Source: Bolinopsis microptera (lineage: Eukaryota; Ctenophora; Tentaculata; Lobata; Bolinopsidae). From it: DNA of 64,000 bases. The position numbers and the translations under genes were made by a program. The DNA is taken from assembly GCF_026151205.1 (NCBI RefSeq), contig NC_087073.1, positions 6,717,001 to 6,781,000 of the forward strand. The letters are read 5' to 3'. Of the stretch, positions 1-64,000 are shown piece after piece. Numbering within the stretch: the first letter of the stretch is position 1; every line of letters begins with the position of its first letter. The notes beneath the pieces were generated by a model. It was given only the letters and a program-made list of their open reading frames with translations, had not been told where the DNA came from and did no database searches.

Positions 1-654
1 AGAACGAATGCCGCTGACTGCCCTGTCTGCAACAATCCAAAGCCAAAGCGTTTAATTTGGTCATGTGCCAAGTAAATTTGATCATTGATCACCGGACGCG
101 ACGCTTGGCACCATAAAATTACTCAGGGCGCTATTATATAATATTTAGTTCATAGATCACAAATCAAAAAGTTGTAGGTTTATAACCTACCGTGACCAGA
201 CGCGCGAACGCGAGTATCACCCCGGCTCCCTTTAAAACAATGAAACCGAATCGTAATAGCGAGATTTAGAGGTCGTAATTCGACATGCTGAGGCTGAGGC
301 CGCCGTAAGCTAGTTCTATAGAATTGTACTGCTCGAGCTCCCACGTCAATGTATGCCATAGGTCGAGAGAGCTATTCGCGAAAGTTGTAAATCAAGAATT
401 GTTAATTATTGTACTTTCAGCACTTGTTGCAATGTTTACTTACCATTGGGGTTGGCGTCCAGTAATAAAATTACTACTACTTATTTGAACGGACATTGAA
501 TTGAATTCTGTAAAGTCCTTAGCGGTTCCGCCAAAGCGTTTCCATTTTAATGCTCGTTCAAATACCAAATAATGTCTGTCCGTTGAAATTTGTCCCCAAA
601 AGTATTCCAAGTTCCATTACACATTACGAAATTTAATTATTGTCAAGGATAATG

Positions 655-905
655 ATTTGTAGCGCGATGCACTATTGACCCATTTGTTAGAGATCTGGCC
701 CGGTCGGCTCGCTACTTCGTGATGCTCGTGCCGTCTGGCCATTTCGAGAAGAATGCGGCGCGCGCTACATTCGAAGAAATTAAGACGAGTAACTCCTTCA
801 ATATTCACTAGCTATACTATTACTGGGCCGCACCGCGCATAAATAATTCTTCTCGCATCAAATATAAATTTTTCGGTAGATCGGCGAGAATGAGATGCAC
901 CACTG
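655..905. repeat. Diverged CG-rich interspersed repeat, copy A
   Basis: Shares ordered blocks with 1865-2050: a gatct(t)gcccggt block, a gctcgtgcc block, a tttcgagaagaa block followed by a gcgcgcg run, and an agatcggcgaga block. A further relative appears inverted near 46500-46560. The family is unknown to me. The blocks are separated by indels, so the copies are old. Confidence 0.5.
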
Positions 906-1864
906 GGCCTCGCTGAGCTGCGAATGATTGACATCGTGAATCAAAATTGAAAATATAATATTAATAATCAATAATGATGACTATTGGAGGACTTCGCCGC
1001 TTCGACGCGCCGCGCGAACTAGCATTCTTGCTTCGCATCGTCGATCGTCGATCGTGCTGCTTCTTCGCATAGCAACGATCCTCGATGGGGTTTACATCGT
1101 CAACCAATGATGGCTTCCTTTTTAACTGTAAATTGACGTCCAATAATTTTCTGGATGATGAATCATCGCACTCTACACTCGACTGTCACGGTGGACTTGG
1201 TTCCAACCGTTTCTCTGAGTTGTCGCATAACGTTTGTTTGATGAGCCCTCCGCTCACGAAGTTGCGCGCTCCCCCTGTATCGTCAGTTGGGACGATAAAA
1301 ACGATAGTGAAATGACCGTGGGGTCGCCAAACGTTATACAATTTTCTAGCTGGTCCTGAACGACTATTCGAAACCCTCACCCTCCAAACTGATCCCAACC
1401 GTAACCCAAACCCAGATCTTAACAAAAGATGCCAATGCTTGAAAAGTAGTCCCTAACTAGGGGTTTTGCACCAAATATAATTAAAATAAACTTGCTTCGA
1501 ATTTAAAATATATCAGGGTTATGGAGGGGTACGCGACGATTGATGTAGGATCCTAGAACTGGTGAGATTTTTCACAATTGACTGAAATTTTTAGCATAGG
1601 TTAGGCAGACCCCATCTTTATGAAAATGATCAGTGAGTTTCGCCTAGTTGAGCACTATATTTGAGAAGGTGCGCGTCTATTTGAGAGCAAATAATAGCGG
1701 TAAATTGTTAAAAAACTCTCGCGTATTTGATTCACGATGTCAATACCAAGTCAGCAACTCGCCTATCTGCATACGTGTGATGCGAGAAGCCATTAATTTA
1801 TTCGCGCGCGGACCCATAAGTGCATACGCGCTAAGCAATCGCGTAATTTGAACGCAAATTTTTG

Positions 1865-2050
1865 CCATTGTTAATGATCTTGCCCGGTGTCGCGCGCTAA
1901 CTGTCGAAGCTCGTGCCATCATCCATACCAATTTCGAGAAGAAAGCGCGCGCGTTGTGAGCCGGGCCGGATGCTTACTGGTGCCGCGCCGCGCACAATTT
2001 GTCAATGGGCTTCTCACATCGACGTTAGATCGGCGAGATACGCTCCTTTT
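1865..2050. repeat. Diverged CG-rich interspersed repeat, copy B
   Basis: Second copy of the repeat at 655-905, same orientation, with the same ordered blocks. No coding capacity is recognised. Confidence 0.5.
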
Positions 2051-3021
2051 TTTCCATTGGCGTCCCGCACGCTGCCATGAATTGTACAGTTGTCAATTAA
2101 CAATTAAGGCGCAGCGTTCGTACTACTCTCGCTGAATAAATTTAGTCACGAGTAACAGCCGTCAGTACCCTAACTTTTCCATCCAAATTTTTTTGATTTT
2201 TGTCCGTATTATGTTTGGATATATCTATCATTCATAGAACTGATATCATTTTGAAAAGATGATGCGCCTGCAAAGACCTTCCAAAATATGTGTCGTTTCA
2301 CACTGTCCGAAAAATTTAGTGGATATCGGTAGATATATTGGATCAAAATGGGACAAAATTACGCTGCCTTTTTAGCTGTAACATAATGTCAGATTGTTGG
2401 AATATGTTATAACATTTTCGAGCACTTTCCTTTGTAACGTCTATTATTAAGCTAACCATTTTTTTTGCAATCGAAGGGGGAAGGATACTTAAATATCTAT
2501 ATGATTGAAGAAAATGTTGGCTCGGCCGAAATTAGCGCTAAAATGTAAAAAAACCGATCCAATCATGACCGCACGCGCTGGCTCACAGTCGAAGGCTCCC
2601 TAGCATACCTACCCTGACCTCGGTGTACGGGCGAGGAGAAGCTAGGTGTCGCACGACTCGCGAGAGGCCATAGGCACTACAGTTACTAGCAGGAACCCGT
2701 ATAACCCTAAAAATAGTGCCAAGTCATTCAAGAGTACTACAATGAATTTATTACCTATTAATTTCGCGTTATAAGACACCATCATGAACGAAGATTCCCT
2801 AAAGCGTCCTCCAAACAAATTCCTAACATTAACAATATTGCCAAATTATAATCTATGACTCGGAACACTTTCAGAAAAGTTCAGTTAAATTATTAAGTAT
2901 TTTGAATCTCACTCTTAAGATTTACAGGGTTCATTGTATATATTATATATTTTATGACTTTTGGGTAAATTTAATTTTTTATATCTGGTCAGACATTACC
3001 ATTGTAATTTGACTTTTGAAT

Positions 3022-3054
3022 CGTTTAATCCGTTTAATCCGTTTAATCCGTTTA
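3022..3054. repeat. Short tandem repeat, 9-bp unit
   Basis: About 3.5 copies of cgtttaatc in perfect tandem array within AT-rich non-coding sequence. Confidence 0.85.
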
Positions 3055-4143
3055 TAGTAAGATACGATCATATCACGTGATCGAGACAGTTTTTCGCCAA
3101 TATCTCGTCAGAGGAGCGTTTTAACCCTATGTCATGGGGGGTGATTCGGAATCAGCGTCCGAAAATACATCGATTGATGAAATTGGTTTCAACTGTAGGG
3201 GCCCCTTTTAGAACAATCTCGAATATCGACTGTAGAGTGATTTAGCACGCTCGATTATTTCTACCATTGGACTAAATAACTTATATCAACATTTTTAGTT
3301 TTAATGTTTAACGACTGCTTTTTGATTCTTCATGTTGCTCACGCCTCACTGTATTCAAAATTGATTGGAAAATTAATATTTGCTAAAATTGAAAATAATT
3401 CCCCAAAAGATGCACAAATTTCAAAACGTGGTTTTAAATGCCTTCGATTGTTTATTTTAATCTCCGTTCAAATATAGAGTATGTCCGTTTACGGTCAGCT
3501 GAAGTTAAATGAGACCAAAATTGCTTATCGTTACATTTACACGATCATCAGATTTTATGTTTGATGTTTAAGCAGCCATCTAAACTAACCTAAACCATTA
3601 TATCGGGAGCAGGGTAGAAATGAAATATTTACTTGATGACGATAAAAATATTAATAAAATGAATTCTGGGAAGAAAGTTTTATCAAGAATATAATCTGAA
3701 TATTACTTAATTTCAATAATCGAACTAGCATCTGATTCTGTTTATCGAAATGAAATTGTATTAAATTCAAACTGAAAGTCACAATAAAAACAGATAAGTT
3801 TAAAAATTGCTTTAATACACTGAAAATAACAACTAAAACTTTCTGCCAAATCAACCAGTTTTGTTATGGTGTTCAAGATAAAAGTCACCCCTCAACGATC
3901 TACACCTACGCCGGAATATTTGTGCATAAATATAAAAATGAAGAGATATCTACGTTTTTACAATAACCGTCGTTTCCAGACTCTGACAAAATATTAAAAA
4001 CAATCCCAGTTCCGCTCAACAAAACATTCAAGCTTCATATCAATGAAATTTAAGCTATCAATGAAATGGCTGTTCCAAATCTTTGAGCTGTATTTTAAGA
4101 GTCCAGTCCCCTAATTGATTGAGAATCCCCTCTTATAAACCCA

Positions 4144-7100
4144 TCACAAGTTTTTGTATCCGAACGTTTTAAACATTTTCTGGCACTGAAACTCGACCAG
4201 TTTGGCGTGAACTGGGTCCATAACGTTCTTCCAGTTGTCGACTACTTCAGCTGTATTTCTAACAACCTGAACAAAGAAGCTGTTAAGGAGACAACGTACA
4301 CACAAAAAAAACCAACTTAAAATACTACATCATATTATTATGTAGACAAATCAGAGACAAAGAATCTACAATATTGACACAGCTTGTGAGCTTGCGGTTT
4401 CTGTCTTTTAGGAAACACGAAGCGCAGCGTTTAGATAGTTTGAGCGAATCCCGGCTAATTCTCACTCAGAAACCCGGACAAATCTATAAAAATGGACCTA
4501 ACAATTAAAACAAACCTCGTATTTTCCCTGTACCACAGCTCCAGTGGAACTAGCTATGATGTAATCCTGCACCGATTTAGTGAGCTCCAGTCCGGTGAAC
4601 TTGTAGAGTAACTTAGCGTACTCAATAGGAGCAGTGGCAATCTGAGTGGTATTATGAGGGGTGTTAGGAAAGATAATATATATTATCATAACTTACTCAT
4701 GATTATGAGCTCCACAATTTCTGTGTTCATTGATTGAGTGAGTTCTAAGAAAAATAGCCAATTCTCAGCAACCCTTTCCACTTTCCAGTAGTAAATTCAC
4801 AAATTGTACCAACGAAAAGCTGTCCTGAAGCTTTTAGTTGAGTTCTATAGAAGTTTTGCGTTTTCAGCGGTCAGCTTTTCGCTACAGTGTTATTAGGTGG
4901 TGGTTTAAATGGAAATTATACTCACATCCTCATATTTGACGACCCTGTAACGATGCTTGAACTCCTCGCTGAGTCCAACCTTGAGATTTTGCAAGTAAGT
5001 GGAACACATCTCAGCTGCCACTGCTGTTATATCGTTCTCAGAGAACTTGGCGCTTTTCTCGGAGTTCCCCGTGTGAAGCTCCCCGAATGTGCTCTGCAAA
5101 ATAACACTTTAGATTTACAGTTTGGTGAGTCTGACACGTGCAAGATGACACTTTAGATTTACAGTTTGGTGAGTCTGACACGTGCAAGATGACACTTTAG
5201 ATTTAAAGTTTGGTGAGTCTGACACGTGCAAAATGACACTTTAGATTTAAAGTTTGGTGAGTCTGACACGAAATTAAACTGCTGCTCGACTGTCTATTTA
5301 TATAGTCCGACTATACTTTAACTTATACAAAATTACGTGGTAACTCTTCATAGTACAGACAGATCCGTCTAAAAAAATCGATCTGCTGACACTCAAAGCT
5401 TTCAGAGGTTTTTTGACGTTTTTGAGTCCCATTAGGTGCCCTTTATGGCTGACCAACTTTTCCAAACTTTTCCACTTGTCTTAAGGCCACTTTTTGCCAC
5501 TTTACCACTTTTTACCACCTTTTTTGTTTGACGAATATCTTTAGTTGTGAACATCGTAAAATGTTGCGGATCAATCGAGTGTGTTCATATTATCAGGAAG
5601 AAAAACTTTTGTTCAAACAATTTTTACGTCAGATAATAAGTTAATTGGATAATTATCAATTAACTAATTAGCAAAATTCTAAAAAATTTTTATTGGCTAA
5701 AAATGATCGAAATAGCTTAAAACACGGAGAAAAGTAGTTTTTAGAAAAAATTTTAAAATTTTTCACTTACATTTTTTTTTCGAGACTAAGAAAAAATTTC
5801 GAAAATTTAAAAAAATTTTTCCGCCAAAAGTGATCAAATCGCATGAAACACGGATAAAAATGCCTTTCTAAAAAACGTAGTGAATTTTTCGTTTCAAGAA
5901 TACTTAAATCGCCAATATTTGTAGTTGGAGTTCAGTAAATCTCGGCAGATTTTAGTAATCAGGAATTAGTATTACTAAGTGAAGAGGTCTGAAACTGAAA
6001 AACGTTAACCATACGATCGCGCGGCGATATAAGAGTTTCATAAACTAATTTTCACAGAAACTGCACCAATGGCACAGTCAAGATCGAAACGATAGCCTGC
6101 TGTACTGTCATTTTATTGATTTCAATGATGAATCAGTGGGGTTAAGATAATCACATTTGTAATAAAATATAAATAAAACATCTCTGTACCGTCAATTGTG
6201 CTAGTCTAAACCAGCCTACCTGTATTACCAGACCTCTTCTTTTCCTCGACAATCAAACCAAGTTGCTCATATCGCATTTGGTGGGTGATGTAAGTAGTAA
6301 TGCGCTTAGTCAATAAAGACACCGTGATTTTTATTAAAAGGAGATGATGAAGCAAGTATTCATGACACAAAGAAGAATGGTCGGTGGGGATTGGGACCCA
6401 CTTAAATCACCTTAACACAGTGCCCTCGGTAATCCATCCTGTCATTCAAATCACCTTAACACAGTGCCCTCAGTAATCCATCCTGTCATTCAAATTATTT
6501 GTTATATAGTAGTGTTGTAGGTATTGAAACTTATACATAACGAGCTGTATTCAATCAGAATACGACACAATACGTGTATATTATATGGCTCTTAATGAGA
6601 AACCCGGTATAGAGACGTTTTAATGTTTATCACGAAAAAGTATACTTGGCCTCATTACATGGCTCATTTACAGTTCGAAGAAGGCAAGAACAGATCAAGG
6701 AAACTAAGGAACAGCCAGATCCAGAAAGCAAGTGTAAATACACCTTCCAACATCAACTGTGACTTGTTTTGTATTGTTCTGCATACCGCTTCATTTGCTA
6801 TGCTGGATACCTCAAATCACCCCCATATGTCAGGGTCGGCTAAACGTAAAATCAGCAAGGGTAACATACTGGCAAGGGTAAGATGTAGATACGAGTGACG
6901 GGCAAGGGGTAGTAAAGAACCGGTAATAAATAATTCAGTGAAATATTCCACGAGAGTCAGGATATTTTGGAAATTGCTAATAGAGACAGATTCTGATCAG
7001 GAAGGATTGTTAATGTTATTGAGGGTGTTGATTTGAAATCCGGACGTCGTGAGGTAAAAATACAGGTTCTTCCCGTAGGATATTCGGGGCTATGATGATC

Positions 7101-10100
7101 AGCTCAGGATTAATGTGGGACAGATGGACGGGCATTGAAAAGAGCGAGTTGAAAGCTTTCTGGTCTTTTCTTGCCTTCTTTGAGCCATGAGGCCAAGTAG
7201 ACGTTTTCGTGATAAACTGTAAAACCTCTCCATACTGGGCCTCTCACGGGAGAAACGAGAAGTGTACGATATAGAACGTTTCATATACCTCATTAAGGGC
7301 CATAATATAATATACACGTATTGCATTGTGTCGTTTTGTGATTGATTACAGCTCGATATGTATTACTACTTACATCACCCACCAAATGCGATATGAGCAA
7401 CTTGGTTTGATTGTCGAGGAAAAGAAGAGGTCTGGTAATACAAGTAGGCTGGTTTAGACTAGCACAATTGACGGTACAGAGATGTTTCATTTATATTTTA
7501 TTACAAATGTGATTATCTTAACCCCACTGATTCATCATTGAAATCAATAAAATGACAGTACAGCAGGCTATCGTTTCGATCTTGACTGTGCCATTGGTGC
7601 AGTTTCTGTGAAAATTAGTTTATGAAACTCTTATATCGCCGCGCGATCGTATGGTTAGACCTCTTCACTTAGTAATACTAATTCCTGATTACTAAAATCT
7701 GCCGAGATTTACTGAACTCCAACTACAAATATTGGCGATTTAAGTATTCTTGAAACGAAAAATTCACTACGTTTTTTAGAAAGGCATTTTTATCCGTGTT
7801 TCATGCGATTTGATCACTTTTGGCGGAAAAATTTTTTTAAATTTTCGAAATTTTTTCCAAGTCTCGAAAAAAAAATGTAAGTGAAAAATTTTAAAATTTT
7901 TTCTAAAAACTACTTTTCTCCGTGTTTTAAGCTATTCCGATCATTTTTAGCCAATAAAAATTTTTTAGAATTTTGCTAATTAGTTAATTGATAATTATCC
8001 AATTAACTTATTATCTGACGTAAAAATTGTTTGAACAAAAGTTTTTCTTCCTGATAATATGAACACACTCGATTGATCCGCAACCTTTTACGATGTTCAC
8101 AACTAAAGATATTCGACAAACAAAAAAGGTGGTAAAAAGTGGTAAAGTGGCAAAAAGTGGCCTTAAGACAAGTGGAAAAGTTTGGAAAAGTTGGTCAGCC
8201 ATAAAGGGCACCTAATGGCACTCAAAAACGTCAAAAAACCTCTGAAAGCTTTGAGTGTCAGCAGATCGATTTTTTTAGACGGATCTGTCTGTACTATCAC
8301 TCTTCAGCGCAGTCTTAATCAGATTTACAAAATATTTATTATTCCGTCTATTGGAGAGTGTGAATTGAAACTATTTACACGTATCGAATTCAATTATACC
8401 CGAAACAAGGCCTAACTCAAAATTCCACTCCAAAACTTAAGGTCATCATGCACAATGGTGCACAATGGTTTTTCCATGGGACCAAGATTAAAAGCAGCTG
8501 ATAGATTTCACTCCCCTCTATCAGAAACAACTAAAAAATTGATTTTGAGAGAATTTTGATAAAGACCCCACCGGCCCCCTTAATGTGATTAGTTACGCAG
8601 GATCGAGCTGGACGATGAGAATGACACGTACCACTTTGAGAGTCTACATTCCCCCGGCCCAGCCCCCTTAAGGAATGGGAAGAATTGTGAGATTCCATCC
8701 CACTATAGCAGGGTTCCTGTGAGTTATTGAATCAAAGAATTCATATCTAAAATTAACATCTTGGTAACTTACTATTCTAGACTGTACGATAGGTCGTGGA
8801 TCTCTGACAAGATGGAGAATTTTGTAGTTTTTGCATCCCATTTCAGGTAATTTGGACAACACTGATAGATCAGTGAGTCTGATTACTTTGGCAGATATCA
8901 TGTCCATGGTTCTGCACATGATTTCCACCGCTCCTGGGTGATTTAGCACGGTTACAGTTGGAACTGCAAAAATATACTTGAACTTATGATACCCGATCGC
9001 GATGAAACAGATACAAACGCTGTCCTCTCAAAACATATTTCCTCCGAAATGACACCTCATTCGCAGATTTAAGTTATTTAAAAATTACCTCATTAATTCC
9101 CTACCTAAATCTTTAGGAGTAGCTGCTTTGAGAGTTGCTTTCAGCTCCGTGCCCCCCGACTTTCTGTAGGGCGGTAACACCTCACCATATTTGTCCAAGT
9201 AACCTTGCAACCTCTGGGGAGAAAATATAATTAAACTATATAATAATAATGAGGTTATAGATCTTGCAAGGCCAGGCTGAGCGTGAGTTTTTAAAACTAT
9301 AAGTATATATAATATAGATATCAAGGGTAAGGTATCAGTAGTTTTAATTTTCACCAGTTATTTGCCTTGTCTGCTCCCTACTAAACACTACAACATAATA
9401 AGGTTAACAATGATGGCGGTATAGTAAATTGCAATAATAAATATAAGATTTCCAGGCTTTTAGTAATACTGCAGCGGAAAGTGGGATTATAAATATTTGG
9501 CGACAGGCAGACGTATACACCATATTATTTTTATAAAGATCATTAGAACCACCGAATCAACAACAGTCACTGTTAACTAAAGGAGTTGCAGACCTAATTT
9601 AGCGAAATTCTTAAAATTTAATTTTGTTAAATGTTTACTTCTGCTATAATATAATAACCAATAGTACATTAGTAGAGAGACTTACATGGAGTGACTTGCT
9701 CCAAGAAGCTCGTTCCCCCATAGAAGGGTACTTGACGTCATCAAACTGACACTGACACTCGTTACTCAGAATCTGTAGCTTGATATCCGTGTACTCGTCT
9801 TCTGTTAGTTTACTAGCGTCCACTACCTGGAAATAGGTAAAGTTTAGATGGACAACATTTGGATCAGGTCACAGTGGGTCTCCTACTTTGCCGGGCAATT
9901 TAAATGTCAAATTATTGGATTTAAAACGTCAGCTTACCCAACCGCTCAAAACTGGGATAGGACATTATAAATAAATACTTACGGAAGAAAAAGCTCTGGC
10001 GTCGAGCGGTTCGAAGAAGTCTAGAACATTCTCGTTCTCCTTGAAGAAGCTTTCTAACCAAGTGCTCCCCGACCTGGCCTCCGCTACTATTATCAGGAAT

Positions 10101-10501
10101 GGGACACTCTGATTAGTCGCTGTCAGGTCCTGGAGAGTGGGGTTGGTTAGGACGGCTACACAATTAGTCTATAATCAACAATGTAAAATATGTGGATATT
10201 ATTAGACAACCGGTTAAAGATCTGTAACATACAATCCCGCAATTTAATCTTACAAAGTCGCCCTTTGTGAGTATGATGAGAAACCTAATTATAAAGCACG
10301 ACCTACCTTAGTCATCTCAGCAGAAACCTGGCAGCCAGGTCCCTCGTTGTGCACCACCATGCTCACAACAGTACATGAAACGACGAGGAGCGTCATCACC
10401 GCCACAACGATGGCCACCTGCTGCCTGGAGTTTGTCGTGGAGAGGAGACGAGACAGCTGCTGCAGCATCATCCCTCCTGACCTCCACCTTATAGTAGACA
10501 C
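4144..10501 (-). CDS. Carbohydrate sulfotransferase (CHST-like), type II membrane protein
   Basis: Eight exons, in coding order: 10501-10307, 10168-9983, 9826-9686, 9213-9105, 8963-8773, 5093-4926, 4641-4516, 4266-4144. All have GT-AG borders and all phases fit, giving 412 aa. Residues about 28-51 are one hydrophobic helix after a short basic N-terminus, typical of Golgi type II enzymes. The PAPS 5'-phosphosulfate loop is AEARSGSTWLESFF (about 94-107). The 3'-phosphate motif VRDPRPIVQSRI ends exon 5 (263-274). The C-terminal part has RYRVVKYEDV and ends FKTFGYKNL. These features match the CHST1/3-type GlcNAc/Gal/GalNAc 6-O-sulfotransferase family, which sulfates glycan chains in the Golgi lumen. 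The exact acceptor sugar cannot be read. Start choice: the ATG at 10501 is used, but one at 10471 (MMLQQ) is equally possible. The intron between exons 5 and 6 carries a 2.9-kb foldback element and a GCLC exon fragment. Confidence 0.9.
5104..5271. repeat. Minisatellite, 44-bp unit, about 3.8 copies
   Basis: Copies start at 5104, 5148, 5192 and 5236 and differ by single bases. The array begins about 11 bp upstream (in gene sense) of the acceptor of sulfotransferase exon 6, so it occupies the 3' end of that intron. Confidence 0.9.
5351..8296. mobile_element. Foldback DNA transposon (long inverted-repeat MITE) in sulfotransferase intron
   Basis: The left arm from 5351 (TAGTACAGACAGATCCGTC) is repeated as its reverse complement ending at 8296. 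Arms of about 950 bp pair closely (5351-6302 with 7355-8296). After a gap, the inner parts pair again with more divergence (about 6560-6710 with 7145-7340), leaving a loop near 6710-7140. The flanks are TAACTCTTCA (5341-5350) and TCACTCTTCA (8297-8306), a 10-bp target duplication with one mismatch. No transposase is visible, so the element is non-autonomous. An 8-10 bp duplication and long arms fit a MULE or foldback type, or hAT if only 8 bp count. A 45-bp sequence is duplicated inside at about 6404-6491. Confidence 0.85.
8579..8647 (+). pseudogene. Displaced fragment of GCLC exon 7 with its splice acceptor
   Basis: The sequence matches the start of GCLC exon 7 (22417 downward on the minus strand), including about 20 bp of the preceding intron and the acceptor AG. 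Only about four of the roughly 57 bases from gttacgcag onward differ. It lies on the opposite strand to GCLC, inside the sulfotransferase intron. It carries codons for about 15 residues (IELDDEND and onward) and then diverges. Intron sequence is included, so this is a DNA-level copy and not a retrocopy. It has no coding role here. Confidence 0.85.
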
Positions 10502-12046
10502 TGTGATGGTAGGGGTGGGGGGACTATACCCAGAGGGGGCAGGTACAGAGCGGGAGTTACTGAGATAGGGAGAGAGAGAGGTTGTGGGGCGAGCTAACTG
10601 CTACTTCATATCATCTCTCCCTGCCATCACCTTAACAGGGGGGTTATCGTTACAGGGAGGTTTATCAGCACAAATATATTCAGAATATATTACTAATTAG
10701 ATTATATTTCAAAATATTATTTACTATCCAAGTCGTAAATTTAATTCAAATCAAACAATCTAACGATTTAATTCACAAAGGTTCCCTTTTGCAGAAGATT
10801 TAACATTCAAGGGGCGTCACTGGTAATGGCAGCTTGAATTTCAACAGAGCAGAGAAAGTAATCACATGAAAAACCTGGTCTCATCAAACAAAACAAGATT
10901 ACAAATACATGAAATAATGTGAAATAGATCATCGACACAAATAAGAGCAGAGATAAAACGTCTGTCCACAGCACAGACAGAACAAGATTATACAGATCAT
11001 CGACACAAATAATAAAGCAACCTAAAGATAAAGGTGACACGGTGAGGTGTACACAATGCTCTCTAGTCTCTATATCAGATGTAAACACATTAGCGGTCAA
11101 CCAGACAATAACGATGTAGAACTTGTACAATAGGAACTCGAACAGTAGGAACAAGTGATGTTACAAATGACACGTGTACGACGTACGTAGCAACACTACA
11201 TAAAGAGAGCGTGTTTTATTATTTACACAGCGGCAAAGCCTTAATGGAAAGAAGATTGTTAATCGAATGAAATCGAGTATTCCTGCAAAACTCAATTTGA
11301 CGAGTAATTCTGATCGGTCATAACTCTGCAATAATACACAGCAGATCGGGAGTAAAACTAATTCCCGTAACTAGGTAACTACCATTCAACTCTGTACGGA
11401 GTGTCTAGAGTTTCCCGTCACAGACCTAACTCAGAAAGGTCGATTACTTAACACGTACCACAAGTCTTCCCCTGTTCTGCTGATTTGTCACGTGATCAGA
11501 GATTTAAGGAGGTTAACTCGTCTGGCAAAAAGAAAAGTTACTCTGCGGCACAGTCTCCTCTGCGGCACAGTCTCCGCGGTGAGGGATAGTTTTTCAATAT
11601 TCAATACCATCTTCTAAAAATCCACATATTGGTACATTCGATACCGGATATCGCGGAGTAGGCAGACAGTCGGTAGAATGTTTATTTTACGCAGTATCTC
11701 TTTAAAAGACGCTAGAATATTGTAGCAGCACTTGCCAAATAATATTTACTCACGCCCTAGATCAATGAAATTAACCGGAATTATATATAATTAACCGGAA
11801 TCATATATATGAGGGATATATAAGCTCTTCTGCTGGAGGAATTTATCCTTAAATCTTCAGGATTTCTTGCAACCATAAATATTCCATATATGTTTCCGTT
11901 CTCACGACTTCGTTCTCACTGATCAAAACTTCTCAACTCTGATAGTCTGTCTCAACGCGGCTCAGCTCCCCTGATACCAGCTCATCATCAGGAAACTCAT
12001 ATTCATTTGCACTGACAGGGATTTAGAGTCCCATTTTCCAGGAAGT
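10502..12046. other. Intergenic region between sulfotransferase 5' end and METTL14 3' end
   Basis: Holds the presumed promoter and 5' UTR of the sulfotransferase (10502 upward) and the METTL14 3' region. A 115-codon hydrophobic frame at 10807-11154 (minus) has no recognisable family and is not called. A short duplicated phrase, gatcatcgacacaaata, occurs at about 10928 and 10997. Confidence 0.5.
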
Positions 12047-15000
12047 TCAGTGTCCTCCTCTAAAGCCACCACCTCCTCGACCACCCCTCATTCCTCCTGC
12101 ACCCCTCATTCCCCCTCCTCCCCTCATTCCACCAGCCCCTCTCATACCACCACCTCCTCGCATTCCACCGCCTCCTCGCATACCTCCGCCGCCACGCATT
12201 CCTCCACCTCGCATTCCTCCACCACGACCACCACGGCCACCACGTCCGCCTCCTCGTCCTCGTCCACCCCATGATTTGGGGGATTTCGGACGCAGACTCT
12301 CAATGTCCTGTCTTTGTGGCAACAGTCTCGATTCTCTGAAGGTATAGGTTATGTTACATGGCGTGGTTAAATCTTACTTTTTATCATAAAAATAAGTTAA
12401 TAAAGTAAATATAGTTCCCCATAATATCTTCCCATAATATCTAACCTCGATTTGGGAGAAGGCACGTCCATCCAGCCAACCCCATCGATGCCCAATCCCC
12501 ATGCCCATTTGACCAAAAATTGAGGAATAAATGTGCATATCAGTACTCCAGTAGACAAGCGACCATAGTCTAATATATGGTGCCACCGGGTTTTAAAGTT
12601 CTAAAATAATTAACTATAATTTCACGTCGAAAAGATACGCAAATCAAATGAACGTCTAGAAAATCTGCCGCTAGACATCTTAAAATCGACTCGAAATCAC
12701 AGCAATCTTTTAAAAAAGCAACGGTAAAGCAAGTACTATAAATCTTGTAAGGCTGAGCGTGAGTTTTTAACGTTATGGTGTTTAGTAGGGAGCATTACGG
12801 CTAAGGTACCAAAACCGTAATTGAGTTTCAAGATGGTTACCCTAACTGCTGTAACCTCAAGGAAACAATACTGAGAAATGTGTTTTAAAATGAAAGTACT
12901 GTTTGTCACCTTGGTAATTTGAAATTGTTGCTAATCTGTCATAATCTCAAATTTGTCGTCTTAAAAGAAGAACCGCAAATTCGAGACAAAATAATTAGGT
13001 AGGATATCCTTTCAGAAACTAACAATTATGCGGCAGTGGTTGAATTGGTCTATTCCCCAATATCTTATCAAATTACTGACAAATCACAGTGCAGTGGCTG
13101 GATTCTCCTTAGTCCTCGGAACACTGTGACCCTGAATCTGTGAATCTGCTTATACAACATGTGGACAAATTATCCCTACAATCTGACCCTGAATCTGCCT
13201 ATACAACATGTGGACAAGTTTCCCTATAATGAGTTAGAATGCTTGCTTCTACGAATTTGCTCTTCTACGCCCCTACGTTTAATAAAATAGTGGAAGAAGA
13301 TACTAACTTGAAGTAACTGAGGTACTGGTCAGGATTGTAGTTGCTGGCAGATATCTCTGGTCCTACTGTCACCCAGCCTGCCCTCAAATTAGCATCTGAT
13401 CCGAACAGGTGTATCCTTCTCCTGCCTAGACAGAACCTGAACCAGACACGTGTGTCAGAGCTAGACACGTGTGTCAGAGCTAGACACGTGTGTCAGAGCT
13501 AGACGTTAGTAACACGTTACAATAAGTTAACATAGTAACCGTCGCGTGGTGACTATAATAAGTATTTTAAAATCAATTTATACAGTAGTTTATATGTAGT
13601 TGAAGTAGTAGTATTAAGCCCTGCATTCAGCTACAGAAAATATTACAACCAGTTACCAGTCCTATTTCCTAATTAGACAGAATGATAATACAAAAAGTTA
13701 GTATTTGACGTACCGCTCCATGATTTTGAAGATCTCCTCTGGTTTTTGAGTACTGCCGTATGGTTTCTCCTCCTCTATGATGATATCAATATCAATGTTT
13801 GCGTGTATGATGTGCCCGTCCGTGCTTCTCCTCACCGTGCCCTGCAGTTGTTTATATTTAATTAATGAATATATTACAATAGCGAAGTGAGGTTTTCCAC
13901 CAAGCAACTCAGGACAAATTCAAAGACTCTGAACAAATTGTAATATGTTAGGATTAGCCGCACATAGACAAGGTCATTAGAAAAGAGCAATTCAGGAGTT
14001 CCCACTTTCCTATTTAAACACAAAAGTAATAGGCTCTTGAATTGAAACCATCAAACAATTTAAGCCCCGATATCGTAAAAATGAGTCATAGAATGCTCTC
14101 ACGGCTTTTAGCAAACGATTTGTGAAGGCGATACAGACCACAGACATTGCCGACAATCAGGCTCGGTCAAGATATCGGCTAATTCGATTGGGATCGAGGA
14201 TTCACTCCTTAATTTGACTTGGTGATATGGTGATATATCTCGCCCCGCCTATCTGATATGGACTATGGTACAACTTTGCAGTGAGGAATTTCATCATGTA
14301 TATTCTGTACACGTGTGTGGGAGCCTGCATTAACGTGTGTGGTACGTGGTGCCACCATTCTTTAAGCTCCTACAGTCTCTCCTCTTTCTATAAAATAGGT
14401 GATTATAACACGGTCCTTCTGTACAACGCGGATATGTTACGATAAATCCTCCATCCAAATAACATTATATAGGGGATCACTGAACGTATAACTTTGAGAC
14501 GGGAGCACAGTCTGCAGGAGCAACTGCAGACAACACGGTAATGCTTTTAATGTTTATGTAAAGTGTAAACTACAACTATTATTGACAGTTATCCCGAAAC
14601 TCGTTCCAAACGCTATTACGCTCTACACGACCGACTGTCAAAACTCTAAAACAGGTCTAATACAAGCTGCAGAGTGCAGGGAGGATCTACCAAGTACCAG
14701 CTACCTATGTGACCTATGTTGAGTTTCGTCAAGACTTGACGGATCCATCACATCTTCTGACCACCCCATATTACGGAGTAAAGTCTCGCTCGTTGCGCCA
14801 GCACAGCAGAGAGTTCATAGTTGGAGGAGTATATCCCCTGATCGGCGGCTTATTGGGGAGAGACAACATTAAGCTTGTGAGCTTATCTTTGAAGTGCTCC
14901 AGATCTTGAATGACATTCAGATGGTAGGGGATTGCATTCCACAATTTAGGTCCCTGGACTGCAAATGAGTTGTCAAACATGGTGAGGTTTGCTGTTGAAC

Positions 15001-18000
15001 TGGTTCTACGTTTTGATGGAATTACTGGCTACTGCAAGGTTTTCAAGCCTTGGGCGTGAAACAAATAGAACGTTCAGATCATTGCTGGTCTTTCCGTGGA
15101 GGATTTTCCACATAATATGGAGAATGATCAATCACTCCCGCCTTCGTTGAAGAGACATCAGAGATAGATAGACCAGGCGATCCCAGTAGTGGATATCGCG
15201 CATTCCTGATATTCTGGCGGTGAATGCTTTCTGTACACTCTCCAGTTCTTGGATATTGCTGATTTTTGAGGGATCCCATAATGCAAATGGCCAGCAATAT
15301 TCAATCAGACTTCGAACCATTGATTTGTATAGCTTTTTGGATGACCCACTGGATTCTTGCACGGATTGACCAGAATGACAACTTACAAACACTTCGGAAC
15401 CGGGAGAGTTGCGGTGCAGCAGACTAGAACCTCGGGAACACAAACACGGAATATGGTAGTCGTGTATGGCCCGGTTATTAAACCCCGGTATGTGTAAACA
15501 AAATCTGTGCAAGATAAACAGCTAGAAGAGGCCAGGAGTCGTGGTGCGCGCGGCATGGTTCACAGAGCGCGCACGAAATTTGTGTGCTTATTCGATACAA
15601 AATTATACTTTGGACATTAAAACAACGTTTAGATCTCGCGCGCGCTGTACTTCAGGGAATAATTGCCCATGGCCGAATTGATTTCTATATTATTGATGTT
15701 TTGACTTTTAAGTGAACCCCTAAACAACTATTTAATAAACACGGAATAGAAATCAGTTCTAAAGCATCAAATTTATGTTATCGAATCGAAGTCAGCTCTC
15801 TTTACTATTCGCCTAATTTTGCATGGTGGCATGACAGCGGTGTGTTGATTGTTGGAAGTCGAACCTTATCTGATATCTCTTAACATAATATATCACGATT
15901 TTGAGCTGAATGCCGAACATAAATTGGGGGCATAATCTGTCGTACACAGTTGCGTTAAGGTTACACGTTGTACATCTTACGGTAGTGTACAATGTGTGGA
16001 TTAACTGATGTTAGAATAATTTTAATACTGATAACAAAGAAAGTGCTCAAGATTCCCGAAACTCACAGCGTCCCAGAGGACAATTTTATATATTTTATAG
16101 GACATATTATACCACCATATTTAAAGGTGTGTAGTTTAAACAGGAATTTTTAACGTATGTGAATGAGTCACAGGTATTATTTCACATGAACATTTGTCCA
16201 TTATAGTCGAAAATATAAGTAGACGTTCTGTAAGTCTTAATTTTGTAAGTCTAGCAAAAGGGCAGTTAGTCCTATAAGTAGACAAAGCCCACAACAAGTT
16301 ACTTGATACCCGTTTCCCTGACATGGTAACTGCAAAAAGTATTAAAGTCAAATCTCGTTAAAAATATTAACGAGGTAACCTTACCTTGATTCCCATAAGA
16401 CAGTGCTCCTTGGTATGTTGAAACAGTGCTTTCGGCTCTAAATACGACGTATTTCCAGGTTTGTTCTTGTTGGTTTTAATCCAACATATATCTTCACACC
16501 TCCTGTAGCCCCACCTTCTCAGACACTCCCGGCCCTCGTCTAGTCCCTCCGCAGAACCACACCAGATAAAAACAAAGGACGGGTTTCCAGCCAGCTGAAA
16601 TATGGAAAATATGTGGTTGAAAATATGTGGAGGATTGTAAATATGTCTTAGAGAAAGTTAACGTATGGTTGGGTAACATGTTTTTTGTTCTATAATCGAC
16701 ATTATATGGTCGCCAAAGTGAACACATCCGTGATATGTTTCTTTAGAACTCTATACATGTGTTTTTGGGTCAGTTATAATGTTATTTGCACAAATAACAT
16801 TTGAAACTCCACTTTGATCCGTAATAAGTTAATAATCTCCAGCAAACTTCAAACACTAACTCAATAAACTGGAAAGAGTTTCTCTAAATCTTATTACTTT
16901 TATCACATGGTGGTCAAATTCCAGTCGTATTCTACTAGCTGATGATTACTGTGATTAAATCAAATGCTCTGCAATTTAAAAGGGACACCGCACACCAAGT
17001 CAACAAAATGTTTCCTTGAAAATCAACAGATCTTCTCACCAATAGATTAGCCCTACAATGTGAGGACTGGGAACCTATACGGAACATTCACCGATACAAA
17101 TTAATATTATGATTCACAACAAACACTTCTCACCTCATCAATTTTAAGTTTAGAAATGTCCTCCCAGTTCCAAGTTTTACTATTGTAAACACCAGGAGCC
17201 CTCCGCTCGTATTCCTCGAGAGGTGGGTCTATGTAGATAATATCGAAATCTGTCTTGAGAGTGGATCTCAAATCCAGGGTGTGGAGATCTCCGGGTAGAT
17301 ATTGTGGCGGTGTAGCAAATTCCTGGAAATTGTATTGTGTTGTCTGGTGTTGAAGTGAAACGTATTAATGGAATTTGGAATGTTCGGTTTTACAAACTTG
17401 TACGTGTGTTTAAGAGTCTAGAATCACGATTGCGGTTATGAAGAGAATGGCTGCAGATTGCAGATATTGATTGATGGAGAAATCTTCATTTCTGATACTG
17501 TGAAGATGGAATGGTTTTCTTTTTAATGGTAATACCACCATGTACGTGTGCATGGGTGTAGGGAATGATGATCCAATGAATTCCACGAAAACTTTAGTGC
17601 ACTGATTTAGAATCGGCGGTTTTAATAGATTCTCAGAAAGGCAAGTCAGTCAAAATACACATAAAAATCAATCCAATCATAACCAGACCACTTTTATTCG
17701 ATTCTACAGCCACAACTAAGTTAAGTATAGTATGCTGAGAGTTCCTAGAGTATTCAGTAGAAATACCACTCCGATATGATTAACTGAGATCTCAACCGCC
17801 AACTTTAAAATATAAATCGGTGCACTATTCGCAGGATTTTCCGAAGCTTAATATTGTGTCACGTACAGTTATCAGTATTTCATGACGTTTGTACATTAAT
17901 GACAAATCGGAGAACTAAGACACATTCCACGCTATCTGAAGATTTATCGTATAGAATCTCTTCCCACAGCCGATCTACTGACTACTGCTAATGCAATCAC

Positions 18001-19445
18001 CACAGTTTTTCCGTTAAAAATACTGAAGTCCTTCATAGTAATGAATAGAGTTTTAAATTTTAAACATAGACCAAACCAGACTTCTGAGTAGCGGTTAGAA
18101 ACTAAGATTTAATTAAGATTACAAATCAAAATATCGCTACTAAGCTTGCAAGAAAGGACTAAGTAACCATTTAAACCTTTATAAATATGTGTAATAATAG
18201 CATTGTTAATTTATCACACATACCGTAATTTGCTCGTCTTTGAGTCTGATCAGTTCCTTAAGTTTAGGATACTCCTCAAATCGCTCCTGAATACCTGTGT
18301 CTCTTATGTAGTTCTGGGGCCTGTTTCCTGGGATCAAGATAAGGTTATAGAAGTAATTAACTGTAGAAATGTAATATTGTTATACAGCTCTCTTGTCGTA
18401 CTACAGTACGTGTCGAACTAGAGGTAATTACATAATGTAAAGTAATATAACATAAACAATGCAAGATCATGTAACAAATTATGTTTAACAGGAAATTATA
18501 TTACAAGCATTCCTGGACACTTTGGGCCTTATATTTTTGAATGTACTATTTTGCGGTAGTCCTACGGATAAAACCCCCCGAAGAAGATCATTCCAGAACC
18601 CATCGTTTTTAACTTTTAGGACATGAAGGTTTATTACTGTGCACTGTGCAGAAAAGTTATCAAATTACATGCCACATACAGTTCTATTAGATCTAGTAAT
18701 CTAATCCTGTACTCTGGTGGTTTTTTTAAGAACTCTAATCGCAGATAATTAAATCAATGAACTAATCAAGTTCCTTTTCATGACCTTGACAACACAGTAA
18801 CATATGCAAATCACTAACTGCCAGACTCTTTGAACTCTTAAAACATTTTTAATTTCAGTTATATAATATATAAATAAACTGACCCAGAAATTACAGGTTT
18901 AAGTCTGCACATGCTACTCAACCTAACCTACTATAATCTAACCTGTATCTACGAAATGTTGCTGGTAATCATTGTGAGGATTAGCTGACTGAGTCCCCTT
19001 CAGGAATATCTCACTCCCGATATAAAGTTTCTGGTCGTTGTCTTCATCGTCCTGTTCACCTCGCGAGCGCTTTCTACTGTTGCGCTCCCAGCGCATCTCA
19101 CCCATCTTTCGGCGCGCAACCATCTCCATCTGAGTATTCAGTACCTGCAATGCATTTGTTATGTTAATACTAGTTGATAAAGATAAAAATATCAAATTGG
19201 TTAGACTGCTTAGTAAATGATAATAAATATTTTTAAAGCAAGAGATTCAAAAATGGAGATACAATTTTAGGGGAAAAACGTATGATCTGAACAGCATAAT
19301 ATAAATAATAAGATATAAAATAATTGACACTCACCACCCCGATCCTGCGGCCACTAGATACTCCCAGAACTTCAGCCAGCTTGTCTCTCCGTTTCCGGGA
19401 TCTGACCTGCAGCTTGTGGAGGATCTCCATATTCTGAGATACCAT
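12047..19445 (-). CDS. METTL14: METTL14, m6A methyltransferase complex subunit
   Basis: Eight exons in coding order: 19445-19335, 19144-18943, 18327-18224, 17322-17134, 16594-16385, 13841-13714, 13436-13308, 12335-12047. All phases fit and give 453 aa (human about 456). METTL14 pairs with METTL3 in the nucleus to methylate adenosine in mRNA, acting as the RNA-binding scaffold. Visible signatures: [17 protein letters not shown] around the exon 2/3 border, [17 protein letters not shown], the MT-A70 core [10 protein letters not shown] (169-178), [48 protein letters not shown], and an RGG-rich RNA-binding tail (381-453). The motif is DPPL where vertebrate METTL14 has EPPL. The tail is built of repeated GGMRGGG-like heptads. 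The start at 19445 (MVSQNMEIL) was preferred; an in-frame ATG at 19466 is possible. The long intron 16384-13842 contains a LINE relic. Confidence 0.96.
13444..13500. repeat. Tandem repeat, 19-bp unit, three copies
   Basis: Three copies of agacacgtgtgtcagagct starting at 13444, 13463 and 13482. They lie a few bases upstream, in gene sense, of the acceptor of METTL14 exon 7 (13436). Confidence 0.9.
14760..15512 (-). pseudogene. CR1-like LINE 3' fragment in METTL14 intron
   Basis: Minus-strand translation from about 15345 to 15132 reads [38 protein letters not shown] and [12 protein letters not shown] second frame continues with IMWKILH, and a third (14980-14771) reads [19 protein letters not shown] and [13 protein letters not shown]. 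This order is the C-terminal end of a CR1-like ORF2 and matches the complete element at 37473-40903 and the relic at 33547-34174. Frameshifts and stops show it is dead. It lies in the same orientation as METTL14. Confidence 0.85.
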
Positions 19446-21000
19446 CCTGACTAATAAAAGGTACACTTTTTAAAGCTAGTTTATTGCAATCTACAAGGGA
19501 TGGATAACGATATAATAGAGAAGAGTTTGGATTATAATTTTATATATTAGTTATTATGTAAAGCACCGAAATTAAGCTTTCCTATGTTGATCGTTAAAAT
19601 TGTTTTCTTATATTTTCTGTAATAATAGGTAACTTGTTATACACAACTTGTGTTATTTATCGGTATTCAGTCAAAATATTCTAAGGTCGACTCGGTATTA
19701 AGTCAAAATATTCTAAGGTCGACTCGGTATTAAGTCAAAATATTCTAAGGTCGACGCCATGTTGATATTTTTATACAACTAATATAATACTTCCCTTACA
19801 TTATATTATTGCGGTAATTTTATAGTTCATCGCATTAGTCAGTAAAACAAAACAATAACTACATAGATTTTAAGCTATAATAAGCAAATTATTACTCTTT
19901 AATGCTTAATGCTAATATCAAGTATGTAATAACAAGTATGTAATAACATTTTCTAAGTTTTAATTGATAGCATTAGAGTTAATTGATAGCATTAGAAAAC
20001 AATTAAGATACAATATCAATCTTTTTGTTACTTATAATAAATCTTACACCTCCTGAATAAATGGGTCACGCCAGCGTGAAAATATTAGAAGATCACTGAT
20101 CAGAGGTTTAAAAAAAAGAAATTAGGGCAAGATGCAAATTGTAAAAATATCAAAAACGTAGATACAATATAATATCGAAACATATAAAACTCAAAGACAA
20201 GCGAACTATAAATCTCACGAAACTTGAAGTTCGCTAGTCTGTGTGTGTTATTTGTATATCTCTCCAACTTGTTCTGTACAATAATTCTCCAATCTAATTT
20301 TGTTATGGAATTAATATTTGTAATATCATGCAATATTGAATAATTGATAACCGAAATTCTCGAGATAACAACGGCTGTATCTCTGTATGAATTAATAATT
20401 ATGTATCGAAATAATGCATTAAACTAATTAAATAATGCATTAAACTAATCGAAAAATCTTCTGTGGTCTTACCTTCCGACCAATTTACTGAAAAAATCAT
20501 ACTTTTAAAAATACACAAAACATCTTAGAAACCTCAAAGCAAATAAAGCGGTGAAAAAAGTTATATATAAACGTTATATAACACCAAAAACAGAACAAAG
20601 TGATAAAATGATAACAACACTATGACGCGAATGAGTGAAACAATTCCAAATTATTGTAGACTTAACAGTATCACGTACTAAAATACTCTGTATCAAAACA
20701 CGCACTGCCAAAAAAATTAAACTCCAAAATATCATGTAATCTATACTGTATAATAACTTAATAAACCTAACGGCTAACGGTTAATAACCCATATATCATA
20801 TTCTGGTACTCCATTAATTCAAATTACAAATTTCGTTTTCATTTGGATAGAATAGATATATAGGCAAACTAAAACAACTAAATACTACTAAAATGTCTCC
20901 TCCATTTCAAAGAAGTCAAAAACGATTCAGAAAAAAAGCACAGTATTTTGCACGTGCAGAAAAGTGCGCGCATTTACACGTGCAATATGCCACCAGCAGA
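19446..21000. other. Intergenic region upstream of METTL14 and downstream of GCLC
   Basis: AT-rich. It contains the three-copy 32-bp repeat at 19661-19755 and some short direct duplications near 19913-20010 and 20402-20450. No coding exon is supported. The METTL14 promoter should lie in the left part. Confidence 0.5.
19661..19755. repeat. Tandem repeat, 32-bp unit, three copies
   Basis: Unit cggtatt(c/a)agtcaaaatattctaaggtcgact begins at 19661, 19693 and 19725. It lies just upstream of METTL14. Confidence 0.92.
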
Positions 21001-24000
21001 TTACCACACGTGATCACTGTTAGCATCAAACACGGGGCTGATAGGATCATCATTGTCATTGGTCTTATAGCTGTCTCGTCTGAAGTGCTTGTTGTTGTGG
21101 TCGCTGGTCTGACGTAGTGTACCAATCAGGTCTGGGCATTCCTTTCCGTTAGTTATAGCGTTACACTCCATCAGCATGTCGTATGTCATCTAGATGAGTA
21201 GATAATCATTATTATAAGTATAAGAGGTGTAGCCAAGTTCCTGTGTTGTTGATGATTATCAACCTAAGTATAATGTCCTTCTAATTTTCAGTAATTCCTG
21301 ATCAATACAAGGACACAATTTAGCAATATTTACTATTTAGAAGCAATCGAAAATCCTCATAATCATATCAATCCAACAAGAACAACAAGTATTAATATAA
21401 CGGCTGAAGTAAAGATTACCTCCTCAGATACCACAGAATCCTGCTTATAGAGAGGATGGTTATGTACAAACTCTCTCAACCACGCAGCTGTTGTCTTCAA
21501 CTCTCCACTGGCTCTCTTCTGTATCAGACTGATGTATGAACAGATCCTTGTTGCTGTGACAAACTCCAAATCCTGAACAATAACAATATACTAGAAACAC
21601 AGCGTATCTGACGATCTTAAAGTTTAAGCAAATTGAAGTAAAGGCAAAATTGAAGTTAAGACAAATTTCCAAGGATTTAAAAGTACTTATGTAAGACTGG
21701 TCAGCTGTGAAACATCAGGTCACTGTCTAAACTTCTGCAATCATACTTTCAGTGGTGGCCGCTATATACTATATACTAGTGACTAACATAGCAGTGATCT
21801 AGACTCTAGAGGTGAGCTGGTAAAACTAACCATGTTGTTAACGTATGCTCTGATAACTTTGCAGATTCCCGGAAAGTCGCCGTTTCCGTTGATAATCTCA
21901 TCAATCGTCATCTCAACTATTTCCGGTTCGCACTCACACTTACAACACTGTATGTTCTTCCTGCCAGGGTTGCAGATGTTATCTAGCGCGTGCAAATTCA
22001 CAAAATTTGAAGACTGAATCTGATGAGTATACTTATTTAAATATATATTTTATAAAACCGATATGTAATATTATGTAGGATACGTCAGACAAAACAGACA
22101 ACTGTGAAATTAACCTGAAGTAGAACTTCTCATCAAGAACAGCGTTCCTCTTCTGGGCTCTCTCCATGTTGATCTGAACGAGGGAGAGCGGCATATAGAA
22201 GTTACATTTGAAACTGGCCATGGCCCTGCTCAGTAGAATGCAGAAGGACACAAATGCTGCATTCTCAAAGTCAGTTATCTGGGCCTCAATGGTCCTGAAC
22301 TCCACTCTCCATCCGATGTCTGATCCAGGGGGAGGTGGTTTGAACCGCATGTTCTGCCAGTTGGTAGACTGTAGACTTTCAAAGTGGTCCGTGTCATTCT
22401 CATCGTCCAGCTCGATCCTGTGTAATTAATCAAATTAATATTATAGATTACACAGACTAAATTTAAAAATTTGGCAAGGTACTCGCGGCATGTTATGAAT
22501 AATAGTGTAATGGCGTACGCATACCGCCATAAATATTTTGTAAAATATGGATAACTTAAAGAATCAAAGAGGATTATAAGATCTGTACTAAGTCTCTCGG
22601 AGTCTCTCGGAGCTGTAATTTTTTATGTCATTTACGAACTGATAATGACCAGGTGGAACCCCGATTTACCAAAAACCCGATTTACCGCGGCTGTTTCCTT
22701 CCCCCTAATTCCACAGTAAATCGGTGTGTTTCTGTACCTGTTGCTGAAGGCTGAGATGGGATCCCTAATAAAGAGATGAGCGATATGACGTGCCATCAGC
22801 GGGTCGATATTCTCCACATTAGCCTCTATAAGAGTCTTGTAAACCTCCTCATTGTAGGGTGGGTTCACATCACTGAACTTCTCGGAGCGCAGGAAGGAGT
22901 TTATAGTGGAGTAGCGGGAGGAGCGGGCTTTGTTCTTACCAGGATCTGCTATCTCCTGACAAATATTGTAGTTTGTAGATCACCTTTATACGAGGAAGGT
23001 TGACGAGAAGCTGATCTTCAAACAAGGGGTAATATTATGTAAAGTACGTTTTTCTGAACACTCAAACAACAGTGAGGGGGTTTATAATATTTTATTCTTA
23101 ATGTGAAGAATAGCCTAAATTGATAAGACTTAAACCGTACATCATCAGTTCTGTCATCAACAGAAGCAGAGATAACATTCCACCTGCAGTCCACATCACA
23201 CAAGTAGCCCCTGTAGATAGGGGCAGCTGCTGACAGAGCCATTACTATGGGGGTCACTACTGCTAGCTGGTCGTACAGCACCTTCGCTTCACATAGGTTA
23301 CACGCCTGGGGAGGGGAGGCTATGTTACATGGGTTGTTATTTAGCTGGGCTACTTTATTAATTATTTCGTTATGTAGTCCTGTAATTCTACATACAGCGG
23401 ACCTGTAGACTAAGTATAGACAGTCTGATATATAAATTACACGAATTATACTGAACATCGTTAAAATACCGCGCATTTATGAACATAAATTATGTGTACA
23501 CATACCTGGAATGTCATTTGAATGCAACAGCAGCCCATGCCGAAGCCCATAGCGTCCATGTAGACATGGTCCGGTTTAGCAGCTGGAATGTCAGGGAACT
23601 CAATAAAAGGGCTGGGAGTGTTCTCGTCTTTGAAGATAGGAACATTAATCTCAACCTGCAGGGACAACATGCTGGTTAATTAGAGTCAGTAACACCGGAC
23701 ACTGATAATTGTTAGCAGGAGCTTTTTGAGAATTTAGTTGAGAATGGAGTAGATGTTTTGAAATTAACATGACGTTCGAACAAAGTATTAGTAAGAAGTG
23801 TTCGATGTTAATACAGTTCCACTTTTTTAACAGCATGCCATGCAGATTGCAGACCCAACATAATTTCAACTGCAGACAATATTAGAAGATTCAAGAATAC
23901 AGCTTGTACGACAGAGCACATGCAACTTTAGCGCATGCAAAAAGAGGGGAAAGAAATTTTACCTTTTTACCTCTACGCTGCCTGATGTTCCTAGTCAAGT

Positions 24001-24877
24001 TGGGGAAGCGAGGGTGAGGGTTGATACATTCGTCCGGGAAGAACATGCTCTGAGAGACATTGCCGTGAGGAGAGGGTTGGGCAGGAGGCCAGCAGAAGTC
24101 AGGGCAGCCCAGACGAGGGAAATTAGTCAGTGTCAGAACTGTTTCTGTCTCGCTGTCCATCAGCAACATCAACTCCTGGGACATACATTTGGTAACTTAT
24201 GCACAGAAGGATACAATGATAATAAGATCTCATTAATCAACTTGTAAATTTTCCAAAGAGGGAAATGAGCTGTAAAATAGTAGACCAACAAAGAATGTGG
24301 TAAATCTAAAGTTATCCTAATTCTATAAAATCTAACCTTGCGCCTGTGCCTCATGTCCCTTATAACATTGTTCAGCTCCTCAAAATCCTCCAAGAAGGGT
24401 TTGTTAGGAGTAGATTCAATCTGGAAAGATCCGTACTCCTCCACAAATGTGACTGGCATCTCAAACTTACAGTTATGTTTAGCTAGTCGCTCCAGGTACT
24501 CCTAGGTGTTACCAAATTCAATTACATGCTTTTACAATGTATCATTTAGCGCATGAATATAATGCTGTTGTAATTTTACAATATTGAAACTTCCACTTTT
24601 CACAGCTTACTGTTCCTGCAGACACTGAAGATTTCAACAAAAAAAGATAAAAAGTAATCACCTGAGTTTTACAGTGCAGATAAACACGTTTTTTCTCGTG
24701 GTCGAACTTGAACAACAAATACTCAATCTCATCGCCCCACTTAAGCTCCTCGTATTTCCTCTGCTTCATCGTCTTCATCAGGTGTATAAACTGCTTTACT
24801 CCATGATCCTTTATGTAGTCCGACAGTTCTTTCGTTTCCTCCCAGGACAGAGGCTCTCCTCGAACTAGTATTCCCAT
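21001..24877 (-). CDS. GCLC: Glutamate-cysteine ligase catalytic subunit
   Basis: Ten exons in coding order: 24877-24662, 24501-24337, 24175-23963, 23655-23506, 23305-23141, 22955-22738, 22417-22084, 22019 (or 22013)-21831, 21572-21420, 21189-21001; about 663 aa (human 637). The cytosolic enzyme joins glutamate and cysteine with ATP, the rate-limiting step of glutathione synthesis. Signatures: [17 protein letters not shown] with acidic metal-binding residues (E50, E52), [120 protein letters not shown], and IQKRASGEL through [15 protein letters not shown]. The exon 7/8 junction is the least sure. A donor right after the FYFR codons would break the frame, so I used GAC|GTATCC and a roughly 65-nt intron. 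The C-terminal tail ([13 protein letters not shown]) is charged and variable. Confidence 0.96.
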
Positions 24878-25351
24878 ACTTTACACTAAGCAACACAGGA
24901 ATTATTAAATGGAATATCAATAATTCATGAACACAACTTTGATGAAATCTAATTTTCTGCTTTTTACAGAAGCCTTTTTCAGCTGAATTTACAAAATATC
25001 ATGAACGACATAAATCAAAAATGAAACTTGTACGTGTTCAAAAAAAGTGTTAACATTCAGTCTGTTATACCAGTGCAGCATAATGAATTGTTTTAAAAAG
25101 TTCAGCTTTTCAAATGAATCATTTCAGTAACGATATAACGCCTGAACAAAGGATCTTTTTAAAACGCAACTTTCGTTACGTTTCATAATGTGGTAGAACA
25201 TATTTTTATTGTATGTCAAAATTAAAACTGTGTTTTTCTGTTGAAAATCACCGAGTAAAATGTATGTCTTTAAAGTCTATCTAAAACCACAACATAAAAG
25301 AAAAGTTTCCTTCAAATAAATTAGTTAAAAAGTTATATTTGAAACAATATC
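24878..25351. other. Intergenic region upstream of GCLC and downstream of MPHOSPH10
   Basis: About 470 bp of AT-rich sequence that must hold the GCLC promoter and the MPHOSPH10 3' end. No repeat or exon is seen. Confidence 0.5.
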
Positions 25352-27113
25352 TCAGCCAAACTTATTGAAATTTTTAGTTTTAGCTACTTTAGTCTTTTTC
25401 TTCCGTTTCCCAGGATCACTTGCAGCTTCCTGGTTTATCGAGTCCTGAAGTTTTGAGAAAAAGTTTGAGTTGATCTTCTCTGAAGATTTCTTTGCTAAGG
25501 TGATACCCTGCTTAACTTCTTCACTCACTGCAGCAATTGTATCCTTTTTAGTTTGTTTCTTTTCGCCAGATTCCCTTTCTAATCGCATCTTCTTAAGATC
25601 TCTTTCGCTTGCTTTTAAGGACTGAGATTTCTTAATCTTCCTTCGTTTCCTCTTTTTGTCTGTTCCAGTTTCTTCTACACTCGTTCTCAGTTCTTCCTTC
25701 TGCTTCGCTTTAACCTCTGCAGGAGCCAGTATCTGAGTTTCAGCTACAGCAGTAGGTATTGCCTCTTCAACACTTATAGCTGGAGCATTGACTATTACTT
25801 TCAACTCCTCGATCACTCCTTTAGGAGCAAAACCGAAGTTAGACAAAGCGTCCAGTTTCCTGAATAAGTTCGTCAAATCGTTTTTAATCGTTTCCTCGGC
25901 TTCGTTGATTTCTTCTTTTTCCACCCCTTCTGCTTGCTCCTGAGCAGCTAGATAATCTTTTTCGTATACCTCCGCTAAACTAAGCTGACTCTTCTCCTGG
26001 TTGAGGGGCACTTCTCTTTGCTTCATTATATCTCTACCAACTGGTTTCTCTTTCCGTTCAACATCATCAAACAGCTTAACTTTGATTCTTTCAATTAGCA
26101 ACTTCTCGATTTTACTCGTAGTTTCTATAGTTATCTCAGGGGCAGGACGAAGTCCATGGTCAAACTGCAGGTGCTCTTCTAGCAGAGCATTGTTGTCTCG
26201 ATCTCTCTGGGAGCTCTCTCCCAACATTTGCCACGTCTTCGGCTGCATTGACTGCTCCTCGTTAGCGGAAATCTTTTTATGTATCTGAAATAGAGTAATA
26301 TAAGGAGCGAAAACTGAGAGTATGATCCATAAATAACGACTTTTTTGAAATTAAGGTGAAGCAACAATCACGGCCTTGGAATTATAAATAAATAATATAA
26401 TTATTCGCTGCTCATTCTTGAAATTTCGCAATCAACAAATTTGCTATTGACACCAAAAATCAAGTTTATCAAGTAACCTTTTTGAGCTCCATCTCAAGTT
26501 TTGATTCAATCTTGTCATCTTCATCATCTCCATCATCTCCATCATCACCTTCGCCGAATATATCAGCTTCCATTTCTTCTCCTGATTCATCTGCTTCTTC
26601 GTCCGGTTCTTGCTCTACCGCTTCACAAAACTTATCCATATCTGCTAAATCAAATTTTGGAGTTGCCTTACCATCCCCGGATTCAACTCGAGCTTCAGTA
26701 TCAAGATCTTCGTCCATTTCATCCTCAGAATTGTCAGGCTCTTCAGAATCTGGTGCATCGTCAGCAGGTGGTGGTTCTGCTTTTTCTGGAGAGGGAGTCT
26801 TCTCAGACAATTTTTTGTTAATCTCACTTTGAACGTTTTCCACCAAAACACCATTCAGCAACTCTAATTGTTGCCAAATTTGTTCTTCATCAAAATTCTC
26901 GACAAGAAGCTTCGGTAGCAGGATCCGAGATTTTAAAGACTCATCATTTGAAGCAATTTCAGAAAGATGATTGTACACGTTTTCTAGAATATGCTGCCAT
27001 TGCTCTTTCTGTTGCAAGTTGGATGAGAGACCGTAAAGAAGAGGATCTGATAGAGAAGAACAGTATTCTTCTAAACTTGATTCAATTGGACTAACATCAG
27101 GGGCACTTTCCAT
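25352..27113 (-). CDS. MPHOSPH10: MPP10, U3 small nucleolar ribonucleoprotein subunit
   Basis: Two exons, 27113-26478 and 26284-25352, joined in phase 0, give 522 aa (human 681). MPP10 is part of the nucleolar SSU processome with IMP3 and IMP4 and is needed for 18S pre-rRNA cleavage. Diagnostic stretches: LLVENFDEEQIWQQLELLN in the N-terminal part, a long acidic region rich in D/E including EADIFGEGDD, then HLQFDHGLRPAPEITIETTS, DDVERKEKP, LSLAEVYEKDYLAAQEQ, LDALSNFGFAPK, NAPAISVEEAIPTAV and a lysine-rich tail (TDKKRKRRKIKK) for nucleolar or RNA contact. The acidic middle is shorter than in vertebrates. Start: the ATG at 27113 (MESAPDV) is used; an in-frame ATG at 27143 would add ten residues. 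Confidence 0.95.
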
Positions 27114-27483
27114 AACTGAATATTGGAGATTAGTTAGTATCATTGATATTAATAGAGCAATTAACTACCAAAACGCTATGAAATAATTTAATTTCATATT
27201 TAAAGCATATTATGAAAAAATGGAACAGAATAAAACAATTTCAATCGCATTATATACGTATTCGAGTTATTTCTCGTTTAAAATTAGTAAAACAAATAAT
27301 TTCAATCATCACAGTACAGGTAGTTTAAAGCAACTGATATGAAATCCACATCATACAAGAAATTAAATACACGAAAGAAGAAAGGTATAGCTATTATAGT
27401 AATAGTTCATAGACAATGCCCAGCAGAACTGCACAATCTAATGTTGATTTAATTTTTGACTGATAAAAATATTATAATGCCCA
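27114..27483. other. Spacer between MED11 and MPHOSPH10
   Basis: 370 bp, AT-rich, presumably the MED11 3' UTR and MPHOSPH10 promoter. No other feature is seen. Confidence 0.5.
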
Positions 27484-27870
27484 TCAACTGTCCAGACCAG
27501 TACTTTGAGATTGAACAGAATCCGAAACAAAGTCTCTAGGCTTACTCTTCTCGTTGAGTGCCTCTAATCGATCTAGAACCAGTCTAGATTGCTCATGAGC
27601 TAGTTGAAAGTCTTTCTCTGAGTTGTAAACACTACCGCCATGAGGCACCGCAGTGGACACCTCCCCAAGATAGCTAATTGTCTGTAGAAGTTTCTCATTA
27701 ATCTGCTGCACTGATTTCATGAACAGTTGGGCATCTGTTTTTACTTTTTGAGTGTTGATTTCCGAGTCTCTGGACATTTCTTCCAGGGTTGACTGAGCAT
27801 ATTGAACTGTTTGAATTACTGCAGACTCAAGATGCAGAAGGTTTTGAAGTTCTCTACTTTTCATTGCCAT
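27484..27870 (-). CDS. MED11: Mediator complex subunit 11
   Basis: Intronless in this window, 128 aa (human 117). MED11 sits in the head module of Mediator with MED22 and MED17 and helps hold TFIIH at promoters. The match rests on the helical core FMKSVQQINEKLLQTISYLG followed by the well-kept loop PHGGSVYNSEKDFQLAHE and a final helix LVLDRLEALNEK. The protein is predicted mostly coiled and helical. The ATG at 27870 is followed by MAMKSRELQNLLHLES, which aligns with the family N-terminus. It lies 370 bp upstream of the MPHOSPH10 start, same strand. The serine/glutamine-rich last 15 residues are not conserved. Confidence 0.88.
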   Translation of the reverse strand: MAMKSRELQNLLHLESAVIQTVQYAQSTLEEMSRDSEINTQKVKTDAQLFMKSVQQINEKLLQTISYLGEVSTAVPHGGSVYNSEKDFQLAHEQSRLVLDRLEALNEKSKPRDFVSDSVQSQSTGLDS

Positions 27871-28368
27871 GATCTAGTAACATCAAGTCCTGCAAATAAT
27901 AATACACTAATAACAAATATTGGTACTGAGTCTATTGAATTTCAACAGCAGTTTGCTGCATATTTAAACAAATCTGTAACAGAAGCATTGGATCATGTAA
28001 ATTACTCAACATGAAATTTTTTCAATTTGAATAAGGTACAACTATTTTTACCCTACTGCAGTACTGATACATATAATAGTACTATGGTTGAATAACATTC
28101 TTGGTCAATCAGAAATATAAAATTAGCAACAGAAAATAATGATTATTAATGATCACACAAAACATCATTCAAGATTAAGTATAGTTTCAAAACATGATTC
28201 ATAGCTAAGTCCTTTATATACAGTAACAAAGAAATTCTTCAATTAGAAAAAATTAAAATTGACAGACAAACATTTTACATTTCTTCCCTGGCCTCGTACT
28301 AAGCAGCTTTTTTGAACAATTTACTCAACATATTACAACAAAAGAGATAACCCTCATGAGCCTGTCTT
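27871..28368. other. Spacer between ITFG2 and MED11
   Basis: About 500 bp with no feature beyond AT-rich sequence. It should hold the ITFG2 3' UTR and MED11 promoter. Confidence 0.5.
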
Positions 28369-29568
28369 TTAACTGCTTGTGTTCTTTAATAAGTTTCTGA
28401 TAATTTTGGCTCGATGTTTGGAGGAAGGTGGAATATCTGAGTCACATATTGAACTAAAATCTAACGCGTAGTCGTTCAATGTTTGTACACCCAAGCTTGT
28501 TAGTTGCACATCATAGAATATCACAACATCCCCACTGAAGGTAACATAGACAAGAGCAGGTTTGTTGTCACTTCCTTCCATGGCATACTGCCCTGCACAG
28601 AAAGCTCTGATAGGAACAGAGGCTTCAAATTTGAACTTCACACAGTTTTTGTTGTGATCAACAAAGAATGTGACGCCATCCCAGGAACAGGCTATCACCT
28701 CATCTGTATCATCATGATCGATATCTGTTTTAACAAGAGCAAAGATGGGATTGTCCAGAGGTAATGTCCATAACTCTTCATCCTCATGGTACATCTTTAG
28801 TAACCCATCTAATGTAGCAAAGCATACCATATTGTCACCATCTCCAATACCAGAACGCACGTTACCAATTGCATCAGTGACTGGAGAAGAAAGTTTCACA
28901 TTTTGAGCAAGAGGATCCCACTGAATAAACTTATTTTTCTCTGTCCTGGCAGCTTTTAAAATTCTTATCCCTTCACTTGGAATACACACAAATATACTCT
29001 GAGATCCATCTTTGGATGTATTGACAGTTATGGCATCAATTTGCCTTTCAAAATTATATATTTCTCTGTCTTGATGTTTCAATTTTTCATCAGCATCATC
29101 ATCCCAGGAATAGATTCTCACAATAGTGTCGAGTATAACAATTAAATCATTAGCGCCTCGATTTGTGACATCTGCAATAATACATTGTTTGATATTAAGA
29201 GGAAATCGCTGTTTATAAGTATGATAAAGAATCTTTTTATCTCCCTCTTGGAACATTTCCGGTGATTTGATCTCGTTACTGTAGTCATGATCATAAATGT
29301 AGCACAGGCCCTCTCCAGTAATTACCACTAAAGAATTGTCTCCTTTGTTCTTTATGTCCCCAATGCTAAGACAAGTGATCATGCCAAGATTATGAGCATC
29401 CCATTCAAGGTGGTTTTCTTTGAACACAGCTAAATCTCCAGCTACGTTCCCAATACAAAGTTCATTAGTACCATCATTGTCAAAGTCTGCTAACGTTATA
29501 GCTTCTTGGAAAAGACTGCCTTCAAAGTTGAATGTGAGGCTTTGAACAAATGAAACTGTCCTTACCAT
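28369..29568 (-). CDS. ITFG2: ITFG2, KICSTOR complex subunit
   Basis: One uninterrupted 399-aa frame (human about 447). ITFG2, with KPTN, SZT2 and C12orf66, forms KICSTOR, which recruits GATOR1 to the lysosome and restrains mTORC1 when nutrients are low. The N-terminus MVRTVSFVQSLTFNFEGSLF aligns with the family start, so the ATG at 29568 is chosen even though ATG|GTAAGG mimics a splice donor. FG-GAP-like calcium-loop motifs are seen: ADFDNDGTNEL (27-37) and a second DIDHDDTDEVIA near the C-terminal third, followed by CSWDGVTFFVDHNKN and IRAFCAGQYAMEG. The rest is beta-propeller-like. It lies about 0.5 kb upstream of MED11 on the same strand. Absence of introns is unlike the large genes nearby, but the frame is undamaged. 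Confidence 0.95.
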   Translation of the reverse strand: MVRTVSFVQSLTFNFEGSLFQEAITLADFDNDGTNELCIGNVAGDLAVFKENHLEWDAHNLGMITCLSIGDIKNKGDNSLVVITGEGLCYIYDHDYSNEIKSPEMFQEGDKKILYHTYKQRFPLNIKQCIIADVTNRGANDLIVILDTIVRIYSWDDDADEKLKHQDREIYNFERQIDAITVNTSKDGSQSIFVCIPSEGIRILKAARTEKNKFIQWDPLAQNVKLSSPVTDAIGNVRSGIGDGDNMVCFATLDGLLKMYHEDEELWTLPLDNPIFALVKTDIDHDDTDEVIACSWDGVTFFVDHNKNCVKFKFEASVPIRAFCAGQYAMEGSDNKPALVYVTFSGDVVIFYDVQLTSLGVQTLNDYALDFSSICDSDIPPSSKHRAKIIRNLLKNTSS

Positions 29569-29844
29569 AGTAACATCTGTCGTTTACAAAATTAGCATCT
29601 GGAAATAGGAAGTAATGATTGATTAAAATTAGGAAAGAAAATTAGAAGAATGATAAGAAAACATTATTTGGCTACAAAACTTTTATTGAATTAATATATT
29701 ACTATTATAAACAGTACACTAAAATGTAGATGTAAAGTATATTAGTACAATGTTTACAGAACACTACAATGTAAATTGGTGCAGTATGAGACTCTATGGG
29801 TTGCCTGAAAAATATATCAGAATATTTCAGTCATTTTTTGGGGG

Positions 29845-30902
29845 TACTATGAGTGCAGTGAGGGTTAATGGTGAGCTGACAGGCTAGTTTGATGTTAACT
29901 CAGGCGCAGGTCAGGGTGACATTCAAGCACCTCCTGTCTTCAATTTCTGCCTAAACTTTTCTGCATTTCTGGCTGAGACCAACAAGACCATCAGTCAAGG
30001 CGCAGTGCTGCAGAAGGAGATGAAGACGGTTGAGGAAAAGGTCATTCTGGACACCGATTATGCTGATGACATGGCTATTATGGACAACTCAGGGGAAGGC
30101 CTACAGGAGTCAACTGATCCACTAGTTCACTACAGTTCCTACGCTGGGCTCAGAATAAATGCAAAGAAGACCCAATGCATGGCTGTAAGCAAGTGCGCCT
30201 CCCAGCGACCTTTCATCAAGGATGACTGTATTGAGCTGTCGGTTGAGGGTGAACCCGTCTACCTGGGTGCAACTATCAGTGGGGTTGGGATGATCGACAG
30301 AGACCTGGATGTCCGTATCCAGAAGGCAAATGGCGCCTTTCATCAGCTCAGGAACATTTGGAATAGCGGAACTATAAAGACTCCAACCAAGATCAGGATC
30401 TATAAGGCTGCTGTCCTCACCATCTTGTTGTATGGAGCTGAAGTCTGGAACACCACCAAAAAGCAGATGAAACGCTTTGAGGTCTTCCATCAGACCTCCC
30501 TAAGAAGGATCCTTAGGATTAAATGGTTCTTCCATGTGTCCAACGAAGAAGTTCTTAGGAGGGCTGGCATCAAGTCAGTTGAGACTTTCATCAGTGCTGC
30601 CAGGCTACGTTGGTATGGACATGTAGTAAGAATGCCAGACTCTAGACTACCGAGGTTTCTGTTGAACTGGAAGCCAAATTATGGAAAGAGGTCAAGGGGC
30701 AGACCCCGTAAGAACTGGAAGGCCTGCGGACTCGAAGATGCTGCTAAGTTTACACGTGTTGAAAACATCGACAACAACAGAACAGAAGCTTTGGCTACCA
30801 ACCGAGTACAGTGGAGACATATGTTACGCCGCCAACGCTATGTGTGTGATACAGGCCACTCCAACGACTAGGAGGAGACCTTACCATGTAACATGTATGT
30901 AA
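29845..30902 (+). pseudogene. RTE-like LINE reverse transcriptase, 3' fragment
   Basis: From 29845 the frame reads VRVNGEL, a TAG stop, then FDVNSGAGQGDIQAPPVFNF, and continues in the same frame through ILDTDYADDMAIMDNS (the catalytic YADD), GLRINAKKTQCM, a thumb region YKAAVLTILLYGAEVWNT, FHQTSLRRILRIKWF, RLRWYGHVVRMPDSRLP and GKRSRGRPRKNW, stopping at 30871. This is the C-terminal half of the RTE-type endonuclease-reverse transcriptase. One in-frame stop, a small deletion before YLGATISG and the missing endonuclease make it dead. The 3' end carries catgtaacatgtatgtaac (30883-30901), shared with the copy at 62653. Confidence 0.9.
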
Positions 30903-31046
30903 CTATGTAAATGCACTGTATTATTTATTCATTTGGCTGATTTAACCAAGGAGACATTGGATTTGAATTATAAAATGATTACACAGATGAATAATTTCAT
31001 TTAGATTCAACATCATACTTACCTATCTCCCTATTTGATAAATAAA

Positions 31047-31093
31047 TAATGTTGGTGGGGCCGGGGATAATGAATATATCCCCACCAACATTA
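31047..31093. repeat. Short inverted repeat (14-bp stem)
   Basis: taatgttggtgggg (31047-31060) pairs with ccccaccaacatta (31080-31093) around a 19-base spacer. It could form a hairpin. No terminator or gene context is seen. Confidence 0.8.
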
Positions 31094-32919
31094 ATTATTA
31101 ATCAAATACAATATTTTTTTTTTAATTTACCAAAACTGGAAATATTATTTTATTTTGAATACAGATTTTCAAAACAGATTTTCAAAACATTAGAAAGCGC
31201 CTTCGCTTTGAAATCCTAAGAACAACAGTGATTTCTCTCCGTGGAGACAGAGGTGCGAGAAAAAAATTGTTGATATAAACAGTCTAGATCTTAACTTGGA
31301 GCCACAAGGCCAAGGTAGTAGAGGCTCTTACGGGCAAATAAGGCACTCTTCTGATGGAGCCCCTAGGCTCCTGGGATGATTGTTTTATGGACTAGTAATT
31401 AGTGCCGCATCGATAGCCGATCTCAGATGCCACTATGGAGGCTGTATGGCCATGTGCTGACGGTTATTTGCTTTTTCCCGCGCACATTGCTAAATCACAA
31501 AGTAAACGCTCGAATTTGATTTCAAAATATTCACACAACTTCTAGATACCTACTTGACAATATTACGTAGCCAGATTTACCTCTGTTGCTTATCTCTTGG
31601 TGTTATGACCATTCAAAGTTTCAGATTATCACGTGACACATTATGTCACAGTAAATGCGCGCAAGAAAAACTTTCACACATATTTTTGATTCGGCGCAAG
31701 CGCGTTCCGCACAATTACTACAAAAAGGACCAGGAATCTTCCGACGAGTTACACTACGTCATTAAATAGACATTTATTATTATGTGTGATACGAATGGTA
31801 ACGACACTTGTATCATAAGAAACAATGATTTAAAAAACAAGCTGCTATGATAAATGTTGCTAAAAATCAGTAAGAATTACCTCGATGTAAGCATATTAGG
31901 GGTCGCGGTCGTTCACATAATACGGAATCACCGAGAGGGGGGGGGGGGTTAAATTAAACGTTGTTCAGGACGTGATTACGTAATATGTCAACGATCCTGT
32001 AAGAGCTTTACATTGGCTGTTACATTCCATACATTGAGTTTTACAGGGCTAAATTTGAACTTTAACAAGTTCTCTGTTTTAGTGTTCTGCTCTGGTGTTA
32101 GTTGGCATAACAAATACACCATTCGCAGCTTTAAATGTGACTGATCAGTGACGGGGAAGATGTAATTGTAAAATAGCATTTAGTCCGCTGCATTTCCCTA
32201 ACACCCAATTTGGATCTTATGTCATGGTTGCAGTGTAATGAATTCCAACGAATCTTTAGACTAATACCCACCAGGTTCTGAAAATAGCACTTTCAACTGC
32301 TTTTAAAAAATAAGCTATTTCTAATTTTCGATCTGACTGTAACTTCGTCGATTAGGCGAGGTTTTACAAGATAAAAAACTTTCATATGCCCCGTTTTAAA
32401 CATCAAACTGTATTTTAATGTAATCAACGCCACAATGTAATAAAAACTATTTGTTTGATCAAAACTAAAAATGTCATAGCTGAAATCGATAGATCAGTTT
32501 GATAAAAGTTGAAACTAGTATAACGTGCTTCAAACCCCGGGTTGACACTTGGCCGTAAATCTCTGTTTGACATCTAGAGTTCTAAAGCTTACACACAAGA
32601 ATTCTAGCAAACGTAATGTATTAAGAGAATACAACGTTAAAGAATTAAATTACAAAGAATACAAAAGTAATTTTCACAATCATTGATATAAACAAGATGG
32701 ATGTTGACGTCTTATTTCGCTGAAGGTACTTTTGTAGAGTATAGCTGTGAAGTAGGCTTAATTCTTATATCTTTCCCTAGACCGTCCTCCAATCTGAAGT
32801 TATACAATTGTTATGCAATCTGAATTCTGAAGTTGTAGCAATTCGACTCCTAAACACCTTTCCTTTCTGTCAATATTTGAACAGCAGGATAATTCTGTGA
32901 TTAATAATAGTATGAAACC

Positions 32920-32984
32920 CTCAGAATTGTAACCACAAGTCTAGATTTATGAAAAGAATTTAGACTTGTGGTTACAATTCTGAG
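32920..32984. repeat. Perfect 24-bp stem hairpin with 17-nt loop
   Basis: 32920-32943 (ctcagaattgtaaccacaag and four more bases) is the exact reverse complement of 32961-32984, with a 17-base loop. The context is non-coding. The size and pairing could suit a miRNA-like precursor or a small foldback remnant. Confidence 0.9.
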
Positions 32985-33546
32985 TCTCTATCTGTCCTCT
33001 GAAGCATGTCGGTACCACGTGCCCCCACAAATTATGTTTTAAAGACCCGAGGGCCACCCTTAAGGGCTTTGGAACCGGTTTATTGAATACAATATGATAT
33101 ACAAATAAACTGCAATCGTAAAATTTATGTCGATACTAACTGAAATAATATAATCTGTAGTTAAAATAATAATACTGTCACCTAATTAAGATATATGATA
33201 TAATTTATAAATAATAAAATAAATATCTCTTTTATTTCCACACTAATTCTAACATCAAGCTTTAATTCACACACAAAAACTTTAAATTTTATCAGATTAC
33301 AAATGTCCTAATATATGCGTCTCTTATCTTTAGCTAAGAAGTTAGGGGTGCAGCCGTTGTACTTCAATTAAAATAATTGATCACGCCGGATCACGATGTT
33401 ATTTTATCAAAATCAGCTAGCCGTTTAGAATTGATTGCTGAGCTCGGTGCAGGCTGTACGTGGTACTGTGAAGTGGATGTGTGTCTGAAGTGAGCAGTGA
33501 CAATCCTTGCGAGTGGTTGTTATTATGATGCGCAGAGATCAAGTTG

Positions 33547-34174
33547 ATGGTCAAGAAAGCTAGAAGCACACTGTCATGGGTGTTTAGTGTCTTCAAACTC
33601 GTGATAGGACCGTAATGACTACCCTATATATAAGTCTTTGGTCAGAAGCCTACTAGAGTACTGTTGTCCGCTGTGGGACCCTGTTAAGGTGACTGAGATC
33701 CAGCTTTTGGAGGGGGTCCAGCGAACATTCACCGATCGTATATAATGCGGCCTGGAAAATATGAACTACTGGGAGAGGTTTTCACATCTAAAGCTAATGT
33801 CACTGCAGCGCAGAAGGGAACGGTACACTATTCTGATGATGTGGAAGATCCTTCACAATGTTGTCCCCAATTGCAGCAATATAAGGTTCACAAAAACATC
33901 CAGACATGGTACCCGAGCAATCATCCCTTCCCTGTCTAGGTCGAGTTCCTCGAGCAACCAGACACTCTATGACAGCTCATTTGCTGTAAGAGGACCAAAA
34001 CTGTGGAACAAAGTGCCTGATAATATTAAAGCTGAAGCTACGTTTGAGTCGTTTAAAGTTAGTTTGTCCAAGTTTATTGCTTTGATACCGGACAACCCTC
34101 CGACTTCCGGTTATAGCTGCAGCTGGTCTAATTCCCTGGTAGACTACTTGCCATCGAGGTGGTCAGAAATCTGA
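33547..34174 (+). pseudogene. CR1-like LINE ORF2 3' fragment
   Basis: Three frames in turn encode MVKKARSTLSWVFSVFK, LVRSLLEYCCPLWDPVKV, and [20 protein letters not shown] with MWKILHNVVPN, SFAVRGPKLWNKVPDNIKA and DNPPTSGYSCSWSNSLVDY. The order and motifs equal the C-terminus of the intact ORF2 at 37547-40786. Frameshifts and a stop near 33740 inactivate it. Confidence 0.88.
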
Positions 34175-35765
34175 TGACCCTTCCTGCTACGAGGATAAAC
34201 ACAACCAAAGTAACAAAAGTTAGTACAGATATGTGATTGTGCGTGTTGTGCTGATAAGGCTTTGATTGAGCGATGTTACAGTTTTTGAAAATAAACATAT
34301 TGCATGTGCACATAAAAACATTTGATAAACATTAGCACACTACAGTAATGTGTACCTTTTTTCGCTCTTGTGAGTGGGTGCATCATATTTCATTTTTGGA
34401 AGTCTCCTAAGTGAGAGTCTCCTACAATCAAATATTAGCATATCGCATTAGGCACTGGATGATATCAGAGTTGAAGTATTAAATCAGATTTCAGAGCGTA
34501 CAGATTACAGGGTGTTCAAAAATATTGCAAGGATGTACTTTTGAATAACTCTTTTTCCACTAGGATTGCCGACTAGATCAGCTATTACAAAAGTAAACTG
34601 CAGTTAAGACAAATGACTTGATTTTGTGAAAAGTTATTGGTAGTTCTAAGGTTTAATGGCTAATTTTGAGTTATATTTTTCTCGAAGAAATATGGGCAAT
34701 TTATTCCTTTGTCCTATAATATGGCACACCAAACCATAACGTTTTCCTTGGAATTTACTTTGGAAAAACCTGCATGCGCAGTGAGCTAGTAAATTGACGA
34801 TGATTGAAGTCAAAATTGTGAAACAGTACCAAGGATTAATTAGGTAAATCACCCAAATTTGCCTCGGTAGCTAGGGCACTGATTGTGGTTACTATGGGGC
34901 CATGGCAACGTGTTATCGAGTTACAAGACCTTGATTTTAGAATTAAATCCCACCAAACTTGCATAATATCGAAGATCCCCTGTACTTTAAAGTAATGCTT
35001 ACGACGTTTGTGAAATCATTCTTAATGGTGAATAATGGAATTATCAAATAAATGAAATGAAAAATGGTCTCAAAAAGTCGAAAAATGTGACTAAAATTGT
35101 TGTAGACTAAAAATTTGCAAAATTTGTGACTTAAATTATGGTAACCAAATTTATTGTGAACCAAATTTATTGGCCCTAAGGTAATACGAGCAGAAGGCTC
35201 AGTCTGCTCAATAATAAAAAATACTGACAATAAATCATTGCTTCAAAGTTGGTTGTAATTGTGGAAAGCTTGAAGGTACACAATTAAGAATAACTAATTT
35301 TTACTAACCAGGTTACACTGTTACAGGTAAGACTGTCAGTTTGTTGCAGAGGTACCTGGTACATTAATCAGCCACAGTCATAGTACATGAACTAAAGCAT
35401 CTGGCTCTGGTGTTCATCGCACTTGTCCACCGACCACTGTAGATTATAGCCCCGCTTCAAATCATCTCCTAAACAGTTTAAAGCTAAAGCAGTTTAAACG
35501 AAGAGTAGCGCAATATATTTTTATCAAGAAAAGACCACATTAAAATCAATAAAATCTTGGGCTGCAACTTCAAATTGCCACCTCAATCAAAATGAGCACT
35601 TGATTCCTACGTGGATAAGAACAATATCTTTTGAGGAGCTATAAAATAATGACATTATACATCTTACAATATCATACATTTAAAACACTGCGTGGGGAAG
35701 TTAAACATAACTTTCGAGATACAAATCGAAAAGTTCAAACATCCAGACAAGATATATTACTTACT
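34175..35765. other. Gene-free stretch with a lone transposon-like end
   Basis: At 34506 the sequence TA followed by cagggtgttcaaaaatatt resembles a mariner-type terminus with its TA target. I do not find the matching inverted end downstream. No gene is supported. Confidence 0.4.
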
Positions 35766-35849
35766 GGGGGGGTGTCATGTCCGTCTATGTCCGCCTATGT
35801 CCTGTCCTTTTTGGATTCTATGAGACAACGGACGTGTTTTTTGGGACAT

Positions 35850-35988
35850 TGGCGGACACGGACGGACATTGGCGGACTCGGACGGACATTGGCGGACTCG
35901 GACGGACATTTGCGGACCCGGACGGACATTGGCGGACTCGGACGGACATTGGTGGACATTAGCGGACATTGGTGGACATTAGCGGACA
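35850..35988. repeat. ggacattggcggac repeat array (left end of the 6.5-kb unit)
   Basis: Units of about 10 and 20 bp (ggacattggcggactcggac) repeat several times. They are the reverse-complement type of the tatgtccgcc decamers at 42140-42245, consistent with sub-terminal inverted arrays. Confidence 0.85.
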
Positions 35989-37472
35989 AGGCCCCAGGAG
36001 GAGGAGGAGGACTGGGGAGGAAGAGGACTGGGGAGGATCAGGGAGACCCAGGAGGAGGACCCAGGAGGAGGAGGAGGACTGAGGAGGACCCAGGAGGAGG
36101 AGGAGGACTGAGGAGGACTGAAGAGGAGGACTGACGATGACTGAGAAGGAGGAGGACTGAGGAGTACTGAGGAGGATGGCTGAGGAGGATGGCTGAGGAG
36201 GATGGCTGAGGAGGATGACTGAGAGGGAGGAGGAGGAGGACTCAGGAGGAAGAGGAGGACTCAGGAGGAGGACTTAGGAGAAATGAGAAGGAGGACTGAG
36301 GAGAACTGAGGAGGAGGAGGAGGAGGAGGACTAAATAGGAGGAGGAGAAGGAGGGGGACTGGGAGAGGACTGAGGAGGAGGAGGACTGATGAGAAGGATG
36401 AGGAGGAGGACTGAGGAGGAGGACTGAGGACCGAGGAGGAAGAGGAGGAGGATGAAGAGGAGGAGGATGACCCAGGAGGAGGAGGACTGAGGAGGAGGAC
36501 TGAGGAGCACTGAGGAGAATGGCTGAGGAGGATGACCGAGAGGGAAGAGGAGGAGGAGGAGGAGGAGGAGGACTCAGGAGGAGAAGGAGGAGGACTAAGG
36601 AGGACTGAGAAGGAGGAGGACTGAAGAGGAGGAGGAGGAGGAGGACTGAATAGGAGGAGGATGAGGGGGACTGGGGGAGGACTGAGGAGGAGGATGAAGG
36701 ACTGAGGAGAAGGATGAGGAGGAGGACTGAGGAGGACTAAGGACTGAGGAGGAAGAGGAGGAGGATGAAGAGGAGGAGGAGGACCCAGGACGAGGACTCA
36801 GGAGGAGGAGGACTGGGGAGGAGGAGGACTGTTGAGGACTGATGAGGAGGACTGAGGACGAGGAGGAGGAGTAGGAGGAGGACTGAGGAGGGGAGGAGGA
36901 AGAGGACTGAGGAAGATCAGGAAGACCCAGGAGGAGGAGGAGGAAGCATCTAAATGTTATTTCCATTTTTGTCCGTTTTCGTCCATTTTTGTCCGCTCTA
37001 TTTTTTGTCCGTTTTGAAAATATAGGGTACCGAACGGTGGAGGACTGAGGAGTCCTGAGGAGGATGGCTGAGGAGGATGGCTGAGGAGGATTGCTGAGGA
37101 GGATGACTGAGAGGGAGGAGGAGGAGGACTCAGGAGGAAGAGGAGGAGGAGGACTCAGGAGGAGGACTTAGGAGAAATGAGAAGGAGGGCTGAGGAGAAC
37201 TGAGGAGGAGGAGGAGGACTGAATAGGAGGAGGAGAAGGAGGGGGACTGGGAGAGGACTGAGGAGGAGGAGGACTGATGAGAAGGATGAGGAGGAGGACT
37301 GAGGAGGAGGACTGAGGACCGAGGAGGAAGAGGAGGAGGAGGACCCAGGAGGAGGAGGACTGAGGAGGACTGAGGAGGATGGCTGAGGAGGATGACCGAG
37401 AGGGAAGAGGAGGAGGAGGAGGAGAAGGACTCAGGAGAAGGAGGAGGACTAAGGAGGACCTACCTACCTTGG
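35989..37472. repeat. GGA-rich satellite, left part
   Basis: Purine-rich tandem units such as gaggaggactgaggagg. Higher order is visible: copy A (about 36150-37036) ends in a unique tail with gcatctaaatgttatttcc and several tttttgtccg motifs, after which the pattern restarts at 37037 (copy B), beginning ctgaggagtcctgaggagga. The serine/proline-rich open frames on the minus strand are shadows of the repeat. Confidence 0.9.
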
Positions 37473-37546
37473 GTACCTTGGGTTCGTTTCGGGCTAGCAC
37501 GCCCAGGCCAAGACATCTTGCGTCTCCACCACCGGTGTCTCCGTTA

Positions 37547-40500
37547 TCATGTCTTGCTCACAGCCCATTCCAAGATTGAATTGCCATTAGCCCCTGTATA
37601 TCCAGGGGTAGGAGGGGTGTCGGGGACGGTATGGAGAAAGCGATCAAGTGCTGCCTTGAATTTTGGCAAGGTTGGGATAGACTTGATGTCGTGGGGCACA
37701 ACGTTATACAAAGCAGAGGCCACTGAAGGGAAAGAAAGGAACCTCATGGTGTTGATGCTTTTGTATTTTGATCCACCAAGAGGACGAAGACATGTAACTC
37801 CTCTTCTTTGAGAGTGTTGGAAAGAAATGTTTACACTGTTGGGAATCTCACCGTAGTAAATTTTCCAGACAAGGATGATCATGTACCTCTCGCGGCGGCG
37901 CTGTAGGGAGTAGAGATCAAGCTGCTTCAGGCGCTCCCAGTAGCTAAGATGCTTGTATCCTGCTATTTTCGCAGTGAATGAGCGTTGGATCGACTCAATC
38001 ATGATTATGTCACACTGCAGGTGAGGCGACCAGAGAGCACAACAATACTCGGTAATAGAGCGGACGTATGTCTTGAAGAGCATCATCATCGTGTCTTTGT
38101 CTCTGGTAGAGAAAGTTCTCAGTACCCATCCAGCTTTGCTCGCTGCCTCAGAGGACTTTCTTGTGATGTGTTGACGCCAGGAGAGATCACTGTCAACATA
38201 CACACCGAGATCTTTCACGACATCATCAGAAGATATCGATGCACCAGATGGTAAAATGTAGGGTTTCTTTAGCTCAGGGTTCTTACCATGCTGGAGAAGT
38301 TGGAACTTACTTTCGTTTAGCTCCATGTTGTTTGCTACTGCCCATCGCACTACTGCACAGAGATCTTCCTGGAGACATTTGCAGTCGGACGGGGAGCTGA
38401 TGTTTTTGTGGAGCTTGGAGTCATCAGCAAACACTTTTACTTTGCAATGTTTTACAACTAGGAACAGGTCGTTGATATACAAAATAAATAGCAGTGGGCC
38501 TAACACAGTGCCCTGTGGTACCCCACTTAGTACCATTATGACGAGAGATTCAATACCATCGACAACGACATGTTGGGTTCTTCCACTGAGGAAGCTTTCC
38601 AGCCAGCGGTGGGCGTTGCCCTGGATACCGTACATATGGAGCTTCTTCAATAGTATAGCGTGATCTACCTTATCGAAGGCTTTGCTGAAATCAAGATACA
38701 GAATATCAGCATTTTCGTCACCATCTAAGTCATCCATGATGTCTTGGACGTGGTGAAGAAGTTGAGTAAGACAGCTTCTTCCAGCTTGAAAGCCGTGTTG
38801 ATCGTGGTTGATGATGTCTTGAGCTACAATGTAGTCAACCAGCTTAGCGCGGACGACCCTCTCGAACATCTTTATGAGGTTGGATGTTAGAGATACCGGT
38901 CGATAGTTGGCAGCAATCGACCTTTTCCCCTTTTTAAAAAGGGGGATAATACTCTGGTTCTTGAATTTTGTAGCTATTTCACCAGAGCTTAGCGAAGCTT
39001 TCCAAAGCTTGGTTATCACAGGAGCTAGGACAATTCCACATTCCTTGAGGATTAGGACTGGGAACTTGTCAGGTCCGACTGCTGAGAAACGATTCATCGC
39101 TTTGATGGCGTCGAGGATATCTTGCTCATTAAAGTCGATGTCTGTGATAGAATGAGGTTGCTCAATGACCTTGGACGTCCGGACTTCGGCTAGATTTGCC
39201 TTTTTGGGGTCGCTGAAAGCACTCGAATATTGATCCTGTAAGATATTACCCATAGTGGCTGGATCAGACTGGAGCTTGTCATCGCTATCCAATAGGGGTC
39301 CGACAGATGCAGCAGGGGTTTTAAACCTCTTTGCGAAGGTATAAAACGCCTTAGGATTAGTCTTGATCTTACTAAGAGCAATAAGTTCTTCTCTGGCTCG
39401 CTGCTGTTTAATGTCCGCTTTAAGGAGCATCTCGACAGCAGCCCTCTCTTCATCCAGCTTGCGAAGCTTGACATTATTGCGAGGCGGAGAAGGGCCACAA
39501 AAACTGTATTTAATACAGTTGATCCTGGCATTAAGGCGCTTTTTCTTTCTAAGGAGAGCCACCCTTGACCTTGGGATTTTTGAAGATGCTGCGGCTTGAC
39601 GATTGTGGCTATGAGAAGGTGCGTGTTTCTTGCAGATCTGCACAAGGATCCCTTCAAACATATCCCATGCAGCATCTTGGCTAGTTGAAGGGTTGGTTAC
39701 TGTCGACCAGTCTACAGTAGTGAGTTCCTTGTTGATCAAGGCCCAGTCAGCAGCATTGAAGTTGATGTCATCAAGTGCTGTGGCAGGACTGTACTGTTTC
39801 CTTGCTGGTTGCTCAAGTAGGAACTGCGGGTGGAGGAGAGTACAGGTCACTATGTCGTGGTCTGATTTCTCCGTCTTTGACACTGATAAACCGTGGATTA
39901 AGTCGGTGTTGTTGGATAGGATCAGGTCAAGGATGTTTTGGTCCTTCCTAGTGGGTTCATCGACTAGCTGCTCTATGAAGTTTGAAGATATGAACTCCAT
40001 AAAGGCTAGTCCCGAGTTCGTGTCGGAAGCCGATTTGCTGGAGTTTGGTTTGATCGACTTACTGGACCAGTCTACAAACGGCAAATTAAAGTCGCCTGCA
40101 ATGTAGAGTTCAGGAGAGCCAGGGAGGTGGTCTATAAAGTCTTGGATCACACACAGACAGTCATCAAATTTGTCGAATGGTGCCTGTGGAGGGCGGTACA
40201 CGCCAACAAGGAGAAAGTTACTGCTAGCGATGTGAACCATTGCAACTTCACAATAGGAGTTAGAGTACACTTTTGTCGTGTCAGCAGGTATAGAGTGGTG
40301 TAGGAAGATAGCTACACCGCCTTGAGCACGTTTGTCTCGATCAGCTCTGATGGTACTGTAGCCAGGGATACACGTCTCTGCTTCAACATGGTATGGCTTC
40401 AGATGAGTCTCAGTCAGAATAAAGAAGGGAGTGTGGAGCGGGCTGGTTGCTAAATTCTCGTGGAGAGATTTTAACTTCCATTGCTGGTTCTTTATCCCAG

Positions 40501-40786
40501 GATTCATTCCTTGTATGTTAAGAAGAAATGTTGAGGAGATCGGGAGTATTGATTTGAGGTCTACTTTCCCAGCAGCGGTTGGTAGAGAGCAGGCTGTTGC
40601 AGGTGCTGTGCAGGGTAGCCCTGGGGAAGATGAGGGGCTTGTTGGTAGGGTTGCTGAACTGCAGTTGAGTACTGAACACCCGGACGAAGATATAACTGGG
40701 GGTTCGGGCTTGTTTGCGGAGGTAGATGAGAGGCCATCATTGATTCGAGTGATTTCTGAATCATGCACGACATCTCTTTCGACCAA
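37547..40786 (-). CDS. CR1-like LINE ORF2: endonuclease-reverse transcriptase (intact)
   Basis: 1079 codons without a stop. The N-terminal third is an APE-type endonuclease with ILTETHLKP, RADRDKRAQGGVAIFL, VGVYRPPQ, YIAGDFNLPFVDW and KSDHDIVTC. The middle is a reverse transcriptase with IIPLFKKGKRSIAANYRPVS, HGFQAGRSCLTQLL, ILYLDFSKAFDKVDH, LSGVPQGTVLGPLLFILYIN and the catalytic VFADDSKL. The C-terminal region (SITEYCCALWSP, YWERLKQLDLYSLQRRRERY) is shared with the relics at 14.8 and 33.6 kb. All catalytic residues that I can see are present. The first 100 codons overlap the ORF1 frame and may not be translated; translation might begin near LLNIQGMNPG. Confidence 0.9.
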   Translation of the reverse strand: MVERDVVHDSEITRINDGLSSTSANKPEPPVISSSGCSVLNCSSATLPTSPSSSPGLPCTAPATACSLPTAAGKVDLKSILPISSTFLLNIQGMNPGIKNQQWKLKSLHENLATSPLHTPFFILTETHLKPYHVEAETCIPGYSTIRADRDKRAQGGVAIFLHHSIPADTTKVYSNSYCEVAMVHIASSNFLLVGVYRPPQAPFDKFDDCLCVIQDFIDHLPGSPELYIAGDFNLPFVDWSSKSIKPNSSKSASDTNSGLAFMEFISSNFIEQLVDEPTRKDQNILDLILSNNTDLIHGLSVSKTEKSDHDIVTCTLLHPQFLLEQPARKQYSPATALDDINFNAADWALINKELTTVDWSTVTNPSTSQDAAWDMFEGILVQICKKHAPSHSHNRQAAASSKIPRSRVALLRKKKRLNARINCIKYSFCGPSPPRNNVKLRKLDEERAAVEMLLKADIKQQRAREELIALSKIKTNPKAFYTFAKRFKTPAASVGPLLDSDDKLQSDPATMGNILQDQYSSAFSDPKKANLAEVRTSKVIEQPHSITDIDFNEQDILDAIKAMNRFSAVGPDKFPVLILKECGIVLAPVITKLWKASLSSGEIATKFKNQSIIPLFKKGKRSIAANYRPVSLTSNLIKMFERVVRAKLVDYIVAQDIINHDQHGFQAGRSCLTQLLHHVQDIMDDLDGDENADILYLDFSKAFDKVDHAILLKKLHMYGIQGNAHRWLESFLSGRTQHVVVDGIESLVIMVLSGVPQGTVLGPLLFILYINDLFLVVKHCKVKVFADDSKLHKNISSPSDCKCLQEDLCAVVRWAVANNMELNESKFQLLQHGKNPELKKPYILPSGASISSDDVVKDLGVYVDSDLSWRQHITRKSSEAASKAGWVLRTFSTRDKDTMMMLFKTYVRSITEYCCALWSPHLQCDIIMIESIQRSFTAKIAGYKHLSYWERLKQLDLYSLQRRRERYMIILVWKIYYGEIPNSVNISFQHSQRRGVTCLRPLGGSKYKSINTMRFLSFPSVASALYNVVPHDIKSIPTLPKFKAALDRFLHTVPDTPPTPGYTGANGNSILEWAVSKT

Positions 40787-40903
40787 TCCGCTTTCAACTG
40801 GTCCAAATGCTGGAGAAAATCCTTGTTGCTAAAATATTGCGAAGCATTTTTCTCTTGAGGCGGCTTCAAAGTTGATGTATTCTTCCTGCTGCGCTTGTGA
40901 TTG
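40561..40903 (-). pseudogene. CR1-like LINE ORF1, C-terminal remnant
   Basis: An open frame to the stop at 40561 reads MKPPQEKNASQYFSNKDFLQ, then a Q/P/Y-rich tail ending LYQPLLGK. It overlaps the ORF2 frame by about 225 nt. The element is truncated upstream at about 40903, so the ORF1 N-terminus is missing. The function of ORF1 (probably RNA binding) is inferred only from position. Confidence 0.6.
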
Positions 40904-41995
40904 ACTGAGAAGGAGGAGGACTGAGGAGGAGGAGGAGGAGGAGGACTGAATAGGAGGAGGATGAGGGGGACTGGGGGAGGACTAAGGAGGAGGATGAAGG
41001 GCTGAGGAGAAGGATGAGGAGGAGGACTGAGGAGGACTGAGGAGGACTGAGGAGGACTGAGGACTGAGGAGGAAGAGGAGGAGGATGAAGAGGAGGAGGA
41101 AGACCCAGGAGGAGGACCCAGGAGGAGGAGTCAGGAGGAGGAGGACTGGGGAGGAGAAGGAGGACTGTTGAGGACTGATGAGGAGGACTGAGGACGAGGA
41201 GGACTGAGGAGTACTGAGGAGGATGGCTGAGGAGGATGGCTGAGGAGGATGACTGAGAGGGAGGAGGAGGAGGACTCAGGAGGAGGACTCAGGAGTAAGA
41301 GGAGGAGGAGGACTCAGGAGGAGGACTTAGGAGAAATGAGAAGGAGGACTGAGGAGAACTGAGGAGGAGGAGGAGGACTGAATAGGAGGAGGAGAAGGAG
41401 GGGGACTGGGAGAGGACTGAGGAGGAGGAGGACTGATGAGAAGGATGAGGAGGACTGAGGAGGAGGACTGAGGACCGAGGAGGAAGATGAAGAGGAGGTG
41501 GACCCAGGAGGAGGAGGACCCAGGAGGAGGACCCAGGAGGACTGAGGAGGATGGCTGAGGAGGATGACTGAGAGGGAAGATGAGGAGGAGGAGGAGGAGG
41601 ACTCAGGAGGAGGAGGAGGAGGACTGAGGAGGACTGAGAAGGAGGAGGACTGAGGAGGAGGAGGAGGAGGACTGAATAGGAGGAGGAGGGGGACTGGGGG
41701 AGGACTGAGGAGGAGGATGGAGGACTGAGGAGAAGGATGAGGACGAGGACTGAGGAGGACTGAGGAGGACTGAGGAGGAAGAGGAGGAGGATGAAGAGGA
41801 GGAGGAGGACCCAGGAGGAGGACTCAGGAGGAGGAGGAGGACTGGGGAGGAGGAGGACTGTTGAGGACTGATGAGGAGGACTGAGGACGAGGAGGAGGAG
41901 TAGTAGGAGGACTGAGGAGGGGAGGAGGAAGAGGACTGAGGAAGATCAGGAAGAACCAGGAGGAGGAGGAGGAAGAGTAGGAGGAGGAAGCATCT
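40904..41995. repeat. GGA-rich satellite, right part
   Basis: Continuation of copy B (40904 to about 41190) and a full copy C (about 41190-42066) that repeats the same internal order as copy A and ends with the same gcatctaaatgttatttcc tail. Confidence 0.9.
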
Positions 41996-42127
41996 AAATG
42001 TTATTTCCATTGTTGTCCGTTTTTGTCCGCTCTATTTTTTGTCCGTTTTGAAAATATAGAGTACCGAACGGACAAAAAACATGATCCCCCTATAACAGCA
42101 AAAATTGAACATTTTATTTAGCAATTT

Positions 42128-42245
42128 AGGTGTCCATTAATGTCCGCTAATGTCCGCTAATGTCCGTTTATGTCCGCCTATGTCCGCCTATGTCCGCCTA
42201 TGTCCGCCTATGTCCGCCTATGTCCGCCTATGTCCGTCTATGTCC
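42128..42245. repeat. Decamer array tatgtccgcc
   Basis: About ten near-perfect copies of a 10-bp unit (tatgtccgcc, with taatgtccgc variants at the left), sub-terminal in the 6.5-kb unit. Confidence 0.92.
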
Positions 42246-42669
42246 TGTCCTTTTTGGATTCTATGAGACAAGCGGACATAGACGGACGTGACACCCCCCC
42301 CCCCCCCCCTTACTATTAAGTATCTGTGCTCCCAAAAATCTTAACACCCCTCTAACACCAGACTAGTAGCAAGCTGTTACGGTAATAGCCCAGCCCTCTA
42401 ACACCCCTCTAATAGCCATAACACCACCAGTAGTTATCACGTATAATCCACGATTCTGCCTTCACTGATTATCAGCCAGTGTCCACAATTATTTAATAAA
42501 GGATAACACTACACAGTGTAACTGTATATATATGATATTGATATTATATTTATGATAAATACAATGTATAAATACATTGTTTAAATTTAAACATAAAATC
42601 TAGGGTTTAGCTGACACCTACATTTCCCTGGTATCATAAGCCACAATTATTTTTTTACATCACACCAGT

Positions 42670-42900
42670 TATCCCCAATCGATGAAGATCATTTTCCAGA
42701 TGTCTTGAAAAACTACAGACCAGTGTCAAACCTTGGGAAAACTAATTAAAAGAGAAGGCTACAGGAGCAATGAGCATGTAATGATAACCTCAATTGTCCT
42801 GGACAATATGCTTACAAAAGAGATCATATTTCACTTGTTATTAAGATAGTGTTAATCATATCTTCATAGCAGCTGATGAAAATATGAACATATTTCTGTT
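42670..42900 (+). pseudogene. LINE reverse transcriptase fragment
   Basis: Frame-broken translation reads DEDHFPDVLKNYRPVSNLGK and, further on, LNCPGQYAYKRDHISLVIKI. NYRPVSNL and the Q-x-A/G-x-R-x-x-H-S block are RT fingers motifs of L1/CR1-clade LINEs. The element is short, with stops. Confidence 0.65.
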
Positions 42901-42976
42901 CTTCAGATTAAGTCAAAACCTTCGTCAACCAACCGAGAAATTGTTTCTTGAGGACAAAAAACTGGATGTTTAAATA

Positions 42977-43699
42977 GGTACCGCGACAACCCCCCCCCCC
43001 CCCCGACAATTGACCCCCTGACAATTGACTTCCCGACAATTAACCCCCTATGTAGTTACAATGGGGTCAATTGTCTCGAAATCTAGGGTTTAGTACGACA
43101 ATTGACCCCCCGCCCCCGACAATTGACCCCCCAACAATTGACCGCCCGACAATTCACCCCCCGACAAGTGACCCCCTGACAATTGACCCCCATGTAATTA
43201 CACTGGGATCAATTGATCGGGTCATGGTCAGGGTCAGGGTCAGGATCAGGGTCAGGGTCAGGGTCAGGGTCAGGGTCAGGATCAGGATCAGGATCAGGGT
43301 CAGGGTCAGGGTCAGGGTCAGGGTCAGGGTCAGGGTCAGGGTCAGGGTCAGGGTCAGGGTCAGGGTCAGGGTCAGGGTCAGGGTCAGGGTCAGGGTCAGG
43401 GTCAGGGTCAGGGTCAGGGTCAGGGTCAGGGTCAGGGTCAGGGTCAGGGTCAGGGTCAGGGTCAGGGTCAGGGTCAGGGTCAGGGTCAGGGTCAGGGTCA
43501 GGGTCAGGGTCAGGGTCAGGGTCAGGGTCAGGGTCAGGGTCTGGGTCAGGGTCAGGGTCAGGGTTAGGGTTAATTGTATTAAATTATATTGTCGGGGGGC
43601 CAATTGTCGGGGGTCAATTGTCGGGGGATAATTGTTGGTGGGGGGGGGGTGGTCAATTGTCGTGGGGGACAATTGTCGGGGGTTAATTGTTGCCCACCC
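42977..43699. mobile_element. Foldback element with telomere-like (TCAGGG)n core
   Basis: Bordered by the identical 9-mer GTTTAAATA at 42968-42976 and 43700-43708. The arms are arrays of a roughly 15-bp unit: cgacaattgaccccc on the left (43003-43200) and its reverse complement gggggtcaattgtcg on the right (43590-43690). The outermost bases (ggtaccgcgacaac at left, and reverse complement gggtgggcaacaat at right) are alike. The core is the hexamer array at 43220-43572. A 9-bp duplication suits MULE or foldback families. No protein is encoded. Confidence 0.82.
43220..43572. repeat. (TCAGGG)n array, about 57 units, ending in TTAGGG
   Basis: Nearly perfect hexamers, with TCAGGA variants toward the left edge, one TCTGGG near the right, and two TTAGGG units at the right border (43562-43572). 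TTAGGG is the common metazoan telomere repeat, so the array looks like a mutated and amplified telomere-like seed. The VR, GS and LT dipeptide frames here are artefacts of the hexamer. Confidence 0.95.
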
Positions 43700-43907
43700 G
43701 TTTAAATACTATCTGCAGCTAATGTAGTACATGATTCTAAAACTAATATAAATAATTCTAAAACTCAAATTAAAGTCTTTCGGTCTAATATAGTACTGCT
43801 CAATGGGATGGTGTGGAAATCGCTCATAAAACATTAGTAATGTTTGCGCCTACTATTAAAAGCCAGGGAGTGTTTTAGACGAGATTTGTAGTGAAATCAA
43901 CAAGAAA

Positions 43908-44648
43908 ATGTACGAGGAAATTCAATCTTGCAATTTAATAAACAAGAGATCAGTAACGAAAGAGAAACCATGCGAATGGTTGGAAACTGTCTGTTGTATA
44001 TTGGACCAGTTCAGTATCACCTGGCTATGGAAGGCGATACCTCTTGCAGAAGAAATTGACAAGTTGAAAAGTGAGAAGATTTCAGATCAGAGTATTATCA
44101 TCGATCTTCAGAATAAGGCTATTGAAAAAAGCAACAAACAGCTCAAATCAATGCAGAATACCGTGCAAACGGAGATGAAAAGCTACTTTTCAGTCGTTAG
44201 AAAAAGCATCAATGCTGCTTGCGCCCCAAAGAAGATCCACGCTGCAATTAAAAAAGTAGAAAACCAGATTGAGTGAAGCAAGAACGCAATCATTTATGGT
44301 CTATCAGAATCAGAAAACGAGCAACTGCTGAGTAAAGTTGAGGAGGTTCTGAATGAAATTAGTGAGAAGCCTTTAGTCAGGGACTGCTGCTGTATTGGAG
44401 CTCCGAAAGAAAATGTATCCAGACCAGTAAAGTTCACATTGAGCAGTTCTGACCATGCAACACCAGTGATCAGAAACACCAGTACACTACGCTCAAAGGA
44501 GGGGAACAGCTCAGTTTACATCTGCCCTGATAGGACTGCCACGGAACGAAAAGCTTATAAAAAGCTTGTAGAAGAACTGAGACTAAAACGAACTACAGAG
44601 CCTGACAAGTTTCATAGTATTAGGAACAATAAGATAGTCAGCTTGTAG
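43908..44648 (+). pseudogene. LINE ORF1-like protein with one internal stop (half-LINE)
   Basis: 247 codons in one frame broken by a TGA at 44274. The N-terminal part includes a predicted coiled coil (IDKLKSEKISDQSIIIDLQN and onward). The C-terminal part reads NAIIYGLSESENEQLLSKVE, then RPVKFTLSSSDHA, NSSVYICPDRTATERKAYKK and a final IRNNKIVSL. This layout is known from invertebrate LINE ORF1-type proteins (RRM-like nucleic-acid binding). No endonuclease or RT follows: about 165 bp after the stop the element ends in a (TGTATCCT)4 tail. Confidence 0.75.
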
Positions 44649-44812
44649 AGAGTATAACTAGAGGCGAGACTGGCTAAAATTATTATTCCTACTTATCTAA
44701 ATTAAAACATTATTGTTGATTTTGATCTTGAAGGGACCATCATTTTTGAGGCCATTACTTGCCGATGATGTCAATGTTTATTTCAGGATTACCACTTTTG
44801 GAACTCAATAAA

Positions 44813-44844
44813 TGTATCCTTGTATCCTTGTATCCTTGTATCCT
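44813..44844. repeat. (TGTATCCT)4 tail of the half-LINE
   Basis: Four perfect octamers directly after an aataaa-type stretch. A 3' microsatellite tail of this kind is usual for CR1/L2-like non-LTR elements. Confidence 0.9.
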
Positions 44845-44879
44845 ATCAGGTCCAGTTATAACAAAATGCCGTAGCCAAA

Positions 44880-45185
44880 GCTGTTGATAGGCAATATAAA
44901 CATTACTATCTTGAGGATGAACTGATTAATCTTTACTGGTTGGATAATGGATATAGAGAAGAGGATTGAATTCAAAATCTTACTGCAAAATCTCACAAAT
45001 CCATACTAGGATTGGCTCCAACTTATCTGCAAGATATGTTCGGATTTATGTTTGGTGTGGGTAGCCTCTCTGTAGTAGCTTCTAAGATGTACAATCAATT
45101 TGCTAATTCTTTGAAATCGTTAAAGCTCTTCTAAAAACTTTGTCGAAAAACTATTCAAGTCATATTTGGTGAAAGACCTTTAATT
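44880..45185 (+). pseudogene. LINE ORF2 C-terminal fragment
   Basis: Broken frames give DELINLYWLDNGYRE and SILGLAPTYLQDMF, matching the common LINE end pattern of a W-L-P-x-x-x-R block followed by a G-L-A-P-x-Y-L-x-D block. Several stops and indels are present. Confidence 0.55.
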
Positions 45186-45766
45186 TAAAAAATATAACCT
45201 CATTGAATATTTTGAAATGGCCACAACCCATTTAAATATTTTAGTTTCTCTTATTCCGTCACATCTTACTATACATTTCTAACAGAGTAATCGTAAAGTA
45301 TCAATTAAACCAATTCAGTATCAACAAACTACGATAAACTATGTAGAAGATAAGAGGTATGTCACAAATAGAGCCGACTCTAGAGGGAAAAGCATATGAT
45401 AAAAATGATAGGAAATAATATGAATGGGTACTCCACATCAAAAATAAAACATTTAAACATAGTTAGTAATCAAATTACACATCAAAAAGATAACCAAATA
45501 GGGTGAAAAGGAGTTTCGAAATGCGACAATAATACTGAAAAACAACCTAGGTGTTCTTGTGACAATATGACAGTATTTGCTTTAGCGCTCGATTTTCATA
45601 TCACGGTGTAAATTTTCGAAAATATGCGCGGCGCACCTACAATTTTGGTTTTATTAAAAATAAATTTTTTTGTCAACATTATATTTAATATATTTAAATT
45701 AGTTGTTATTACAAGATATATTACTAAAAATTTCCAAAATATAGCATATAAGTACCAAAAATAAAT

Positions 45767-47016
45767 TGCGCGCAAAAAAGTCAAAATTTTTACCACTTTT
45801 TTGGATTTTTACCCCCAAAAAAATAGAGGGATTTTTCAAATTTTTATATCATCTTGTGCGGCTGTGTTTTAGCTATCTCCATGCAAGTTTTGCTGATATG
45901 CCAATAAAATTAACTTGTTCAAAATATCAAAAAACATGGTTTTTTGGCCTATTTTTGGCCCAAAAATCGGTTTTTTGCAATTTTACCCCCAAAAAGTCAG
46001 TCCAATCATCTTGAAACCACTTTTAATCGATTTTACGGTCAAAAATACGTCTAGTAAGGTGTATCTGGGGTCCATAGCGTATCGATCAGACAATGCCCGT
46101 AAGAGCCTCTACTAAGGGTAACTTTTGATTGTTTAGGAAACTTTTTTAATTCTTAAAGGGTAGATTTTATATAGGGTCATTGCTATATCATGTGCAGTAT
46201 ATTGTTTGAATAATTATATTTATTTTCAAAACAATTTTCATGATATGATGGTAATTTGGTTGCTGAAGCACCACAATGCGATGATTTATCATATTTACGT
46301 GGCACTGGCTACTTAAATGTTTAAATGTGAATTCATGATGGACTGATTCAGTGTGGCCTACAAAATAATTTCCAAAGGTATTTTGTTGAGCTGAACATCG
46401 GCGAAATTAAATTAGATTTAAATCTATCACGTATCTTATCCGTGTAGATACATATAGATTTATTTACGAGCACGCCTTCCATTGGCGGATGATACTCTCC
46501 TAAATTTATTAGAAGTAGCGCGCGCCGCCGCGCGCTTTCTTTTCGAAAATATTACAAGGCAAGTGTGAAGTGCTTTATTTCTTTTTGAAATATTACGAGG
46601 CAAGTGCTACAAAGTAGCGCGCGCCGGGTTGGCAGGTTAGTTCATTAACAATAGAAATTTGGACAAGCCTTTTCCTTTGCACGAATCTTACGGGGATTTT
46701 CTGCTCGATACACTAGAATCACCAGACCCATCTTAAAAGACGTATTTTTGACCGTAGAATCGATTAAAAGTGGTTAGAAATGGATGGTACCCGGTCTAGT
46801 TTGGAAAAAAACCGTTTTTGGACCAAAAAATGGCCTTTTTTTGAGGTTTTTCAAAATTTTTGATAAGTAAACTTAAATTAAAAGTGTAGATATTCTGGTT
46901 ACTAATACCATCAAATGAGCCGCACATGTTGACATCAATAAAATAACAAAATTGATAATGGTACCCGGTCAAAATTTCGAAAAACTGTCAAAAAAAAGTT
47001 TTTTGCGCGCAAAATT
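45767..47016. repeat. Diverged large inverted repeat (foldback remnant)
   Basis: Left arm 45767-46093 and right arm 46715-47016 pair as imperfect reverse complements. The clearest blocks are ccacttttaatcgattttac plus ggtcaaaaatacgtct (about 46018-46053, paired with 46737-46772) and ttgcgcgcaaaaaa at the outer ends. The loop (46094-46714) contains a CG-rich repeat piece related to the family at 655 and 1865. No coding capacity is seen. Confidence 0.7.
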
Positions 47017-47274
47017 TTATTGGCTTCCTAAGGCAATATTGAACAATATTTTTGACGAATAACTTTTACATTTTAAGTGTAAATAAGGTGCAAATTTACC
47101 TGGGGACCTCAGGCTATCATGTTCATAAACATAAAGATTAGGCAAAATGACAGGCTGAGCGCGGCCTTGATTGACGATGTCAATCCTTTGCATGTCGCCG
47201 ATCTGTGGTTGCGAGAAGCATTATAATTAGACTTAGAGTAATTCAGTGATAATTTTGGAAGAGGGTTAGAGTTC

Positions 47275-47352
47275 AAGTTGTAGGTTTATAAGTTATAACC
47301 TACCAGGACGCGCGCCGAGTTGGACTCGTAACAAATATTTTACGAGTATCAC
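47275..47352. repeat. Interspersed repeat shared with 165-222
   Basis: gttgtaggtttata, ataacctacc, ggacgcgcg and cgagtatcacccg occur in the same order at both places, with an insertion in this copy. Confidence 0.7.
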
Positions 47353-47391
47353 CCGTTAAAGTATTTTCCTACCAAAACTTGTAACACTTAC

Positions 47392-47500
47392 CGCAAAATA
47401 AACGAAATCGACAATAACATACACAGATATGTCAAAATCTAATCCATAATCTTGTCCTATCCAGACGTTTTCAATTGTTTTTGTTAGATTGTAGATTTCG
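47392..47500 (-). CDS. Splice-bounded exon of an unidentified membrane protein
   Basis: The exon starts after a strong acceptor (a pyrimidine-rich run ending TTTTTCTAG, 47501) and ends at GCG|GTAAGTG (47391). It is 109 nt, phase 2 in and phase 0 out. It encodes EIYNLTKTIENVWIGQDYG followed by a hydrophobic run LDFDISVYVIVDFVYFA. The W-x-x-x-D-Y spacing and hydrophobic run recall the start of TM3 in aminergic class A GPCRs, but the conserved cysteine and DRY are not visible, so this is weak. It could belong to the same gene as the exons at 48.4-51.8 kb. Confidence 0.4.
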
Positions 47501-48386
47501 CTAGAAAAATTAGAAGTTAAAAACAATTCTATTCCGTTTAAATTTAATAAATGATTGACAATCACCGACAATTAGTTTTACTCTGCGAGCAGAAAACTGT
47601 AATAAATTAACACGTGAAGATTACACCTCATTATAGCTCATACTATATCAATCATCTATAATCAATGATAGTAAATACTAGTAGTAGTAAATACTGTTGT
47701 AAATGCGATAAACTCTGTCATATACGTGTGTGTAGGGCACATTCAATTCCCTCAATATACGAATATACTGGTAGTGCTGCTTTACAAAACCATCTTTATA
47801 TTTAAGTAACAAATTTAAATCGTAACAGAGGCACTTGTATCTTTATTATTACTTTCGATACAATTTTAATAACGGTGCCACTGCCAAAAATATTCATTAA
47901 TCAATTTTCAATCAACACCCTTAAATTCCCACTAGCTATACTGTAAACTGATTTAACATTAATTAATTGTAACACTTCTGACTAATCGTTTAGATAATCG
48001 TAATGTGCGCCGACACTGCGATCTATAAAGAAAATTATAACTTAACATTCTATAAACCAAATGTGACAATGTTAATTACTGTAAAACTATAAATTTAGCA
48101 ACGCCCGCGTTCGTCTGATAAAATCGTCGTGTCACCATAGCAACTACCTTCATATAATGTTTAATGTTAAACACTTTTAATGTGGATTGAAAGTTTAATA
48201 TAAAACTGGAAATTTAAGTAAACAGTATGTTAATTAAAGTTCAACAATCAACATACTTTGTATATAATCAACTGTAAACGTCTTTTGTAAACATTATATA
48301 TATGTAACATAAATTGTGTTGCTATGGAAACATCCAGTGCCTAACAGTTGGTATGACAACCGTAGCTGAGTTATTGCAGGTAACTT

Positions 48387-51300
48387 CTAATCGTTGTGGT
48401 CTGTCAGCCTCTTGTCTCTTAGAAGAACTGTACACACCATCGCATTACCTGACCAACAATATACAGTGTTCACTAATACATTTTAGGTAAAAATAATAAA
48501 GCAACTTGAAATTGTTATCCAATTTAAATTTAAGATTTTCATTTCAAACAATAAGTTGCATCTGTGGAATGTTCTGCTACAAATTACAGTAAGGTTACAG
48601 TTAGGTTAAGTATGATATAACTTACCGTAGATAGCAGCCATGATAACAACACCCAATGATATTCCAAATATTATCAGACTCAACTCAACCTGAAGCGAAT
48701 TTGAAGTGAGTCCTTAGACACAGTTCAACTATTTAAAATATTTGGTGGAAATTGTCGGGATGGATAGTGTCGGTATGGAAAGTGGGTTGCTGAGACAAGG
48801 ATGAATATTAGTGAGTTGTTAGACTTTACCTCATTAGGCGGAGGAAACGTGACCTTCATTTACCACTAGCAAAGGACAAATCAAGCAACTTAGTACAAGA
48901 ATGTACACTAAACTCGCATCGGTATAATTTCAGTAAAATAAAACCATATTCTAATATAAAGCGAAAATTCTAACCTCAAACATGAAAGTCTAGGCTTATA
49001 ACTCCCAACTATTTACTCACTAATTCATCTAATTCCACGTCAACATGAACAGTCGCTACAAAAACTTCTAAACATAAAACTTTCTTCGCCTATTTTACAA
49101 TCCTTATCAGCACTAAATACTAAACATGGACCTGTTATATTCAGTATTGTTGGGCATTAATAGCAATCTCAACATGTAATAATATATCTACAATTTTATT
49201 CAAATATGTCCAGTATAATATGCGTTCGTGTCTAACTGTGTCTAAGTGGTTTGCTGGTAACTTTATTTTAAAGAAACAGTTAAACTTGCTAAGGTTGTAT
49301 ACTTAGCTATGTATGATGTAAAGCGTTGGAAATAATTCATACTGTCGGGGTGAAAACTGTCGGTATGGAATGTGGGTTGAATATTTGTGAGTTGTTAGAC
49401 TTAACCTCATTAGGCGGAGGAAACGTGACCTTCATTTACCACTAGCTCACTTGCAAAGTACAAATCGAACAACTTAGTACAACGTTACTCGTAATGGTAT
49501 AATTTAGCGATAAATTCAGTTAAATAAAACCGTATCTTGATATTAAGCGACAATTCTAACCTCGCACACCAAAGTCTAAGCTTATAACTCCCAACTATTT
49601 ACCTACTAATCTTACTATATAAAAAGTGAAACGATATTATATCTATGACTATATATATATATTTCATGGCTGGACTTCTACACAATAAAAGAAAGCGGTT
49701 GTGATTAGATCTTCGAAAGTCTTTGCATCGTTTATTTACATCAATTCTGAGAAATTATATCATTAAAGTAACTACAACAAATACGAATCATATACAATTG
49801 AGAATAAATACAAACTAAAAGCAGTGGGAAAATCTGATGAACTGAAATTTAAAAAAGAAACTGAAAGCCGTTAAAAATGTACTCTTATCTTATCTCTTAT
49901 CTAAATACTGATAACTGATTCTCGGAAAATCACTTAAAATCACAACAAAAAACCTGTAAAATTTATACTTAAGTAAAAAATGTAATATGCACGTCTCTGG
50001 AATAATGGTATAACTAAATAAAATCTACAAAATATACTAAAACTAAAACTAAAAAGTATATGGTTACTATCAAGGGTGTTCATACCCCCAAACCGTTCAA
50101 GGGTTTTCAATTGGGTCTGGTAGAACCCCTCTCTAGCTTCCATAGCCTTTTCTTTGTCTGCTTTACTAATATTAGGCTCAAATACTAAAGCGTCTACTAT
50201 AATGACAGAAAGGTGCTTACTAAGTGAGGAATTATAGGAGGCTATGGTACTAAAATCTAAATCATGATCAATATCTAAAAAATGGTTAACTAATTTACAA
50301 CTTCTTATACCTTTCTTTATGTGACTCTTATGGTTAGAGAATCTCTTAGGGAGATTTGTATATATATATATATCTATTATATAAATTTTCGTTGCCATTT
50401 TACTGACACCAAGACATCAACCTCAATTAACATGTCTTCTGTGAAATACGTGAGAAATTGAAACTTTTTTGGCTAGGCCTTTCGATCAGTATGAATAAGT
50501 AGAACTACAAAATTGGCCACGGAATAAAAACTTAAGGTCCCAAAATTTGGACCAACAAGAGATACTAAGATCCAAATAAATGTACCCATTCAACTGATTA
50601 CATCCTAGGAATAGAGCTTTTCCAAATCATATTGTGACAAATTGAATAAGTATGTCTTTAAACCAATTTTAAACATATCCACTGTATAACACATTTTAAC
50701 TGATGGTGGTAGAGTGTTGTAAGTTTTTCAATAACACTGAAAAATCTTTGCTCATCATGTGATGATGAGGAACAAGAAGTTTGAGAGAGAACCATTTCCT
50801 GTAGATAATACAAATAACAAAACTGATAAAAATAAAACTTTCTTCGCCTACTTTACGATCCTTATCAACACTAATTAATACTTTATTCGGTATTGCTGGG
50901 TAAGAGAGAGATGAATCGTTTTTAAGTATTAATATCAATCCTCTGATCTAATACATATAATAATATATCTACAATTTTAATGAAATATGTTCAGTATAAT
51001 ATACTTTTATAGTGGTTTGAGAACCACTAGTCTGATACCAGCAAAATTATATTAATGTCAAGTCATGCCTGCTTACAATCTGCTTAGTGCAGATTATGTT
51101 CGTAAATGTGATGGCTTTGCAGACTGTTAAATGTTAATACTATCAGTGCTAAACTATCACTACAAGCTGTGGTCGTGATGGTAACCTGGTCGTGATAATT
51201 GAGAGGGCGGTTGTTGTGGTTATTAACCTGGTCGTGATAATTGAAAGGGCGGTTGTTGTGGTTACTAACCTGGTCGTGATAATTGAGAGGGCGGTTGCTG

Positions 51301-51813
51301 TGGTTAAATGAACCTGGTCGTGATAATTTAGAGGTCGGTTGTTGTGGTTAAATGAATCTGGTCGTGATAATTTAGAGGTCGGTTGTTGTGGTTACTAACC
51401 TGATCGTGATAATTTAGAGGTCGGTTGTTATGGTTACATACCTGGTCGTGAGTATTAGCGGTGCGGTTGTTGTGGTTACTAACCTGGTCGTGAGTATTAG
51501 CGTTGCGATTGTTGTGGTTACTAACCTGGTCGTGAGTATTAGCGGTGCGGTTTTTGTGATTACTAACCTGGTCGTGAGTATTAGCGGTGCGGTTGTCATG
51601 GTTACTAACCTGGTCGTGAGTATTAGCGGTGCGGTTGTTGTGGTTACTAACCTGGTCGTGAGTATTAGCGGTGCGGTTGTTGTGGTTACTAACCTGGTCG
51701 TGAGTATTAGCGGTGCGGTTGTTGTGGTTACTAACCTGGTCGTGAGTATTAGCGGTGCGGTTGTGAGCGTTGACGAGATTAGCTAAAGCAGTTAGGATAA
51801 ACATCAGCACCAT
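48387..51813 (-). CDS. Putative membrane protein with signal peptide and GPCR TM1-like segment
   Basis: Three exons whose phases fit: 51813-51736, 48689-48626 and 48448-48387. Exon 1 gives a signal peptide MVLMFILTALANLVNA and a short ectodomain with the N-glycosylation sequon NRT. Exon 2 (CAG|GTTGAG to TACG|GTAAGT) encodes VELSLIIFGISLGVVIMAAI. Exon 3 opens with GNAMVCTVLLRDKRLTDHND and then a stop (48387). The join yields a helix ending Y-G-N-x-M-V-C-x-V-L-L-R-x-K-R-L-T, which is the class A GPCR TM1 pattern with N1.50. TM2-7 are not seen after it, so this is either a truncated GPCR or pseudogene, or a 67-aa single-pass protein. Exon 1 ends within a 42-bp minisatellite whose copies repeat the donor site. 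Without splicing, the frame from 51813 runs 161 codons through the repeats. Confidence 0.42.
48745..49020. repeat. Segmental direct repeat, copy 1
   Basis: About 270 bp repeated at 49345-49610 with the same order, including cctcattaggcggaggaaac, gtgaccttcatttaccacta and ataactcccaactatttac. A further related segment pairs 49080-49210 with 50835-51000. Non-coding as far as I can see. Confidence 0.8.
49345..49610. repeat. Segmental direct repeat, copy 2
   Basis: Second copy of 48745-49020, about 600 bp away in the same orientation, diverged by point changes and small indels. Confidence 0.8.
49940..50398 (-). pseudogene. Penelope-like element GIY-YIG domain relic
   Basis: An open frame reads LPKRFSNHKSHIKKG, CKLVNHFLDIDHDLDF, SVIIVDAL, KEKAMEAREGFYQTQLKTLE and RFGGMNTLDSN. 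The run R-x-x-N-H-K...HF....H...E-x-F-x-x-x-L-x-T-L-x-x-F-G-x-N is the C-terminal GIY-YIG-type endonuclease end of Penelope-like retroelements. The reverse transcriptase is absent and the N-terminal Y-x-G part is degraded. Confidence 0.6.
50600..50860 (-). pseudogene. LINE ORF2 C-terminal fragment
   Basis: Frames on the minus strand give RKWFSLKLLVPHHHMMSKDF and then, after a frameshift, MFKIGLKTYLFNLSQYDLEK. This is the usual end of an RT-bearing LINE ORF2 (a P-x-x-x-x-x-x-x-x-F block, then F-K-x-x-L-K-x-Y-L-x). Short and broken. Confidence 0.5.
51183..51771. repeat. 42-bp minisatellite, about 14 copies
   Basis: Unit on the + strand aacctggtcgtgagtattag plus cggtgcggttgttgtggttact. Copies from 51440 to 51771 are nearly identical. 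Those on the left have tgataatt(g/t)agagg in place of tgagtattagcgg, and two have a 2-bp insertion. Read on the minus strand, 42 nt equals 14 codons (NRTANTHDQVSNHN), and most copies contain CAG|GTTAGT or CAG|GTATGT. Confidence 0.95.
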
Positions 51814-52649
51814 CTTTCATCTTCACATCCTATCAAAGATTTTACAGTGAAAAATAGTCTTGTGATTGTAAAAGGTTGTTATAAAATAATGTGGTCACAT
51901 AATCAGTGTAGCCACTAATCAGGTTTGATAAACATCTTTTAAGTTTTAATACAGCCAAAACCCAGTCACGGTTTACCGTACACCCCGATTTTCAAGTCTT
52001 TTTCCTTTCCCGAATCCTGTGATAAATCACTAGGCGGAGGGAAGGTGAATATAAACTTTGACCCTTCGATAATTTTAAAACTACAGACTAATCAGCGCAC
52101 ATAAAAAAAATCCGGCACATATAGACCGGAACAGGATGAAATTTAGAAGGTAAATCAAGCATGATGATGCGAATTATAACCAATAGGCTAATTTAGAAAA
52201 GCGTTGAACTTCTCTACTAAATTGATGGAGTTATCGATAAAACACTCTGAAGAAAGATTTGGGTCTATTCCATGAGATGACAATGTCCATATTTTTAAAC
52301 AAATTCAATAAAACAATCAAATATACATCAATCTAAATAATTTATAAATACTACAAAATGAAAAGTCTCATGACTTAAACATTAAACCGGCAGGAAATAA
52401 CAAAAATTTTAAATGAATTTTGAATAAAAATTGTTAGAAAAAAAAATTCTACAGTTACAATGTACATTAAATAAATCAACAAATCACCCATCTCAATAAC
52501 AAATAAATTAAGTAACATAATATAAACCAAGAAAAAAACAACTTAAAAACTAAAACAATAATTTATCCCCAAGATGAGCTAAGTTAATGATATTACGTTC
52601 TGCTATTCATTGTATCATTAACGAAAATTGCAGTAGCATTAATAACTAA
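51814..52649. other. Intergenic region, AT-rich
   Basis: About 830 bp with no recognised exon or repeat. It should include the 3' UTR of the GST at 52650 and the promoter of the minus-strand gene starting at 51813. Confidence 0.5.
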
Positions 52650-53300
52650 CTAACCAGGAAACGCAGAGAAAGAAGGGTTGATAGGGACTTCAGCTGCCAA
52701 CTTCTCACTGTTGAAATAATCCTGAAGTTGAGGAAGTTCCTGGAATATCTGAAGAAATCTCGCCAGGTTTTCAGCTTTATCAACACGTTCCGCTGTGAGT
52801 TTCCTGATCTGGCTCACGAACTCATACAGCATGAAGTCAACGTAGGTCAGTTTCTCCCCCAATACGAAGGGTCCGTCTCCGATATACTTGTCTAAAATCT
52901 CCAACTTCTTTTCTAAGTTCTCAAAGTAAGCGGGTTTCTTTTCTTCAAACTGGTCTTTCTTAAGTATTTCTTGGAAAGCAGCGCGGAGATCAACAGCCTC
53001 TTGTTCTATCATCTCATTCTTCACAATATCTTTCTCGTCATCTCCTGGCACCAGTCCAAATTTCCTACCAAGATATCTACAGATAGCCACACTTTGTGTA
53101 ATCTTGATATCTCCGTCTATAAGATAGGGTAAGTTGGGCAAGTCCAACCCCAACTCCAACTTCTCAGAATACCAACTTTTGTATCCTTCCTCTGTCATCT
53201 CTATCCGTCTGTCTGTCCAATCCACTCCCGAGTACCGCAACAAATACCTACATGCTTCACCTTTCGCTCTGATATCCCAGTATCCCAATGTTATCGTCAT
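52650..53300 (-). CDS. Mu-class glutathione S-transferase, copy 1
   Basis: Intronless 216-aa frame, the usual length for cytosolic GSTs. Conjugates glutathione to electrophiles in the cytosol. The N-terminal thioredoxin-like domain has MTITLGYWDIRAKGEACRYL with the catalytic tyrosine Y7, then LDLPNLPYLIDGDIKITQS, holding the cis-proline (NLP) and the glutathione-binding Q-S pair. The C-terminal helical domain has GDGPFVLGEKLTYVDFMLYE with the N-capping box T-x-x-D. The similarity in LGYWDIR and LPNLPYLIDG points to the mu class rather than sigma or alpha. First of three tandem copies on the minus strand, the most divergent of them, ending SAFPG rather than TGLE. Confidence 0.94.
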   Translation of the reverse strand: MTITLGYWDIRAKGEACRYLLRYSGVDWTDRRIEMTEEGYKSWYSEKLELGLDLPNLPYLIDGDIKITQSVAICRYLGRKFGLVPGDDEKDIVKNEMIEQEAVDLRAAFQEILKKDQFEEKKPAYFENLEKKLEILDKYIGDGPFVLGEKLTYVDFMLYEFVSQIRKLTAERVDKAENLARFLQIFQELPQLQDYFNSEKLAAEVPINPSFSAFPG

Positions 53301-53535
53301 GTTGCTCCTTCCTGAACGTAGGGGTGAGGAAATGGTGTATGTTCGTTATTTTGAACATGTGGTCTAATTGGAAAATTGTGGATATAATAAACTGGCCCAA
53401 ACCCAGTCGCTATTTCGATTATCGGCACTGTAAATAAATCTTAATATTGGAATGAAAGTTATGTGCTTGTTTACCGCCTATATTAAAACAACTATATCAT
53501 CTAAAAACTAAATTGTTCTGACTATGATAATGATA

Positions 53536-54342
53536 CAGGGTGGCCCATAAAAGACTACCCATCCTTATCTCTTAAAATTGTAACAGGTCGTTGAGATCTT
53601 GATAATTATTTAAAAAACAAAAAGTGGCATAACTTATGTTCTGATAAATATTTTTGCTTCTAAATTTCACAGAATGTTAATAAAAAGTAGCTAAACCTTT
53701 GTGGCAAGTTTTGTGTGAGTGCGAGCTTCACTGCGCTTATTTGACCAATTTAGCCCCTGAGCAAGCTAGCTTGAATTTCTCACCCAGAACTGTTTACATT
53801 GGTTAATAGGAACCACCAAAAAATCCTGGGTAAAAAAAAATCAAAAAACCAGCGATTTATTCACGTTTTACCAATTCTATTCACCATGATCCATCGGACA
53901 TTCCATTCTCTCTATATTTTAACTGATAAGGACTATCACAGATGATCCTTCCTGCTTGTTTATATCGTTCTTCTCACATGGAATGTGCGATGCATCATGG
54001 TGAATAGAATTGGTGAAACATAAATAAATCGGTGGTTTTTTAATTTTTTTACCCAGGATTTTTTTTGTGGTTCCTATTAACCAATGTAAACAGTTCTGGG
54101 TGAGAAATTAAAGCTAGCACGATCAGGAGCTAACTTTGTCAGACAAGCTCAGACTCACACAAAACTTGGCACGAAGTTGTGTCTAATTATGAATGACATT
54201 CTCTAAAAATTTGAAGCAAAAATATTAATCAGAACGTAAGTTATGGCGCTTTTCCATTCTGAAATAAAATAATTAGCAAGATCTCAGCGACCTGTTACAA
54301 TTGTAAGAGATAAGGATGGGTAGTCTTTTATGGGCCACCCTG
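53536..54342. mobile_element. Tc1/mariner-type MITE with near full-length inverted repeat
   Basis: The left end cagggtggcccataaaagac (53536) is mirrored at the right end, gtcttttatgggccaccctg (to 54342). Both ends are flanked by TA (53534-53535 and 54343-54344). The two halves pair along almost their full length around a centre near 53940, so the unit is an 807-bp palindrome-like element. TIR sequence, TA target and lack of coding sequence fit a non-autonomous mariner derivative. It lies between GST copies 1 and 2. Confidence 0.92.
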
Positions 54343-54773
54343 TATATTACATCAAATTACGATAAATGAGGTTTACAACAATTACGCTACATAATAATAA
54401 ATCGCGAATAAAATGCAAACCAAGAGCGTTACAAACATTTTATATAATTAAAAGTCTGACCATTACAAATTAAGAAATCACGAACCCAAAGCAAAGATAC
54501 TGTGTTAAAACTGTATAAAGATGTAAGCTAATTATCTGCTCTAAAAATACATTTACAAGACCATGATAATAAAACTTATCCTAATAATAAAATATCGTAT
54601 CATGCATAAGTAATGACTGTAGATAACAAGTTTAAAAAAGTTTGATAACATGTGAAGGGTCAGTAGTAACTTAACAACGATGGCAAAAACCATGTCCTAA
54701 AAACAATCAATACAATGATAATATACCCCTAAAATCTAATAAAATTCTAAGAACATTAGATATAAACATTTTC

Positions 54774-55429
54774 CTATTCTAAGCCTGTAAAATTAGCGAA
54801 GGGAGGATGGATTGGTCCGGTTTTGTAGAGCTCACTGTTGAAGTGATCCTGAAGTTGAGGAAGCTCCTCAACAGCCTTCAGAAGTCTTCCAAGGTTCAAA
54901 AATGAATCAACACGCTCTGGGGCCATCTTTCTTATCTGGCTCACGTATTCATACACCATGAAGTCTACGTAGGTCAGTTTCTCCCCCAGTACAAAAGGTC
55001 CGTCTCCGATATACTTGTCTAACATCTCTAATTTCTTCTCCATGCCATCAAGATAAGCCGGTTTCTTCCCCTCGTAATCCTCCTTCTCAAAACATATCTT
55101 TGTAAAAGCAGTACGGAGATCATGAGCTTCCTGTTCTATCATCTCACACTTCACAATATCTTTCTCGTCATCTCCTGGAACCAGTCCAAATTTCCTACCA
55201 AGATATCGACAGATAGCCACAGTCTGTGTAACCTTGATATCTCCGTCTATCAGATAAGGTAAGTTAGGCAAGTCCAACCCCGACTCGAACTTCTCATCGG
55301 CCCACCGCTTGAAACCCTCATCAACCATGGCTATCTGTCATCCTCCCAGTCCAGCCCGGAGTACCGGAGGAGATAACGTGAGGTGTCCCCCATGGCACGT
55401 ACATCCCAGTAGCACAGCTTCAGAGACAT
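54774..55429 (-). pseudogene. Mu-class GST, copy 2, with a one-base frameshift
   Basis: The start ATG at 55429 opens MSLKLCYWDVRAMGD and continues to WEDDR, then meets TAG at about 55332. The rest (184 codons from 55328, LDLPNLPYLIDGDIKVTQT through GPIHPPFANFTGLE) is intact but in another frame. One base is missing near 55331-55338 compared with copies 1 and 3. All other family features are kept, so the break is recent or an assembly error. If real, only an N-terminally shortened protein lacking the catalytic tyrosine could be made. Confidence 0.88.
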
Positions 55430-56075
55430 GTTACCTAGTGAGAGTGGAATGTGGTTAGATAATTAATTGAATCAATTGAATTAATTAATTAGATAATTAC
55501 ATCAGACAATGAACTGGAGACACAACGAGAAGTGCATCGTTTTTAAGTGATGAGTAAGCAACACATTTTATTTGCAAATTTGAGTATAATTTGATGCGAA
55601 TTTCCGATTAACGAGGTTGACACTTGACATTTGTATCGCTACACAATAATAAATCGCAACTAAATGTAAGGTAGTAATACAATAATATATAATATCAATC
55701 TACATGTAATCTAAATCTAGTCATAAACAACTATGAATGTTTATAATCTAAATAATATAGTCATAACAATTAATATGAACACAGCCAAACAATAAAACTT
55801 AAAAACAATACACAGATAAAAGCTACTAAAATAAAAGACACATAGTCATAAGTAACGATACAAATTATCCTTAATACAACACTATAAAACTTATTAATCT
55901 ACAAATCTAACTTATCATGCACAAACTTCATAACTGTGGATAAAAGTTAATAAACTTAAAGAAATGTTAAATATCATTATTAAGTATTAACTTGACAACG
56001 AAGATAATAGTTTAGATCGTATAGTAGATTAAACAGCATGCTATGAAAACTTGAGGGCACAGTCAAAGTTCCATT

Positions 56076-56726
56076 CTATTCCAAGCCTGTAAAAGCAGCG
56101 AAGGGAGGATGGATTGGCTTTGTTTTGTACAGCTCACTGTTGAAGTGATCCTGAAGTTGAGGAAGAGCCTCGATAGCATTCAGAAGTCTTCCAATATTCA
56201 CAGCTGTACCAACACGCTCTGGCGACATTTTTCTTATCTGACTCACGAACTCATACAACATGAAGTCAACGTAAGTCAGTTTCTCCCCCAGTACAAAAGG
56301 TCCGTCTCCGATATACTTGTCTAAAATCTCCAACTTCTTCTCCATGCTATCAAGATAAGCCGGTTTCTTCTCTTCGAAACCCTCCTTATCAAGACACAGC
56401 TTCTGAAAAGCACTACGGAGATCAACAGCTTCCTGTTCTATCATCTCACACTTCACAATATCTTTCTCGTCATCTCCTGGCACCAGTCCAAATTTCCTGC
56501 CCAGATATCTGATAACGGCCACACTCTGTGTAACCTTGATATCTCCGTCTATAAGATAGGGTAAGTTAGGCAGATCTAGTCCTAGAGTGAACTTCTCCGC
56601 TTGCCACCTTCCAAAATCTGCCATTCCCATCCTGTCATCTACCCAGTCCTGTCCAGAATACCGGAGAAGATGTCTGGGGATCTCACCCATAGCACGTACA
56701 TCCCAGTAGCACAGCTTCAGAGACAT
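56076..56726 (-). CDS. Mu-class glutathione S-transferase, copy 3
   Basis: Intact 216-aa intronless frame. MSLKLCYWDVRAMGEIPRHL carries Y7; LDLPNLPYLIDGDIKVTQS, LVPGDDEKDIVKCEMIEQEA and GDGPFVLGEKLTYVDFMLYE follow; it ends HPPFAAFTGLE. It is closer to copy 2 than to copy 1. The tandem spacing (about 650 bp from copy 2 and 1.5-2.1 kb from copies 2 to 1) indicates local duplication. Role and active-site chemistry as for copy 1; substrates cannot be told from sequence. Confidence 0.94.
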   Translation of the reverse strand: MSLKLCYWDVRAMGEIPRHLLRYSGQDWVDDRMGMADFGRWQAEKFTLGLDLPNLPYLIDGDIKVTQSVAVIRYLGRKFGLVPGDDEKDIVKCEMIEQEAVDLRSAFQKLCLDKEGFEEKKPAYLDSMEKKLEILDKYIGDGPFVLGEKLTYVDFMLYEFVSQIRKMSPERVGTAVNIGRLLNAIEALPQLQDHFNSELYKTKPIHPPFAAFTGLE

Positions 56727-58019
56727 GTTAACTAGCTGGAGTGGAATGTGGTTAGATAATTCAGATATTATTAATTTCTTATCATAACCGTCCTTAAAGT
56801 TAAAACTATAAAGTTACCAAATCTTAATGGAAGATCGCTCATGTACAGTAAACCCCCGATTTACCGTAAACTTTTATCACAGTACGTCCAGTGTTCACGA
56901 GTATTCGCCGTTTAGTTAGAACATGTACCGCAGTAGGTACTTAAGTATGTACCATTAAGGTATGTACCGCTTGGTTACTTAAACTGGTTAGATGATGTAC
57001 TCGAGTAAGTCTTTAAACATTATAAGTAGAGAAGTAGGGTTTAAGCAACAAAACCACAAAACTTGATAACAGGAGCTCGATCGTAGGAGGAAGTGCCTGA
57101 ACCAAATAAACTTGTTGTGTAACCGATATATCGAAACGTAGAGCAACAGCAATCAGACAGAGTAGAGCTGGCAAGATAGTGTACAAGCCTCATAGAAAAG
57201 TTGTAAAGCGTCTTAGACACTCAAATGTTATCCAGTGTAAATCTTAAATAAATCATGAGTGCCAACACTTAGGCGAAGGCGCGGGTAAATTTGCGGGTGA
57301 TTTGTGATGAAATGTCCGGCATTTGGTATCACATTTAATGTTACTAGCTGAAGACCTGGCCTTGACATCAAATATTTTGAAAAAACTAAGAACACGTTTT
57401 TAAAATTATATCTGATTGACGATAACATAAATTACCCCACATAAACATAATATATCACTAAACAAATACATAGAAAACGTTGGGGTAGAGTAAAACAGAT
57501 GTGAACTGTACACTAACTAATTACTGATCACATACTAGTAACACGCCAGGGTTTTGAGACTTGTTTTATCGCTCAATCCCCGCTTACACTTGTGTGACCT
57601 TGGAGAAGGATCATGAGCGGGCGTTGCCAGGTGACTGGCTATCCTGTGAATGGAACATAGTTTTTTATCGCCCAATAACAATTTCTCCCCCTCTCAGTAC
57701 TTAAAATAACGGAGAACAATCGCAAGGAGCGGAGCCGCAAGTATGAACAAGAGCTCAGAAAAGGGTTAAACAAAACTAGTAACAGAGAGAACTGGACGCT
57801 GGATATTTACTGGGCACAATTAACCCACTTAAGGTACTGATAATAAGAATAGCGTCCATTATGCAACCAGATAATTGTCCTGGACTCACAAATTATGCAC
57901 TCACATGGTCACACAATATCGTATTAAATGAAGATATTGTGTACATTTTGGCGACTTCTCGAATGACAATGTCAAGCAACAAACTCTAAACAAACTAGTC
58001 CACATTAACCATGACTCTA

Positions 58020-58090
58020 CAGAAACACAGTATTACTGATATTTCCATGATTCTTCAGAAACACAGTATTTCTGATATTTCCATGATTCA
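58020..58090. repeat. Direct repeat, 36-bp unit, two copies
   Basis: cagaaacacagtatt(a/t)ctga followed by tatttccatgattc occurs at 58020 and 58056. Confidence 0.9.
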
Positions 58091-59250
58091 CTCCAGGACA
58101 TTACGAGCAACGTTACACGCGGAAACATGATATGCTCCACACCACTTTACAGCAGAAAATCAAATTAGTATATCTCTGGAAATACGGGAGATTGGCGGTA
58201 TCAATATGGAGTAAATGATATTTTACAGCAAGCAAGAAAGGTAGGATTACAGGGAATGTGCAGTATAATGAGTACTGATATGTAATAACTAACATGCCTA
58301 ACACAACTAATAATCAAGTACACACAAGAAGGCTGGCAGTCAGCACACAACCAAACTACCGCGTGTAAATCTGCCAAACTACTGCATTTAAATCGACCAA
58401 ACTACCTACAATTGACAAGATAACACCACCACAGCAAGTGAGCGAGCATGATCATGACAAGCCAGAGATCTAGCTGCGAAGAGAATATTGTTCACAAGCA
58501 GCAGCAGCAGCAGGAGAGAAATAGATTAATGAGCAGGACTGGAAATGTATGTACAGTGTATGTTATAATATCTCCTGTGAGTGAGTGCGTGTCAGTGTAT
58601 AGAGGGGGGATTCAGGATTCTATTGGTGGACTGGGAGCAAGAAAGAGGGAGTGGGGGAAGGAGGAGAAAGGGAGTAGAGAAAAGTAAACAAGGGAGGAAG
58701 AGTAATAGATATCAAGTTTCTTGTCTTGATTCTCAAACAAAAGAAATACAAATAACAAAAACCAAGTAACAAGGCTAGTTAAAAAGTAGAACAAGCAGTC
58801 AGTTAGTCGGTGTATACACGTAGCAAATGAGTGGCACACAGTCAACATAACTGTAGCATGAGATGAGATGGTTGTACACAATGTACACGGATGTACTGTG
58901 TACACAGTGCAGTTTCCTAGTGCGGTGTATTGAATGTGGAACTCATAACTTTGTCTCTTAACTTTTAACTTTGTCTTTACTTTGAATGACTGTGCCTGAT
59001 AGGACTTTATGATGGCCGATGCTTTAAAATAACGTTTTACGTACGACTTTGCTTATTTTTTAACGTTTGTTAGCTGACGCTTACCAAAGTAGCAGTATCA
59101 GTATTATGGGAATTTAACCATTTTGAAGTGAGGCCCAGGACGATGGTTTTTGTTTCAAGGCTCAGTGGTGCCAAAGAGGATTTTTGGGCATCTGAAGATG
59201 GAACATTATATATCCGTAACAAATTATAGCTAAGGATAAGTGCCAAGGTA

Positions 59251-59370
59251 CAATAACAGAGTGTAGGACGGGTAGGACTGTAATAACAGAGTGTAGGACG
59301 GGTAGGACTGTAATAACAGAGTGTAGGACGGGTAGGACTGTAATAACAGAGTGTAGGACGGGTAGGACTG
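59251..59370. repeat. Minisatellite, 30-bp unit, four copies
   Basis: taataacagagtgtaggacg plus ggtaggactg begins at 59251, 59281, 59311 and 59341; the copies are identical except one base in the first. Confidence 0.95.
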
Positions 59371-62300
59371 AACGGTAAAAATGTTTAGATCAAAATGTAA
59401 CGAGCAGGTTCAATAGTTTCAAAACGCAAATTCAGGACAAGTAAAACAGTGTGAACTTTAAGAACGGCCGCCCTGGACTTGCCCAGCAGTCGGACACGTT
59501 TATGATAGGTCAGACTAACCGTGGCGGCCCTTGCAAAGTAGCCTAAGAAACCCAGGAAAGGTAAGTCAGGTTAAAAGGTTTCAGACAGGGACAGCCCAGT
59601 TTTAGATCGACCGGCACGTGAAAAATAACAGTGTAACTAGTGCTATTAGTAATTAGTGCTGTTAGTGATTAGTGCAATTCGTGTAATTAGTGCTGTATCT
59701 GTTAAAAACATGATTGAGCTTAACGTGCGTTCTATCGGCAGGTCTTAGTTTCCCAGGCCAGATACACGTTAAAAGCTTGTCAAAAAAATAAGAGGCAATA
59801 TCGGCATTATGTAATTATAACGACTGTCATTCAATGAAATGTTGATGCCATAAAACATTTATTCTTAGATTTTCTAGCAATAATTTTGTGATATTGACAT
59901 AATAATTTATATTATAATTATAATATCATTACAGTGGAGTCTTTAAAATTAATTGTTCGAGTTTGCAACACTGGCAAATTCCATGGCTCCTAATTACAAA
60001 GTTTCTGTAAACCTCTCAGAGCACGTGTATTGGATAATTAGATAAGCTTTATGATCATTAATTACTGCACTGAGGCCAGTGTCATGGGCAACCCATATCA
60101 CTTACTATTTGTTCTCCCACGATTGTTATTAACTGACATTACCAGTTCTCGCATCTGCGTTAATGCTTTAGAATCGTGAATTATTACAACTGATTAGACG
60201 CTAATGAGTGAACGCTCTAACGATATTACGTTGCCAAATTTAGACCGATTTTTGTTACTTGAAATACTAAAATTCCCAACCAAGGAAAAGAATACGCAGC
60301 GGTACCGAAATCCCTAAAATTGGCCGTTTTTAACCGGAATCTGGACTATGGCGGGTCGCTGTTCACATTGGAATTTGGCTAGACTTGGTTTCTTAAAGGC
60401 GACACATGACTGCGATTAGCCAAAAGTATTGCAGATCCTCCCAGAATCGCTGTCACGTACCAAAAATTCACTGCCAAAACACTAAAACACGTGGATTAGC
60501 TGCAAGTATAGCCGCAGACCAACGACGAATCTATCGAGGGATACAGACAACTAACAAGACTTTACTGTACCTACAACAGATACAAACTAAAGCAATCAAA
60601 TTAACACTCAACAACAAAATGAAATCAAGATTCCACCACGTACAGAAGCTCTCTAGACGAATGCGGGAGTAAGGACTGCCAGTGCTGCAATGTAATCTAA
60701 TTTGTAGCCTCTAATCGTGTAACGGGGGAATATGTACAGGGTAGGAAGCTGAAGACTAATATGGGTGAATACTCAACAGTCTTCATCATGCCATTACCAT
60801 GACTCGCGAGAACTAGAGAAACCACAGGTACTAGAAAAACACAAGGACTAGAAAAACAATTAATTAGTCTAACTGGCTAACTATAGAATTCAAATTTGCA
60901 AACAACCAGTCAAGAAACAATTGTATCATCTTTTCAAGGTTATAATTGCGTTCCATTTGACACGGATTGTAAACAAGAGACCTGGTTAAAAGGAATTTAT
61001 TTACATTCCCTGCTGACCTATTGCCCTAAATAGCCCACGTGATTCTCGGTCCATCGTAAGCGAAATAATAAAGCCTTACTTGTGTGATCGAACTGCATGA
61101 CACACGATCTCATAATATAATAATAATACAGGATCATAGACCATAGTTCGAATTTATCTTGACAGGCTCCTATATTCGACAGAATAAGCAAGATATGAAG
61201 ATAAGGTGAGAGGAAGCATCAAGGTGACACGTTCCCAGATGCTTGATGCTCATGGGTCGGGTAGAGGTCACACGATTGTCTATCTTCGTGACGATTGGTT
61301 GAAAATAAACGGCTGGTTTTTATCTTGCTCATTTTTATCTTGCTTCTATGCTGCTAGTTTTAGTTTACCACGAGGTAACATCACTTGATGCCAAGTGGCT
61401 AACTCATTGATGATATTTATTGTGCGACGCCCATTGCCTCTCAAGAGGGTCACGTGATTGAGCAAAGATCCAGTCAAAGCAGTCATGCTCAATCCCGGGA
61501 ACCTATCAAAAGCCAGGACGATTTCCACAAGAATAAAACCTCTGTTTTTAGTTCACTGTCAGTTTGTATCGACCTAATTTATTGTTTGATTCATATTCAT
61601 CATAAATAGGACACGTAAAATTATGCAATAACACTATTAGTTTAATTGCGGAAATTTCGGTTGTATGTCCACTTGAGTGCTTCATAAGTATTATACCAAG
61701 AGGTCATCAACGAATCATCACGAACAGTTTATGGTGTACATGACTCCATCTTTTCATTTTAAGAGGTCGATGATATACAAGGCCTAATTCAATCACGAAA
61801 TTCTTTTTCTTTGCGTAGGTAGGTGGTATGTTTTTATTTTCTTAAAATCGGTATTAACCGCTGATCTTAATTTCGATCTTGCGCACGTTCCTTGCTTCCG
61901 GTAAAGTATAATATTTGCTGCATTTTGCCATTTAGACTACTATTAGCGAACATGAATGGGAACGGCAACTTGTCTTCGTACCCAATCTGTCTGGGGATTC
62001 TTAGAACGCTCCCCTTTTAAGGAGATATTTTGGAGTGAAGATGTGGCACCAGGGTCACAACTCAGTGGTCACACACATAATAGTATTCTTGTTCTAACAC
62101 AAGGTCCCACATTTAACCGTTGCAAAAGTCGATATAAATTAAATAAAGTAAAACCACAACATGAATTCATGAAATCACACCAGATTGATATGAGAGTAGA
62201 GCAAATTGGGTTATCAAAGAATATAATGTAAGATAAGTAATGTCACACTCGGCAGTCTCTAATTAAAATTGTGATTTTTTTTCAAACAGCCACTTGTACC

Positions 62301-62460
62301 AGGCCAGGGTGTGTAGTGTAGACAATTTGATAAAATATTGATGAAACCCGCCTGTATGTTAAACTTGAAATGTTTTAAGAACTTGCAATAAAATATTGAT
62401 AGTCGCCGCTGCTGCGAAGAAATACAGTAAAGTACTGACTACGTCAATAAATGACCACTT

Positions 62461-62501
62461 ACGAGACGATGAGGAGTTGCTATAACTTATCATCGTCTCG
62501 T
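62461..62501. repeat. Short hairpin (12-bp perfect stem)
   Basis: acgagacgatga (62461-62472) pairs exactly with tcatcgtctcgt (62490-62501) around 17 bases. Confidence 0.85.
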
Positions 62502-62652
62502 TTAGTTTTAACTTTAAGCTAATTACAACACTACAAATCTATTACCTACATTTATTGAGAATTATGTAATGTAACGTGATGGAAATATTTTAAACGGGCA
62601 TATCCTGTCCAAACCCAGGATGCACTACATGAAGAATTCGTTGTAACTTTGT

Positions 62653-63515
62653 TTGAAAAGCATTAATTATATAACTTCCCATAACTTATATTTAAACGTA
62701 TGTACATCTGAGAAATACTGTGGGCTCGGGGGTTTAAAGATGAACGCAAAGAAAACAGAGATCATGGTCATTGGGAAAGATACATCGCAGCACCCACTCC
62801 CAGAGAATAGGACCATAGATATAACTGTCGATGGAAACTCTGCAAAGCAGGTCACTCAATTCACTTATTTGGGTGCCAAAATTACATCAGATGGCAAGAT
62901 TGATAAAGAAATAAGTGTCAGGATTGGAAAAGCAACTGGAGCTTTTAACCAACTCAACAACATTTGGAAGAATAAGAACATAAGCATTAACAACAAAGTG
63001 CGAATCTACATCGCAGCTGTTCTTACCATTCTGACCTATGGATGTGAGATATGGAACACGACTCAAGTGCAGACAAGAAGATTGGAGTCTTTCCATCAGT
63101 ACTGCTTAAGAAGAATCCTGAGAGTGAGGTGGTTCCATCGAGTAAGTAATGAGGATGTTTTAAGAAGGGCATCAATAACTGCTCTTGCTGACATAATAAC
63201 AACAAAACGGCTGCGTTGGTTTGGACATGTCAGTAGAATGCCTGAAGATCGGTTACCCAACTATTTACTTGAATGGAAACCCAAGCATGGGAAGAGGTCA
63301 AGAGGCAGGCCTAGGAAGAGCCTAAATGATGTATTTATTGAGGATGCTGAGCAGAGATTGGATCGGAATGGACTCACGATTGATTGTATGAGAAGATTAG
63401 CTGCAGACCGAAAGGGATGGAGAAATGTTACCCGCCGAAGTTGTATAATACAAAGTAATGACGCAGTCGACGCAGACTAATCCTTTTGGATGGAGATCTC
63501 GCCATGTAACATGTA
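62653..63515 (+). pseudogene. RTE-like LINE reverse transcriptase, 3' fragment
   Basis: From about 62725 the frame reads GGLKMNAKKTEIMVIGKDT, FTYLGAKITSDGKIDKEISV, IYIAAVLTILTYGCEIWNTT, FHQYCLRRILRVRWFHRVSN, TKRLRWFGHVSRMPEDRLPN and HGKRSRGRPRKS, stopping at 63480. It equals the C-terminal part of the RT at 29845-30871 but lacks the YADD catalytic block, so it is a 5'-truncated copy. The frame is unbroken, suggesting a fairly young insertion. The 3' end shares catgtaacatgtatgtaac (63503-63521) with the other copy. Confidence 0.88.
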
Positions 63516-63521
63516 TGTAAC

Positions 63522-64000
63522 ATCTGAGAAGCTAGAACTCTCATTTTTCAGGGCAAATATAATTTGAATGGTCAAACAAAATCCAATACAATTTGGCTCG
63601 ATCCGATTACTCAATCGATAAAATAAATGCGAAAATGAACCTTCATTTGAAAAAAATGAACATGAATATTCTTTGATTTAACATATTCCTTGAATGAGTG
63701 GTGATAGTAAATCATACCGAAATAAATTACCTCAATCGGGCAATCAGTGACTGAGCTATAAAGGCCAACGTATGTAACGTTACTTTGCAGTTGCAGAAAT
63801 TATGGTCCGTAATATCGATACCTTATAATCAAGATCTGAATTGTATAGTAAAATGTTCGGATGAATGTTAAGGATTATCAATGAAATGCCTCAGCTATTT
63901 TAATGAAAATGATAGGTCATGTTCCACAAAACATTGAAACCAATTTTAAAATAAGGCTCTGAAATATTGAGCAGTACAAACTGAGTAAAAGACAACAATA
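63522..64000. other. Right edge, no feature seen
   Basis: AT-rich sequence without a recognisable exon or repeat. Confidence 0.5.

Follow-up and report, generated by a model that had tools for sequence, protein, structure and literature searches.

The 64,000-nucleotide stretch of the Bolinopsis microptera genome analysed here (hereafter the window; C2:6717001-6781000) contains a 723-bp element, at 42977-43699, that we identify with high confidence as a non-autonomous MULE; very probably, it belongs to the Mutator (MULE) superfamily, has foldback arms and resembles the Phantom group in design. A Mutator-type element without its transposase gene, and with a telomere-like array instead, has spread many such arrays across the chromosomes. 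Target duplications, empty sites and nested copies show that this occurred both by transposition and along with a host repeat. The usual explanations for telomeric arrays in chromosome interiors are fusion of chromosomes and telomerase action at breaks. The DNA transposon described below, as carrier and spreader of arrays, provides a specific path for telomere-like sequence into internal positions, and its parent-type element, empty sites and duplications make the order of events testable in related species. In a genome of this kind, mapping with telomeric probes could mistake these arrays for fusion scars.

Anatomy of the Element in the Window

The element is enclosed by two exact copies of GTTTAAATA (42968-42976 and 43700-43708, forward strand), a sequence found as a single copy at an empty site, which bears out the perfect 9-bp target duplication described in a first-pass annotation made from the sequence alone. 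On the forward strand, the left arm (42977-43218) starts with GGTACCGCGACAA and is built from GACAATTGACCCCC units of ~15 bp; farther inside, it contains palindromic modules that follow the scheme GACAATTGACCCC-ATGTARTTACA-GGGGTCAATTG. The right arm (43573-43699, same strand) starts with ATTGTATTAAATTATATTGTC, one base off the parent-type sequence, carries tandem units that are the reverse complement of those of the left arm, and ends with TTGCCCACCC; the inverted arrays of a repeat unit noticed earlier are therefore real. Between the arms lies the hexamer core (43219-43572, forward strand), a (GGGTCA)n array bordered by GGGTCATGGTCA on the left and by GGGTTAGGGTTAATTG, with its GGGTTA, on the right, which occupies the position of the transposase gene in the parent-type element. 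The earlier figure of about 57 TCAGGG hexamers is a fair one, given 58.7 copies according to TRF (variants counted) and 51 exact hexamers, and the true TTAGGG seen at one border corresponds to the single exact TTAGGG of the element, at its right border.

Neither component can be ascribed to chance, since the arm unit matches the window 12 times (shuffle mean: 0.11) and the hexamer array 56 times (0.00 in shuffles). Across the genome searched (264.65 Mb in 232 contigs), (TCAGGG)4 has 6,282+9,114 overlapping matches vs. 46+0 in a reversed control. The long arms of tandem units are able to pair, as expected of a foldback-type element: as single-stranded DNA, a coreless copy folds at -88.3 kcal/mol (z = -15.5 vs. 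shuffles), and z is -4.8 for the window stretch 42978-43700, which is one base off the element. An Rfam search of the window returned no match reaching gathering scores.

Empty Sites

To recognize sites devoid of the element, a pattern made of flank, one target copy and flank was searched genome-wide with at most three mismatches. Three genomic loci fit this pattern, against zero in the reversed control, the target being GTTTAAACA in two of them and GTTTAAATA in one. Strict blastn of these loci against the window missed the flank homology, which sensitive blastn recovered. At one site (L043), the left flank aligns at 81% over 110 bp and the right flank at 86% over 168 bp, and the two window flanks overlap by exactly the nine target bases; at a second site (L041) the overlap is seven bases, and at the third (L042), 54 bp of the right flank align at 85%, with just 24 bp of the left flank. 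As paralogues that lack the element and have a single target copy, these loci demonstrate that the window element is an insertion. A true telomere or a fusion remnant was also considered and rejected, as the window array is enclosed by element arms and target duplications, and empty sites exist.

The Family across the Genome

An exact terminal pattern, GGKWSSGCGACAATTGACC, matches the genome 201+197 times (398 in total) vs. 0+0 in the control. The tips of the family are asymmetric (GGTACC/GGGTGG), and inside these 6-bp tips terminal inverted repeats are present, GCGACAATTGACC being common to both ends. Among the first 100 terminal matches listed (from C1 to C3:9.5 Mb), 32 facing pairs lie within 3 kb, of which 31 were read at both ends, the pair at C2:19516206 (pieces L091 and L069) being left out. 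An exact duplication flanks 26 of these copies (8 bp in 23, 9 bp in three), so that the 9-bp duplication is true of the window copy while the rest of the family mostly has 8 bp; the five copies lacking one are L077 and L079 to L082, the latter four with nearly identical flanks. As the 31 copies represent only 24 target sequences (21 with exact duplications), they do not amount to 31 separate insertions. Their length ranges from 238 to 2,489 bp, and one of the family copies (L088) holds 319 GGGTCA in one unbroken run.

A core, counted as at least 10 TCAGGG plus TTAGGG hexamers, is present in 27 of the 31 copies and in reverse orientation in none. Together with the 26 exact 8-9-bp duplications, this substantiates the proposal of a mobile foldback-type element spreading interstitial telomere-like arrays, and refutes the opposite possibility, raised in advance by the first-pass annotation, that arms and hexamer arrays occur independently and without target duplication. 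The core is not universal, which settles negatively the question of whether all copies hold it: it is absent from L076, L077, L087 and the transposase-bearing copy, and replaced in L073 by a (GGGGTT)n core with two TTAGGG.

One family copy (L072, C1:5113680-5115210) harbours another foldback-like element, which stands for one more arm family of comparable design: its ends are GGGGGTGATGCA, both of its arms contain GTCAATTAAT repeats, and its 8-bp duplication, GTAATAAC, was determined by eye.

Parent-Type Element and Superfamily Placement

When 88 MULE matches were set against the arm matches by eye, one was found to adjoin an arm, on C3. The corresponding element (L116, C3:14095306-14097909) is 2,604 bp long, has family arms on both sides, of the same type as the left arm of the window element, and is flanked by a 9-bp duplication, ATAAAAACT. 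It ends with GGTATCGCG and CGCCCACCC and contains neither TTAGGG nor TCAGGG. The element has a frame of 499 aa from stop to stop, in which residue 23 is the first ATG and which matches FLYWCH (PF04500, E = 9.5e-9, residues 26-95) and MULE (PF10551, E = 1.7e-14, residues 221-313). No other complete transposase frame turned up among the 86 candidates scored out of 429, which did include a further copy with part of its sequence deleted (C5:1030516-1031462, 91-93% identity) and short fragments of 68-81% identity at C2:20071943, C6:15642863 and C5:5556437. The locus L115 was rejected as a second parent in spite of its MULE match and 11 arm units nearby: it is a core-bearing copy with target GAGCTTAG, and the MULE fragment lies outside its arms, ~350-700 bp away.

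Just inside the right arm of the parent-type element stands ATTGTATTAAATTACATTGTC, and the short copies have ATTGTATTAAATTATATTGTC directly beside the core, with one base changed. Because the former recurs beside the core as the latter, the short copies can be read as internal-deletion forms in which the hexamer array replaces the gene, even though no intermediate between the parent-type element and a core-bearing copy was seen among the copies read. The parent-type element is a likely parent of the short copies, but its left tip is GGTATC, one base apart from the GGTACC of the family, and judging from this difference it may instead be a sister of their donor.

The placement follows from four properties. 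Duplications of 8-10 bp, by which the Mutator superfamily is recognized in the available text of PMC5225508, are seen in 26 of the 31 copies, in the parent-type element (9 bp) and at the empty sites; both ends share the terminal inverted repeats described above; a MULE transposase lies within termini of the family; and the frame of the parent-type element combines the N-terminal FLYWCH finger and the MULE domain that define Phantom in the portion of PMC3169594 consulted. The predicted transposase, acting in trans, would bind the arms and mobilise the short copies. A Merlin-superfamily element had been considered first as the transposase source, on account of the 8-bp duplications and GG ends, and Merlin elements of this genome do likewise feature 8-bp duplications and tandem-repeat arms. 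There are 58 IS1595-type matches in the genome. In the Merlin elements L100 (C1:19725224) and L102 (C5:5798660), an IS1595-type frame is combined with GG ends, inverted GGTCCATGGACC-repeat arms and 8-bp duplications (GGAATCAG and CAATGTAG, respectively; ends and duplications by eye). This source was dropped because the 14 Merlin loci examined out of the 58 matches (2.0-3.4 kb each, some ends possibly lying outside) all lack the arm unit, GACAATTGACC, and since, in addition, it is a MULE transposase that sits inside the arms of the window-element family, we regard a Merlin affiliation as highly improbable.

Multiplication with a Host Repeat

A search with the left arm gave 83 matches (40 of 504 candidates scored), from which 20 loci were cut out. 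A host flank is common to 17 of these (L001 being the window copy), hence to 18 loci once L057 is added. Both junctions of the shared insertion are readable in 15 of the 18; the right junction is lost in L002, and the fetched stretch ends inside the core in L018 and L019. When aligned to the window by blastn, six nested copies show 91-99% identity across parts of 34935-35765 and 42309-44966, i.e., the left-hand and right-hand parts (the latter on the forward strand, 44966 being the longest reach) of a host repeat. The window insertion thus lies within a host repeat, along with which it was multiplied. With the window copy being one of 18 loci that have insertion and host flank in common, its own jump into the window is not necessarily needed: it arrived with the host repeat, or the reverse.

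Among nested copies read to both ends, the largest hexamer cluster extends from 96 bp (L010) to 618 bp (L012). One core (L017) has 57 hexamers, and the cluster of L018 measures at least 1,276 bp, with a right border ~2.3 kb past the left arm. The element minus its core, in the 14 both-ended copies among L001-L020, spans 360-459 bp in 13 cases and 260 bp in L016. Consequently, the core is far more variable (96 to at least 1,276 bp) than the arms (260-459 bp for the element minus core), though the differences in core length may partly be due to assembly error in such arrays. A single insertion multiplied with its host, with cores of 96 bp to beyond 1,276 bp, offers a natural series for gauging the instability of telomere-like DNA.

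A second insertion of the family, with target GAGCTTAG, is likewise present in several copies (L053, L084, L093, L097 and L115), and it was apparently multiplied by another host repeat.

Carriers of Interstitial Arrays

The first 100 of 15,396 TCAGGG matches listed form, once clustered by hand, nine clusters (C1, 2.1-8.0 Mb), and all nine lie between arms of the window-element family (L046-L053 and L020), with shared flanks in L047 and L048. The first 100 of 3,688 TTAGGG matches listed, treated in the same way, form 15 clusters (C1, 0.7-24.3 Mb), which belong to the window-element family (seven), to a family B (four, including L044, where only a diverged right arm is seen), to a family C (three) and to a plain simple repeat (one). 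Finally, five longer arrays on C2-C3, chosen for length, are distributed among the window-element family (three), family C (one) and an armless locus (one). The latter (L071, C3:21176743-21177385) is a 642-bp array with 105 TTAGGG and no element arms, next to CCACGGCTCAGTT repeats and ~107 kb from a contig end.

The arms of family B are made of GACTCTAGGGCGTAA units, and the arm pattern (one mismatch) has 32+38 matches vs. 0 in the control. Twelve exact matches on C1-C2, other than those fetched earlier, were sampled, and a TTAGGG core is present in eight of these copies. The coreless ones are L121, L125 and L126, with a common unique interior, and L129, with another interior; their right ends were not reached. 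With the element start taken as GGGG, an exact 8- or 9-bp duplication is found in six of the seven copies read at both ends, L132 having none. As regards the family B copies found earlier via TTAGGG, L062 and L064 have no duplication, and in L054 CACACACA falls within a CA repeat and is little informative as a duplication. In family C (L055, L058, L060 and L067), TTAGGG arrays of 42 to 270 bp stand between inverted GACAACTGAACCCAATT arms, with identical flanks in all four loci. A TTAGGG interior therefore occurs in two families with different arms, namely the window-element family and family B.

Origin of the Core

The bases bordering the core were collected by a script run on 44 loci, by which 33 left and 18 right borders were read. 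The left borders comprise 22 GGGTTA, four GAGTTA, five GGGTCC (including L047 and L048), one AGGGTC and one GGGTCA, the latter being that of the window copy; the right borders comprise 13 GGGTTA, three GGGTCA, one GGATTA and one GGTTTA. Genome-wide, a hand count with a pattern that sees only GGGTTA and GGGTCA gives 75 of 89 right borders with GGGTTA and 14 with GGGTCA, these 89 borders not being independent, as they go back to few founders and several are copies of the window's own insertion. Since border hexamers are mostly GGGTTA, whereas the arm unit mostly contains GGGTCA, a TTAGGG founder followed by TCAGGG growth appears preferable to slippage from the arm.

Local growth by slippage on arm sequence, with no part played by telomere or telomerase, is one alternative. 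The arm unit has GGGTCAATTGTC and the arm module ATCTAGGGTTTAG, on which slippage could yield (GGGTCA)n or (GGGTTA)n; GGGTCA adjoins ATTGT, as in the arm unit, at the 14 right borders mentioned above; the arm module CAATTGTCGCGAAATCTAGGGTTTAG can be compared with the core junction CAATTGATCGGGTTAGGG; and cores contain further G-rich units (GGGTCCT, GGGGTT, GGGTTC). The idea was weakened by the border hexamers, in that 75 of 89 right borders are GGGTTA, unlike the usual GGGTCA of the arm, and 26 of 33 left borders are GGGTTA (22) or GAGTTA (4). It is further at odds with L072, which has GGGTTA-type units and zero TCAGGG, and with the TTAGGG core of family B, whose arm sequence is different, so that slippage alone, while a serious contender, is the less probable account. 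A core captured ready-made from a chromosome end, as envisaged by the first-pass annotation, would agree with the TTAGGG borders and with the long pure TTAGGG arrays of this genome. The border hexamers do speak for the TTAGGG founder implied by that proposal, but no direct trace of the capture itself was met with: no telomere array that would reveal the telomere repeat of the species is present in the 20 contig ends read (500 bases each), and no possibly subtelomeric non-repeat sequence was noticed on viewing 12 copies in full. Moreover, the TTAGGG founder could have arisen inside the element. We consider such a capture unlikely. As for a chance neighbourhood of microsatellite and inverted repeat, simple repeats are indeed common in the window, but the array stands between the arms, in the same orientation, in 27 of the 31 two-ended copies, and the nine ordered TCAGGG clusters on C1 all fall within family arms, which makes coincidence next to inconceivable.

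The origin that we favour for the core is break repair with telomeric filler. Under this scenario, a break inside a parent element would have been repaired with loss of the gene and with TTAGGG-type filler at the junction, supplied either by telomerase or through copying of telomeric DNA, yielding the founder short copy. The array would then have mutated into GGGTCA, GGGTCCT and GGGGTT forms, growing and shrinking through slippage or unequal exchange, and every transposition would plant a new interstitial telomere-like array. More speculatively, TTAGGG arrays might have replaced, at repair junctions, the interior of two or more TIR families with different arms (the window-element family and family B among them), with telomerase or telomeric DNA repeatedly healing transposon breaks and transposition then being the main source of interstitial arrays; we find this broader generalization rather doubtful. 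If it were true, telomere repair may draw on the arrays as portable donor sequence, or telomere-binding proteins may attach to them.

Comparison with Known Systems

The closest design is that of Tm1, a Mutator/Foldback family of root-knot nematodes. According to the parts of PMC3169594 consulted, the arms of Tm1 are composites of tandem units 13-15 bp long, its end motifs are short and asymmetric, its duplications measure 9 bp, and a single 496-aa FLYWCH+MULE (Phantom-type) copy is accompanied by short non-autonomous derivatives. Its arm unit is different, however, and its non-autonomous forms carry a histone-hairpin motif or are MITE-like; the string "telomer" has no occurrence in the main text of that paper. 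Muta1, a mosquito MULE, makes both 8- and 9-bp duplications, as seen in our family, and subterminal tandem repeats of 9-15 bp are reported for 10 of 12 long-TIR mosquito MULE families; in contrast, the accessible part of that article (PMC5225508) describes no hexamer core, and Muta1 has been shown to be active in yeast. Tetris, a foldback element of Drosophila virilis, also has 8-9-bp duplications, spreads tandem repeats and seeds satellite DNA, but its arm units are ~220 bp long, no autonomous copy was found, and telomere-like repeats go unmentioned in the available text (PMC4079207).

With respect to the arrays themselves, vertebrate interstitial telomeric sequences likewise place TTAGGG arrays in chromosome interiors, and their origin is ascribed to telomerase acting where double strands had broken. 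For those that come with fragments of telomerase RNA, the portion of PMC8537989 at hand suggests no transposon role in their spread, unlike the arrays of the window-element family, which spread by transposition. In the Pacific oyster, Helitrons with a tandem-repeat centre scatter arrays genome-wide as well (PMC8268682, in part), yet these are rolling-circle elements with long monomers, whereas our family is a TIR element with hexamers. The sections consulted of a review (PMC6410037) count mobile-element transposition among the ways in which large interstitial blocks might originate and state that interstitial arrays often have mobile elements at their flanks, and an excerpt of PMC12221973 reports that placozoan Mutator ends contain a motif enriched at chromatin loop anchors. 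No TIR transposon family with a telomere-repeat core was found in a literature search over titles and abstract openings, the coverage of which left subscription papers and preprints mostly outside.

Other Features of the Window

The host repeat is interrupted in the window by ~6.5 kb (35766-42308) in which AGG-rich minisatellite arrays stand on both sides of a LINE endonuclease-reverse transcriptase frame (37547-40828, minus strand; RVT_1, E = 1e-29). Farther along, three glutathione S-transferase-type frames follow each other on the minus strand (52650-56813), the first of which, the only one scanned, matches the GST_N and GST_C families. Finally, a 42-bp tandem repeat (51182-51764) is present in 13.8 copies, with several frames open.
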